A DNA stretch of 64,000 nucleotides, taken from positions 1,798,001 to 1,862,000 of the forward strand of contig JBCAMK010000013.1 in the NCBI GenBank assembly GCA_038503065.1, given 5' to 3'. This document shows, piece by piece, positions 1 to 64,000 of this stretch. A program made the translations under genes and the position numbers. Each line of letters opens with the position of its first letter. Position 1 is the first letter of the stretch. The notes under the pieces were generated by a model. The model did no database searches. It saw nothing but the letters and a program-made list of their open reading frames with translations, and had not been told where the DNA came from. This DNA is from Paragyromitra xinjiangensis (lineage: Eukaryota; Ascomycota; Pezizomycetes; Pezizales; Discinaceae).

Positions 1-1095
1 ACTGGAAGCATCTTGATGAAATTTAAATCCAAAGTAGATATTATTTCTCGGTTTGACATGTGCCCGAAATGCCGGGGACATTTGATGAATTGCAGGGGAA
101 AGAAATGCATTCACATCAATTGTAATATATGTATAATACCAACAGTAGTCGGTTATCTTTGTGTGCATGGGTCATCACGACAGTTACCTAGCAAACTAAT
201 TTAGAAGCCAAAACCCTTCAAGGCATGATCAACAGCTCAGGGAAAGGGGACATAATTGTGAAGAAGCAACTCACTACAATATTAATATTTGGATATAATC
301 CTATTCAACAAGACCCTTCCACCAACTAGCTAGGTCTTCTATAACACGGCGAACAATATCCCCACACTGTGATTAGATCTAGCTCAAGAAATCCAGGTAA
401 AACTTGACTTTTAATTGCGTGATAGGCGAGGCGTCGTAAGCGCCAAGAACAAAGAGGGTTTCCGCCCGGTGAGCCGAGCCATGGTACTATCGAGTTGGAG
501 AATTTGGGGAGCGGCCTGCAGATCCACATTATACTCCAAACTCCAAATCCTCAACTTAATACTTCGCTTCACAGTTCCAGCATTTCCTGTCCGCAGATCG
601 GTCGGTAGAATCAGAGAAAATTTTGAAGGGAGCGTTCAAACCATCTCGAGGAAAGGGAGACCCCGTAGTTGTCGTTGTGGGATCACCGAAGGTGGACAAT
701 TTCGGAATTGTGGGTGGGGTACTGGTGCATACACATGGTCCGTGGCCGGTCGGTGTATCCGAAATTAATTGATTTTTCCGGTATGTAGCAATATCTCTTC
801 ATCTCTAGGAAAAGTTTAAAGAGGGTTGTTTCACAGAAAGCCTTGTGCCTTTCTTTTCTTCTTTCGAATTTCATCTATAGGAAAACCGGTACCCACCATC
901 CTAATTCGTTACCCACGCGACATCAAACACTTTTAGGAGAATCAGTTCTCATAGGAAAATGACTTTTTTCCAATTGACTTTTTAAATACAAAATTTGTTT
1001 TCGTCGCATCTTAACTATCGTGAAAGGCACGCACTGCAGTCATGGCTGGCACAATAAAGGAACGAGCGAATATGTACTCCCACCGGGAAATGCAT
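1..1095. other. gene-poor left edge
   Basis: No gene is supported here. Short open frames occur on both strands, but none has a recognisable domain or a matching splice structure. The last few hundred bases are the downstream flank of the AA9 gene that ends at 1096. Confidence 0.5.
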
Positions 1096-2247
1096 CTAAC
1101 CGGTCCACTTAGCAGGGCCTGGGATTTTATAGGTGGTTGCAGTGGAGGAGTAGATATCGATGGTAACACTATCAATCAATCCTGTCAGCTGTGATTCTAG
1201 AATCTATGCATTCAGTGTGAAATTATATGCTTACCCGGGATCAGAAAGCTGGTATGCTCCTGGGAAGGATACCAAGGAATTACCAGACGGGACGCCGGTA
1301 CCGCTGCCAGTGACTTTGATTTGTGCGCATTCCGGATAGAACTGCGGTGTGTTGGCTTGGTGGAGGGCGAGAAGTTCATGCTAAACATCCATTTCAGTAT
1401 ATAGTTAGCCTAACAACCTGTTGAGTGAACTGACCCTGATCAAGTAGTTTCCAGGAGCCAAGTTGGCAGGGATCTTGGTAGTCCACTGCAAGGTGTTAAG
1501 AACTGTACCAAGTCCCCAAGTACCTTTGTTGACAGTGCCGGAGAGAAGACCTGTACAAAAGATGATCTGTTACTTGCTGTAAAAGTGAGTTTGGCTGAAC
1601 ATTTACTCACCAGCCTCATCGATCTTGAACCAGACTTTGCCGTTGCCATCAGAATCCGCAAAAGCGCTTCCCGGAACCCTGGCCAGGTACTGTAGACGCG
1701 AGTGAGATTTCATTCTTCAAAAGTAAACATATAATGCTATACTTACGACGGTAACTGGGCCTTCAGCGTGGGTCCACTGTGACCATTTCGCTACTACAGT
1801 ACCTCCGGCTAAAATTTTGACAGTCAAGTTAGGATTTGGAGTGAAGAGAAAAACAGAAGCTCTTAAAGAAGACTTATACCCTTAACCGTAGCAACCTGAG
1901 CAGCTGGGCCAGTCCCTGGGTTATTGCCTATAAAAGCAGAGATTTTAGCTTCACTAATGTTTGGCGAACTTAGAGTTTTCGACTTACACTTAATATAATT
2001 AGAGGTAGGTGACAGGATAGGATCATAGCTGCTGTATTGCCTCTGAATGGTCGATTGCCCGGCGGCAGAGTTGTATGGCGACCATCTACCGCAAGATTAA
2101 ATTTTAAGTCCAAAAGCTTTAATGAGAATTTGGGATTAGCTACCCGTTATATGTAACGCCGTCAAATATGTAGGTAGTAACACCACCGTGGGCGATGGCC
2201 TGGCCAAACAGAAACGCAGAGGTCGAAATGATAGCAGCGAATTTCAT
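1096..2247 (-). CDS. AA9 lytic polysaccharide monooxygenase (secreted)
   Basis: Secreted copper monooxygenase that oxidatively cleaves cellulose or related glucans outside the cell. The gene is broken into about eight short exons (first exon 2247-2144, second 2085-1988, last ending with the stop at 1096-1098), so no single frame reveals it. The spliced product starts with a signal peptide ending in Ala-Ile-Ala, followed at once by His-Gly-Gly-Val, which puts the copper-brace histidine at the mature N terminus. Further AA9 landmarks in order are [31 protein letters not shown] (second brace His), [28 protein letters not shown] (axial Tyr) and a C-terminal [10 protein letters not shown]. There is no carbohydrate-binding module. 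The catalytic landmarks all appear intact, so it is probably functional. The exon joins were inferred by hand and the intron count may be off by one. Confidence 0.9.
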
Positions 2248-5198
2248 GGTGGGCTTTTGACACGCGCGCAGATATCGGTGATGTTTCGAAAAAAACACGA
2301 GAAACCCACTTCTTTTATACCCATTTATGGCCCTTATTTGAAAATCCTTAATGATCGACTTATGTATGCGCTGAAGATTACAGCCATAATTGATAATAGT
2401 ATAAAATACTTAAAACCCAAATATTACGGAGCTTACCGGAAAATAAGTAACGCAAACAAGAGTTTAGCGGAAGCAGATGAGATTGCTCCGAGAAGAGTAT
2501 ATCCCTTTTGGAATTAAGAGGCGCTGGATGATATGGGTATTTAAATACCGCAGGGATGATTTCTGCCATTTCCCCACAATTACGCGCCGATCATCTCCCG
2601 CTTGGTAACAAATCCCCGAAAGAAGGTTATCTACCCACCTGCAGATCAGACTTTAAGCTTATGGCAAAGCTCCCGGTTTCCCGTGATCTCCATTTAAGAA
2701 TTATTGTAAAACGTTAATACCCTGTTGATACACCATAGTGGAAAGGACGCACGTTCTGTTGTACAGCTGAGAAGAGACTTCCCCGCGCGCCGGGGCACCG
2801 GATAAGGAAAAGGAAGCGATGGAAATCGTATTTTAAAGAGAGTAAATATCTCCGATGATTTTCAGGAGTAAGTGTCATGTGCTTGGCCGTTTCAACATGG
2901 GTATTTACAATATCGATGATAAGCTTAACCAGTTAAACTTCCCATAGGTTGCTCTAGATTAATGACGTCCGATAAAGCATGCCCGTTCCAGACCTTTATT
3001 CTTACGGGAGAATATAAATTAATATCAGGGCAATTGCACATTCGTCTGTAGAGAAACCCTCGTGGTGAGGTGACTACCCAGTGCTATTGCATCATGTATT
3101 CTATAGCTGTCGAGTGACACCCCATGAACCCTGCAGATTAAATGTCCGTATAACACACCCATTTCTGGTGGGTGGCCTCAAACTTGCTGCTGTTACTATA
3201 TGTACCTGTACATCCCCTCAAATGCCGATGTGCTAACGCCATAACTTCGGTCGCATACGATATTCTTGTACCCTATAACAATAAAACTATGAGCCAACAA
3301 AAAAAAACCTCAAACGCCGATGTCGCAATCCACTTCATACCCTACTATTCCTTTCATAGGTGATAATAAGACCTCAATTCTGCTGGCGGGGTTCTTCGGG
3401 GTGTACCATCTTCGCCACCAGCGTTATGCATATGCCCTTCATAGTCCCCACCTCCCATAGTTCTGGTCATCATTTCACACGACCACTGACGATCACCAAA
3501 CGAGGAAAACTTCTCTCTTGAAGCCCGCTTAGTATCTTCATATCATCTACCAGATCCCAAGGCTGGACAAGACACTCGCCTCCATCCCTATATCAGAGGT
3601 CTTAGAGTTAGCCAATTAATTATAATCCGACACCCAACTATCGCATACAGCCTCTCTAAAAGCCTAAACAAAACATGCCAAGATTCAAAGTAATACAGAT
3701 GTGTCAGGAAAAGACCCACCAACCTCGGAGAGCGATTTGGCCACAGTTGTCTAGGCCTGGAGCTTACCCTTAATAGTTGAATATTATAAATCAGCGAGTA
3801 AAGTTCATAGAACACCTCTAGGAGGACATGCCCATCGATGCTACGATTTTACGAGTCAGTTATTTCGAATATAGAAAGGAACACATGGTCTATGGGACGG
3901 ATGGAAGGAGTTCCGAGGCGCTCGCCAAGTGATATATAGTTGATATTGATGAATCGCACTGAGGGTTCAAGAAGTCAGAAAGAAAATTAAATCATGCAGA
4001 GCCACTAGACACATGCTGTGTTCCCATCCACGTCCAAGTTAATAAAAGAGATACTTATGATGATATTTAAAAAAAGGTGGCGTGAATTTATGCGGAGATA
4101 AACCACATTTTCATTAAAAATAACTTCTCGTAAAATCCTCAATCTGCGGTGGGCTCCCAAACTTCAGAATAGCTATATAGTTTCAAAAAAATGTAGTTAA
4201 TGAGCCAGCCACGTGCACGCCGCACAGAGCAGCAGATGAGCCAGTTAGCAACTTGTAATTGTCGATTAGCCATAGCCGCAAGTAAAAACCCGATTGGATC
4301 TCTGTTGCATTCAGCAAAGTCTCGATGCCCTATGTGCATTGACCATCCCGTAGCGTGCTCCACAGGCTGAGCTAGATCGAGACTGTTCTTTAATAAACAC
4401 GAGTCCAGCTCGAGCAGGCTCGTGGGGGAACACTTACCCCAGACACACCTATATTCCAGCAGTAACTTCCCGCAGCCCCAGAAATTCAAGAATTTGCCTC
4501 TAGTAAATTTATTCGAAAAACGAAAAAAAATTACAATATCTCATTCATGACAGATTCCACACCCAGGCTTCGCGTCTAAACTTTACAGAAAGATGTAGAC
4601 ATCTGATAACGTCATAGAAGGTGAATGCTGGAGATGCAGAGACCTTATCATCACAAATACACTAGATTTTTTTTTTTGCGATATTCGCACTGCTTTCAAT
4701 TTACAGTTTTATTCCTACTAAATATTTAACATAACGCTGACCAAGCCACTTTTCAGATTCGCGCTTTCTCTATGTGGTTATGCATGCCAAGACTTCGGAC
4801 TCTAATTAACCCGAAGTAATCTACTTAAGAATAGAGAAGTGACAGTGACAGTGACAGGCTCAGGAACTGTATAGAGGCTAACAGTCGTATATAGAGGTTG
4901 TGAAGTCGTCTGCCTGGGACGAGACATTTCACCCCCTAAGCCTCCGTGCCCATAGATATCCATCCATTCGACCATCCACTATACCCTGCCCATCCATATC
5001 ACAATCAACAGTTATTCCTGGCAGATGCCGAAGCCACTGGGTCACCACGGGGAGATCTCTTAAAAGACGACAAGCAAGTATCTCCCATCCGCCCCTATTT
5101 CTCATGACGTGCGAGAGCTCTCCACCGTTCCTATATAGACACGACAGCCTGCTCCCAATTTACTTACCTACTAAACACCAAAGCAAACAGAATTGACC
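2248..5198. other. intergenic, about 2.9 kb
   Basis: The first 300 bp are the presumed AA9 promoter (reading leftward). The rest is AT-rich with homopolymer runs and no convincing coding region. A 116-codon open frame at 4139-4489 (minus) has no recognisable domain and was not accepted. A C-rich leader at 4900-5198 precedes the next gene. Confidence 0.5.
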
Positions 5199-5789
5199 AT
5201 GTCAAGCCCCATAGATATCAACACTTCCCCATCACTCTCAACCCCCCCTCCAAACTTCACCTCCACCAGTTCAGTCGTCCTACCATACCCACTAGAGCGC
5301 GTCTTCTCCACCCTAGCAACCGCTGAATCCATGGAGCCCCTCGCACGCCTCTCAAGTCTCCTTTCATCCTACACTCTAGGCGACACCGAATCCATTGCTA
5401 TTCCTTCAGGCTCACTCTCCTCCGCCCGCGGCACACAACAATTCCCCCCCTCTTCATCACCAGATAGTCTATCACGGACGAAATTCACAATGGAAGAGAC
5501 CGTCCCGTTTCTTGGAGGCCTCTTTAAAACCAAGGTAGCAATCGAAGGAAGCCAGACAGAGGACCGTGAGGGCCGCTGTTGTCTCTATGAGAGTGTTGCA
5601 TCGAAACAGAATCTCACGATATGGAAGTTGAGGTCGTTTGAGGAGGTGGAGGTTGATGGGAAGATGGAGACGAAGGTGGATGAGAGGATTGAAGGGAGGT
5701 GTCCGGGTTGGTTGAAATGGTACGTTGGGAGGACTTGTAGGAATTCTCATAAGGCGCATATGGAGGCATATCACACATTATTCAATTGA
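5199..5789 (+). CDS. START/SRPBCC-like conserved fungal protein
   Basis: Single-exon protein of 196 residues. I chose the ATG at 5199 because the frame upstream has only a non-ATG start. The N-terminal 25 residues are Ser/Thr/Pro-rich. The body resembles a family of small uncharacterised ascomycete proteins with a START/polyketide-cyclase-like fold: a segment PYPLERVFSTLATAESMEPL, then TMEETVPFLGGLFKTKVAIE, CCLYESVASKQNLTIWKLRSF, ERIEGRCPGWLKWYVGRTCR and a closing HKAHMEAYHTLF. Such folds bind hydrophobic ligands or lipids, but no reaction can be assigned. There is no signal peptide or membrane segment, so a cytosolic location is expected. It has no obvious functional tie to the flanking LPMO genes. 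Confidence 0.75.
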   Translation: MSSPIDINTSPSLSTPPPNFTSTSSVVLPYPLERVFSTLATAESMEPLARLSSLLSSYTLGDTESIAIPSGSLSSARGTQQFPPSSSPDSLSRTKFTMEETVPFLGGLFKTKVAIEGSQTEDREGRCCLYESVASKQNLTIWKLRSFEEVEVDGKMETKVDERIEGRCPGWLKWYVGRTCRNSHKAHMEAYHTLFN

Positions 5790-8364
5790 AGAGCTTCTTC
5801 GGTCGTCGCTCACGGTGGATGTGTGGCATTTCCCGTAACTTTTAATTTGTAATCGCTCTAATGTTTAATTAAGTTGGCGGAAATATTTCCAAGGAATTTT
5901 CGTCCGATATGTGCGAGTGGCCACGTGCATGGACGCCAAGCAAGCGTGAGGGAAACAATACTCGAGATGAGCAGATACCACAGGTAGGGGAAATCATCTA
6001 GCCGGGCAAACAAGGAAAGCAAGGAATCGGAGAAATAGGACAGCACAGAAACTATTTCTTGAAATCACCACCTGCGTAAAAAATACGCTACTACTTTGGA
6101 CCCATCAAAAATAATTCCCATTACACAAGAATTGCGAACAACCATCATTCCAAGAACTCAACCCACAGACAGAGGTGCACGGGCATAAAAACACGGAAAT
6201 TCTAGATCCAAATCAAGTCAGCTGATTCCTAACCCGTGGGCCATGGCGTCGTAGATCTAAAACAAGTAAAAGCCAAAATCTCAGCAAGCCGAAGGAAAAC
6301 CGCTAGCCCTTGTGTCTCGATCTCCGAGTATGATCTCCGAGGGACCTCCGAGTACTGGTATGTCTCGGACCGACTTTTCGAGAAACGTCTCGCACGGACA
6401 GCTCAGAGCTATGGGCCGAGGCAATTTCTATTCACCAGTTCTTGGACATCTAGAAATATAGCCACGTAAACGCCTCGAGCACCCAATATAATCAGGACAA
6501 TGATGGGTGATTTTCCATGATCTCACAAGACACCCGAGCTCACCCTATCACAGAACCCCGCACCCTAAGTAAAATGTAAATATCAGTTGACCGTCTTCTC
6601 TAGAAACACCATATAGAAGACTTAGGAGAAGAGGAAACTTCGGTTATGTCACTACGAGGCATTAAAATAGGCCGAAAGGCCTCAAACATTAATTATACAT
6701 CTACGGTAAATACAAATCTAAGATAACGAGTCTCACATGCCCTCGCGCCGCTTTCAAGTGCACTCCGCAAAAACACGAAACTACATGTGTTCTCATCATT
6801 TACGAGTGATATTCCATGACGAGTCATCAGTAAACAATAATCACACAGTATATACAGCCATGAGAGAGGTGTCACCCACACGCTAGAATAGTGCTCGAGC
6901 TATCGAATATTCTGTTCTATTGTCTCTCAAAATTTGATATCTCTATAGATCTATCACACCGACCCTTATCCTCCTGGCGATCGCGAAACCTCTACTAAAA
7001 ACATTTCGTTGATAAACAGACCCCGATATCGCTTACCAGAGAATTCCAGGGGTATAATCCCTTACCGTGTATGACGCCGAACGAAGGAGTAAGCCCTGCG
7101 TAAACTCGCTAGGGGAACCTCCTTATTATATCAAGAACATTATCACCTCATATGCACCGTCTATATAGCTCAGCCATAAAACTAACTTTTCAACGACACG
7201 CAGGACTTGAGTTGCTCTACACCCCTACCCCGAGTTACACCTAATTACATGTACTTGCTATCCGTATGCACCTCCGAATAATTTAAACTACAGAAGCACA
7301 CTATAAGTTCCACCAGGTACTCCCTGCTACCTACACTCCCTTTCCTCCCCACTCAACCTAGACTATCTCAAGCCTTGTCATACCGCAACTCCCTCAATCA
7401 CCATTTAATCGTAAAATCGAAATACCCAAATCTACGCCAACACCCACGGGTCACCCGACACCCAAACGAGCAACAATCAAAATACCTTCCGAGTCTCGAA
7501 TCGGCAGCATTTACTCCACGCATGCACGTTGCAGCTACTCAAATATTAAGGTGCATGGCATCTAATGAACTCCAATAAATGACGCTAGGGGTATGGTCAT
7601 TGCAGAAAATTCACACCCCCTGGAATGAGCCAATGGAATAAAATGAAATAAAATGAAGTGAATTTAAATTCTTCACGAGCCACGTCACTAATCGCTAGCA
7701 CATAACAGTGGAATAGTAGGCGGGTCGGTACTGAATTTCTTAGCTATCCATGCTTATGCCAGTTCGCTAAGGTATCCGAATTCTTGCAGGGGTTGCGAAT
7801 GTGATACACTTTCCGTCTCACTGAATTATTGCAGTGCTGATGGATTGGATGAGGCGAAACGTGCATTTTTATTCAAAACAGCCCGTATTGTCCTAATTAG
7901 GAAGTGAAGAGAAAAATGCCTCTATTTTATGCGAACTATGTACCAGCCCACCGACATTTATTTTCAATGGAAATCTCTAAGACCCAAAAGACCAACCAGA
8001 CCAGCACCAGAAGGGCGATGCAAAACCAACAAGAAAAGTAAAAAAAACACCCCAATTTTGATCCCCAAACAAAACCAGAAATGGTAACATAATACCATTA
8101 GAAAGAAAGGTATGTGACTAGAATTGAATGAGGAAAAAAACATGGAAATAAATACTACAGAGCACATGCAACCTATAACGTCCAGTCGCTCGCGCGTAGG
8201 CGGGTAGATACTTACAAGCTAGGTCATATACCACGAACATGACCTTACTATGTCAAAGAAAAACACTGCCCAAGCTCATCAAGAACAATGGGTTCATAAG
8301 ACACTAAAACTAAAATCAAAGATGGTAAGGAGATCGTAGTGAAACGAGCGTAACTAGATTACGA
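5790..8364. other. intergenic, about 2.6 kb
   Basis: No supported gene. Much of 6.1-7.6 kb is visibly A/C-rich on the plus strand (for example 7321-7380 has 27 C against 4 G). This contrasts with the G/T-rich stretch at 12-14.2 kb. Confidence 0.5.
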
Positions 8365-9547
8365 TTAAACAAATGGTGCACGCTCGTGCTTCAACGCTCT
8401 CCTCAGCTGCTTGTTAAGCTTGCAGTCGTAAGCACCACCGAAGGGGCATTTGCCAGTAGAGTCATAATCGAAGCAGTTGATACCGGTGGCAGTTTTGTAC
8501 CAGCAGGGAGGGCACTCAGCACCAGTGCAAGGATACTGGGTCATCCCTCCCTTGTAGCCGGTGCCGGTGGCGCAAACGTTGCCGCTATCGGGAGTTCCCT
8601 CATCAGAGTTGTCAAATGTGGCACCTGAATAGTTCATTAGCGTTGAGTTTTGGCTAAAAGAGGGATAATGCATACCATCAAAGTCACTGTCCACGACCTC
8701 AATATCGAAGCAAGTAGAGTATGAGTTGGCCCATGTGTTATCATAGGCTGAAGAGCCATCGTTTGTCCCAAGACCTTGTGCCCAAGCCCAAACCCACACC
8801 ATCATGTGTCTACCATTCTCGATGTTTTGCGGTAAGGTCAAGGTCATATAGTTGGCCTTCTCGTTCATTTTGCCATTGGTAACGAGAGTGATGGCGTCTC
8901 CAGAAAAGTTGGCCTGAGCACCAGGGAACCAGTTGGCTTCAGTAAGGTTATCCTTGTGGGTAAGCTCAACCTCCTTTTGACCAGCCCAGTAGACACGGAC
9001 GAGACCAGGATCGCGGTGGAGTGGGGAGCCGATGTCCCAGCGACTGTGACCATTACCCCAGAAACGCATGCGGAGAGAATCACCGGGTCTAGCAGTGGTC
9101 ATCGGGACGTTGGCAGGGTACGTGGGGCTTCCCTGGACACCCCGGCAAGTGAGTCCATTGGTGTTGGAAGCATTGTTCAAGTCCCAGACATAATTGGAAG
9201 ACTCGCTGATCCAATCGCCATCCCAAAGTTTGTTACGGGGGTGGCCAGTGCAGTTCTTCTGGTCACTGGAAGGAAGAATGATGTCAGTAAGGTACACATT
9301 CCACATGTGTAAATAAATATTGCAGTAAATAAAAACAAACAAACAATAAAAATGATTAATGGCATATGAAGCAAGGGGTGCGGGGGGCATGATGGTGGGG
9401 GAGTACATACGGATCAATGTTGGGGTCAGCCTTGGAAGCAGCGTAGTTGGGCACAATAGTGTCAACACACTCGAGCCACGAGTGGGCAGCAGCAGAACCA
9501 GCCATGAGGGCAGCAGCAAAGAGTGAAGAAGTGATTTGGAACTTCAT
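8365..9547 (-). CDS. secreted LPMO-like protein with N-terminal His
   Basis: Three exons (9547-9411, 9265-8676, 8624-8365) give 328 residues with the phases closing exactly. A 21-residue signal peptide ending Gly-Ser-Ala-Ala-Ala is followed by mature HSWLECVDT, so a histidine is again the first mature residue, the hallmark of copper monooxygenases. A second candidate copper ligand is in FWGNGHSRWDIGSPLHRD. The core also contains NCTGHPRNK, WISESSNYVWDLN, and a Trp-rich HMMVWVWAWAQGLG strand. The C-terminal 80 residues are Cys-rich (CATGTGYKGG, CTGAECPPCW, CPFGGAYDC). I recognise the general architecture of fungal LPMO-like secreted proteins but cannot assign an AA family. A chitin-binding type-4-like protein without activity is the alternative. 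The gene is about 6 kb from the AA9 gene and in the same orientation. Confidence 0.75.
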
Positions 9548-12500
9548 GTTTGCTGGTAGTGATGAACGAAGGTGAGAATGGAATTAGAAGTCAAATGCCC
9601 TCAAAAGGATGATAGAGAGGAGCTGATCGAAGGAAGTGATGATGACTATCGAAAGACCGACTCTAGCCCACCTGGGGGATGGATGGGAGATATAAGGTGC
9701 AGAGGACTGAAGAAGTTTTTGATGGAGGCTGGCGATACAAAGGAGTGCAGAAAGTTTATCGAGAGTGTGTGTGATGTGTTGGAATAGGAAGAGAAACAAT
9801 ATCACACAAGCACACAAAGAGAGTGTATGGTCAAGAACGGAAACTTGATGGGGATAAGAAAGCCAAGGGGATCTGGAAGGAAGGAAATCCTTGGTTCTTG
9901 TAGTGAAAGAGAGAGTGTGGGTATTGGAGGTGAAGAGAAGAGGAAGACGGGAAGAAAAAGGAATAAATAAGCAGAGGGGAGAGCAGACGAATGACAATAG
10001 AGAAAGAATGATATGGGAGAGAGAGAGGACGGTGCGGATCCAAGCAATTAAGGGCAATCCTAGTCGGAGTGTCTCCTTGAATGTATGTGCATGCAAGATG
10101 CACAAGGTTGCCCCCCCTCTTCTGGTAATCTTGAATTCTGCCCCTCTGACCCAGTCCCTGCTCTCCATCCTCCAGTCAGCAGCCTCTCAACCTAGCAAGA
10201 GCAAGAGCAAGAGCGCCGGTGTTTCAGCTATTGGCAGGAACACCCAGAATATCACCTCCAGGGGTTCTGGGTTGGAATCAAGCGTCCCAATCATCGTCAT
10301 GGTCCTTCCCTCATTCAGTTTGCCCCCACCTCGTTCCCTATTATGGTTGATCTAGCACTCATCTTGACCAAAATCAAAAAGACCAAAGCCAAAAGCTACA
10401 TGTAAAATCAAGGAAATAGTCGTCGACGTCTTAGTACCGCTGGTTGGTGGCACAGAAGTCTCTAGCTTCGGGGATTTGATGTTCTTCAGCGTTCCTGCGT
10501 CGTTGTGCCTGCCGCCCACAGCCCCTGAACCCTGGCTTGGGGTCTGCCCTCGTTCCTGGAAAGCGGTGGCGGCCGCTGGCCCGTCGCCAAAACCAGCAAG
10601 CAACTCATCGAACTGATGGTCCGTGCTTGGCTTTCCCCCCGCCAGGCTTACGTATTACCCTCTCCTCCCGTTCAACGCTACCTTCCCCGGTCCTTCCTTG
10701 GGAAACCATCTCGAATTCGAGCCAACAAAGCACACGGCTCGGTTGACAGTTCGCTGCTTCAGGTTCCCGTGGCCGGCCACGCTGTGTTTGGTCTCGGGAA
10801 TCGAAATTTCCTATCCTGAATCTTGTTCCGATAAACAAAGCGTCACAATTCCCAGTTCTTGAAACTCAGTGCATGTATTTACCCGTCCGTTCGCATCATG
10901 TACATATGTGTACCTCGCATGTACACATTAGACATCATCATTTGTCGGGCGTCCTCGCTTGAAATTAGAAAGGACGGAACCAGTGCTTCATAATGTTTCT
11001 TTCCAGCTTGTCAACTCCAATTCGGCTTTCTTCATCCTCTTGACCTAGCCCACGTAGCTCTACTGTATCTCAGCCCCAGGAACCATCTCGGCTACGCCTT
11101 ACCCGCCAAGCTTGACAACAGCACAGCTACATGTATCTCCGGTTTTGATCGAAAGATCTCTCTCTTTCAGAATTCGGACGCTTCTTGTTTCTTTTGCTTG
11201 TACCCTTTCGATCGCTACGAAGAGTCTAGCACTGACAGCAAACCCCCCCCATTTCCGCCATCCTGGATCACTGGCAGCAAGGGTGTGTGATGGATAGATG
11301 GACGGTAAAGTAGCCACTCTCGCAGCACCTCGGTTCCTGGGAAATGGACAGTGGGAAATAAAAAGAACAGGCATCGACCTAACCTAGCTACGTGTCCGAA
11401 GTGCCCGAGAGACGAGCCTTTCATTGGGTGTTGGGTGCTCATTCTCAACTAGCCCAGCAGAGGAGAGACGCAGGTACGAACACCTTGCTAGTCTTTTACG
11501 AGTTGGGTTCCCGAGACTGCCACACATACTTGGAAATACGCATTTACGAGCATAGACCGTACCAGCAAGCGCCTTCGGGCCGAGCGGTAGGATATTCGTT
11601 CAAATTCGGCGAGTTCAGCGGGGGATAATAATACACGATACCACACGTATGCACCCGAACATCCGTAGAACTCAGGAAATTACATCCCCACTTATACGTA
11701 ACGAACTCGTTTCAATTGTCATGTACGCGGTAATAAACTTATGTTTGTATTTCTTTCCCATTGCGACATCCCGCTGCCATGAATTTCTTTTCTCTTATCA
11801 ACCCCTCTTACCTGAAAAGTAATGACATGACATGACGCACCCACAAAAAACGGAGTCCACCGCTCGCTGTTCCCGTGTTGCGACCACTTCCGGAAAATAG
11901 ATCTGTCTCGGATTATCTGGACTCGGATATGAGCCGAGATCGTTCTGCTATTTTTAATTAAGATCATCTCCCGGTCGCGTGGAGGAATTGGTCCAATTTT
12001 GGGCCGGTGCTTAACGAGCCGTTGCATACGGTGTCTTTTGTACGAGTGCAACAAATTTTTCTAAAATAGTTGATGTCTACTTGCCGCGCGCCCAATGAGG
12101 TTTTTACAAGACCCGCGTGGGTTGTGAATGATCTACTGGAGCACGTTTTTCGTTTGTTGATACTGGCTACACAGGGGTGAAATCTTGCTAGACGGTTTTG
12201 ACCGGTAAAGTGTTTGGTTTATTCCAATTCTGATCATGATAGGCCGTAAGGTTTCAGGATGGTTATGTCATTTATTAACCTTTACAAAAACCACGTGAAG
12301 CGAGTTCGCTCCCAGCTTTAGTAGACGTAATAGATGTTGAGTATTTTCTTGAAATACTGTGCTGCAGGCATAGAGAACCCTTCACTCGGGTCGCCGTGTT
12401 ACACTAATCCGGATACAAGCTTTCTCGAGTTTACGGTAACGGGGATACCTATTGACTAGGTACAGTGACTACAGTTTTGAGAAAAACAGCTCAACTATAA

Positions 12501-14669
12501 AGAAGCTACGAATCCGGTGGGATTTACCTCAGGTAAGCGCGTAAGCTACGAGCCTGTCTCCCCCATCCATAAACAGGAGGTCTATTGGTGTTACGGTTTC
12601 CTTCAGGCAACTGGTGCGGTTGCAGCCTGGGAAGCGTCTACCATACCTTATTGGCTGGTTGCTGCTACGCGCCGTTTGCTAACCTCAAGCCCACGCGTTC
12701 AGTGTGATGTTGCGAGTACGAAATTGCAGGCGGTGGTTTTGGCGAGGGGTGGTTTTGTTTTCTATAGCGTGTTTGAATCTGACTCCATGAAATACATAAT
12801 TTCGGGTTCGGCTGTGGCTAAGTCACTCTGCCACAGAATCTTGGGTTGTTAAGCGATTTCGCTGCGGAGGCAGAGTCACTTGGCCACACCCAATTCGGCG
12901 GTTCCTCCGTTTCTCACCCGAAAGTCATTCTACTTCATTGGCCATGAGTCGGATCCGTGCTATCTAGAGATTTAACGGAGAGGATTACAACTAGGTTTGT
13001 GGCCGTGCATGGCTGCTCATCAAGCTGTTGTAGACACAATTACTTTCATTGCTGAAGAACGCCTATTATGATGAAAGCACAAGGATTAATAGGTAACTAC
13101 ATGTAGTATTTTTTCCTTAGATCCAAGTAAGAAGGTAAGTTTCTGGACAGTGTTTTATCGTAGTCGGCTGTGGCATTAGTCAATGTGGTTGTTTTTGGTC
13201 GCTGCAGCATCCGCCTTCAGGAATGCGTGCTGCAACATCGAGGAATTTGGAAAACAAAACTCCCGTGCCCGGAATGGGGTTTACCTTGTTTAGGATTTAT
13301 ACTTGGAGTTTCTTTTTAGTGAGGGTATTTGGAATGATGCGACCCTATTAGCTATATTGACTGAAAGCGAGGCCTTTGATGATCATAATATTGCATGCAT
13401 TGTTATGGGTCTTTTTTTTGACTATTCTCGTTTCTCGTAGGGAAAAATGAGGAGAATTATGACGTATTACGGTATGTAATTGGGTCTTCCTCATGCTTGC
13501 TTCTAGCTCTAGTGAAGTATTAGGATGCTAGTCTTTAGACGAAACCGTTCATGAAAGAGTGCTTCCAAATTAGGGCGTTGTACGGATGCGTATTTTCAAA
13601 TCACTGGTAGTAGGGTTAACGTTGGCTGGGATAGTACTTCGTACTCAGAGAGCGAATGCTTTGACAATAAATGTACCAAGCTGAATAGCTTGTCTGTTAT
13701 GGTAATCAATCGGGTAGGTAAGCGTTTTTTTCATAACCAGTATTTCGGTGTGGGCCGAGACCCAAAATCGAGTGATTCTACATGGGGGGAATGTCATTTA
13801 GACTAGTAGGTTTAGGCGGTAAGCCGCAACTAGGAAGCTAATATACTCGTCAGCGAGGTTTAATAGGTAGTTGGGCATATATGACTGTGTTTATTGATTA
13901 TCATGGAAGTTGCGGGCCTTGAATTCGAAGCTTGCCGTGAGGTCATACTGCTAGCTTTGCTAGTATAATAGTAGGTGGGGTTTTGTGATAAAACTCTTAC
14001 AAATTAAGTGGCGGAATAGTGCTCATAGTGTTGAGTTTTATTGGTAGTTACATATTAGTTGCGAGCCTGTAGCTTAGTGTGGAATATGTTAGATAGTCGG
14101 TTAAATAGAGTAGGCATCAGTGATGGTGAGGACATAGGAGTAAACAGGATTGTCCTTACAACAGGAGAAGTTACACTCTGCTAGCCGTAGTTTTTTTGAA
14201 TTTCAGCAGTTTGAGTCATGTAATTCTTACCTAGAGTAGGGTGGATGAGGCTAATTACTAGGCTCATCCCCATCCCCTACTATCTATAGCTGCTGCTACG
14301 CGGTGGGGCTGGGCACGAGACAAGCTAATTACACCCTTCTTACTTTTCTCTAGACGCCCGCTTTTGGCTTGACTATCTTCAATCTCATCGTTTAGCGCAA
14401 TATTCTTACCAATCATCAATGTGTATTCCTGGATGCTGGGGATGTTTGTAGCGTTAAGTAGGGTGAAACTGGTTAGGAGCGAACTCAAGATCGAGGGTTT
14501 CGTTATAGAATTCACTTGGGAATAACTGTAATTTGCAAGGGCGTTATTCTTTTATAGTCATTCTATGGAAACATTGTTTTTTTGATCGTAAGAAGTATTA
14601 TTTGTAAAACCTTGAGGCCTGCCTTTGATGAATTTCGAATTCGCTTGCTTAGTTTTGGCGTGGTCTGTG
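9548..14669. other. gene-poor interval, about 5.1 kb
   Basis: The first 600 bp upstream of the LPMO-like gene are purine-rich on the plus strand (pyrimidine-rich on that gene's strand), typical of a fungal promoter or leader. Overlapping open frames there are compositional. The stretch 10.1-11.6 kb has higher GC without a coherent protein. 12.0-14.2 kb is G/T-rich on the plus strand and contains no supported gene. Confidence 0.5.
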
Positions 14670-16005
14670 CTAAAACTGTATCATATGTGCCCAAATACCT
14701 TTCCGTGCATATCCAGTCACCGAATTCCCAATTCCGTTTTCTTCAGAGATGCCCAGACTCGGCCGAGGTTTTGACACCGCCAGGGAGCCTGGAAATGGGA
14801 TCGAGGAGCTTTTCTCCGTGTCCTTTGCAACTGGGGCTGTTAAAGCTACTACATTTTCCCTTTCGCTGAAATACGCCAGAGCATGGTCGGCGAGCTGGAC
14901 TAGCTCCCTGCGAAATCTACGTTCTAGCTCGGAGCTAATCGGCCATGGTAGGCCTTTGATGGAGCGCGTGTTGAGTTTTTCCTCGGCCAATTTGACTCTT
15001 TTCAAGAGAGATTGGAGATTGGCCTCTGTAATCTGATCGGGTACTGGCATTGGGGTGATTGTGGTGTCGTCGTCACTCGCGACTGAGCTAGCTGGCGTGT
15101 TGCATTCGAAGTGAGATTCTGATTGCGTGGACTCACAAACAGAGGCGGAATCCTGTTTTAGTCGAAAAATTATTAAGATATAATCTCTTATGTTATAAAT
15201 CGAGTGTTTGGCCGTAAAACCGGTCCGGGTGGGGAAGATACCTGCGGGACTGCCTTAGTTCTCTTTCCCTCTCCCTCCCTCTCGAGAAGCGTCAAATTGT
15301 CTTTTGTAAGTTGTTCTATACCACCACCGGAAAGCCGATCTGATTTCGTCAGGTTCCTGGAAATCATCTTTGCCAAAATCTGTTGTATTATCTCATCTCT
15401 TCTCCTAATCTCCCCATATCCTTTTTGCAAGGTTTTAAACCCCTCTAGTAGCTTCTGAGCGGCCGTTGAAAATTCTGCATTGAATTTACTATTGGGCCTT
15501 GGAGGAAATTCGTTTTGTGTGGCTTGGCGTTTGGGTAAACGGCTACGAATTACTTGCAAATATTCAGGTGCAAGTGCGTTGATGTTGACTCCAAGATCTC
15601 TAGAAGTACCTGACTCGCGCAAGAGTTCCCCAATGATCTTTTCAACTCGATCATGCAAGGATTTGATAGCATCATCGCATGAAGATGAGTGATCAGATCT
15701 AAGATGTGAGTTCTTCAGTGGGCTTAGGGTGAAACTATTGCCGGGAACTGAAGCATCGTTGCAAAGTAGGCTGAATGTGACTGATTCGAGGGAGGATGAT
15801 TTAGATAGAACAGCGGCGTAGTAACGTGGCCCATAAGGGTGTAAGCTGCAGGGAGTTACGAAGGTGATGATATCGACTTCTTCGTTGAGAAGCCACCGAC
15901 AGTTTGCTGGCCGATAACTTTAGTAAAAATTTGTTGTTGAGAGTGGAGTGAGACTAACTTACCAATTATCTGTTTGCGGAGGTAATGAGAGTGTTGAGAA
16001 GACAT
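14670..16005 (-). CDS. hypothetical protein, 396 aa
   Basis: I do not recognise this protein. A three-exon model (16005-15963, 15906-15242, 15152-14670) closes in phase and gives 396 residues from the ATG at 16005. The N-terminal part reads NCRWLLNEEVDIITFVTPCS and LHPYGPRYYAAVLSKSSSLE. A helical, charged middle follows with EKIIGELLRE, KLLEGFKTLQKGYGEIRRRD and EIIQQILAKM, then a second helical segment LQSLLKRVKLAEEKLNTR near residue 300. The composition suggests a mostly alpha-helical, partly coiled-coil intracellular protein with low-complexity linkers. There is no signal peptide or membrane helix. Intron boundaries are canonical (GTAAGT and GTATCT donors, CAG acceptors), which is the main support that it is a real gene. 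Confidence 0.6.
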
Positions 16006-16685
16006 TTGAGGAGAGAGTCAAGTATAATAGAAGATGTTTTTATGGAGCTGTCTAGGAGCTGGGCAACTACGATAGAAGTCAATCTAGTTATCACTTCGGG
16101 GGGTAACGATAGGAACGAGGAACAGCTCTAGAATTGCTAGAATGCGGAGTATTTATGTAGAGTCTAATCAGTGAATGCCTGTTGGCTGCCTGAAGCCCAC
16201 TTCAAGGGTTTCGCGTACTACATGTTCTGTCTAGGGAGGCCTTATAAGTTACAACCGAGCGTGCCGCATCATGTGATATCACTCGTTAAAGTAAGTTGCG
16301 ACTCAGGGCGACAGGCTTGGTAATTACAGGTATGGACATCCGGTAATTGATTTCTTTTTGACAGCCCTAGAGAATATGGGTGACTTGTTGGGGCTCCTAA
16401 GTTCTGATTGCACGTACCTGGACTTGCATTATATGTGGGGCCATGGTAGGGGGAATATTGTGAAGGAGAGAGATATAGTAGCGGGAGAAACTCATAGGTC
16501 AAGGCTGATTGAAATGGATATTAGGATTTATTTAATAATATTGGGAGTATAGAACATCATAACCCTAACCTGAACCCTGATCCTGTAGATAAAACGGTTA
16601 CCCGGTCTCCGGTCGGCAGTTGTTACTTTTTTCTTCTTTCTTTCCTGAATGCAAAAGTCAAGATAGTCCTCTGCATTCCCCGTCA
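16006..16685. other. intergenic, divergent promoters
   Basis: Separates two divergently transcribed genes. A telomere-type doublet CCCTAACC lies at about 16563-16570, roughly 120 bp upstream of the plus-strand start. Nothing else is recognisable. Confidence 0.4.
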
Positions 16686-18050
16686 ATGTCAATTATAGCT
16701 CGACTGCCTCGAATCGCTGTTCGATACGGCTCTGCATCTAGTTGTCGCCATTACAGTCAAGAATATTCCAACCTCCCGAGGTTCATCAAAATTTCACCGG
16801 AAATCAAAGATGCTCTGGAACAGAAAGCTCCGATAGTGGCTCTGGAGTCTGCAAACCTCTCCCATCCAAACGTTACTAATGGTAAGTTCCTAGTAGCTTG
16901 GAGGAGGAGGGAAGAAACGGGAAGAACCTGCGTTTAATTATAGTTACTGTGTAGGCCTGCCCTACCCTCGAAATATTGAATATGCAGTTAGAGCCGAGCA
17001 GATGATTCGACAAACGGGTGCCATACCAGCTACAATTTCTGTCATTGAAGGTTTCGTACGTGTTGGGACTATGCTATCACTCTTCCATGATTTAGGGACT
17101 AGTGAAGAGGTGCTTAAGGTTTCACGACGAGATCTACCGTATATCTTGGGAATGGTGTGTTCGTACATCTCTCCATTTAATTGCATCAATCATAGGTGGT
17201 AGCAATTTACCAACATATTCGAGTAGCATCGAAAGAGTGGTGGCTGCACCATCGCTGCGGCTATGGCCATTGCTGAGATGGTGGGCATCAAGGTGCTTGC
17301 AACTGGGGGTATTGGTGGAGTTCATCGAGCAGCTACGTTGATGATGGATATCTCGGCTGATGTGGGCGAGTTGGGTCGGACGAATGTGGCGGTTGTGTGC
17401 TCTGGTCCTAGGCCGTATCTCGATGTGGAGGGGACTATCGAATTCCTCGAGAATAGAGGTGTCCCTGTTGCGACATTCAAATCAGCTGGCGCGGGGGATT
17501 CAATGGATGATCCGCTGGAGAATCCGATGGGGGATCCAATAGATATGAGGTTTGCATTTAGGGCGAGGGGGATGAGGGAGACGATGGTACCGGCTTTCTA
17601 CAGTCACTCTGGGAGGATTAAAAGCCCGTTGGTGATAGAAAGTGCCGAGGAAGCTGCGAAAATGATTCGTTTGTTCTCACTGTCAAACCATATGGTCTAC
17701 TCATACTAACACGACTTCCAGACGCCAGTCATGAATTGGGTCTTGCCCCTGGCCACCTGTTCTGCAATCCTATCCCACTAGAGTCTGAGGTAAACATCGA
17801 TGTCATCGAAAACGCTGTACGCAAAGTTTTCAAGCTGGCCCGGAAGAAAAATAAGCGCAATAAAGAGGACATTCAAAATATCGTTTTTGAAACTAGAAGA
17901 TCTGCTCGTGGGGAGGCAATTATAGCAGAAAAGGCTCTTCTTTTAAATAATGCTAAAATGGGCGCTCAAGTGGCTATTGAATTATCAAAACTTGAAGGGT
18001 TTGTCTTTCTCTCACTTCTAATTGAACCTTTCTTTCACAGATCGGTCTAA
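16686..18050 (+). CDS. pseudouridine-5'-phosphate glycosidase-like protein
   Basis: The PsuG family reversibly cleaves pseudouridine 5'-phosphate into uracil and ribose 5-phosphate. Five exons (16686-16881, 16955-17154, 17227-17668, 17722-17998, 18041-18050) close in phase to 374 residues. Family landmarks are IVALES, YPRNIEYAVRAEQMIR, GAIPATISVIEGFVRVG, LKVSRRDLPYI, RKSGGCTIAAAMAIAEM, VLATGGIGGVHRAA, MDISADVGELGRTNVAVV and CNPIPLESEVNID. The basic N terminus (RLPRIAVRYGSASSCR) suggests mitochondrial import. Two oddities: the segment normally carrying the Schiff-base lysine reads CSGPRPYLD, with Arg in its place, and there is an Asp/Pro/Met-rich insertion before PAFYSHSGR. Fungal homologues are often fused to a PfkB kinase. 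Here the frame stops without one. It may be inactive or specialised. Confidence 0.8.
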
Positions 18051-19749
18051 TGGATTTTCTTTAGTGGCCCCGGGAGAGTCGAGACACCTATACCGGAAGC
18101 ACCGAAAATGGCAGTAAGACGGCCCCCGTCGAAGAGGTGGGACTCAGACGGGAAGGGATCCGGTTCCTCTAGTCGGGGGCAAAGGGTGAGTAAACAAGAA
18201 CAACTCAAGCGGAAGTCAGATTCGAAGTTTTACTTAAGAGGGAAGGGTTGATCCGGTATCGATCTAGTATTACTCTTGGGTGTGGTACTAATCCGGTATC
18301 GCAGCGCTAGCAAGAACTGTGTGATTTTAGAATAATATATTCAAGAATGCGCCTTTGATAGAGGTAATATTTGTGTATGGGCATACGGGATATTTGTCTA
18401 TAAGTGATAGGAACAGGGAACATGACCTAGCGATTCGGCCGGATGTGGTGTTCATGGTGATACTTTTTCTATTGTAAGACATGTAATAGAGAAAATCAGT
18501 GATTAAGCGGATCCTCCCAATCAAAGGGGCCAAGCACTTAGATTGAGTGCGATGGTAATTATTTTTACAATTTAGACATGATTGAAAGTGCTTTCTATGT
18601 TTAGGACAAGTGTATTGGTACATGCTCGGCCCTGGAGCGCTTTATGGGCATTTACAGGTAGCGTCTCCGGGATACAGTACAATCGCTCTATAAGAATACC
18701 GTCGGGACCGAGCATGCAGAGGAATATTCTTTTAAGGGGAGTGGTCTAACCTAATGAAGAAGGTTTATGGAGAAGACTTTACCAAATACGGACTAGGAAG
18801 ATAGTTTTGCGGGGTGCTCCGCTAAGAATATTCTTATAAAAAACATTCTTATGGGGCGAGTGCACTGTAGATCTTAACATCCACAGGTTGTGGCTTCTTT
18901 CCGAAACACATGTTTGGATCGCGTTATAAGATGTCGAGTGTTAATAGTAGAAGTAGTGGTAGTGGCCCTTAATACCGTATATAGAAGGCTTGTATATTCT
19001 GGATAAAGAACTGAGAGGGGTTTCCTGTCTCTATTTATCTCCCTGGAAGCATCCCGCAATCTTACTATCATTTTTTCGATACTATCAGGTTATCCTGTTG
19101 CTCATTAAGTTCAGCCGGTCGGGTAAACCGTTACTTCGAGCACATGATTCCCGTACTATCTTTGTCATCCTGCAATAGCACGTGGTAACTTCTAATGGTG
19201 GTGGGAAATTTCGGGTATTTTTCTTCTAGGGATTCAATGGAAAGCAGAGACTCAAATTATAACTCCCTGGGGTCTGGGATGGCGAGTCATGGTGTAACTT
19301 GGAATGTCATTGTTTTCAACTTGAATAGACTACGTTTCTGGGTAGGTTTTTGTTTTGAATTGCGGCTTGGGGCTTGCTTCACTGAAGTTACGAGTACTGG
19401 CTTGTGATGCTGGTTAATCAATTTTACGAGACTCCAGTTTGATCTGTTAGAACTACCGTCTATCTGATATTGGAGAGAGATTTAAAATGAAAGATAGTGT
19501 ACTCAAACTTAAAAACACTGATCGGCTGTAGAAAGATAAAATAGATTACGCCATCTAAATGAATGATCTGACGCCCAGTTAAGATATTTATATGATAATT
19601 AAAGTATCTGGGGTAAAACTTTGAAGACTCGATTAAAAGGGCCTGCCTCCGAGCATCATTTTTACCACAAGAATGAACAGAAACGAAGAACAAAAACCAC
19701 CCAAACCCCTTCCCGAGAACCGCGTAAACACACAAAAAAACCAGTTACG
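18051..19749. other. intergenic, about 1.7 kb
   Basis: No gene is supported. A short direct repeat of ATCCGGTATCG occurs at about 18250 and 18292. No kinase domain continues from the upstream glycosidase in any frame I could follow. Confidence 0.4.
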
Positions 19750-20160
19750 CTAGGGCCGAGACGCATATTTGAACTCCCACTCCCTATTAAACCTTCCCCA
19801 TTCACGTGCTGTTTTTGTTGGGTCCTCTTTACAACAGCAACATTGAGGATGTTTACAACGTCTGTTATGGCTGTTTTTGTTTGTCTTGCCCCTGATCAGT
19901 CCCTGTGCCTTGCAATGGCAACAGGTGTAGGTTATCCTCTCTCGTGGTTCTTCCTTTGGTACAGATGAGCCTTTTCTCTTTCCAAAGCACATCGTAAGAG
20001 CCTCCGATAGTCTTTGCACTAGACTCGTGGTTTCCTCCTGATAATCCGTGAACGAAGGCTTCGTGATTATAATTGGTTCATAGCGATGGTTAAAGCGGGG
20101 GTCAAAGCGAGGAGACAACGGTGGGAGATAGCGGCAGAGAGTGATTTCAGACGGCGTCAT
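19750..20160 (-). CDS. small Cys-rich hypothetical protein
   Basis: Single open frame of 136 residues from the ATG at 20160. The N-terminal half is unremarkable (TPSEITLCRYLPPLSP, then TTSLVQRLSEALTMCFGKRK). The C-terminal half holds a cysteine cluster YTCCHCKAQGLIRG followed about 15 residues later by RRCKHPQCCCCK, which could bind zinc as a short finger or ribbon, and ends EWGRFNREWEFKYASRP. No signal peptide is visible. Support comes from the coherent Cys spacing and the ATG start. No family assignment is made, and it could still be a chance frame. Confidence 0.45.
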   Translation of the reverse strand: MTPSEITLCRYLPPLSPRFDPRFNHRYEPIIITKPSFTDYQEETTSLVQRLSEALTMCFGKRKGSSVPKEEPRERITYTCCHCKAQGLIRGKTNKNSHNRRCKHPQCCCCKEDPTKTAREWGRFNREWEFKYASRP

Positions 20161-23100
20161 ATTTAGCGGTTTGCGGTGAGGATAGTGACGATGAGGCAAC
20201 GATAGCAGGTGGCGAGAGGGTTTTCTCGATACTGTGGCAGCTGCGATGGTTGATATAATTTGGTTGAGGGGCCGAGTGTGGTACTTGTAGACTGAGACAA
20301 TGAGAATACGATGTATTTAAATAGGGTAAGGTACGCTATTAGTAGGTTCTCGAGGTCGCGGGGTCGCGAGGTGAAGGATTACATGTAAGCCTCACTATGA
20401 AATTCTTGTCCCGTGCCAACTCCACTCGAAACAGTTCACTGATAATATTGGTTCGTTTGCGACGGGTATGTTTTGTGCACTCGGCAGGGTTCAGTAGGCA
20501 GGTTTTAGGCTAGTCCTTGCGAAGCCTGCATGTTATCGCCTTAAGATATCTCAAGATATCGGAGTTTGACTTTATTTGATCTATGCCTAACGAAACAATT
20601 ACGATCTATAGTTAGTAGAGTGGAGGGTACATGTACAAAAAGTTGGGGTTTCGGCGCTAGTCCTTGCCATACCATTTTCGCTAGACGCCCCAATTTCGTT
20701 TCGTTTTTCTTTAGAGTAATCTATATAAAGCTAAAAATCTCGTCGAATAGAACGGTACTGTCTCTCGCGAGGGGAGCCCTCACAGTCGACGTCATTAAAA
20801 CGTTGGAATTTGCTTTGCTGGTGCATGAGCTTCTAAGCCTCACCAAAAAGTTACTCGCAGCTTGGGATCCTTGTTTTTCCGTAGCACTACATATATAATT
20901 GTAGGGGTGCCGCAGTCGTTTGTGGATTTTTAGGAAAGCAAACATATGCATAGAACTTTTTCTCGAGATCGATCATGGTTAGTGGCCTAAGAGAGATTTT
21001 GCAGCCTTGTCAGCCAGTCAGTCAGGTCGTGGGAGAAAGGGCAAGTTATTTGGTGTCGTGGAACTACGCTAAACCTAAATAGGCCATACCCGCCTGGTCC
21101 AAGTGTTGCCGGCCACTCGTAGGGCTGCCAGATCTCAGAAGCTCGGCACAGCCTTCTTATAGCTTCGAGAGCTCTTACACCGTGATACAAGATGATTGAT
21201 GCAGAGCTTGCGGATGACTGTGGAGTTTTTGTGCACCTATGTTTTGGGGAATAAGATTTTCTGACAATACATATGTAGGGCTAGCATTCCGACTCAGTTA
21301 TCGCTTGTACATTCCAAGAGCTAAAATGGAGATATCAGGTGAATCAATAAGAGATCTGGTAGGTTTCCATATATTTTCTTTTCTCGGAAAGGGTTGGTGT
21401 TTGATCTATTTGTAGATGTGCTATAGTTAGTTATGCATCTTTTATATCGACTTCTTACATGGGATATATACGTGCGGAAGTCCTCCGACGAGCAGGCTGC
21501 GCATGTTGGATTTCTCGCTCCTACAGGCAAGTGTACCCGCAAATGAATGGCATTTGTGAAACGGGCTGCCTTTGCATCTCATACGAAACCGTGTATACGG
21601 CTGGGGTTTGTGTGGTATGCAAACATAGCCTATTTTATAAACATCGTCCAGGCGTGCGCAGGCGGTTAGGTAAGCTTTGGTGGAGGTTTCACAGAGCACT
21701 TTTGTAAGGCTGTGGGAAGTTCAAGTAGTACTGACTAATGTGTTGTCCCCGCCGAGCGAGGCTAGGTTTTTCTGGGACGAATATATAAACTCTAAGTTCC
21801 TACGAGTATCCCATCTCAGCGAGCCTCCTTCTTGAATCACACTATATCTTCGATCTTAGCACCGAAAGCTGGCACTAACGTTTCTATACCGAAGACATAC
21901 TAGAGTATGGGATGGATCTTTGGCGGGGGTCTGATAGCGACACCCAGGTTTTACGTTCTTTGGACCCCACTTCAGCAATATTCGATCCCTGGAATGGCTT
22001 CAAGCAAAGATCTTGAACCAAGCTATCCTGTCGCAATTCTATCTCATCAAAACCCGATTTCGCCAAAGAAAAATCCCAAATGATCTCTATTCCTAGCGTT
22101 CCACGATCCTCCAAGAATATGGGAAGGTAAAATGATGGTAAACCCCACTGTAGGCGAACACACGGCTCATCGACCATCCTTTTACCCCAATGATGCTTGA
22201 ACTTCTAGATGCTACCACCCTAAACTCCAGCCGTCGACTTTATCTTGCATGCACGTCAAACGGATCGATCTGAGAGATTTAGGCGCAGCACTGCGGCATA
22301 GATAGATCTCTTTTCCGAGTCTTAACCTTGAACGTTCACTGGAGGTCGCATAGGGCGCTGCCGTCTTTAACTGAACGTGTTTGTCCAGCAAGCCGTGTTG
22401 AGAAGCTCTGTGCCAGTGGGTTAAAAGGAAGATTGGACGAAACACCGGCAGCCTGCTTATCTTCCCGTGTGGTCATGTGAGGGATGCTTCTTAATGGACT
22501 AAAGGAAGATGTGTGCGGGGAAAGAGAAAAGAGGTTGAGAATCTTCCAGCTCACTAACTTTCGCAAGTGGATTATAAATTGAGATACTCTGTGGCGCTTG
22601 CGACTTCACCAGTTGTCACTCGTAAGTGATCGGGTTTAGGCCTAACCAGAGGAGCCTGTATTGTGTTTTGCCAAGAAACACCACCTGGCAATTCAACAAC
22701 CACTGAAACCCACAAATACCATTAGACTAGATGCACACATTTAGTCGCCGTATTACTGCTTCGTATGACGCTGTGTTTTTCCTTCTTGTTCGGTTGCTGG
22801 CCCACTGTTAGTATCACGCCAATGCCCTTTCCCTGAGGGGAGAGATGCATGAAGATGGTGAAAAGTTCAGCTGAAAAGATTATTATCCGGTACCGATAGG
22901 AGCGTGATTAGACCGGAAGACTGGTACCCGTGTTTTGAAGATGGCCATAGGTTTGGGGTACATGAATACGGCTAACAGATAGATCAATCATTCAGAGTCG
23001 AAACTGATGTCCCATCAGCTTCGCATGTTGAAATGCTGATCCCCACCAAGACACGCGAGTAGCAAAAGTGGTCCCTGCAGCTGAGACAGCGCTGGGGGCC

Positions 23101-23583
23101 AAGATGAGAGCCAGCGAAGCAACCGATGACAAAAAGTCTAACTCAACAGGGTCTAATGACAGAGTTCGAGATATGTGGGATATCGCATTTGCCTACCGAT
23201 CCAGTGTTTTCGAACGTGCTATATCCATGATCTGCATGTTATCTGTCAACTTTGTGTCTCTCTCTGGTTGGGTTGAAATTGGCTAGGCCCGCCCCCTCTG
23301 TATCTCTGTAGCCTTGTTGGCGTGTTGGGAATAACGTGAGCTGCGCACTTTTTAATCACGATATCTGCCTTTTTCGACTTGGACTGGCTTCTGGATCCTC
23401 TTTACTTTAGAATATAGACTCTGTAGACACGCGACGTATGTGTTTAGTGTTGAAACGACTCCTCCCTCAAGCACCGTGAGGCTAACAACGCGGAACTGAT
23501 AGGCTCAGTAATCAGGGTGTTGAATCACTGGCACTATCTCGAATCTAACGGACTTCGTAACTACTACTACATATCCAGTCGTC
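20161..23583. other. gene-poor interval, about 3.4 kb
   Basis: Open frames of 60-100 codons occur at 20566-20898 (plus), 21442-21707 (both strands) and 21884-22445 (minus), none with a recognisable domain or consistent splice sites. The last several hundred bases are the presumed promoter of the ankyrin gene. Confidence 0.4.
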
Positions 23584-26500
23584 ATGGTGGGTAATAGTCT
23601 TCTTTCGCCGGCGGAAACTCCCAAAAGACACAGGAGCCCAAGGCACAGCATCTCGGTCTCAGAAGCCCGTGATGACGCTAGCGGACGAGGTCATCCAACT
23701 GAGGCAGACCGAGATAAACTATTCGAAGCAGCGTTAGCTGGCAACGACGCACTCATAAGGAGGGTTCTCGAAGCTGGGGTGGGTGTTAACACAATGGACG
23801 GCTCCGGGAGAACAGCGTTGCAAATGGCGGCGGAAGGCGGACACGAAACCGCGGTCAAAACGCTTGTGGACGCTCGTGCCGACGTGGATGCACTCCCGGC
23901 TGGTATTTTTGGGAGAAGCGCGTTACAGGCGGCAGCAGGAGGCGGGCATAAGGGTGTGGTTAGAATCCTTCTCGAGGCCGACGCCAACGTTAATGTTCGG
24001 CCTTCGGAATCGAATGGACGAACTGCTTTACAGGCGGCTGCTGAGAATGGACACGAGCAAGTGGTACATATGCTTCTTAAGGCTGGGGCCAATACTGAGG
24101 CCCCTCCATCGGAGCTTTATGGACGGACAGCTCTGCAAGCGGCAGCAGGATCTGGGAACGAGAAGATGATCAAGATCCTGCTTGACGCTGGTGCCAATGT
24201 CAATGCACCACCGTGCGAGATCTCCGGTAGAACAGCCCTACAAGCGGCGGCAGAAGAGGGGTACGAAAGAGTGGTCTCGATGCTTCTGGAAAATAGACCG
24301 GATGTGAACGCCCCGCCATCTAACTCGCATGGTAGAACAGCCTTGCAGGCAGCGGCCGAGAACGGACATACTGGCGTGGTTTTGATGCTTATTGCGGCTG
24401 GCGCAAACATAGATGCGCCGGCTGCAGAAATCGCCGGTAAAATAGCCTTACAGGCAGCGGCGGGTGCCGGCCACGAGGGTATCGTAAAGATACTACTTGA
24501 AGCCGAAGCCCTCACGGACGCGATCAAGTCGGAGTCGTATGGAGCGGAAGCTTTGGAGGCGGCGGCAGCAGCAGGATATGAAAGGGTGGTGAAAATACTC
24601 TTGGATGGTGGGGTCAACATCAATACTAGGAATGCACTCGGGAGAACTTGTCTATTTTCTCAAAACCTCCGTGGAGAGATGTTGCAGACGTTGTTGAAGC
24701 TGGGTGCTTATATTGATTCTCAAGACTACGATGGCTTGACTCCTCTACATTGGGCTGCTGAGTACGGATACACGGAGATTCTTGTTAATCTGCTTGAAGC
24801 CGGGGCGGATACTGGGCTTCAAGATAACAGAACTCGGAGGCCTTTGCATGTAGCGCTTGAGCGTCGGCATGAGGATATCGTGAAGTTATTGTTCGAGAAA
24901 GGCGACAACATCAGAGATTCTCGGGTGGGGAGTTGGCGGGCAATATTGGATGCAGGTGAGAAGGACATCATCAAGATCAGCCAGAACGTTGGTGGTGGAA
25001 TGGCTATGCACGCGGTGAACATCAACCAGGTTGAAATCGGTGTAGAATCTGAGGAGTCGCTTTACGTTAAGCAATTCTAGTAAGTATTGTGGATTATAAT
25101 CATGCCGTAAATACATAGGCTAACCGTTGAGATAGTTCATCATTCGGCCTCAAGTGGAATGACGAGAACGCTTTGTGGCTGGTTAATCCTTATTATTACA
25201 TGTCAAAGTATCTCGCCATCCAGCCTCAAAAGAAGTCTCTTGCGGCCAAAGCTGAAGTGCAATGGCTGTGGGCACTTGTTAACCCGAGAAAATACCATAT
25301 AGTCCGGTCACGGGACTTTGGTCCGGGGGTTCCAAGTATTGGGCACATAGCTACAACAGCTCAGACGCAAGGTATTTTCATTTCACTTTTGTCCCTAACT
25401 TGGTCCGGAAACAAGAAACTCTCGGTGGCTAACTGTATACAGCACTATTGATCTGCCATGTCTGTTTTGATTTCTATGTTCATATCCCCCGGGAGGAGCC
25501 AATTCTAGCAGTAGAGGTAGGCGACAGCTGTTTCAAGACCGAAGTCCAGCAAAGCCAAATCTCGTGGGTTATGCGGAAAACAGAGTCTACCGACCGAAGG
25601 TTCAGTTCGATCTTCCGTTCAATGAACTACCGGAGCACTATGGAATATGGCTGGGTCCCCAACCACGGGGTCGATTTCGTCACTATGTTTATTCGGGATC
25701 TAGAGAACAAGTGGAAGGAGATTTTCAGGGTGGCCGAGATTCACCTTAAAGAAATCGTGAGTGTTTATCTCGTGATGGAGGAACCCTGGACGGGTGTTTT
25801 TCGTCTTCTACGCTAACTGGTTCTTCTTTCACAGCGCAAAAGTCTTCTGCTTAAGGAGGGGAAAACTACCGGTCTCATCGGGACGCTCCTGAGAGATGCG
25901 CAGCAATGGTCAGATTTCAGGGCGCTGCTGAAAATTCATATCAACAAGGCTAAGGATCTGGTGAAAGATTTCCAAGAGAAACGTCTGCTGTATGAAGAGG
26001 TGCATGAATTCGAGGGACCGATAGACGATTCTGAAGAGACCGCTACATTAATCGATGAAACGGATGAACTGGATGCACTCGACGAACTCACCGAAAAGCC
26101 TGCAGAAGGGAAGAAGAAGAAGAAGGGGAAGAAGGAGAAGGAGAGGAAGAAGAAGAAGGAGCTGAAGAAGATTGAGACTCGATCCGAGATCGGGAAGTTG
26201 TCGGAGATGATTGAGAAGATGAAGAGAGACTGTAAGGATCAGATTCAGAAGTTGGAGAAAAAGACGAAGGATATGATTGAGCTCGTGAGTGTTCTTGAGG
26301 GTATTGGTAATTTGTTGTGGTAGTGAACTGACTGTTTGTAGGAGTTCAACTTAGTTTCTATTTTCGAGGCGCGTGTTTCGACCATGACAGGTGTTAGCAT
26401 GAAACGGCTCACCTGGATCACAGTAAGTCTGGTTAAGTTTGGGGTTTTCCGAATTTGTACTAATATGAAGTGTAGTTTGTTTTTCTGCCATTACTTTTTA

Positions 26501-26890
26501 CAGCGGTAATTATACTCCTACAACGCATCTTTTCGTACAACTGCTGATAGCCGTTCTCTAGAGTTTGTTCGGTATGAATATAGACTTATTAGGCAACAAC
26601 AATGTTAATTGGTGGTGGTACGCTATATTGAGTGTAGCAGTTTTCATAATGGTCCTTATGGGATGGGCGTGTATTAAGCACTATGGGGTTTGTATTCATA
26701 TCCTGGAGATCTGGTTTTACGTTTATCTAACCTACGAACCCGACAGTTAGTTGAAAGCTGGTGTGAAGATACGCTGAATGCTGTCTACGAAACGGCACCG
26801 CCGATACCGTTTAAGCGATGGAGGAAGAGCAAGATGCTCCCGGATGACGAGGAGAGCGGGGAATGGTCAAATAAAGTCAAGAATTCTTAG
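23584..26890 (+). CDS. ankyrin-repeat protein with C-terminal CorA-like domain
   Basis: Fungal ankyrin/CorA-like membrane protein of unknown substrate. Eight exons: 23584-25079, 25136-25371, 25443-25756, 25834-26284, 26342-26422, 26476-26505, 26562-26687, 26747-26890. Exon 1 encodes twelve ankyrin repeats (about residues 44-440). Repeats 2-8 share a 35-residue period beginning GRTALQAAA. Exons 2-4 carry the soluble CorA-like part (AEVQWLWAL, FIRDLENKWKEIFRVAEIHL, LIGTLLRDAQQWSDFRALL) and a Lys-rich stretch (KKKKKGKKEKERKKKK). Exons 6-7 encode the first membrane helix ending FLPLLFTASLFGMN, with the CorA signature GMN, and a second helix (WWWYAILSVAVFIMVLMGW). Oddity: joining exon 3 to exon 4 at canonical sites is out of frame by one base unless one G of the G5 run at 25857-25861 is extra. 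It is either a frameshifted allele, a sequencing error, or unusually spliced. Confidence 0.8.
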
Positions 26891-28245
26891 GGAGTTTTGG
26901 TGAAGGACTACTTTGGATAATCATAATGAGGGATGTGGATTGTAGGGGATTGGCGCTATGGGTTGGTTGGATTTTGGGATGGTGGTAATGAGAGATGTGT
27001 TATGGATGGAAAAATTGGCGCAACGGGCTGGTGGGATGAGGGACTGTAGTGGCAAGATCACCGCGATCAACTTTACTATGTTATTGGATAATACCAGCTA
27101 GAGTGGGGGAGAGGAGGGAAGGGGGCGGTGCAGGCATCGAGATATGTTGAATGTTAAAAAGTGGCATTGTGTTGATAGCGTCATAGTATACGTGTAATGA
27201 ATTAATGAAACGAGACGTGAAAAAAAAAGAAAACCACTCCAGTAGCCAACATTGAAATTTGAAGAGGATTGGTGTTTAATCTGTTGATTTCATTTGGTAA
27301 GTAGGTTTGTGTGCAGACGAAGAACGTCTTCTAGAAGTTTCTGTCGAGAAGCCAATGAAGAGGGACGATAGAAAGACCTATTAGAATGTGTATCTTCGAC
27401 GCAAACCACCGAGTGATATAGCGTGATGGACAAAGTGTTCGTGACGACATGGGTTTACCTTAGATTTGGATAACGATAAGTTTTCTACATGCACAATCAT
27501 GCGAGCTATATACATGTATGTTGGGGCATAGCAATTGATCCTACTGCTGTTTTTTTTCGTTCCTGGCACATCTGAATCTCATCTCTACATCTCAGCTGTG
27601 CACGTTTCGTGGGGTACCGTACCTGCATACGTTAGACGACGGCATCGGCATAAGATGGCGCCAACGGCACCCCAGTACCGTGGAACTCGTGCATATGTAC
27701 ATGTATGTTGTGTACCAAGAACACAGGTCCATCTTCGTGGCTGTGGGCAGAACGGGATGAGATGAGATAGATTATTGGCAGATCTGAGAAACAGGGAAGA
27801 ACTGAGGGAATTTGCCACTGGTGATGAGGCGCGGCAGGTGAGTGGGAGAGTAAGAGGATTGGGGAAAAGTAATGAAAATACTTGTGCAGAACAGTCTCTT
27901 GCTCAGCCCCAATGCTGCTCCACACAGTTCTGCCAGACGGGATCCAATGTCAACGCCACGGTGTATACCTACACGTATAGGGGAGTGAGGCTATGTACGA
28001 GAAGATGTATGAGAGGGAGAGAGGAGCGGAGGAGGAGCAGAAAAAGAAACCCAACAGAAGACGAAGCTTAGGTCATCCAAGAGAACCCTAACCCTATCAT
28101 AGAAGCTTGGGCCACATGCTTTGACCCTAACCCTGCAGAGCCCCTTTCAAACAGAACATCACGAAACTATCACTATTCTAGGGCAAAAGGAATGCGATAA
28201 CTACGATAATATCAATCATATAACTATCTCTCTCCTCTAATCACT
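26891..28245. other. intergenic, about 1.35 kb
   Basis: Contains the 3' flank of the ankyrin gene and the promoter of the sugar transporter. Two telomere-like motifs (ACCCTAACCCT) lie at about 28085-28095 and 28124-28133, 110-165 bp upstream of the transporter start. Overlapping short frames at 27535-28071 are not accepted as genes. Confidence 0.45.
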
Positions 28246-30036
28246 ATGTCTGCCTACTCTCGGCTTGATGTCGAAGATGACGACCCAGGTTCGCTCAGCA
28301 CCCAGCCACTAATCGCCAATCCCGACGTTTTAGCTACTCCTGTGGGAGATGAGAGACCTGAGGATGGAGCTATCACCGGTTGGATCTGGCTGCTCACCTT
28401 AACCGCTGGTATCAGTGGTTTGTTATTTGGGTGTAAGTTGGCTTCCACTTCCGTCTAGTGTGTCGTTCACAGGCTCATCGTCCTCTCCTAGATGACACCG
28501 CCTCTATATCTGCTGCCTTGCTTCACCTTGCTCCATCTCTCTCTACACCGGAAAACCCAGTAACAACCTGGGACAAGTCGCTCATCACATCATCAACCTC
28601 CCTCGGTGCTCTGATAGGTGGTCTCTTTGCTGGACTACTGGCTGACCGGATCGGTCGGAAGGGTGTGATATGGGTTGCTGATGTTTTGTTCGTTCTTGGA
28701 GCTCTCTGGCAGGCCTTGGCGGGGAGTGTGAGTGCTATGGTCGTGGGAAGAGCCGTGGTGGGTTTAGGGGTTGGTGTTGGGAGCTTGATTGTGCCGCTGT
28801 GAGTAACCCTAACCCTGGGAGAACTTGGAGATATATCGTAATTCCATCTTATGGATGAGTGGGATTACGATAAGTTTACTCTAAATATAGAGCTCCCACC
28901 CGAGCCAGTGAGACTTTGTTCAGTTCACTGATTATTATAGGTACATCTCTGAGCTATCTCCTCCGTCTCACCGTGGACGGCTGGTTGTAATTAATGTTCT
29001 ATTCATCACTTTCGGCCAGCTCCTTGCCTACGCGGTGGGCCTCATATTGTCACCGCCAACCCTATCGCAAAATCTCAGCTGGCGGTTTATGCTTGGGCTC
29101 GGTGCCATCCCAGCCGTCCTCCAGTTCGTCTTCATGTTCTTCATGCCTGAAACACCTCGTTGGCTAATCCAGCACTCTCGCCGTTCCGACGCTGGAAAAA
29201 TTATACGGAAGGTCTATGGCGACCTTGGCGAGAGATCTGTAGAGCAAGTTCTTGCCGGGATTGAGCAAGGTGTAGAAGCCGTTACTAAAGATCCCTTCAT
29301 GGCAAAACTTAAAGCACTCTTCTCGATTGGGAGTAACCGCCGGGCATTAGCGATTAGCTGTCTTCTCCAGGGCCTTCAACAAGCTTGTGGGTTCAACTCG
29401 TTGATGTATTATTCCGCCACTATATTCTCCCTCGTAGGATTCTCGAATCCCACTGCTGCAGCTATGGTCGTTGCGGGAACCAACATGGTGTTCACCATTT
29501 TGGCCTTCATATTGATTGACCGTGTCGGAAGACGGAGGATTCTACTGTGGTCGATCCCGGGGATGATCATAGGGCTCCTCCTCTGTGCACTTGTGTTTCA
29601 CCACCTGCCGATGCTCTCATCATCTACCCCTTCTGATCCTGAATCGGTATTATGGGCCCCACTGCTCATCATTTTCATGATGGCATACGTGTCTGCTTAT
29701 GCCATCGGAGTTGGTGCTATCCCGTGGATCGTGCAGTCTGAATTCTTCCCTATGCGTGTTCGCGGGCTTGGAACGGGAATGGCGACGGCGACGAACTGGG
29801 TTTTGAATTTTGTTGTTGGGGTGACGTTTTTGCCTGCTGTGGAGTGGATGTGGGGTGGAGCGCAGGGGTTGTTTATTGTGTATGCTGTGGTGTGTGGCGT
29901 GGGGTGGGTTGCGGTGAATAGGGTTTATCCTGAGACGAGGGGGCTAAGGATGGAGGAGATTGAGGGGGTGTTGAGAGATGGGTGGGGTGTTGGAAGGGAT
30001 AAGGGGAGGGAGAATGGGGAAGAGGATGATGTGTGA
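28246..30036 (+). CDS. MFS sugar/myo-inositol-type transporter
   Basis: Major facilitator of the sugar-porter family, most like fungal inositol or H+/sugar symporters of the plasma membrane. Three exons (28246-28432, 28492-28798, 28941-30036) give 529 residues. Landmarks are GISGLLFGYDTASIS across the first intron, GGLFAGLLADRIGRKG (loop 2-3 motif), VGRAVVGLGVGVGS, YISELSPPSHRGRL (PESPR-equivalent region), FMPETPRWLI, LQQACGFNSLMYYSATIF (QQ..G.N..MYY sugar-binding helix), LIDRVGRRRILL and VYPETRGLRMEEIE. About twelve membrane helices are expected. The substrate cannot be fixed from sequence alone. Intron 2 begins with a telomere-like CCCTAACCC just after the donor. It is a standard complete gene. 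Confidence 0.93.
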
Positions 30037-30696
30037 GACTTCGGGGTTGCGGTTTTCTTAGTGGTTTGGCCTTTATTAGAATACCTTGGGTTTTTGCACT
30101 ATTTGTGGCGTTTTGGCAATTTAGCTGCAGTTATACTTTGGAGGCGTCGGGGTTTTCGATATTGATATAGAAAGGTTATTTTCAAGCTATATACTGGATG
30201 TGATGGTTCAGCCTTAGGGATAATTAAGCTCTCTGGGATAGCAACCGACGAATCGAATTTAGTTTAATAAATATCTGCTGAAGTAACCTTGTAGTGTGGT
30301 GAGTGTTGATTGATTGATTACCTAGAGTGTGGTGAGTATGAGTGTCCTGAGATCTCTTCCTATTGCGCTTTGTCTGTCGTAGACTAAATTGTAAATAGTA
30401 GGACGTCCTTTGTACCTCGTGCCTAGCTATAGGAACTCATCAAGAAATTGATATTTAATATAATGCCCGACAAAAATATATCGAGATTGCGAGAAGCGCT
30501 GTTAGTACGTTATGATACGTCCTTAGCATGGTCGTGAATGGTTTTATTGAAAATGCAAGGCAAAGATACAATCGTTGATATATATATATGGTTTCACGTG
30601 TAAACCCCAAATTTTCTCTTTCAAGTGATAAATCAGATTGGTTATCTAAAGTTACACGACTATTTTCGCAATATTCATAATAGAGACCTGTGTGAT
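30037..30696. other. convergent intergenic spacer
   Basis: Shared 3' flank between the transporter and the dehydrogenase. It is AT-rich, with a short TTGATTGATTGATT run near 30307. No gene is seen. Confidence 0.4.
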
Positions 30697-31922
30697 TCAA
30701 GTGGTGGATGGACTCGTCAAAACATTACCTGGATTAGATGTCAGTCTTTCAACTTCGTTTAGCAGCGTTTTGAGTAACGAAGACATACCGCCATCAGGAT
30801 ATATCACTTGACCGTTAAGGAAAACGCCCCCAGGGCCCGCGAGATACAAGATTGCTGCGGCCATATCTGTATCACTTCCCGACCGCTCTAGAGAGAGTAT
30901 TCCAAGATGGTTAGGATAGGTTCCATTGGTTTAATGGGTATCTTTTAATAACGTACTAGCTGGAACGGAATCTCCCACGCCGTGGAGTTCCGATTTTTGA
31001 TTTTCGTCTGACGAGTCGGCGGTCATCTCGCTGGGGAAGAATCCCGGAGCAATGCTATTTACTCGCACTTTACACTGCGTCAAAGTTGAGCCCAGCATTC
31101 GGGTCAAGTGGATGAACCCTAGTTCCTAATCAGCGACAGGTTCGGGCTTAAAAATGGATGATGGGGTGGAGTACCAGCTTTGGAAGCTGCGTATGCAAAC
31201 TGTCCTTCACTACTTCCTTTCAGTACGCCAGAGATAGACGTAATATTAACAATGGATGAGGAATAGCCTTGTGTGTTTGCGGTTCCTTTTGCTAATAGAG
31301 GTAGGAAAGCGACAGAGGTGAAGAATTGGGAAGTTAGGTTGGTTTGAAAAGTCTCTGTAGATAAGTCAGCCTATTGAAAGCCACTCTAAGAATGGGCGAT
31401 TGTCTCTGAATTCTAACCTTGCCATGATTCGGGGGTCGCTTTCCACAGATGCTCGGAAATTGACTCTGCTGAGCTAAAATCCGGCTTCTCAGCGTTGTAC
31501 GAAGTTGTTTGTTTTTCTTTAGCGACTCCGGCATTGTTGACAAGAAGATGGATACCCTTGGACTCCTTCTTGCCAATCTCTGTTGCAAGGCGTTTCACCT
31601 CGTCTTTTGAAGTAATATCCACGGGTACTCTGCAATATCATTTTCAGAACTCTGGGTCTCTCGAATCTAGGGGTGGACAAACGCACGCAATTATCTTGCC
31701 GGCATTAGGACTCCCCTTCCCGGAATACTTCTCAACAACGGTTTCTAGCGCATCCTTACGACGGCCGGAAATATAGACAGTGGCTCCGTTGGCTACCAGT
31801 GTTTGTGTGATCATTAATCCGATACCACTGCCACCACCGGTCACAACAGCTTTGAAGCCATTCACATCGAACAGCTTTGAGGCGAGAAGTGAAGCATTTG
31901 GATGGTCGTTTGAGGAAGACAT
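30697..31922 (-). CDS. short-chain dehydrogenase/reductase
   Basis: Classical NAD(P)-dependent SDR, closest in style to fungal 3-oxoacyl-[ACP] reductase or rhamnolipid-type reductases. Several exons join cleanly. Exon 1 ends at 31687 and exon 2 is 31629-31418. Further exons follow with donors at SKA and at PA, and a last intron within the final PDGG. Landmarks are VTGGGSGIG (cofactor glycine motif), LLVNNAGVA, SIVNITSISGV (catalytic Ser region), YAASKA (Tyr-x-x-x-Lys), VRVNSIAPGFFPSEMT and LAGPGGVFLNGQVIYPDGG. The ATG at 31922 gives a typical start. An in-frame ATG at 32012 would add about 30 basic residues that could be a mitochondrial presequence, but that stretch reads more like a leader. 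The substrate is unknown. Confidence 0.88.
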
Positions 31923-32689
31923 AGTTTTGGTGGTGTTAAGGATGAATACTCTTTTTATTGGGGTTCGTGTGATAGTAGGGCGGGTTAGGAGTTTATGGAA
32001 GATGGAATGCATTGGAGACGTGACGGTTTGTGTGGTATAAATATTCTAGTTTCTTGGGTATTTTCCCCTTCGGGTACTGTGTTGGTAGGGTGGAAACAAT
32101 TTCCGGTGATAGATGATATCATTCCTACCTAATAACAAGGTCATTATCAACTTCAGCATTGGAATTTCACTTCAGTTAGAGATGTCGTGAAAATGAGGTC
32201 ATTGATTCAACTATGTCAAGAATAATCCCTGAACGGGTAGGAGTTTACTAGTATCAATTGGAATCGTGGTTACCAGCCCCACCACTGGAACTTTATCGTG
32301 CTAGTTATAGTACTTCATGATTAACTTGCAGATATCTTAAGAACGCTGCTATCTAGTGCGTGTCTATAGCTAGACCGAACTCTCATGATTACAATTTATG
32401 CAAGCTTGCTGTGTCAATCCGGAATCCTGACCCTCCGGTCACGGATAGAATCCCATGAACCATCAACTGGGCCCCATTACCCTTCACCCTTGACCAATGC
32501 ACGCATAACAAGCATCAAATGGAATAAGATTGGGGCAGTAAGAAATAACTTTTAATTATAAGAGAGTCGCGGAGAACCGTAGAAGACTGCCACTAGTCGT
32601 ACGGCACCTCTGGTAAAGGTCTAATACTATACCATCAAAATAGTTACAGCTAAGAAAACCCATGATATTGCCCAGTTACTATGGCATAA
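31923..32689. other. intergenic, about 0.77 kb
   Basis: Promoter region of the dehydrogenase and 3' flank of the following minus-strand gene. No recognisable feature. Confidence 0.4.
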
Positions 32690-33645
32690 TTATCCAGAGG
32701 GGCATACTTTTCCCGGAAGAGCCATATCGGCAGGCTTCAAAGCCTTGGCTGCTGCGCACCACGCTTCGGTACGTGCTGCCTCAATCTGCGGAACACCAAT
32801 GCAATTCCGATTGTAATATAAGAATCCCTCATAACCGTTGTACCTAAGGCTATTATAAGCTGTCTCGCCGCATCTTCTAAGGAACCAGGGTGCAGCCAAG
32901 AATGTGTACCTGTAGCGAACAAAATGCCTTCGTTTAGCAACAGTATCTAATCAGTTATGATAGGAAGTCTTGCGGTCATCTTACTCGTCTCCCAGCACAA
33001 GTGCCCGAATCTCGTTCTTTTGTTTGTCTGGTATGCCATTAATTATATCCTCCGCCTTCGTGGCCGAAGTCACGGTTGTTTTGGGGACTTCGGGTACGCT
33101 TAGGATTTTGGTGATTTGTGGTATAAGCCCGCCATTTTTGAGCGAATATGCAAACATATAGATATTATAGAATAAGAGCATCGATTTAGCTATTTTAGGC
33201 GGTAGTTGAGTTAGCTGTCTGATGTTTAAATCCCGGCTTTCTGGGGAAGGCTTATTGGGGGTTAGGGATACACACTTCCTTGACCGGGTCTAGGGGTGGG
33301 GAAATGGTTTATATTAGCACGGAAACCACCCGATTCATGTGACATTACCGCAGCGATTGCGATTTGTGGTCCTAGGTGGTTAATATTGTAGGCTTTGTAT
33401 GCTTGGGTCAAGCCTGCTGCTACGACTGTTGAATTAGAGCACTCCTCCGCGGGATATATCGATGGGGGGCTAGTGCAAGAAGCTGATATTTTAGCAATAA
33501 TCTCAACTTGCTCCTTCGTGATTTTCGGATTCAGACGCTGGAGGCTGGAATTAAATGGGACAGTGGCCCATGTAATTTGGAAGTTCGCTAGGACTACCAG
33601 CGCGGTAGCCAGTGCGACCTTCGGGGAAATGGCCAAATAAAACAT
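32690..33645 (-). CDS. secreted lysozyme/transglycosylase-like protein
   Basis: Three exons (33645-33276, 33240-32985, 32909-32690) close in phase to 281 residues. A signal peptide of about 27 residues ends in Ile-Thr-Trp-Ala before TVPFNSS. The centre has IAIAAVMSHESGGFRANINH, an arrangement (short helix, Glu-Ser-Gly) like the catalytic Glu region of lysozyme or SLT folds. The C-terminal part AAPWFLRRCGETAYNSL, GYEGFLYYNRNCIGVPQ and TEAWCAAAKALKP, with paired cysteines, matches an uncharacterised family of secreted ascomycete proteins. A lytic activity on peptidoglycan or chitin-like polymers is only a suggestion. It is complete and apparently intact. Confidence 0.75.
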
Positions 33646-35731
33646 CGTTTGAAAAAGATACGACCTTTGTGCTTGGAACCCTGTCAAAGGGTTGTGGTGT
33701 AGAGTAATAAATTTGAAAATCGGGGAGGGTGCCGGCGTCTCGCAGAGTGGATTAAGGTTCTTGCGGGGGGAACTTATCTGTCAAGCGTGGTACCTAAACA
33801 GCTTTTGATAACCTAGAGATATGATCTGACGTAGAAAAACACCTCTCAGTGTCCAGTCTTAGGCTCGGAATGTAAGTTGCGCTTTTGTACTAGAGTATCT
33901 GCTATTACCACTAGTGGTGGTGTTCTAAAGGAAAAGTCAACTACGCAGTGGGATCCTACCCATATTTATCTACTCCCTTTTCCATTCCATTTTGCTATTA
34001 TCATCCCCTTTATGCACTTTCAATGGTTATTTCATTGTCCCATACTATTTTTCTTACAGTCTAAAAATTCCCTACCTACATAATCTCTATATCTCTATTC
34101 TATTCGCTCGTTACAACAATGATATATCCATCGATACTACTGTAGACTATCTGTGGTCTGGAATTACCTAGGCTTGTTCCTATCCCTGATTACTAGAGGT
34201 TGCTGCGTACTAGAGGGGCTGGTGTAATGCGCTTCCCGAGCGGGCTAATTCTTTTGCTAGGTTCAATTTGTGCTCCCAAGTCTCAAGCTCTTTCGGGGGG
34301 TATTTTGGGATGGCCGCACATCAAGAAGGTGGACCAAACTAATGCAACATGAACGCTCTTGGCACAAGGGTTAGGGGTTTTACTCGCTGAGTAGGGCATA
34401 TTTTTTTTAAGTCTATCATAGCCTGCCCTGTTTTATGTAATTCTACCTTCGAAAAGGCCCCGACCCCTATGCCAAGAGCGTTGCATGTTGCATTAGTTTG
34501 GTCCACCTTGATATGCGGAACCATACTTAATTTTCTATGAAAGCCCTATACAATACTATCTTCGGGTGTATTTAAAGGAAAAAGCGACAATTCGGGGGTA
34601 GGTTTGGCACATGAGTTAGGGGGCTTCATTCAAATATTTGTACCTTCGGGCAGAGGGTGCCCCCGGCCACCCCCCCGAAACCTCGGGCTTAGTCCGACTA
34701 ACAGACCCGCTGGTGCGTAGCAACCCCCGGGGACTGGAGCTGGGCATGAGACTACATGTAGGCATTACCCTAGGTTTCAGATAAATTGAAAACATTTAAG
34801 TTAGCCTGGGCGGTGGACAGTTGCGCGGGTCACACCCGTATTGTCACCCCAACCGTATCTTATCAGAGCTGGTTAATTTTCAGGTGGTCGTACCTGCATG
34901 TATCCCGTAGCGTATCTGTTCGGTTGGTCGGTGTCATCACCGTAGCCCGTAATGTGGCACTGAGCCTCACCAGGGATTAACTTACCGGAGGTTCTGTGGG
35001 TTGGCCTCGAGCTAGAAAGGGCAATTTGCCAATAGTTACTAATCAGAGGTAGGATGATACCTCAGCCCTTTGGCGGACAGTGCGTGACCGACTATTCATA
35101 GGCCCATTACCAAGGAAAGTTTTGCGGGCGGAAGCACGCACTCTAGACTGTTGGCCATTCCCTAGAAGATGTTTCTTTCGGTGCCAGTTGTGTCTTGTTT
35201 TGTAGGCACTGCTTTCTAGTTGCTGATATGATTCAATTGAAAATTCAACTTGCGGATTGGAGTCTCTGGCTGCTAATTATAACGCCAATAATTGATCCCC
35301 GTGACTTTTAAAAAATATCGATATCTGAATTATAATTTCTCACTAAAGTCGAAACACCTTTGCACTGCGTCTTTCTTCGGAACCAGAAGATGTTTCGTCG
35401 TGGTAGTTTTCTAGGTGAGAGTCGTGGAAAAGAAGATGGTCGAACATGATACGCCTATTTACCTAAACTGCCCAGAGGGTATATACACCATCGCTAATAT
35501 TCTAGATAAAACGCCCACATAAGAAGCTCATAAAGAAAACAAGAAACTTAAAATATCGACTGGTCCCAATATAATGTAAAGGTGAAATGAAATGAAATAA
35601 AGCTAGCTATCCCTAACCTGATAGAACAGCCGAAGAATGCGAGCCTCAAAGCTAGGCTCCCCGATCAGAAACACAGTACTAGCTATAGCCCTATATCTTG
35701 CACCAAGCGCTGCAACTCTTACCCCACGAAT
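33646..35731. other. gene-poor interval, about 2.1 kb
   Basis: Contains a MITE (34311-34523) and, beside it, a short G/C-rich patch (about 34640-34740) in otherwise AT-rich DNA. No gene is supported. Confidence 0.45.
34311..34523. mobile_element. MITE, family A copy 1
   Basis: About 213 bp with long terminal inverted repeats. The left end contains GGTGGACCAAACTAATGCAA and AACGCTCTTGGCA, and the right end carries their complements, finishing GCGGAACCA followed by TA. There is no coding capacity. The right flank shows a TA dinucleotide and the left is degenerate, as expected for an old Tc1/mariner-type insertion. It shares ends with the copy at 41599-41838. Confidence 0.8.
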
Positions 35732-37753
35732 CTAAGCAATCGACCCTGACAACGATGAAGCGAACGAGCTAGACATTGGCGAAGTAACAGTTTTAGCGGA
35801 AAATTTGCTTCTGCTGCGTAGTCTTTCTCCATATTTGTAGAAAAGCAGGGGGATTGGCGCGAACACAAGTAACAAGCAGCCTAAAAATTATTAACATAGT
35901 CCCCAGTTATTAGTTTGCAGATATTTTTGGTTTACCTATCAAGGTCCCAGCCCATTCTGCACCTAGATTTGTGTACATCTGTGGCATAAAGAGTGGAAAT
36001 CCGAAGGCGAAAAGGCATCGGAGAAGGGTAGCGGAGGCCATACAGGAAGCCGAGACATCTCTATGTTGAAGCATCTTGATTAGTGATGTTTCTAGTACCA
36101 TCATATAGAGGGAAGGCTTACACATAAGCTTCGCCGAGATAACTAAGCACACAAACAAACATAGTGACCATGCTCCAACCAAATCTGATAGATGAGTTTA
36201 GTAACGATTCGTCCGTATCAAACAGTTTGAGGTCTCTCACGGAACACCAGACGCCACAGGCGCAAGCCAGTGCACTTTCTCAGGCCCAGTCCATGCAAAC
36301 CAAAATGCACTTGCAGGGGCTAAAACACTAGCCACAATTGCCATAGGAAGTCGACCCTCTGGATATGCCCCCATAATACCCTTAGCCTCCCTCTCAGCTC
36401 TCTTTATCAAGTAATTTTGATTCCCCAAGGCAGCCGTCGGAAGCGAAAGTACTGTCCCGAGGCCGATTCCAAGAAAAGCAAGTCCCGATGGACCCGGCTT
36501 CCATCCGCGGGTAAGGGTAAATATTACTGGGTACGCTCCGAAGTATAGGAATCTGGATTATATTAGTACGGAATTCCATAAACGTTAATTCAGTACAATC
36601 CTCACAATACGCCGTAGATCAAACTTAGATAGAGACTCATCAGTAGTACAATAGGATCTTGAATAAGCAACAAAATCGGCCTCGCCATTGACCGTCGGAG
36701 CTTTGCCCATTCAGCTAAACCCTCTGGTCGTTTCTGGTCGTGGACAATATCCTCGGTACTCGAATACATTCCCGGTTCCATCGGAATATCCCGAAAGTTG
36801 ACTTCTTTGGCCTTTTTGGCTAAGATCTCTGGTAGATAGGTCTCTGGTAGCCAGAAAAAGTTGAAACCCAATATAGCAGAAACGATAAGCATGAACCAAA
36901 AAATCCATCTCCAGGATTCTAGGTGTGTGGCGCCGCTTGGAGCATATTCTGTGAGGTATCCGCCGACGATTGGTCCAGCTACAGGTCCTAGGAAGGCGGA
37001 TAACAAAACGAATCCTAATGGGATCCCAATCTCTTTTACTATAACGGTTTTCCAAAGCATGTCAGAACTCGCAAATCATCAATTTTCTGGGATACTTAGA
37101 CAAGGGTCTCGCACATTCCCATATATCGGTAAGAGTTCCTCCAGATACAGTCAGTGCTGGAGAGGCCATTAGGCCAGTGAGAAAACGGCAGAAGAAATGA
37201 GCTCCAACGTTTGACGTAAGTGCAGTTGGTATTTGGAGCACAACGAAAAGAAACCATGTCGGATGGTATATCCGATTTCTACCATACACCTCGCTTAAAG
37301 GGGCAAAGGTAAGTGTCCCAAGTGCTATCCCAAGAAGGTAACTTCAGAAAAGAAATACAATCAGCACCCGTCATAAGAAATCTTTTTGGAACGGAAAACC
37401 TAGTTCCAATACTCACAGACTGAGACTTAGAATAGCCACTACACGTTTAACTTCAAAGTACGTTTCCAAGTTGAAGATTGCTGGCGAAATGATGGAAGCT
37501 CCCATAGTAGCTATGAAAGTCATGAATGATAAAACGGTCGATATTGCTAGTTCTAGCAGTGAATTAGCCTAACAAAGTACATTAGGATTTTAAGAAAATG
37601 TGTTTGTGCAAAAGCGGGTTACTAACTTCTCCCTCGCGGCCAGTTAAACGGAGAATTTGGGTCTCGCTGGGGCGATTTTTCGGTTTCCATGATTCCTAGT
37701 TTATCTTTCGTGGTGTGAGTGAGTTCTTGGGGTTTCTCTCGAGCGAAATCCAT
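35732..37753 (-). CDS. MFS drug:H+ antiporter (DHA1 type)
   Basis: Membrane exporter of the DHA1 family, related to fungal polyamine/fluconazole-type pumps. It has many exons (ATG at 37753, stop at 35732-35734). The spliced order is a short cytosolic tail ending FNWPRGRK, LSFMTFIATMGASIISPAIF, LGIALGTLTFAPLSEVYGRN (motif A region), GLMASPALTVSGGTLTDIWE, IPLGFVLLSAFLGPVAGPIV (motif C-like GP..GP), SWRWIFWFMLIVSAI, WLPETYLPEILAKKAKE, a cytosolic loop, PILLLIQDPIVLLMSLYLSL, GPSGLAFLGIGLGTVLSL, IMGAYPEGRLPMAIVASVLA, and a C-terminal RCLFAFGFPLFMPQMYTNLG with a basic tail. An intron interrupts TDIWE/LKEIG, which makes naive frames appear broken. Its substrate is unknown. It lies 6.3 kb from the RiPP precursor and is probably not part of that cluster. 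Confidence 0.85.
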
Positions 37754-40700
37754 TGGCGTGGTTTTCAAAGAATCGGTTAAGTGTACGTATGCCCGCAATG
37801 ATTTATATGATAAGGTTCCCTGAGACGCTCAAAAAATCTGAGTAACACTACCTCGGAAAGTTTTCGGAAAGCTGCACACATTTCGATCGCACTAGACTAT
37901 TATACGGCACCCCTTGCTAGAGGACCAACTTTAAGCATGATGATGAATCATAAATTTATAAACATCCCACCGCAAACTGCGTGGCATGGAACGACGAGCA
38001 CAAGCACCTACAAGAACAGCCGCCAGCATGCATTGGGGAGATTCTGGAAAAAGATATCAGGCGCTTCCATTAGTATGTATGAATGTAACCTTGTACTGAT
38101 ATGCATAGGCGTGTCCTGAATTCCCATTGTGGATATACGGATAAATGATGACCCTCAGTCTAGCATCCCAGAGGGTATACGTACAAGACCCCCACACAAA
38201 AACATAGTGCTCCCGATAATTCTAGAATTCCTGCTGAAACGTCAGTTAGATAGTGGAATGGTTGGAGATTAATTTAAATATCTACCTTCGGGCTCGCCGG
38301 CGCCGGCAGGTTGGCCGGGGTTATGAACAAAGCGAAAGGGTGTCTAGCATATATATGCATGCATATAGCCCGTCAATGGCGGTGTATCTCCAAGTCGTCC
38401 CATCGCCCAGCCCTATGTGCTTCTGGGATGGTCCTACCAAAACTGGCTTTGACTACTGCACGAACCACCCACGTGTACATGTAGATATCGAGAGTCCAGT
38501 TACTTAGGATGCATATCTCAGCTCGATTTTGATCTATGATTTCGTTTGGTTTAGACAAGCTTTGATAAGAGAATTACTAGCCCGCCTAGGTAATCCCGGA
38601 GATTTTTTCGCAAGAGATTTCACAAGTTCCTAGGAATGAAACTTATCTTCCCTTCTCAAGCTAGCGTCCGATTTCTGCTAAGGCTTAGAACGCCACCGGG
38701 GATGCCGAGGATCTTAGTAGAAGACTGGTGGATGTCTAAGAACTAGCGACAGGATAGCGGTAGTCGCGCTAAGGATTGACAATTGACTCGAGTGATAGTG
38801 AGATTTTTGGCGTACATCTACCCCACGTGAAGGTTCAGATCTTAAGACGATTACTTTCAAACACTCACGGCCAATCATCCGACGAACCTCCGTTGCCAGA
38901 ATCGTAGTCGTGGATCATATGTATGTACCGTATTTTGTCACTAGAGCTTTGCTAGCTAGCAATACTCAAGCCTATCACATAACTAAAGACACTGGCCTTC
39001 AAACACAAAATCCTTAGGTATCTACAGTCTCTTATTTTTGTAGCAGATAAAACGGACAGATACTACTATCTCAATTACCATACCACGATTTAACTATATG
39101 TAATTAACCGGCTTCTTGTATGTGTACCAGACTTCACCAGCTGATGTTGGCTCTAAGACAATGCTCGCGTTTCTGGCCAATAAACATCTTGGTCGCTTAG
39201 GCATAGCTCAGCTGTAGGACTGCCATATGGCCAGCACGATATCCGTCAGATCTGTTCCAATAAACCCTAACCCAAATTCTAGAATAATCCCTGAAATACC
39301 TGAGTATATACCGTCCGAAATCCAGCCCCAATGATATTTGTAGCGCATACCATCGACACGTACACGGCCAAAAGATGTGAGACTACTGGGTCGGAGTCAA
39401 AATTTGTAGACCTCAATTTCCGAGGCTTCGTCGAAACAAGCATAACAAGCATCGCTAGCATATTGTTATCCCTAGATTTCATGATCAGCGCTAAACCAGA
39501 ACGATTCGCTGAGTCACGACTTCCAGATGTGGTTTACTCCGCAGCCCGATTTGCCCACTGCTTGGTAACCCATGTGTTTAATTACTAGCCTTGCTCTCGC
39601 TGCGCCTCTGCCGCGTTGCAGCGCTATCACGGACCGAGGAAAGTATGGCCACGCCTTGTTCTCGTGCTACGCAATACATGGGACTTGTTGTCGCATACGA
39701 AATACTCTGGTCAAAATATTTTCCTACAGCAATGTGGTTTCTATCCCGCATAAAATCCTATAGAGTCTTGGCATCCCGTGTGGTAAGGTGTTACTGGAAG
39801 GTTAATTAGAGTTAGACGCCATACATATTCTACAAGCCCCTTCAATGCCCATCCTTAAGCACATATAAAACACGACGAGATACGTTCTTAACATCAGCCC
39901 TTTATAGTAACAAAAGCACCTAAATCTTGTCTTATACTCTGAAACGAACCTAACGCAGGGAAATTCAGGAGTCATATTGGTTCTAGTTAAACCATAGTTC
40001 ACGGGCTTTCACTTTTTTGAAGTCCGAATATTAGACCTCTAAGTTTAGACGGTCACTCTAGTTACACTTTACGTTCTGTTTGTGGCTTGCTGATCCAGAG
40101 ATACTTATACATGCCTGCTGTCACACTGGGGATTCCCACCGTTAGGATGGGGGGTGCCCTAATGTGCTACCTTCCTATGACGACAACGGTACCGAATAAC
40201 ATGAGCTAGTTGTACCTCTTAGCTAGCGCCTACCAAGCCGGCGGTTTCGTCTTGTTTAATTATATGGGGAAAGCCGGGAAGGAGATGATGAACAGAAGAG
40301 ACGCAACTCCTAGTTAAGGAGAAGCTCGGTGCTTTCCAAGGAAACTAGGATGCGGTGTAGGGGCTGCTGTTTAACGATATAAATACTCGGGTGGTAATTA
40401 TATGCTCAAAGGTTGTGCTACACAACAGCAGTTCAATCCGCAGCCATGGAAACAAAGTACGAGAGGGGAGCAGCAATAGCTTAATTAGGAATCAAGCTGG
40501 CGCTATAGACGTCGTTTCCTTCCTCTGCTTGGAGAGTTTCGTTGGCTTGTAGAGGTTGGTTGTTGGATATGAGTAAGTTGTGTCCATTGTTGAGCTGAAC
40601 CTGCGGATATTCAATCACCGCTTGAGTTTTTAGTTGAATTAGCATCGATTATTTCCCCTGATTTTGCCCATAGTTTCTAACCAACCAGTTCCAGTACCTA

Positions 40701-41598
40701 AACTACAAACGCTCGGGTACCGTAATCTAGGCGGGAGGGTACCCCCAACGATAAAAACAGAGGCAAAAAAAAGTAGGTGCCGTGTCATCACAGGTTATCA
40801 CTCGTTGGAGATTAGGAGATTCACAGATAATTATAGCACTAAAGCTATAATAATAGAAATACACGGGGGAAACAAACACCAGCCCCCGCTACTTAGACCC
40901 CTAGATATATAACGGAACCTTGTAAGCCATTAATATTGTCCATTACCACTTCGTGACACGTAATGCAGCAATGGGCTATAGCTAACAAAAGCCCCATAAC
41001 ACCTAAACCACTAAACCTTACATGCTAGCCGCGCGAAGGATTCCATACTAGATTACAGCCATGTGACGGGAAAAGATTAAGGGTAGATTTAAGGCTTTGG
41101 CGATTTAGAGTAGTTGCTCTTGACCATGATACTGTCAGGCTAAGTATTGGTTTCTCAACTTAGTTTTGAGATAAACAGTGAAAGTGATAGGACGAGGATA
41201 CGATTTTAAGTTAAACACTCCTGAAAGCCTTACTTTTAGTGTTCTGCTGTAAGATCTTTAACCTGCATTGATCTGAGGACGCTTGTTTAGTATTAAGCAT
41301 GATCAGTTCGACGCGGTGATTTGTTAGCTTAGCTCTGATATGGGTCAGCGCGCTTGTCCAGAGCTTGCACTCCTTCCAAAAGTATTAGGACCCTATTGAA
41401 TAAAGTTAAAATTAGAGGACGTGCCGCAGAAAATGCTTCTAAGCTCTAACAAAAGCGTAAAGTAGAAATACGAGTGATTATCTATGACGCTAATGACTAT
41501 GTATGAGAGAATACAAGGGATAATGTATAGCCTTGATGGGCATGACGCAGCCTCGTTCTATGTTGATACACCGCTCAACCGAATTGCTGCCTTGAGTA

Positions 41599-41838
41599 TG
41601 GTTCCGGAAACCTAGAAGGTGTACCAAACTAAGAGGGAGGCAACGCTCTTGGCAGTAGGGTTAAGTCTAGAATCAAGGGAGATTAAGATTATAGAATGGA
41701 AATGGTCATCATTATCTTGTCCACTTGCTGGACGAGCAAATTTTTTCGCCTGCTGCCCTCCAAAAAATTCCCCTAGCCCTGCTGTCAAGAGCGTTGCCTT
41801 CCCCTTAGTTTGGTACACCTTCTAGGTTTCCGGAACCA
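41599..41838. mobile_element. MITE, family A copy 2
   Basis: About 240 bp, bounded by TA on both sides (41597-41598 and 41839-41840). The ends are inverted repeats beginning TGGTTCCGGAAACCTAGAAG and extending more than 50 bp inward through GTACCAAACTAAG and GCAACGCTCTTGGCA. It has no coding capacity and is better preserved than the copy at 34311-34523. Confidence 0.88.
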
Positions 41839-41885
41839 TACCATATGCATAATGCACTATCTTTGAACTGCTAAACAGGTACATA

Positions 41886-42376
41886 CAGTACCTAGACAGA
41901 TGTGTTCGTGATGCGGTTTCAGCGCACAGACGTTAAAATCTTCCCCAAATTCGTCCAACTTTAAAAATTCACCAAAAAAACAAGAATAAAGATGAAAGCT
42001 TTTAATTTCATGGTTAGGTAGAGCTACCTCAGGAGTTTTTTAAGAAATTTTCCCTAAGCCCCTATAATGTATAGTTGTTTTTTAATAATTTTTTGAATTT
42101 GACCAAATATTGTCGCCGAGACCAATTCCCTCATAGCAACTGGGGCCCAAGCACCCTTTATTAAACTTTGAAAATTCACTAGAGCATCAATAGTCATCAG
42201 AAAAAATTATATAAAATCTGATTTTAGTAACCAACAGTGTAGAAATTTATTAAAATTTAGCTGGTATCTTTATCTTTCTCCTCCGATTTAAAATAAAATT
42301 TTGACCTTTGGATCGCTATGCCAAGGCGGATTCCGTCACCTGAAACCGCATCACGAACACATCTGTCTAGGTACTG
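41886..42376. mobile_element. MITE, family B
   Basis: About 491 bp flanked by TA duplications (41884-41885, 42377-42378). The terminal inverted repeats begin CAGTACCTAGACAGATGTGT and continue to GATGCGGTTTCAG, about 36 bp and nearly perfect. A start of CAGT with a TA target is typical of Tc1/mariner-related elements. The interior is very AT-rich and has no transposase. Confidence 0.88.
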
Positions 42377-42869
42377 TACTAGCATAAGTGCTCTGCATAG
42401 TACATATGTAAAAACTTGAAAAGAAATAGCACTGACCAGTCCACCAAGGTCTCTTTATGCTCAACCTTTCTTCTGCCATCTAAATAAGTTTCGTACCGGT
42501 CATAACCAGGTTACGATGGTTCTGGGAGGGTGATTGATTGGTGGTTAAGCTCGACGGGTGGATCACGCTGGAAACAAGACCGTACAATAAAATAGAAAGT
42601 ACGCAGAATTGTTGACTAGAGTTTGATAGGAAAAAAATAAAACCCACATCAAGCTTTAATTGATGTTTGAAGGTTTTTCTGAACGGGGTTTTTGTGTATG
42701 TGGTGAAGGGTTTGCCCCAGTAATCCAAATCAGTACATGTAATCCAAATTCATTGTAATCAAAATCTATTGTAAAAATAACCCGAAGCCGAGTAGAAATC
42801 GCTGGATTATTATTTTCAAATTTCCGGCAGGCTTTTTACATTTTAACTATATGTACATCTTGCTCTCGC

Positions 42870-43340
42870 TACACTGGTGTGCCGAGAGCGACCGGTTCAG
42901 AAATCGTCACAACTTGATCCCCAACAGCGAGATTCACATCAACGTCCATAGCATCCTCAAATACCTCTGGGAGCACCGCCTAGACCACCGCCAATAGGGG
43001 CAATATCGTCTAGGACTCTAACAGCTGCTGCCGCCCATCGCCCTCGAATACCTCGCTAAGCATGGAACCGCTGGCGGCACTTTCGGTTGCTTTGCTGGCA
43101 GGTTTCTTGCCTCCTTTTTGTTCCTCTTGATGCTCAGGGCTGCTGTGCTCCTCTCACCACCCGAGCCTCTTGGTCTGGGCACGACCTACTTGAGTCGTGG
43201 GAGAACGTTTCTGCTCGCCCATCGCCGCCCGCGGCGGCAACATCTGTGTGCCCGCACCCGCGAAATCCGCCGCCAAGGCTTACCGCTGGCGTCTAGCAGG
43301 GATGAGGTGGGTCCTCACATTAATGTCTTCTAGTCGCCAA
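42870..43340 (+). pseudogene. possible coding relic
   Basis: A stretch with clearly higher GC than its flanks and protein-like segments split over frames, for example SDRFRNRHNLIPNSEIHINV then a stop, and LRAAVLLSPPEPLGLGTTYL later. I could not assign a family, find a start, or join the pieces with splice signals. It may be a decayed gene or a fragment of an unrecognised transposon. Confidence 0.2.
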
Positions 43341-44073
43341 GAACTATATTGTTGTGGGGCTGAATGGATTGAGCGGCTGCCACCAGGATCTGTTCAGACG
43401 TCATATTGCGGGTGGCTTCAGATCCTGGGGCAACCTTTTTTCAACATCTTCTCTTACGCGCCAATTCTCGGCTATACTAGTGTAAACTACGCGTCTCCAG
43501 TATGAGGAACGAACTGGTTACTCCGATATTCCTATACCTCGAGCCCTTGGTGGAACATAAATAGCTCTCCCCCGCAGAAAACTTCCGCCAACACACCATT
43601 TCGCCCCCGCTCATCAATTGAACTGAAAGTGGAACAGCTTTGAAACTAATCAGCTTAGAGTTAGATAGTCTTTAGAACCTATTAGGCTCAGAAGTGGTGG
43701 TATGAGGTTTCACGAGGAGCAAGGATTCTATATGGCACAGCGAGATGTGAAGTTAGGAGACTAATCAACTTAAATTCAAAGCAAGACTCAAATACAAAAA
43801 CCAATCAACTCATCCAAGCCAATCAAATCATTTTCGCTACATGGACTGACGAGATAGGAAAAGAAAAGAGTTCGCGCGTTCCAGACGAGAGCTGCTCTCG
43901 CAAAACCAACCTTATCTAACTCGCTGCCAAACAGGTAAAGAAATGACACTAGCCAGAGATACGAGAGCAACAATGCTAATACAAGAGAAAAAAAAAAAAG
44001 CTATCCACCCGTCCAACCACAGAAACAAATGCTATCAGTATCCAACAATCCTTTTTCCCTCTACATGCGATGT

Positions 44074-45350
44074 CTATTTGTCAAGAACGTCGTTACCGAA
44101 ATGGATGTACTCCTTGGCAGGCTCGCGCTTGTCGAGGACATCATTGTCAAAGTGAATGTACTCCTTGGCAGGTTCGCGCTTGTCGAGGACATCGTTGTCG
44201 AAGTGGATGTACTCCTTGGCAGCATTGCGCTTGTCGAGGACATCGTTGTCGAAGTGGATGTACTCCTTGGCAGGTTCGCGCTTGTCGAGGACATCATTGC
44301 CGAAGTGGATATACTCCTTGGCAGGTTCGCGCTTGTCGAGGACATCATTGTCGAAGTGGATATACTCCTTGGCAGCATCGCGCTTGTCGAGGACATCGTT
44401 GTCGAAGTGGATATACTCCTTGGCAGGTTCGCGCTTGTCGAGCACATCGTTGTCGAAGTGGATATATTCCTTGGCAGGTGCGCGCTTGTCAAGCACATCG
44501 CTGTCGAAGTGGATATACTCCTTAGCTGCCTCGCGTTTGTCGAGAACGTCATTGCCGAAGTGGATATACTCCTTTGCGGCCTCTGGGGCGCGCTTGTCAA
44601 GGACATCGTTCCCGAAATGGATATACTCCTTCGCGGGCTCACGCTTATCTAAGACATCATTGCCGAAATGGATATACTCCTTTGCGGGCTCACGCTTGTC
44701 GAGGACGTCGTTGCCGAAATGGATATACTCCTTCGCGGGCTCACGCTTATCTAAGACATCATTGTCGAAATGGATATACTCCTTCGCAGGCTCACGCTTG
44801 TCGAGGACGTCGTTGTCGAAGTGGATATACTCTTTTGCGGCATCTGGGGCGCGCTTGTCAAGGACATCGTTGTCGAAATGGATATACTCCTTCGCAGGCT
44901 CACGCTTGTCGAGGACGTCGTTGCCGAAGTGGATATACTCCTTCGCGGGCTCACGCTTGTCGAGGACGTCGTTGCCAAAATGGATATACTCCTTTGCGGC
45001 CTCTGGGGCGCGCTTGTCAAGGACATCGTTGCCAAAATGGATATACTCCTTGGCCGCCTCGCGCTTATCTAAGACATCATTGTCGAAATGGATATACTCC
45101 TTCGAGGGCTCACGCTTGTCGAGGACGTCGTTATCAAAGTGGATATACTCCTTCGAGGGCTCGCGCTTGTCGAGCACGTCGTTATCGAAGTGGATGTACT
45201 CCTTCGCAGCTTCACGCTTCTCGACGGAATCTGCTTTTTTGTTAGCATGGAGATCTTGATGGGAATAAAGGACTACAAACCTGGTACTGGCAGAGCCAAG
45301 ACATTAGAGCCTAGCAAAGCAAGAGAGACGAGGGAGAGTTGATAACGCAT
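44074..45350 (-). CDS. multi-repeat RiPP (dikaritin-type) precursor peptide
   Basis: Two exons (45350-45281 and 45230-44074, a 50-bp intron) give 408 residues. Exon 1 encodes a signal peptide starting MRYQLSLVSLALLG and ending near VLALPVP. The mature part opens DSVEKR and is then only 22 tandem units of the form EPAKEYIHFGNDVLDKR. Each unit ends in Lys-Arg, a Kex2 site, except the last, which ends Lys-stop. The candidate core is YIHF(D/G)ND: 12 copies have Asp at position 5, 9 have Gly, and one reads YIHFDSD. Secretion signal, Kex2-spaced repeats and an aromatic core start are the defining features of precursors such as those for ustiloxin, phomopsin and asperipin. A DUF3328 gene starts divergently 1.4 kb away. 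The exact core ends (after ND or after VLD) are not determined. The long antisense frames over this region are shadows. Confidence 0.93.
44077..45213 (-). repeat. 22-unit tandem repeat encoding core peptides
   Basis: Units are 51 bp (17 codons), except three of 57 bp (19 codons) that begin APEAAK or APDAAK. The spacing-peptide codons fall into two groups. In plus-strand sense, units in 44100-44515 mostly carry TTGGCAGGTTCGCGC, while units in 44630-45180 mostly carry TCGCGGGCTCACGC or close variants. The coding unit is conserved almost without change outside the EPAK/EAAK/APEAAK spacer and position 5 of the core. Confidence 0.95.
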
Positions 45351-46735
45351 TGTGAAGGCTGTGGGATGCTTGGAGAGGAATAAAGTTTTGGCTTGAGAGT
45401 AGAGGAATGAGCTGAGATGCTGTGATGATGAGGTTGAATGAGGGAGAAAAGAAGAGAACGAGAGCCCTTATATACATAGAGAGCGGGTGGCCCTTGAGGT
45501 TGATAGAAGTAAGCAATCACAAGCTGATGGTTAGAAACGTCTTAGGATTCGAAAATGTCTACCCGTCCGAATTGGCTGGCCTAGGGCAGGGAAGATCTTC
45601 ACCGAACCGTTTTTCATCAGGAGCGATGATGACCCGGCATCTTGAGCCTGAACCCCACGAGATTGCATTCATCACGAAGAAGCAAAACCTACTCAGATGA
45701 ACCATCATCGCTAGGTTCAATTGGCCGAACCTGTTACTCCCGCTCCATGCGAGACGATAATAGCAAAGGCTGCAGATCACTACCCGCCGCACACGTACGA
45801 TCATTACAAATTGTCAATGGCTGGACTTATTGCTTCAACTGGCGCAAGATGACATTGCGAAGGCGGAATGACAGTTCCTCCAAAGGTCATCTGTTGGATA
45901 TCTCCCGTCTTGATGATTATTCAGGGCTCTTAGACCCCATTTGCCCCGCACATTGAAGTTGTTTGGATTTGGTAGGGTTTCTCCATTATCTTCCAATAAA
46001 CCCTGCCATTGCTTATTGCTGATAATGATAAGCACTCGGGCCATGGGAGAAGTGACCGAAACTCGGGGGATATGGCCGCCGGGGAAAGGCTGGGGCTTGA
46101 CTGGCTGGATTCTCGGAGAACAGACGCCCCCACCAACTAACACATTTAGTCCAGGCCCCCTGATTTCGGATGTTTCCTTGAATGCTCTCCCCAGCCTAAG
46201 TGACTAGAAACAGGGGCTATGACTAGGATCAATTTTGTGGGGTGGCGTCGTGTACGAATATTACAAAAGCGCTTGGATGCTTTCTATAGCTTAATTCTGA
46301 CTGAAATATCGTATACGAACGAATTGCATCTTTGCCTAAAGTGACTGTGCCGTGGTCCCGCATTTCAACTATCTCTAACTAGAAACTAATCAATGCACTG
46401 TACCATCACATGCAGACATCGGTCGAGCGTTGGGGAAGATGGAGGGATCGACGTAAACATGGAGGAATTATACACCTCAGAAATGGAGGCGTGGGATCAA
46501 TCCTTGTTTTAGAAGATAATCTCAAATCTTCTAAGTCTCTCGCGCCATCCATTGAGCAGTTCTCATACGACCAGGGGCTTAGCCTCAGGTGATGCCAAAG
46601 ACAGTGCTTCGGTATAACAGCCTTGAAAGCTTGCCAGGCCTTCATCCTCCCTAAAGGGCACTTCCTACTTCCTATTCAACTATCTTTTTCTACTACTACT
46701 GAATTTTTGGAACTGCGTCAACTTCAACTTCGATC
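45351..46735. promoter_or_regulatory. shared divergent promoter, precursor and UstYa
   Basis: About 1.4 kb between the starts of two divergently transcribed genes. It includes the TATA box and leader of the precursor and a leader before the UstYa start (TTTTTCTACTACTACTG near 46685-46701). Short open frames are present but none is supported. No regulator binding site can be named with confidence. Confidence 0.5.
45467..45474 (-). promoter_or_regulatory. TATA box of the RiPP precursor
   Basis: TATATAAG on the minus strand, 117 bp upstream of the precursor ATG. It is followed by a pyrimidine-rich leader with CATCATCACAGCATC just before the start. This layout is typical of highly expressed fungal genes for secreted products. 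Confidence 0.6.
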
Positions 46736-47842
46736 ATGTTCTTCTCGAAGAAGGGATATCTTCCCATGAGCAAAAAACGTCCTTCATACCACGACGACGG
46801 CACTGAGTCTGGCGAGTCTCTCGTTGGGGATTCAAGTTCTCGGAAGTCAAGTTCTGAGGAATTTGTTGTCCAGGAGAAACATGTTGTCTCAAGCATTCTT
46901 GGTGGCAGGAAGAGCCGTCTTTTGATCTTTCTCAATGTTGCTCTATTCTGTATATCGTTAATTTTCTTCACGATGGGGTACGGCTATTCTCTTCGCATCC
47001 GCCGCAATGTCAACAACACTCTTTTAAAAGAAACTAATTATTATTGTAAAAAAACCTCCTCCTTCACTATTCCCTAGGCTGGGTTCAAACGGTGTGTACT
47101 GACTTAGAAAACAGCCCCGCTTCTTGACCAGGTCCAGATATCACTCACGGATGTGCGAGTTAATGGCTCGCTCCTCGATATGGACCACAGTATCTTCCGT
47201 CAACCTTCTAGCCCTGAGGTTGACGCTGCGTGGAACCATATTGCGGACCTCCGCCCCAGCTACATCACTACTGAGGATGTGATAAAGCTCGGAAAAGGTG
47301 AACGCCATCTAGCGGGAAGTTAGAAAACTCGGATTTCTAACCTTAATTCTTTAGATCCCTCTCGCACCGCTAGATATCCCGACGATTTTGGCCTTGGCCC
47401 CGATAAACACGTTGGTGAACTCGATGTCCTTCACCAAATACACTGCCTCAATGCAATCCGGCGAGATCTCGATTTCGAATACTATTTCCGGAAAAAATAC
47501 CCCGATGGTGTCCTTCCCGAATTGCATAAAGTGCACACCTCACACTGTGTGTATATCATCCTGCAACATTTGATGTGTACGGCATCCACCGACATAGTTA
47601 CGCAAACTTGGGTAGAGGGGCAAACGCACCCCTTCCCGGACTTCAGCATCAATCGGAAGTGTAGGGATTTCAACGCTATTCTAAAGTGGCAGGATGAGAA
47701 TGTTGTTGAAACCGAGGCGTTTATGAAATTGAGGCGCCCAGAGGATCAAGTCCCGGTGAGAATGAGTGATGAGTTCAAGAGGATGTTTGGGGTTGAAGAC
47801 TGGGATAGCCACGATCACGATGACCACGCTCACCATGATTGA
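46736..47842 (+). CDS. UstYa-family (DUF3328) RiPP-modifying oxidase
   Basis: UstYa-family proteins carry out oxidative macrocyclisation of fungal RiPP cores. Three exons (46736-47045, 47115-47297, 47355-47842) give 326 residues. A cytosolic Ser-rich tail is followed by one membrane helix (LIFLNVALFCISLIFFTMGY, about residues 63-82), as in type II anchored family members. The lumenal domain begins ETNYYSPLLDQVQ and includes SIFRQPSSPEVDAAWNHI, the first metal-type motif HQIHC in LHQIHCLNAIRRDLDFEYYF, and the second HTSHC in HKVHTSHCVYIILQHLMC. It then has TQTWVEGQTHPFPDFSINRK. Both HxxHC motifs are intact. The C terminus is a His/Asp-rich tail (DWDSHDHDDHAHHD) that I do not associate with the family core. 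The divergent position next to the repeat precursor strongly suggests that this enzyme acts on the YIHF cores in the secretory pathway. Confidence 0.93.
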
Positions 47843-50828
47843 GCACGGCTGAAAAAGGCGGCGATATTGGCAAGGGGTGGTGTATGTACGAGTTTGGAAT
47901 AGTTTACCGTGGGATGTTTCTTTATCCAATTATTTGCCAGCAATGTTTTTAGTAGTAAAGCACAGACTCTCATATGTTGAGTAGGCGGGATATTAGTCTA
48001 GTGAATAGAACATGATCAATCTCTGCTCTCCTCGTACCGCCATAACCTATAGGGCTGAATGCTCCTCGTGTGAAGTTGAACTGTAGCCAAGCACATTGCG
48101 TGATAAATATCGATACCGAGTTTCACAACCGGGTTGAGCTCATAATCGAATTCTCATTATTTGAGTTTATGCCCTTGCCCGACAGTTCTAACCAATTAGA
48201 TCTTACGGTCTGCTATCAAGCGGTTGATATAACCTATTTTTGTACGTATATACTTACCGAATCCGGGAAAGCAGGTATTACTAGTGGATGTCTTGAATCG
48301 TTGGGCTGCATATACGGATAAATAAGCTCTTGTCATCGAGATATAGGATCGAAGAATGCAAAAACCGGGGAAGCGGGGGGCTGAGTCGAGTAATCCTCGG
48401 ACAAGGCTGAATTAGGAAGGTGGTTGCAGTGATACCGCTCTGGAGTCAAGCCATGCTGCTAATTCGCCACTATCTCTGACAGGTGTGGTCCGAGCTTCGG
48501 CGCGGAGCGGTCGCTGCAAGAGGAGTCTTTCATGTGTATCCCGCCCGCCCGCTCAACAGCCCCCACTGTAACTACTACCGCGGTAGGTAAAACCAAACAA
48601 CCCATACCGCCCGTCTTACAAAAGCTGAATTTTGCTTCCGCCACTTACAGCTGGACGGCTCAGCGTTTTGAATGATGCCTCGAGAGTAGCCAATTCGAAT
48701 TCAAATACCGTAGGGACTCGTGAAATACAGACAGTTGCCAAGAGGGTAGCTTCCTGCCGAGTCGCCGGATTACGAGAATACTATACCAATTAAAGGGTAT
48801 ACTATACCGATTTAGGGGGTGCGTTGTGTCAATCTGTGAGCTGAAATCCCGACGTGTTGTTTTTGTGTTGCAAATCGATCTCTAGAAAGGTATAGTCTGG
48901 CAAGCTGCCCTCTTGGCAACGGTCTGTATTTCACGAGTCCCTACGGTAGACACTGACTACATTTCAAGATCCCTGCATGGATTTCTCTGTTTAGCATATT
49001 CTGCACAGTGATAGGCGCAAGCAATCATCTGCTGTGTAGTACACCTCTGGGGATACTCGCAACTAGTTCTGGATTCCTGTGGGCTGTAGGTACACGCGGG
49101 GAACTGGTCAAAGTAATGCTAGCACACGTAAGATAGAGAACCATGGGACCAACGTCTTGACCGAGGATGAAATTGGAAAAATTAAATTAAAAATCAATGT
49201 CTAGATTACTTATGCTAGGTACCCCTCGTGTATTCGTATTCCTATGGAAAACGATCTACAAATACCGTCGTGCCTTGATATGCTGAGCGCTTAGAACTCC
49301 ATGTATCTTGTTTGGGGTAGAAAAATCATCGGGATAATATCCGAGGTACAGAATGAGATGCAAGCTCTTGGAATGGAAGGCCAGCGGCGAACGGAGGCCG
49401 GAGCTAGCCGTTGCAAGAGATATTGGATTATATATTCAAGCATTTCGCTAACCCGGATGAATCAGGGATTCGAGGTACTGGCATATCCAGGCGACTATAC
49501 CTGCATGTGCAGATCACTGACATTAAACGGCCCGTCCCTGCATTGCATCGAGAGTGACCCCCAATACATGATTAATAAGGCAATGGGAGCCCGTTCATCA
49601 AACGTTATTTGTTTAAGAGTGCCCATCTCTTCACCTGGTTATTTGATTTGCCGGTATAAATATCTGACAACATTAAAACTAGCAGGGTTAAATTAAAGTT
49701 CGGGCGTAAGGCTTTGTGAGACTAAGAATGTTGTACCGTAATAGGATTTGCACGCCTAGGCTCCTGTAAAACCGTTGGGGAAGCTCAGGGGTCGAGATTC
49801 AGAGCTTTAATTGGCTTTCAGCTACTAGGGGAAGACTCCAGCGATGAATTTTGGCTCACCACAGAACCTCGGCTCATCTTAGAAGACTCTCCCGTAAGCC
49901 GTGCTTAGAGGTTGCTGATTATCATGACTTGCCTCGACCCGGTAGGGTAACTACTTTTCGCCCAACGGATTTGACATTCCTCGTATTTGGGCCGTCCTGG
50001 TATCTGGCCGACCGGAGATAGTACCTATATCTTCTAACCTCGAACGAGTTCAATGTGCTCATGGCCGTTTGTGGTTGGGACTGGGGGTATCTTGGTAAGA
50101 TCACAACGCGTATCAATGGTATCATACGCCCGTACGTACCATCATCACGGCAAGGCATAGTTTCGTTTCGTTTCGCATGTGCCTAAATACCTGCCTCAAG
50201 CTAATTAATCGGCAGATCACTGCGAATTTACAGAAGTCGAAGCCCAATTATGAGTCGTAAGTGCAGATGGCCATCGAATTGTAATCAAGGTGGCAGGGGT
50301 CGGTTACCCTGTCGTGTCCTGTGGCTGGCCAAAGAGTGTTGTTAGTCAGCTAGATTCCAGTGCCTAGATCTGGCCACGCTAATTTATTCGCTAGCCAGCT
50401 TCCCTACTGGAATGTGAATATGTGAATACTAACCACCGTCTAAGCAGGATGCATCTCCACGGGCTTATAACCCGAATAAGGGATATTAGCCATTATCTTT
50501 ACTCTTTACTGCTACACACGTAATATTATTGCAATTTCAAATACTTATGGCGCCACTTCGAAGCTCCGTTTCTAATAGGCGGGGAACTGCGTGCATACGC
50601 CTCCTGCTATCCTTTGGTACTGTTTCAACTCCATAGCATCTTTAGGAGTGAGATGCCATTTCCGGCGTTTTACGAACGATCATCTTAGATTCGAACCGCC
50701 CGGGGTCTTTTGGTTGGGAAAGAGAATATTTCCTATTTAGGTAATATAACTTCAGATCGATAGTTCCAGTTGCAGTATCATTGCGAGTTTCGTCTTACTA
50801 AACAAAGAATAGAGTTCCAAGCACGCAA
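47843..50828. other. gene-poor interval, about 3 kb
   Basis: Contains one MITE (48708-48946). An ATG-initiated frame of 131 codons at 49301-49696 (plus) has no recognisable domain and was not accepted as a gene. No further UstYa or tyrosinase gene is visible here. Confidence 0.45.
48708..48946. mobile_element. MITE, family C
   Basis: About 239 bp bounded by TA on each side (48706-48707, 48947-48948). The inverted ends begin CCGTAGGGACTCGTGAAATA and extend about 45 bp through CAGAC and GTTGCCAAGAGGG with few mismatches. The interior has a smaller partial repeat of the form ACTATACCRATT. There is no coding capacity. Confidence 0.88.
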
Positions 50829-52725
50829 TTACATCGTGAAATTTTCTACACTAGCATTTCCCTCTTCCTCCTCGCCATTCAACGGCTCATATCGGTTGTC
50901 CGTTTTCAGTCTGACCAGAAACATGATAACCATTACAAATGCAAACAAAACCGCAGACACCAAAAATGGCAATCCAATCCATGCTCCTCCAAGCTTCATC
51001 CCCCAGCGAAATGCAACCGACAAGGCTGGACCTGCAATTAATCCGCCCAATGTATCAAAAACTGCGATACTGGTGTAGAGCTTCCCGATATTTGATGCGT
51101 CGACCATGGAGGTGATGAGACTACGGGCTGCTGCACCAAAACCCGAACCGAAGGTGTAGACCATAAGGCCTGTAGAACTTAAAGTTAGTGAAATCTGATA
51201 TGTGGATGGAATATAGGTTTAGGGCCTACCGATCACCATCGGCGCAGGGGCTGGAGAAATAGCGATGCCTAAAAAGCCTATGGTCATGAGGACGATACTT
51301 GTGCGTGAGATATAGAGGTCCTTTTTGCCGGGAGTCATCTTCCATCGAGCCATCATCAGGGAGCCCAGCGCTGGCAAAACTGCGAGCAAGAGAACTAGAT
51401 TGACGCCAGCGCGGAGTGAGAAGAGAAAATTGGCCTACGAGTTATTTTTTAGTCAATAATTAGGATGTTTGATGAAAGTGCCCCTTCTAAGGATGGCTAA
51501 GACTTACCTTAGCTAGTGGCCATTCGTATCTCTTTGAGACATATTGCAAAAGCATTTCCATCGCTTGTCGACCGATTGTAGTCACAAAGAATGTAAAGAT
51601 CAAGAGTGTCACATTTATGTCCTTGAGTAGGAAGAGCATAACCTCTCGATAGTTGCTTTCGCGAGGGCTCTCTTCCGAGCTACTTTTTAAGTTATCCTCC
51701 TCTTCATCTTCCTCTTCTTCGGTCGTTGTATTTAATGGTTGGGTATTCTCTGCCTTTGGGCCGCTTGTTTCAGGCAGCGCAAGGGCAATAGGTATTCCTA
51801 AAGATTGAACCCCCAATCCAATGAGCAATGGAGTCCAGACATTACGAGTCATGAGTACAGAGCCCAACAGCGGTGCTAGAAGCTCGGAAGATAGCACGCA
51901 TGCTTGTAACTGGAAGAACATGGTCGATCTAGAAGCCAAAACCTCGAGTTAATAGGTGGTAAAGCTATATCTGAAGACAATCGTACCTCTGTTCCTCTGG
52001 GGTCACATCCGCAATTATCATGAGTATGAGTGCTGACCCCATCTGCGACCCGCCTCCGAGCAATAGAAACATTGAAGATAGCCATGTAAGTTTAATCGGT
52101 AGTGAAAACCAACCTATTCGTTATTGCAAGTTAATAAAGCAACCGACGTTGAGGTAAGAAATGGTCGTACAAACTAAAAGAACCCAGGCGGCTGAGAGCG
52201 TGAGTCCAGCAAGCGTTACAACAAGAATAATCTTCCGTCCAAATCTGTCCGCGAGAACACCAAAAGGTATTGCGAGCACGACACCTATTTACGCCAATCA
52301 GCATACATAGATTTTATCTCGTTCCTGAGTTTGCCAGTACCCGGAATGTTTGAAAACAACGTCTGAAATCCATTCAACATGGCAATCTCGCCCTGTACTT
52401 GATCAATCTTGCAATGTTCCTCTGGAACGTTGCCATTTCCATCAATAAACCCCGGATCATTCTCTTTGTAGTAATCTAAGCAGATGATAGATTCAAAGAG
52501 ACGGATTTGAGGCGCTGAACTTAGGTATGCTGCCATGTCTACCGTCACCACCAGGACGAAACAGAGCAGTGTAGCGTAGAATTGGGGGCTGCTCAGGAAC
52601 CATCTTCGTCGGGCGCTGAGAAGAGCTGTGAACGGAAAGAACCATCTTTGCTCATTGTTGAGAGGCGTAGTGAACGAGGGGAGTTCCTCGCTACCGTCAA
52701 TAGTGGATATTGTAGAGATTGCCAT
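50829..52725 (-). CDS. MFS transporter (putative cluster exporter)
   Basis: Membrane transporter of the major facilitator superfamily, several exons, ATG at 52725 and stop at 50829. The first exon has a cytosolic tail then FYATLLCFVLVVTVDMAAYL and a lumenal loop with CLDYY and EEHCKIDQVQGEIAMLNGFQ. Next come VVLAIPFGVLADRFGRKIIL (motif A region), LGGGSQMGSALILMIIADVT, PEEQRSTMFFQLQACVLSSE, a long acidic loop TEEEEDEEEDNLKSSSEESP, LLIFTFFVTTIGRQAMEMLL and a C-terminal helix pair ending FLVRLKTDNRYEPLNGEEEE. The acidic central loop and the overall style resemble uncharacterised ascomycete MFS proteins often seen in secondary-metabolite clusters. Head-to-head with the methyltransferase gene. The substrate is inferred, not shown. 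Confidence 0.85.
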
Positions 52726-53790
52726 GTCAATAAGGATGATCCGATACTCAAGAACACTGAACTACCGGCTATGAATGAGGGGGTCGAAGAAGAGGGGAGC
52801 GTACCAAAAAGGTTGACGAGAGGAAGTATCAAGGTTCAGGGCAAACGGTTAGGGTGCGCATTCCCGTGCCATATGCCGTCGCCCTGGCGAATCCCGAATA
52901 GCTGTTGGCACCGCGATTAGAGAGCTCTTACACGTGTCGTGTGCCATTTCTGTGCCCGTTTTCTCGAATGGGGTGGGGGAACGTGACGGCGGGTACGTAC
53001 TCTACCCAACTGGCAAGATAGAGTACTCTGACATGAGGTGAATACTGAGAACTGTTTCGTGCTGGTCTGTAGATTGCATGGCAAGTAATGATTTAGTGTA
53101 ACCGTCGCTTGTGGGCTGGTTACTGTTCCTGTCTGCTTTAGGGTTCTTACTATTTCTTTGTATTTAATTGATTACGGTTCTTGGTGCTGACCGTATCTTT
53201 TGGCACTCGAAAAAGAAAAGAAAGAAAAAAAAGGAAAAACCCGGTGAGAGACAAGAGCCAATGTCCCTGAATCGGGGAACTATTTACCCTTCGGGTCTTC
53301 TTACGTTTCCGAGATTTCGCTTATGTGATTGCGGTAGGGATAGTAAGAAGCTTTTGATCCTGTCAGCACTACCCGTTCGCAAAGCACACTGCACAGGGTG
53401 GCGCACAGTGGTGATAACAAATCACAGTAGATCCACATACCATGGGAGATTAAAACTCTCCCGTGAAACCCTGCTTATTCTTCAGGCTTGGACGCTTACG
53501 AAGGATGTTAATTTCGCCTTGCAATTGCATAATTCAACTATCAAGTCGAGTTATTGCTCGTATCTCCGGTAAGTCGCATCGCATAAGCATAAGGAACAGA
53601 TAAAGGAGGCGAATTCTAAATAGGAAGAGCTGAAGAGCCTAGTACTTAATTAAAAGGCGTAACGAAACCTTGTAGCCTCTTCGATCTGCCAGAGTGACAA
53701 GCGGAAGCTGCGGCAGTACAAAGCTTTCTCAATACTTCCAATTCCCGATTACGCTGTACTCCTTCTATTGTATAGATACTCCGTGTGCTT
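52726..53790. promoter_or_regulatory. shared divergent promoter, MFS and methyltransferase
   Basis: About 1.07 kb between divergent starts. It contains a purine run with many A residues near 53210-53240. No gene is supported. Confidence 0.4.
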
Positions 53791-54854
53791 ATGGCTATCA
53801 CGGACGATCCGACGATCTCTCTCCTCTCTTCTAGCTACCTTCACAAACCTGCTCACCTCCACACCCATGTAATTCCCCAGTTCCGCTATCGTCTTCAGCT
53901 GGTGTCTAAATTCAAAATCCCTCCTGGGTCGAGAGTTCTCGAGCTTGGGTGTGGTCAGGTTAGTTCACATTCCTCTGGCTGCTTCGGGTTTCGTTGCTGA
54001 AAATGAAAAAAACGTATAGGGCGAAACAACACTCGTGCTTGCACACATTGTCGGCCCAACGGGTCAAGTAGTAGGCGTTGATCCTGCCCGTCTGGATTAT
54101 GGTAGGTTCTCACTATTTTCGTGCTGAGATGCCACTAATCCTTTCTCTCCAAACAGGCTACCCAATTACAGTCTCTGCCGCTCGTTCCCATATTCTCAAC
54201 TCTCCGCTCGGCTCTCGCATCTCGTTCCATGCCCTCAATCCGTTGACTTACCTTGCTACCCTCCCTCCAGGCGAGCACTTTGACCTGATCATCCTCTCCC
54301 ATAGCCTCTGGTACTTCCCTTCACACGCTAGCGTTTTAGAGACCCTTTCAGCCCTGCGTCCTTTTGCCCCCCGTCTTTGCGTGGTGGAGTACAGCTTTTC
54401 GTATTCACTGCCGGAGCAGATCCCGCATGTTTTGGCAGCAAAGTGTCAGGCGCTGTTTTACTCCTTCAAGACCCCCGAGCAGCGAGACGCCACGGAGCCG
54501 AATGTACGCTCTGCTCCGTCGCCAGAGGAAACAAGAATTCTGGCAAAGCAGGCAGGTTGGGGTCTCCGTTCCTCGGAAGAGGGAGTAGAAATTCAGGGAA
54601 TTGTCACTCCTGCGGATGATGTTGGGGATGGCCAGTGGGAGGTTAAATGGGTTTGCTGCTTTTCGCAGTTTACGGACGAGATCGAGAGTGTGCTTAGTAG
54701 GGTTGACCAATTGAAAGCTAAAGAAGAGGTTTTGGATTTGAGGGAGCAGACGAAGAGGGCGTTGGAGAAGGTGAATAAAGGGGAGCTCGGGGAGGGAGAT
54801 GTGAATAGGTGTAAGACTATGGATGTTTGGTGGGCGGATTTTGAGCGTGTGTAG
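53791..54854 (+). CDS. SAM-dependent methyltransferase
   Basis: Class I methyltransferase. Three exons (53791-53958, 54020-54101, 54157-54854) close in phase to 315 residues. I used the ATG at 53791, two codons after a GTG. Motif I reads VLELGCGQGETTLVLAH, spanning the first intron, and motif II is VVGVDPARLDYG. The post-I region includes FDLIILSHSLWYFPS, then LRPFAPRLCVVEYSFS. The C-terminal third (about residues 220-315) is helical and charged. There is no signal or membrane segment, so it would act in the cytosol. Ustiloxin- and phomopsin-type pathways include a peptide methyltransferase, which makes this gene a candidate tailoring enzyme. A role in methylating another small molecule is equally open. 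Confidence 0.85.
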
Positions 54855-55781
54855 AAGATGTTTTGTAGTTTTGCTTTGGTCGCTATTATTACTCTATAAA
54901 CGTAGGAAGTGCTTGGGCGCCTCGCTCTTTGTTCTATTCCTTTGCTCTTAGCTCGTAGTAGTAGTAGTATTTCATTTTACGTATCCAACCCCTCTTCTTA
55001 GCTCAGTTAATGTTCCAATTTGCGATTTATCATGTATCATTTGAGAATTAAAAGAAATGGTATTCTGCCTTCAAATCCGCTACGTCTTCATAATCTCAAT
55101 CAATAAACAAGTAATTTAGTACTCCATCCTGTCTGGTTCTTCCCGGGTATCTCTGGGTTGATTCGGAACAAGACTCCAAGATTGGGTGGGATATGTAGAA
55201 TTTTTTTTGGTGGTAGATAGCAGTTGGAGTTATTTGTCCTGGCTATTGAATTAGGACTTAATCTACCTTGGTATGGGGGATGAATGTGTTCTGGCCCATT
55301 TACCATATATGGCCGGTAGCAAAGTGAGATAAATCCAACTATTACTCGTGGCTACTACTCATAGCTATGAGTCTCTTTTATTTTAATGTTATCACTTTAC
55401 ATAGCTAACCGAATTGTAGCTATGCATGAAGGTTTTCGTGCTGAATCACTTGGTACAAGATTTCTAGGCCCTACACCACCTAACTAACCCCAATAACTAA
55501 ACCCTCTTGGCCGAGATAATGACCATGGTTTTTTTTGAAGATCTTGAAGCATTATGTTATCCTGGTCGTGCTCCAAGAAACCCACTGCCTCCACAAACGA
55601 ATAAAGTAAATACGCGACCAAATATCCAGCTTAAATATTGATAATTATAATGATGGTCCAGAGATATAAAATTTATAAATGGAAAAGGCAAAAACTGGGA
55701 AACATTTGTCCATAATAGAAATCCAAAGTAAAGAAACCATCGATCCACCACCGGAAATAAACCAAGTTATCCTTCCTAGCT
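54855..55781. other. convergent intergenic spacer
   Basis: Shared 3' flank between the methyltransferase and the ABC transporter. AT-rich, with GTAGTAGTAGTAGTA at 54956-54970. No gene. Confidence 0.4.
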
Positions 55782-58700
55782 CTATTTCTTGAACCCTTTA
55801 AATAGAGGATTACTCGCCACCAGCTTCTCAGGTGTATCAAAATCTATTAGCACACCCTTATCTAGAACCGCAATCCTTTCATATTCCAGTGCGGAGCCCA
55901 GTCTATGAAGTACGGCAATCACTGTGTGTTCGCGGAACTCCTCTTCCACGATTCGCTGCATTAGCTTTTCGGTGGCGATGTCAACGCTATAGCAGCGTTA
56001 GTTTTCCATTCATTGCGGTAGAGAACAGGGAGACAGGAAGACAAACTTGCTTGAGGCCTCGTCCAGCAACAAGACCCGCCCCTCGCTCCTTTTGATTATA
56101 GCTCTCGCGAGACAAAATAATTGTCTCTGTCCCGCGCTCAGGCCCTCTAGATTCATCTCTCCATCTAATCCTCCGAGTTCATTTATTTTATCCCACAGTT
56201 CCACCCGCGTTAATATTTGAACTAGCTCCTCGTCGGGGGTACCGCCTTTGAGGTCGAGGTTAGCCCGAATAGACCCGGGGAAGGCATATGCATCCTGCGG
56301 AATGACGTTCAAATGAGAACGGGCATAATGCCGAGAGATTGTTGAAAGGTCGATATCATCAATGAAGATAGCTCCAGAGGTGAGATCGAGCATTCGGCAG
56401 AGGGCAGTGAGCAGGGATGTTTTGCCGCTGCCGCTGCGTCCGCAAATTGCGACTTTCTGACCCGCTTCAATTCTTAGGGAGACATCTTTAAGGACCGGAG
56501 CTGCTTCTAATCTAATTGTTTCAAGCCAGGCGTCAGCTAATAAGCCCTCTATCGTCAATGGCTGAAACAGGGATTGGCAAACCTATATGCTGCTGAAATA
56601 CCCTTCAACTCTACAACACCTTTGCTTGGCCAATTATTTGGTGATTCGGAAATTTCATCCGATGTAGTCTCATTCGGTGTCTCTCGCTTAAACGTTTCCA
56701 ACCTTGCAATAGCCCCCATACTAGTTTCCAGACCTGTCCAAGAAATAACAAGATTTTTCAAAGTTTCACCAAGCGTTGTGATATTGACCAAAGCAAGACC
56801 AACTGCACCGGTACTGAGCATTCCCGCCCGGCCGACAGCAATGCCTATGATAATAACTGCCAATGCAGCAACGACTAAATCCAGAACTAGTGTGAGCCAT
56901 ACTTGTACGCAGTATAGCAGGTAAAACGGTTTCTGTGAGGCATCAAGGACCCGGTGGTTATTGTCCCGGAAGTGAGACTGCCAGCCAAAAGCACGAATGG
57001 GCGCAAGCCCACTGGAGGTCTCGAGGAAGTGGGCATATAGGGGAGATTTAGCTTCAAGATCCATGAGACGGAGTTGTTTAGAGGTGCGAAGGTAGAATCT
57101 CTGGATAATGTAGACAGCAATGGCTATGAAGGGAAAAGCGACGAGTATAAAGGCCGACGCAGCTGCGATTAGACCTATCTGCACGATAAAAGTAAGGCCC
57201 TCTAGCAGAATCAGAGTCAGCTCGGGGAAGTTCACCAAATAAGCGGACGCCCAAATAACACACCTGATACTGTGTTCAATAGAGATAGTGGCAATGTGCC
57301 ATCGATTAAGAGCATATCTTGACTAAATCTGCGAATTCTTTAGCCTCTTCTCATCTCAAACTGCAAACAACTAGCGTACCTATTGGTTGTAACACCAGTG
57401 TCGATACGGCTTATAAAAGGGAAGGGAGCACTATAACGGCAGTCAGCATTTTGCTGGTCCCTAGGGCTGCGTCGGGCGGTTCACCTCATGACAGTCTGAA
57501 GTAACTCGCGATGAAGATTTCTCCCGGATGTTGCTACCACTCCATGAAATAGATGCCTAAAAGATATTTAATAGTGTTTAAAGAACTGGGAAACAGAATA
57601 CGCCATACCAAGCCCAACCGCAAAGCGAAGTAAACGCCATGACGTTAAACGCTGCATAAACTCCAAGATAGTATCCATTCCTCTCGTTCGGGTGTTCCGT
57701 GTTGGAAATTGACCACCATGTGAGCCACTGATCTATAAATTAAGTGGTTAGAATAGTCGAGGATACGAAATGGATTAGTGGCCGAACCGGGAAACTTCAG
57801 GAGAACAGCAAAACAAATTCCTCCAAGCAAGAAGATGACCGTATGAAGCTTCCCAATCGCTCTGAAGTAGTACATGTATACATCCCTGTCCCTTGTGTTT
57901 ACGTGTTTTCCATTGCTTTCATCCTCGGTGGGCTCTGTTGTTTCTGACCCAGGTTGTTGGTCTTCACCTGAAGTACCTGCTTCATGCTCTGTAGCGCCTT
58001 TGCTCTCTTTCTTAGTGTCACAGAGAGACTTAACATATCCATCTGCCGCCATGATTGCTTCGGGTTTCCCTTGCTCAACTATCCGCCCGTTTGATCCTAG
58101 TGCAATAATCCAGTTGGCATAGCGAAGATAGTGGACTAAAACACTCTATTAGCTCTTGGAGAATTTATCAAGTGCAAGGTTCATACCCGCATTGGTAGCA
58201 AAGACTACGGTTGTCTTAAGGCGTCTTAAAATTCCATCATCTCCCCAAAGCCGTTCGAACAAGAGGTCCTCAGTAATGCGATCTAAACCGGAGAAGATAT
58301 CATCTAATAGCAAAATATCTTTCCGGGAGTATAGCCCCCGCGCTAGAGCCTAATATATCAATAACGTAAGCAACTTCTCGATATCCATCAGAGGGTCATA
58401 TCACACCAGCCGTTGTTTCTGTCCTCCACTAAGTTTGGTTCCTTTGCTACCGACCATAGTTCCATCACCCTCTGGAAGTTGTTGAATATCCTGCTCCAAC
58501 ACACATGCGTGGATAACAGTTTTGTACCACTTCTCATCAAGGTCCATCGGCCCAATTACATTCTTCCGCAAGGTGTCATTAGTTAACCATGGTGACTGAT
58601 CACAAAACGCAATCTGTGTGGAAGACACCGAGACCGATCCTTTCAGGCGTAAAACTTCGCCGAGCAATCCTTTCAACAAGGTACTTTTTCCGCTTCCTAC

Positions 58701-60955
58701 CGGTCCAAGAACCATCACCAATTCCGCAAAGCCGATTCGGATGTCGATGTCTTGCAAAACAGGATTTGAATCAACACTCCAGCCAAAGTTTCCATCACGA
58801 ACAACGATTGCCGAGCGAGCGTCGTCGTTGGTTACTGGCTGCAACTCCCTAATGGGTATTCCCTCCTGTTCGACCCATGAAGAATCCGATGAACTATCTT
58901 TTCTGAGGTAGGGTTGAAGAGAGTGTTGCTCTCTATAATCGTGTCTTGCTGTCGTTGTGAGGAATTCTTGAATGCGGGTCATGCAACTGACAGCTGCGCT
59001 TAATGCTGGTAAAGCTTGAAACAGGTTAATCAACGGAGATGCGAGCAATGAAATGAGTGTCAACGACGTGAACATCCTGGGAACGTCTAAGGTAGTTCCG
59101 TTTTGAGCGGCTATTGCTGTGAAAGATGCGAAAACCAGAACCGGAGAGAAAATCAAGGTTGCGTAAGCTTTAGCGAGCAGGATATCTAGTTAGCATTCTT
59201 CTCCACTCTAGGGTTAGATTCATATCTTTGCGTACAAAGGCCCACAGAGTATACAACACAGCGCCGGAATCGTTTTGCACTCTCAATCTCACTGATCCTA
59301 AGACCCTGGAGTATGTCGAACAATCGCCTCTCTAGACTTAACATTTTCACGGATTTTAATGATCCCAACATGGTAGCAGTGGCATCGACTCTTGTCTGGA
59401 TTGCCTGGATCCAGACCCTCTGGCAGGTACTAGTTACAGCTGATACCTTACCAATACCAAAAGTACAGACTAGCCCGAGATGTCAGCAACTCGTACCACG
59501 CAATTCAAGGATACGGCGGTCTTCTACAAACCTAGAGAAAGTAGGACCATTGCAAGGCAAGCGAGGCCGATTTGACGTTCAAGCAGCCAGGTGGCCAACG
59601 CTACTTCGAGAATATTCCCCCACGGTTCATTAATAAATTTCAAGCCATTGACTATCCTATCGATATCGGCGCTCATCAAGGTGACAGCTACCGACTCCTG
59701 CATAGCCGTAGGGTCCAAAACCAGCATCTTGTCGTAGACGACCGAAATGAGACCCCCTCTGATCATGGTTATGACTCTGTAGACACGATGCCAGTACCAG
59801 GTGTTTGAGGCCTAAGAATATGCGTGAGACATGCGAAGCGGAAGAGCGATTTAAATACGTACCGCAATACCGATATAGACAAGCCCATATGCAACCATCA
59901 GACTGTAGCCTACCGCTTTGTCGCTGTGTCCGGACTCCCCTAAGTACTCGATCACTCTGTTGACAAGGAATGGTTGCGCAAATGTGAAGCCAAGCAAACA
60001 GAGTCTGGGAAGAACAGGCGCTAACAACGGCCACTTTAAGCTTTTGATGACGACCCAAATCAAGGCGTATTTCTGTTGTTTGAGGGATGTAGCTAACGAA
60101 AGAAAGTAGAATTATTAGCGCTAGGATCCGGGCGAGAATGAGGGTCGTAGGATACGAACAAGCCTGGGATTCCCAATGTTTACGGAACTCATGTCCTAAG
60201 AAATCCGAGGACATGGCAGCATCTGTGGGATATAGGTCCTCCGGTAAGAGAATTTTTCGGTAACCATTCTTCAGAAGCCCAAATAGCCATAGAAGAAGAG
60301 TCTGGCTAAAGACTCCGCTCGTTTCTTCGGGGGAGCCTTGCACATCCTTGCTAGTCAAATAACGCCTTTTGCTCGTAGACTCCAGACCGAGGAGGACAAG
60401 TTTCACGGCAACAGTCGCTGTAAAGAGCGCAGAGACGACAGACTCCTGGTCGGCAAGCCAAAGGGTTCTGGCACGTGCAGCGTCAAATATGAGGGTAAGG
60501 AATAGGTAGACACTCAGCAGAGGCGAGGGTCGGATTGCCCTTCGGTGTTCGAGATGGGAAAGCCAGCATACAACGAACGCGGCGGCCAACGATATTGCAG
60601 CCGTGGGAATTGAGGTGCGAGTGCTGAAAGAGCTGCGAGTACACCATAGAACCAGGAAGACGAGCTGCAGACATCCGTATATAACCGTCGCTATCTGTGT
60701 ACAACCGCTGTCAGCCAATGCATGTGGACCTTCGAGGTAGCGACTCACCAGTTTAGCTGTGTGCAAATGCCCATCTCGTACTCTCCTCCCCCGGCCGAGA
60801 AGGGTTTTGAGTCGAACGGAGGCCAGCAAGAGAAAGGATGCAGCTGGAGCAATAGATAATATACTCTCTTCAAAGAGCAGAGTGAAGTCAAACGACCGAC
60901 GGCAAGCTTGGACGGCGGGGCCAAAAAGGTCATCAGCCCTATAGGAACAGTCCAT
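55782..60955 (-). CDS. ABCC/MRP-type ABC transporter
   Basis: Full-length ABC exporter with an N-terminal extra membrane domain, two membrane domains and two nucleotide-binding domains, split over many exons (ATG at 60955, stop at 55782-55784). The N-terminal segment FEESILSIAPAASFLLLASV begins the extra membrane domain. NBD1 has Walker A GPVGSGKST (about 58.69 kb), signature LSGGQKQR (about 58.42 kb) and Walker B ILLLDDIFSGLD (about 58.3 kb). NBD2 has GRSGSGKTS (about 56.43 kb), a degenerate signature LSAGQRQ (about 56.14 kb), VLLLDEASS (about 56.07 kb) and an H-loop VLHRLGSALEYERIAVLDKG. The acidic residue after Walker B is Asp in NBD1 and Glu in NBD2, the asymmetry usual for ABCC proteins. 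It shares a divergent promoter with the M3 peptidase gene. Peptide or metabolite export is a fair inference. Confidence 0.9.
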
Positions 60956-61626
60956 GGCGGGTTTCTAGTTGACTGACGGTGGTGGTGGGGGTGGTGGTGT
61001 ATATAGGTTGGTGCACGTGAGGAAGAACACACGAACTACGGGGAAGGCACGCGGGAGTTCAGTCGAGCACAGCCGCAATCAATTACGGTTATCGAAGTTT
61101 TGGGATGAATTCAAGACGACTGATAGAGGGGCAGATTTACATATGGGTGGAGTGGTCTATTGGCTAAGGCTGACCTTCCAAGTCTCTCCCGGAACCCTTG
61201 ATGCTTCCAAAGATAGCTGGCAAGATTATCAAAGTATTTAAGGACCGGAGAGCCCTGAGAAAGCCCCTCTCTGCTTAGTCAGCGGTGGAAATGTATTCAA
61301 ATTCAGTGGACGAATAAGAGATTCCCCCGTTAGATATTGGTAGCAATCTGTTATCGAACCATCCCTGCTGCGGCAGCAATACATGTATGCTGCATGCATT
61401 CACCTTCTGCAAGTGGTAAGAGGACTGCAAATCCGTCGTGTCACCAACGGAGGTCTCTCGCTTTCCCGGTCAGCATCCAATTCCTTACTCTGCAGTATTC
61501 GCATGTGTGCTGATTATTAAATATCCTCTTCACGGCTCTTGAAATAATCCTCTCATCCCGTGTTCAGATGAGGCTCCTCCCAGTTTATTGCTCTTGCTCT
61601 CTGCTGACTGAAGTCTTCCCATTCTA
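60956..61626. promoter_or_regulatory. shared divergent promoter, ABC transporter and peptidase
   Basis: About 670 bp between divergent starts. It contains a short (GGT)n-like tract at about 60978-60999. No gene is supported. Confidence 0.4.
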
Positions 61627-64000
61627 ATGGCACGAATATCTTCTTTTGTTTTATCTTCAATTGCCATCATCTTTGTGCTGCTCACTACTGCATGGACAAC
61701 TTCTCTCTCTCTCTCGGTCATCATTGAGCCCCTCCGCTCAAAACCCCAGAAACCAACTTCCCAGACTCCTCTATCGCCACCTGTTACTCCTTTGCGTCTA
61801 CCGCCACAAGCACCAATTGCATTCAACGATACCCCGATATCGTTCGAAGCGGAAGTGTCAAAAACAATCTCACGGTCTCAAAATGTATTGAATGGGATAG
61901 CGAAGGAAATCACTCCTGAAACTGCAGCATTCGACAATGTCCTACGTCCTATGGCTCAAGACGAGAACTTGATGATCTCGTTGAGGAATTTCCTCGTATC
62001 TCAACAGCTCGCCTCGCCCCACCAAGAGATTCGAACCGCAGCTATTGATGCGCTGGCCGTTCTGAACGACTACCTGGTGGAAGCCTCCACGCGGGAAGAT
62101 ATGTTTAAGCTGGTTGATGCGGTGATGCGAAAGAAGGAAGACTTGGACCCGGAATCGCAACGTTTGTTGGAGGATGAATACCGAAACAATATACGAGACG
62201 GTCTACATGTCCCACCGGGCCCCGAACGGATTCATCTGGAGGAGGTCGAGAAGCGAATCAGTCAGCTATCGTCTATATTCCAGCAAAACCTTATCAATGC
62301 GGATGGTGGGCTCTGGTTCACACCTCAGGAACTCGAAGGCTTACCCGGGTATGTCATCTCGCGTCTCGAAACGGGTACGGGTGAAAACGAAGGTAGACTG
62401 TTTCTTACCTTTGAGCATCCGGATGTTTCTGCCGCGCTGCAGTATGTCGCCGATGGCAAAATCCGGAAAAAGATCTTTACAGCAAACGAGAATAAGTGTC
62501 CAGAGAATATACGGGTTTTCGAGGAACTCATCGTGCTCCGGGATGAGGCTGCAAGGCTTCTCGGGTATCCTAATTGGGCAGCTTTCAGAATCGAGGCTCA
62601 TATGGCGAAGAATATAACCTTTGTGGATGACTTTCTGGAAGATCTGAGAGCTGGCGTCATCCCTATTGGGGTTGAAGAGGTGAAGTATCTCAAGCAACTG
62701 AAGTCGCACCATTTGGAGTCCGAAGGGAAGAAAATGGATGCAGACTATCATCTTTGGGATCAGAAGTATTACGATCGCCTCCTCATGGAGCAAGAGTATA
62801 ATATCGATCATCACGTACTAGCAGAGTATTTTCCGTTGGAAACTACTCTTGAAAGAACACTACAAATCTTTGAAGATCTACTTGGGCTGGAGTTCGTCAA
62901 GATGACACGTACATTATGGGACGAGCTGATGGACCCTAACGATGAATCGGGAATGGTATGGCATGAAACGGTAGATGCTTATAGTGTTTGGGATAACTCC
63001 CAAAGTGGGGGCAGCTTCGTCGGATATCTGTATTTGGACCTTTTCCCACGGGTCGGTAAAACTTCACAAGCAGGCACCCTTAATTTACATCTCGTGAGTT
63101 GACGATATCCTTTCTGGCGTTTAGGTGGACTCGATTAATTCTCCCCTAGAAATTTTAATTGACGATATCATCAGAGTTATATTGATAAAGACGGTCACCG
63201 GCATTACCCATCCACAGCAGTTCTCTGCAATTTCCCCATGCCCACAGCAAAGAAACCCAGCCTCTTGAAACACGATGAAGTCGTAATTCTTTTCCACGGT
63301 AATCTCTCCTACTCCTCTCTTAGTGTTTCTTAGCTTAACTCGTTCTCCTTCTCCCCACAGAACTTGGGCACGCAATGCACGACCTGCTCAGCCGTGTGAC
63401 GTATTCCCGCTTCCACGGAACCCACGTAGCCTCCGACTTTGCTGAATTTCCTAGCAAAATGCTCGAGAACTGGGCTTGGTCTTCTACCATCCTATCATCG
63501 CTAGGCCATCACTACTCCTATATCTCACCTGAATATTTGTCGACCTGGAAAGACGAAAACCCACATGCCAACTCACTCCCACCGGTGTCAATACCTGATG
63601 ACCTCATCTCGAGACTGACAGGGGCAAGGCGGGTCGGTGGTGCACTGAATACATTGCGACAAATACACATTGCAAGCTTCGACATGAAGATTCACTCCCC
63701 ACCCACACATGCATCCCTTTTTGACCCGTCGTTCTCGATAGCAGCACTATATAATGACCTTCGAGCATCCATCATTCCCGTTTCTGGCCCCAAGACAGAC
63801 CCTACGCATCTAAATAAGTGGGCACACGGCTATACGACGTTCTCCCACTTGGTGACGGGGTATGATGCGGGGTATTACGGGTATCTGTTATCTACTTCCT
63901 TTGCGGCAGACGCCTTTATAAACCATTTCTCGCAGGACCCTTTAAATGTAACGGAAGGAAGGCGTTATCGAGAAGCTATCCTAGAGAAAGGGGGGGCTAG
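61627..64000 (+). CDS. M3-family zinc oligopeptidase with N-terminal signal/anchor (partial)
   Basis: Thimet-oligopeptidase-type metallopeptidase that cleaves short peptides. Exons are 61627-63093, 63175-63298 and 63361 to beyond the window end. The first 35 residues contain a hydrophobic stretch (SSIAIIFVLLTTAW, then SLSLSVI), i.e. a signal peptide or signal anchor followed by a Pro/Thr-rich stem. The catalytic domain carries ISFEAEVSKTISRSQNVLNG, EELIVLRDEAARLLGYPNWA, VGYLYLDLFPRVGK and the zinc site split by the last intron (ILFHELGHAMHDLLS, HExxH). The third zinc ligand region follows in DFAEFPSKMLENWAW. The gene is cut by the window end, so the C terminus is not seen. Typical fungal M3 oligopeptidases lack such a leader. 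Its place in the cluster suggests a role in trimming precursor-derived peptides, which is inference. Confidence 0.9.

What the first reader, a model, noticed from the sequence alone, without database searches (positions are those of the whole stretch)
44074..45350. Undescribed dikaritin-type RiPP precursor with 22 tandem YIHF(D/G)ND cores
Seen: a signal peptide followed by nothing but 22 Kex2-bounded units of EPAKEYIHFGNDVLDKR type, 408 residues. Known: ustiloxin, phomopsin, asperipin-2a and epichloecyclin precursors share signal peptide, Lys-Arg spaced repeats and an aromatic-led core. Inference: the product is a cyclic peptide built on Tyr-Ile-His-Phe-Asp/Gly-Asn-Asp, and I do not recognise this core from a described member.
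Basis: partly seen in the sequence, partly recalled or inferred. Interest (0 to 1): 0.92.

Follow-up and report, generated by a model that had tools for sequence, protein, structure and literature searches.

The report
Morel repeat-peptide gene with cyclase neighbour
A fungal gene, probably from a morel, encodes a secreted protein made of 22 near-identical short peptides and sits beside the gene for a peptide-modifying enzyme, so it very likely makes a new small modified, perhaps cyclic, peptide of a kind already known from moulds.

Summary
On the minus strand, complement(44074..45230, 45281..45350) encodes 408 residues: a signal-peptide-like start, then 22 Kex2-bounded units KEYIHF(D/G)NDVLDK(R). 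Codon evidence shows a translated, selected frame (pS 0.63, pN 0.025).

Starting 1,385 bp away on the other strand is a three-exon gene (46736..47842) for a UstYa (DUF3328) protein (PF11807, 2e-54), the defining enzyme of dikaritins. Its best relative is from Morchella importuna (77%). A dikaritin-type RiPP precursor is well supported; product and cross-link are not shown.

Two corrections. (1) The core is not delimited: VLDK is as invariant as YIHF. (2) All 22 units begin with X-Ala or X-Pro dipeptides, the STE13 trimming signature of alpha-pheromones, predicting a 13-mer, (A/S)KEYIHF(D/G)NDVLD, before further trimming. A pheromone is unlikely: the genome has a STE2 receptor and a separate alpha-pheromone-like precursor.

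No annotated relative of the precursor was found, and no listed paper describes a YIHF RiPP. It is a new member of a known kind: in one survey 22% of Kex2-repeat genes lay near DUF3328 genes.

The parts
44074..45350 (-). Precursor gene: Kex2-processed repeat protein, 408 aa, CDS complement(join(44074..45230,45281..45350))
   Evidence: single intron, 22 units, pS 0.63 / pN 0.025
45281..45350 (-). Exon 1: signal-peptide-like start MRYQLSLVSLALLGSNVLALPVP, likely cut after A19
   Evidence: judged by eye, no predictor run
45231..45280 (-). 50-bp intron (GTTTGT donor, GCTAAC branch-like site, CAG acceptor)
   Evidence: splice signals by eye, no RNA evidence
44074..45212 (-). Array of 22 units: STE13-type spacer ([X-A/P] once or twice, then A or S) followed by KEYIHF(D/G)NDVLDKR; last unit ends in K
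   Evidence: 13 D and 9 G forms
46736..47842 (+). UstYa (DUF3328) gene, 326 aa, exons 46736..47045, 47115..47297, 47355..47842; membrane helix about residues 62-83; both HxxHC motifs
   Evidence: (PF11807 2e-54, residues 60-280); exon borders set by hand
45351..46735 (.). Divergent intergenic region of 1,385 bp between the two start codons; TATATAAGG at 45474..45466 (minus) lies about 120 nt upstream of the precursor ATG
   Evidence: the TATA-like site is a reading by eye
50829..52725 (-). MFS transporter, multi-exon, possible exporter of the product (membership of the cluster not shown)
   Evidence: PF07690 3.2e-22 on hand-joined exons

Best explanation
It is the precursor gene of a dikaritin-type RiPP in a morel-like fungus. 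Proposed steps: (1) the precursor enters the secretory pathway by its signal peptide [inferred from sequence]; (2) the membrane-anchored UstYa protein encoded next door oxidises the repeated unit, most likely at the Tyr of KEYIHF(D/G)NDVLD, giving a side-chain cross-link or a desaturated residue [inferred from what the family does]; (3) Kex2 cuts after each KR, a Kex1-type carboxypeptidase removes KR and a STE13-type dipeptidyl aminopeptidase removes the X-Ala/X-Pro dipeptides, leaving (A/S)KEYIHF(D/G)NDVLD, which may be trimmed further to a smaller ring [inferred; a Kex2 P-domain match and two DPPIV_N loci are in the genome]; (4) the peptide is secreted, the nearby MFS protein being a possible exporter [weak]. 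Shown: gene structure by sequence, the array, selection on the frame, and the UstYa neighbour. Not shown: expression, the modification, its chemistry, the product.
For: Array and frame under selection. UstYa gene divergent at 1,385 bp, with all six HxxHC residues invariant in 12 of 12 aligned proteins. Only two UstYa loci were found in 48.2 Mb (a lower bound), so one lying this close by chance has odds of roughly 1e-4 (crude). In a published survey DUF3328 genes peak right next to Kex2-repeat genes, and Tyr is enriched in the units of linked precursors, 65.6% against 38.2% (PMC7329392 section 7). UstYa kept in a second morel at 77%. Kex2 P-domain and DPPIV_N present.
Against: No relative of the precursor was found, not even from M. 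importuna whose UstYa is in the database. No tyrosinase on the contig, nearest P450 match about 79 kb away. The core is not of the YXIX type. STE13 signatures in Ascomycota are said to be generally dedicated to alpha-pheromones (PMC6339444, passages). UstYa proteins also serve non-RiPP pathways (PMC12048977 section 22). The UstYa fold has no solved relative found here, so the chemistry cannot be read from structure.
Confidence: 0.8

Rival explanations
1. A linear, unmodified secreted signalling peptide (alpha-pheromone-like or developmental), made by Kex2, Kex1 and STE13; the UstYa neighbour is coincidental or acts on something else.
For: X-Ala/X-Pro dipeptide after every KR, 22 of 22; predicted 13-residue peptide; STE13 signature said to be generally dedicated to alpha-pheromones in Ascomycota. 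No canonical WCxxxGQxC pheromone was found in a Kex2-repeat setting.
Against: A UstYa gene starts 1,385 bp away, while in the survey 3 of 216 fungal pheromone-type precursors had one within 15 genes, two of these 12 and 15 genes away. The genome has a separate STE13-signature precursor with alpha-factor-like units on contig C5 besides a STE2 receptor.
Confidence: 0.14
2. A structural or surface-active repeat peptide (repellent or cell-wall type) released by Kex2, unrelated to secondary metabolism.
For: Kex2-repeat proteins of this use exist (Rep1 of Ustilago, mentioned in passages of PMC9769878); the array is long (22 units).
Against: Units are short, charged (K, E, D) and frozen in sequence; UstYa neighbour.
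Confidence: 0.03
3. Not a working gene: a repeat-driven open frame or a decaying relic.
For: No expression data; antisense frames are also open.
Against: pS 0.63 against pN 0.025 only in the annotated frame, 66 of 81 minor alleles at third positions, intact start, intron signals and stop.
Confidence: 0.03

Closest known systems
Asperipin-2a pathway (Aspergillus flavus)
   Same: Kex2-repeat precursor with a single UstYa-family gene; a multidrug transporter belongs to the pathway (PMC12048977 section 21), and an MFS gene lies near here too
   Different: Asperipin also needs a reductase, not identified here; its repeats are typically 8 residues against 15 here without KR; the core FYYTGY is recalled, not from a call, and differs
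Ustiloxin / phomopsin type (Umemura type G-10)
   Same: Signal peptide, KR-spaced repeats, Tyr followed by aliphatic residue, UstYa gene; ustiloxin precursor has 16 repeats
   Different: Their core is YXIX or EDYXI, here KEYIHF; they have two and five DUF3328 genes and a tyrosinase, here one DUF3328 gene and no tyrosinase on the contig
Kex2-repeat types G-5/P-1 and G-6 of Umemura 2020, and Le Marquer's motif 3 (DADAATXYV[A/V]D)
   Same: Tyr with several Asp in the unit and mostly or partly DUF3328-linked; genera overlap with the clade nearest to this UstYa; motif 3 has the same X-A, X-A, A, x, x, Y, aliphatic order by eye
   Different: No sequence comparison was possible: the logos are figures and the tables are supplements; kinship is a lead only
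Ascomycete alpha-pheromone precursors
   Same: Signal peptide, KR sites, X-Ala/X-Pro dipeptides after KR, predicted 13-residue peptide
   Different: No Trp and no Gly-Gln motif in the unit; a UstYa gene next door; a separate pheromone-like gene in the same genome

Membership tests
Dikaritins (RiPPs from Kex2-repeat precursors cyclised by UstYa homologues; definition in PMC10512285, passages) | Secreted precursor with tandem units bounded by Kex2 sites | tested here: met
   22 units with KR between them; signal peptide judged by eye only
Dikaritins (RiPPs from Kex2-repeat precursors cyclised by UstYa homologues; definition in PMC10512285, passages) | UstYa (PF11807) gene beside the precursor | tested here: met
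   46736..47842, 2e-54, both HxxHC motifs
Dikaritins (RiPPs from Kex2-repeat precursors cyclised by UstYa homologues; definition in PMC10512285, passages) | Oxidatively cyclised product | not testable with these tools
   Needs mass spectrometry or expression
Ustiloxin/phomopsin type | YXIX core with Y and I conserved (EDYXI) | tested here: not met
   22 of 22 units read KEYIHF; signature
Ustiloxin/phomopsin type | Tyrosinase in the cluster | tested here: not met
   26 PF00264 matches in the genome (lower bound), none on contig C13
Asperipin-2a type | Single UstYa plus reductase plus multidrug transporter | tested here: inconclusive
   Single UstYa and an MFS nearby; a short-chain dehydrogenase frame lies 12 kb off (31647-32045); 39000-43900 was not scanned with Pfam
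Ascomycete alpha-pheromone | STE13 signature after KR | tested here: met
   22 of 22 spacers fit (X-[A/P])n + [A/S]
Ascomycete alpha-pheromone | Pheromone core (WCxxxGQxC type, or the alpha-factor W...PGQ..Y, recalled) | tested here: not met
   Unit has neither Trp nor GQ; a better candidate is on C5
Ascomycete alpha-pheromone | Expression under mating-type control and binding to STE2 | not testable with these tools
   STE2 is present; no expression or binding data

The most novel reading that the evidence does not exclude
A pheromone-style precursor (STE13-trimmed, 13-residue secreted peptide) has been brought under a UstYa oxidase in morels and gives a cross-linked signalling peptide, with the bond in the Tyr-Ile-His-Phe stretch, perhaps through His or Phe, which I know from no described dikaritin. 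It would be a living intermediate for Umemura's proposal that cyclic peptides arose from linear, pheromone-like repeats.
Probability: 0.13. Interest if true: 0.75.

Novelty: new member of a known kind. Interest (0 to 1): 0.45.

Why it matters
A 2022 review counts only five reported dikaritins (PMC10512285, passages), against 1,758 Kex2-repeat genes with a DUF3328 gene nearby in one survey (PMC7329392). This is a candidate from a morel with a two-gene core, a predictable peptide and computed masses. It is not the first RiPP call in the order: a P450 survey lists an antiSMASH 'Fungal-RiPP' cluster for Sphaerosporella brunnea, and gives 12 clusters for M. importuna without naming them in the text seen (PMC10455484, passages). 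The combination of an alpha-pheromone trimming signature with a UstYa neighbour bears on how modified fungal peptides arose from pheromone-like ones. Morels are eaten, and an outbreak report says little is known about their effects on health (PMC10948192, abstract start in a search listing). Nothing here links this peptide to any illness.

Tried and rejected
Protein-database searches with the precursor: full length (none of the 7,991 candidates scored reached E 0.001) and the first 203 residues with a limit of E 10 (one hit at 0.02 among 7,994, PF00611, dismissed). A calibration with copies altered at random showed that at the scoring step even copies with half the residues redrawn reach 1e-88; it did not test the word and length filters before that step, so the result means no annotated relative of about 112-714 residues sharing enough words, not that no gene exists. 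Weak Pfam and NCBIfam matches of the array (Mistic, FMRFamide, SpvD and three in NCBIfam) have no stretch that passes alone (0 stretches in each row) and are taken as repeat artefacts; two of the Pfam rows are above their curated cut-off. PDB sequence matches of the precursor frame (E 0.58 or worse) and the UstYa (E 0.077) are noise.

Pheromone search: WCxxxGQxC pattern, 4 hits, 3 in an open frame, none in a Kex2-repeat setting; the shorter pattern, 2 hits, not read. KR[DE]A[DE]A pattern, 17 hits against 7 for the backward control; 12 had loci and were read, 5 were not; the only pair close together is the C5 gene. MAT alpha-box: no match, uninformative by the tool's own note. The D/G state of a unit does not follow its DNA kinship (10.2 of 22 nearest neighbours agree; 1,199 of 2,000 shuffles as high). 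The bacterial promoter scan is not informative for a fungus.

Literature: YIHF with RiPP, 0 papers; YIHF or longer forms alone, 33 papers, of which 20 were listed and none is about fungal peptides by title; Morchella with RiPP, 11 papers, one opened for passages; Morchella with pheromone precursor, 5 papers, one opened for passages, only a reference-list mention; STE13 with ustiloxin, 4 papers. YIHF is in none of the main texts of PMC7329392, PMC6339444, PMC7099791. A Pyronema genome paper says pheromone genes are weakly conserved and was not able to list one in its main text (PMC3778014, passages). Supplementary tables, which may list this repeat type, could not be opened. Only the papers held in this library were searched.

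Full report
What is there. The window lies in an unnamed 48.2-Mb fungal assembly of 22 contigs. The closest relative of the neighbouring enzyme is from Morchella importuna (77% over 98% of the protein; the next best identities, up to 64%, cover 56-61%). Published morel assemblies are mostly 48-53 Mb with about 47% G+C (passages of PMC8329594 and PMC6814724; one listed at 73 Mb); the window has 46.1%. A morel or close relative is likely, not proven; at 77% it is probably not M. importuna itself.

The precursor. On the minus strand an ATG at 45350 opens a hydrophobic signal peptide, interrupted by a 50-bp intron (45231..45280), followed in frame by DSVEKR and 22 units to a stop at 44074. Each unit is a variable spacer (EPA 11, EAA 3, EPS 2, APEAA 2, and APDAA, APA, DAA, NAA once each), then KEYIHF(D/G)NDVLDKR, the last without R. 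Between units the block is nearly frozen as protein while third codon positions vary: pS 0.63, pN 0.025, 66 of 81 minor alleles at third positions. The units have diverged at silent sites without changing the product, except for D or G at one place and a single N to S. That is strong evidence of a translated, selected peptide.

Core boundaries. What the sequence does suggest is the start of trimming: after every KR stands an X-Ala or X-Pro dipeptide, in three units two of them, 22 of 22. Five different dipeptides occur (EP, EA, AP, DA, NA), and length changes come in whole dipeptides; the units are related by duplication, so they are not 22 independent cases. This is the STE13 signature known from alpha-pheromones (PMC6339444 and PMC9769878, passages). 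With Kex1 removing KR, the predicted secreted form is (A/S)KEYIHF(D/G)NDVLD. The genome holds a Kex2 P-domain match and two DPPIV_N loci; Kex1 was not searched.

The enzyme. The next recognised gene, divergent and 1,385 bp away start to start, has three exons and encodes 326 residues with a PF11807 UstYa domain at residues 60-280 (2e-54), an N-terminal membrane helix and both HxxHC motifs. Their six residues are invariant in 12 of 12 aligned proteins and in 44 of 44 of a wider set without the window protein. One other UstYa locus was found in the genome (counts are lower bounds): contig C12, profile E 1.7e-20 with stops inside (introns or decay), 24% identical to the window protein in the one piece that tblastn aligned (E 0.054), and without a Kex2-repeat gene in the 20 kb around it. 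In a tree of 62 proteins the window protein and its M. importuna relative pair (99) and fall in a clade (97) with 16 proteins of Sordariomycetes, Dothideomycetes and Eurotiomycetes (quick search, SH-aLRT support only). Several of those genera (Colletotrichum, Cordyceps, Beauveria, Penicillium, Ophiocordyceps) also carry Umemura's Tyr- and Asp-containing type G-6, and most of them G-5, so the precursor might be a divergent member of such a type. This could not be tested.

Surroundings. An MFS transporter follows on the minus strand (50829..52725, hand-joined exons), then ABC transporter exons (56-61 kb) and an M3 peptidase that runs to the window's end (61.6-64 kb). No tyrosinase match lies on the contig, and the nearest P450 match is about 79 kb from the precursor. 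Frames were chosen for Pfam, not all scanned, and 39000-43900 was not scanned at all. The set seen, precursor plus one UstYa plus perhaps a transporter, resembles asperipin-2a more than ustiloxin, on the description in PMC12048977 (section 21).

Is it a pheromone? Against it, the genome has a STE2 receptor and, on C5, another STE13-signature precursor whose units PWSARPGRGVY and, apparently across an intron, PWHPRPGQAVY recall yeast alpha-factor. In the survey of 7,878 Kex2-repeat proteins, 3 of 216 fungal pheromone-type ones lay within 15 genes of a DUF3328 gene, two of them 12 and 15 genes away, and none of 227 yeast-type ones. In that survey 17 of 76 homologues of Basidiomycota pheromone-like precursors did have a DUF3328 gene nearby, so STE13 signature and UstYa together may not be unique.

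Novelty. No similar protein was found (scoring calibrated), no second copy in the genome, and no RiPP paper with YIHF. But architecture and enzyme are those of a known class in which 1,758 of 7,878 repeat precursors have a DUF3328 gene nearby. It is a new member of a known kind, with a distinctive core and an unusual trimming signature.

Noticed in passing
G000 contig C5, about 1894577-1895313 (L021 1233-1969): Alpha-pheromone-like precursor candidate: signal peptide, then units PWSARPGRGVY and, apparently across introns, PWHPRPGQAVY, with KR and EAEA/DPEP-type STE13 spacers; several introns fall between units. Morel or Pezizales pheromones seem poorly described.
   Followed up: partly
G000 contig C12, 1317800-1318402 (in L010/L011): Second UstYa locus, with stops inside (introns or decay), next to a large ABC-transporter-like frame; no Kex2-repeat gene in the 20 kb around it.
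   Followed up: partly
window 44156-45259 (+): A 367-codon stop-free frame runs antisense through the whole repeat array; codon statistics mark it as a by-product (pS 0.37, pN 0.06 against 0.63 and 0.025 in the sense frame).
   Followed up: yes
window 23524-25077 (+): Ankyrin-repeat protein with many repeats (Ank_2 1.5e-70).
   Followed up: no
window 8368-9543 (-): Frame with DUF7492 (8.7e-12) and a sub-threshold AA9-like match (6e-5).
   Followed up: no
window 16897-17199 (+): Exon of an Indigoidine_A family (pseudouridine-5'-phosphate glycosidase-like, recalled) protein (1.6e-17).
   Followed up: no
window 56013-60964 (-) and 61612-63998 (+): ABC transporter exons with a TMD0 domain, beside an M3-family peptidase that runs off the window's end.
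   Followed up: no
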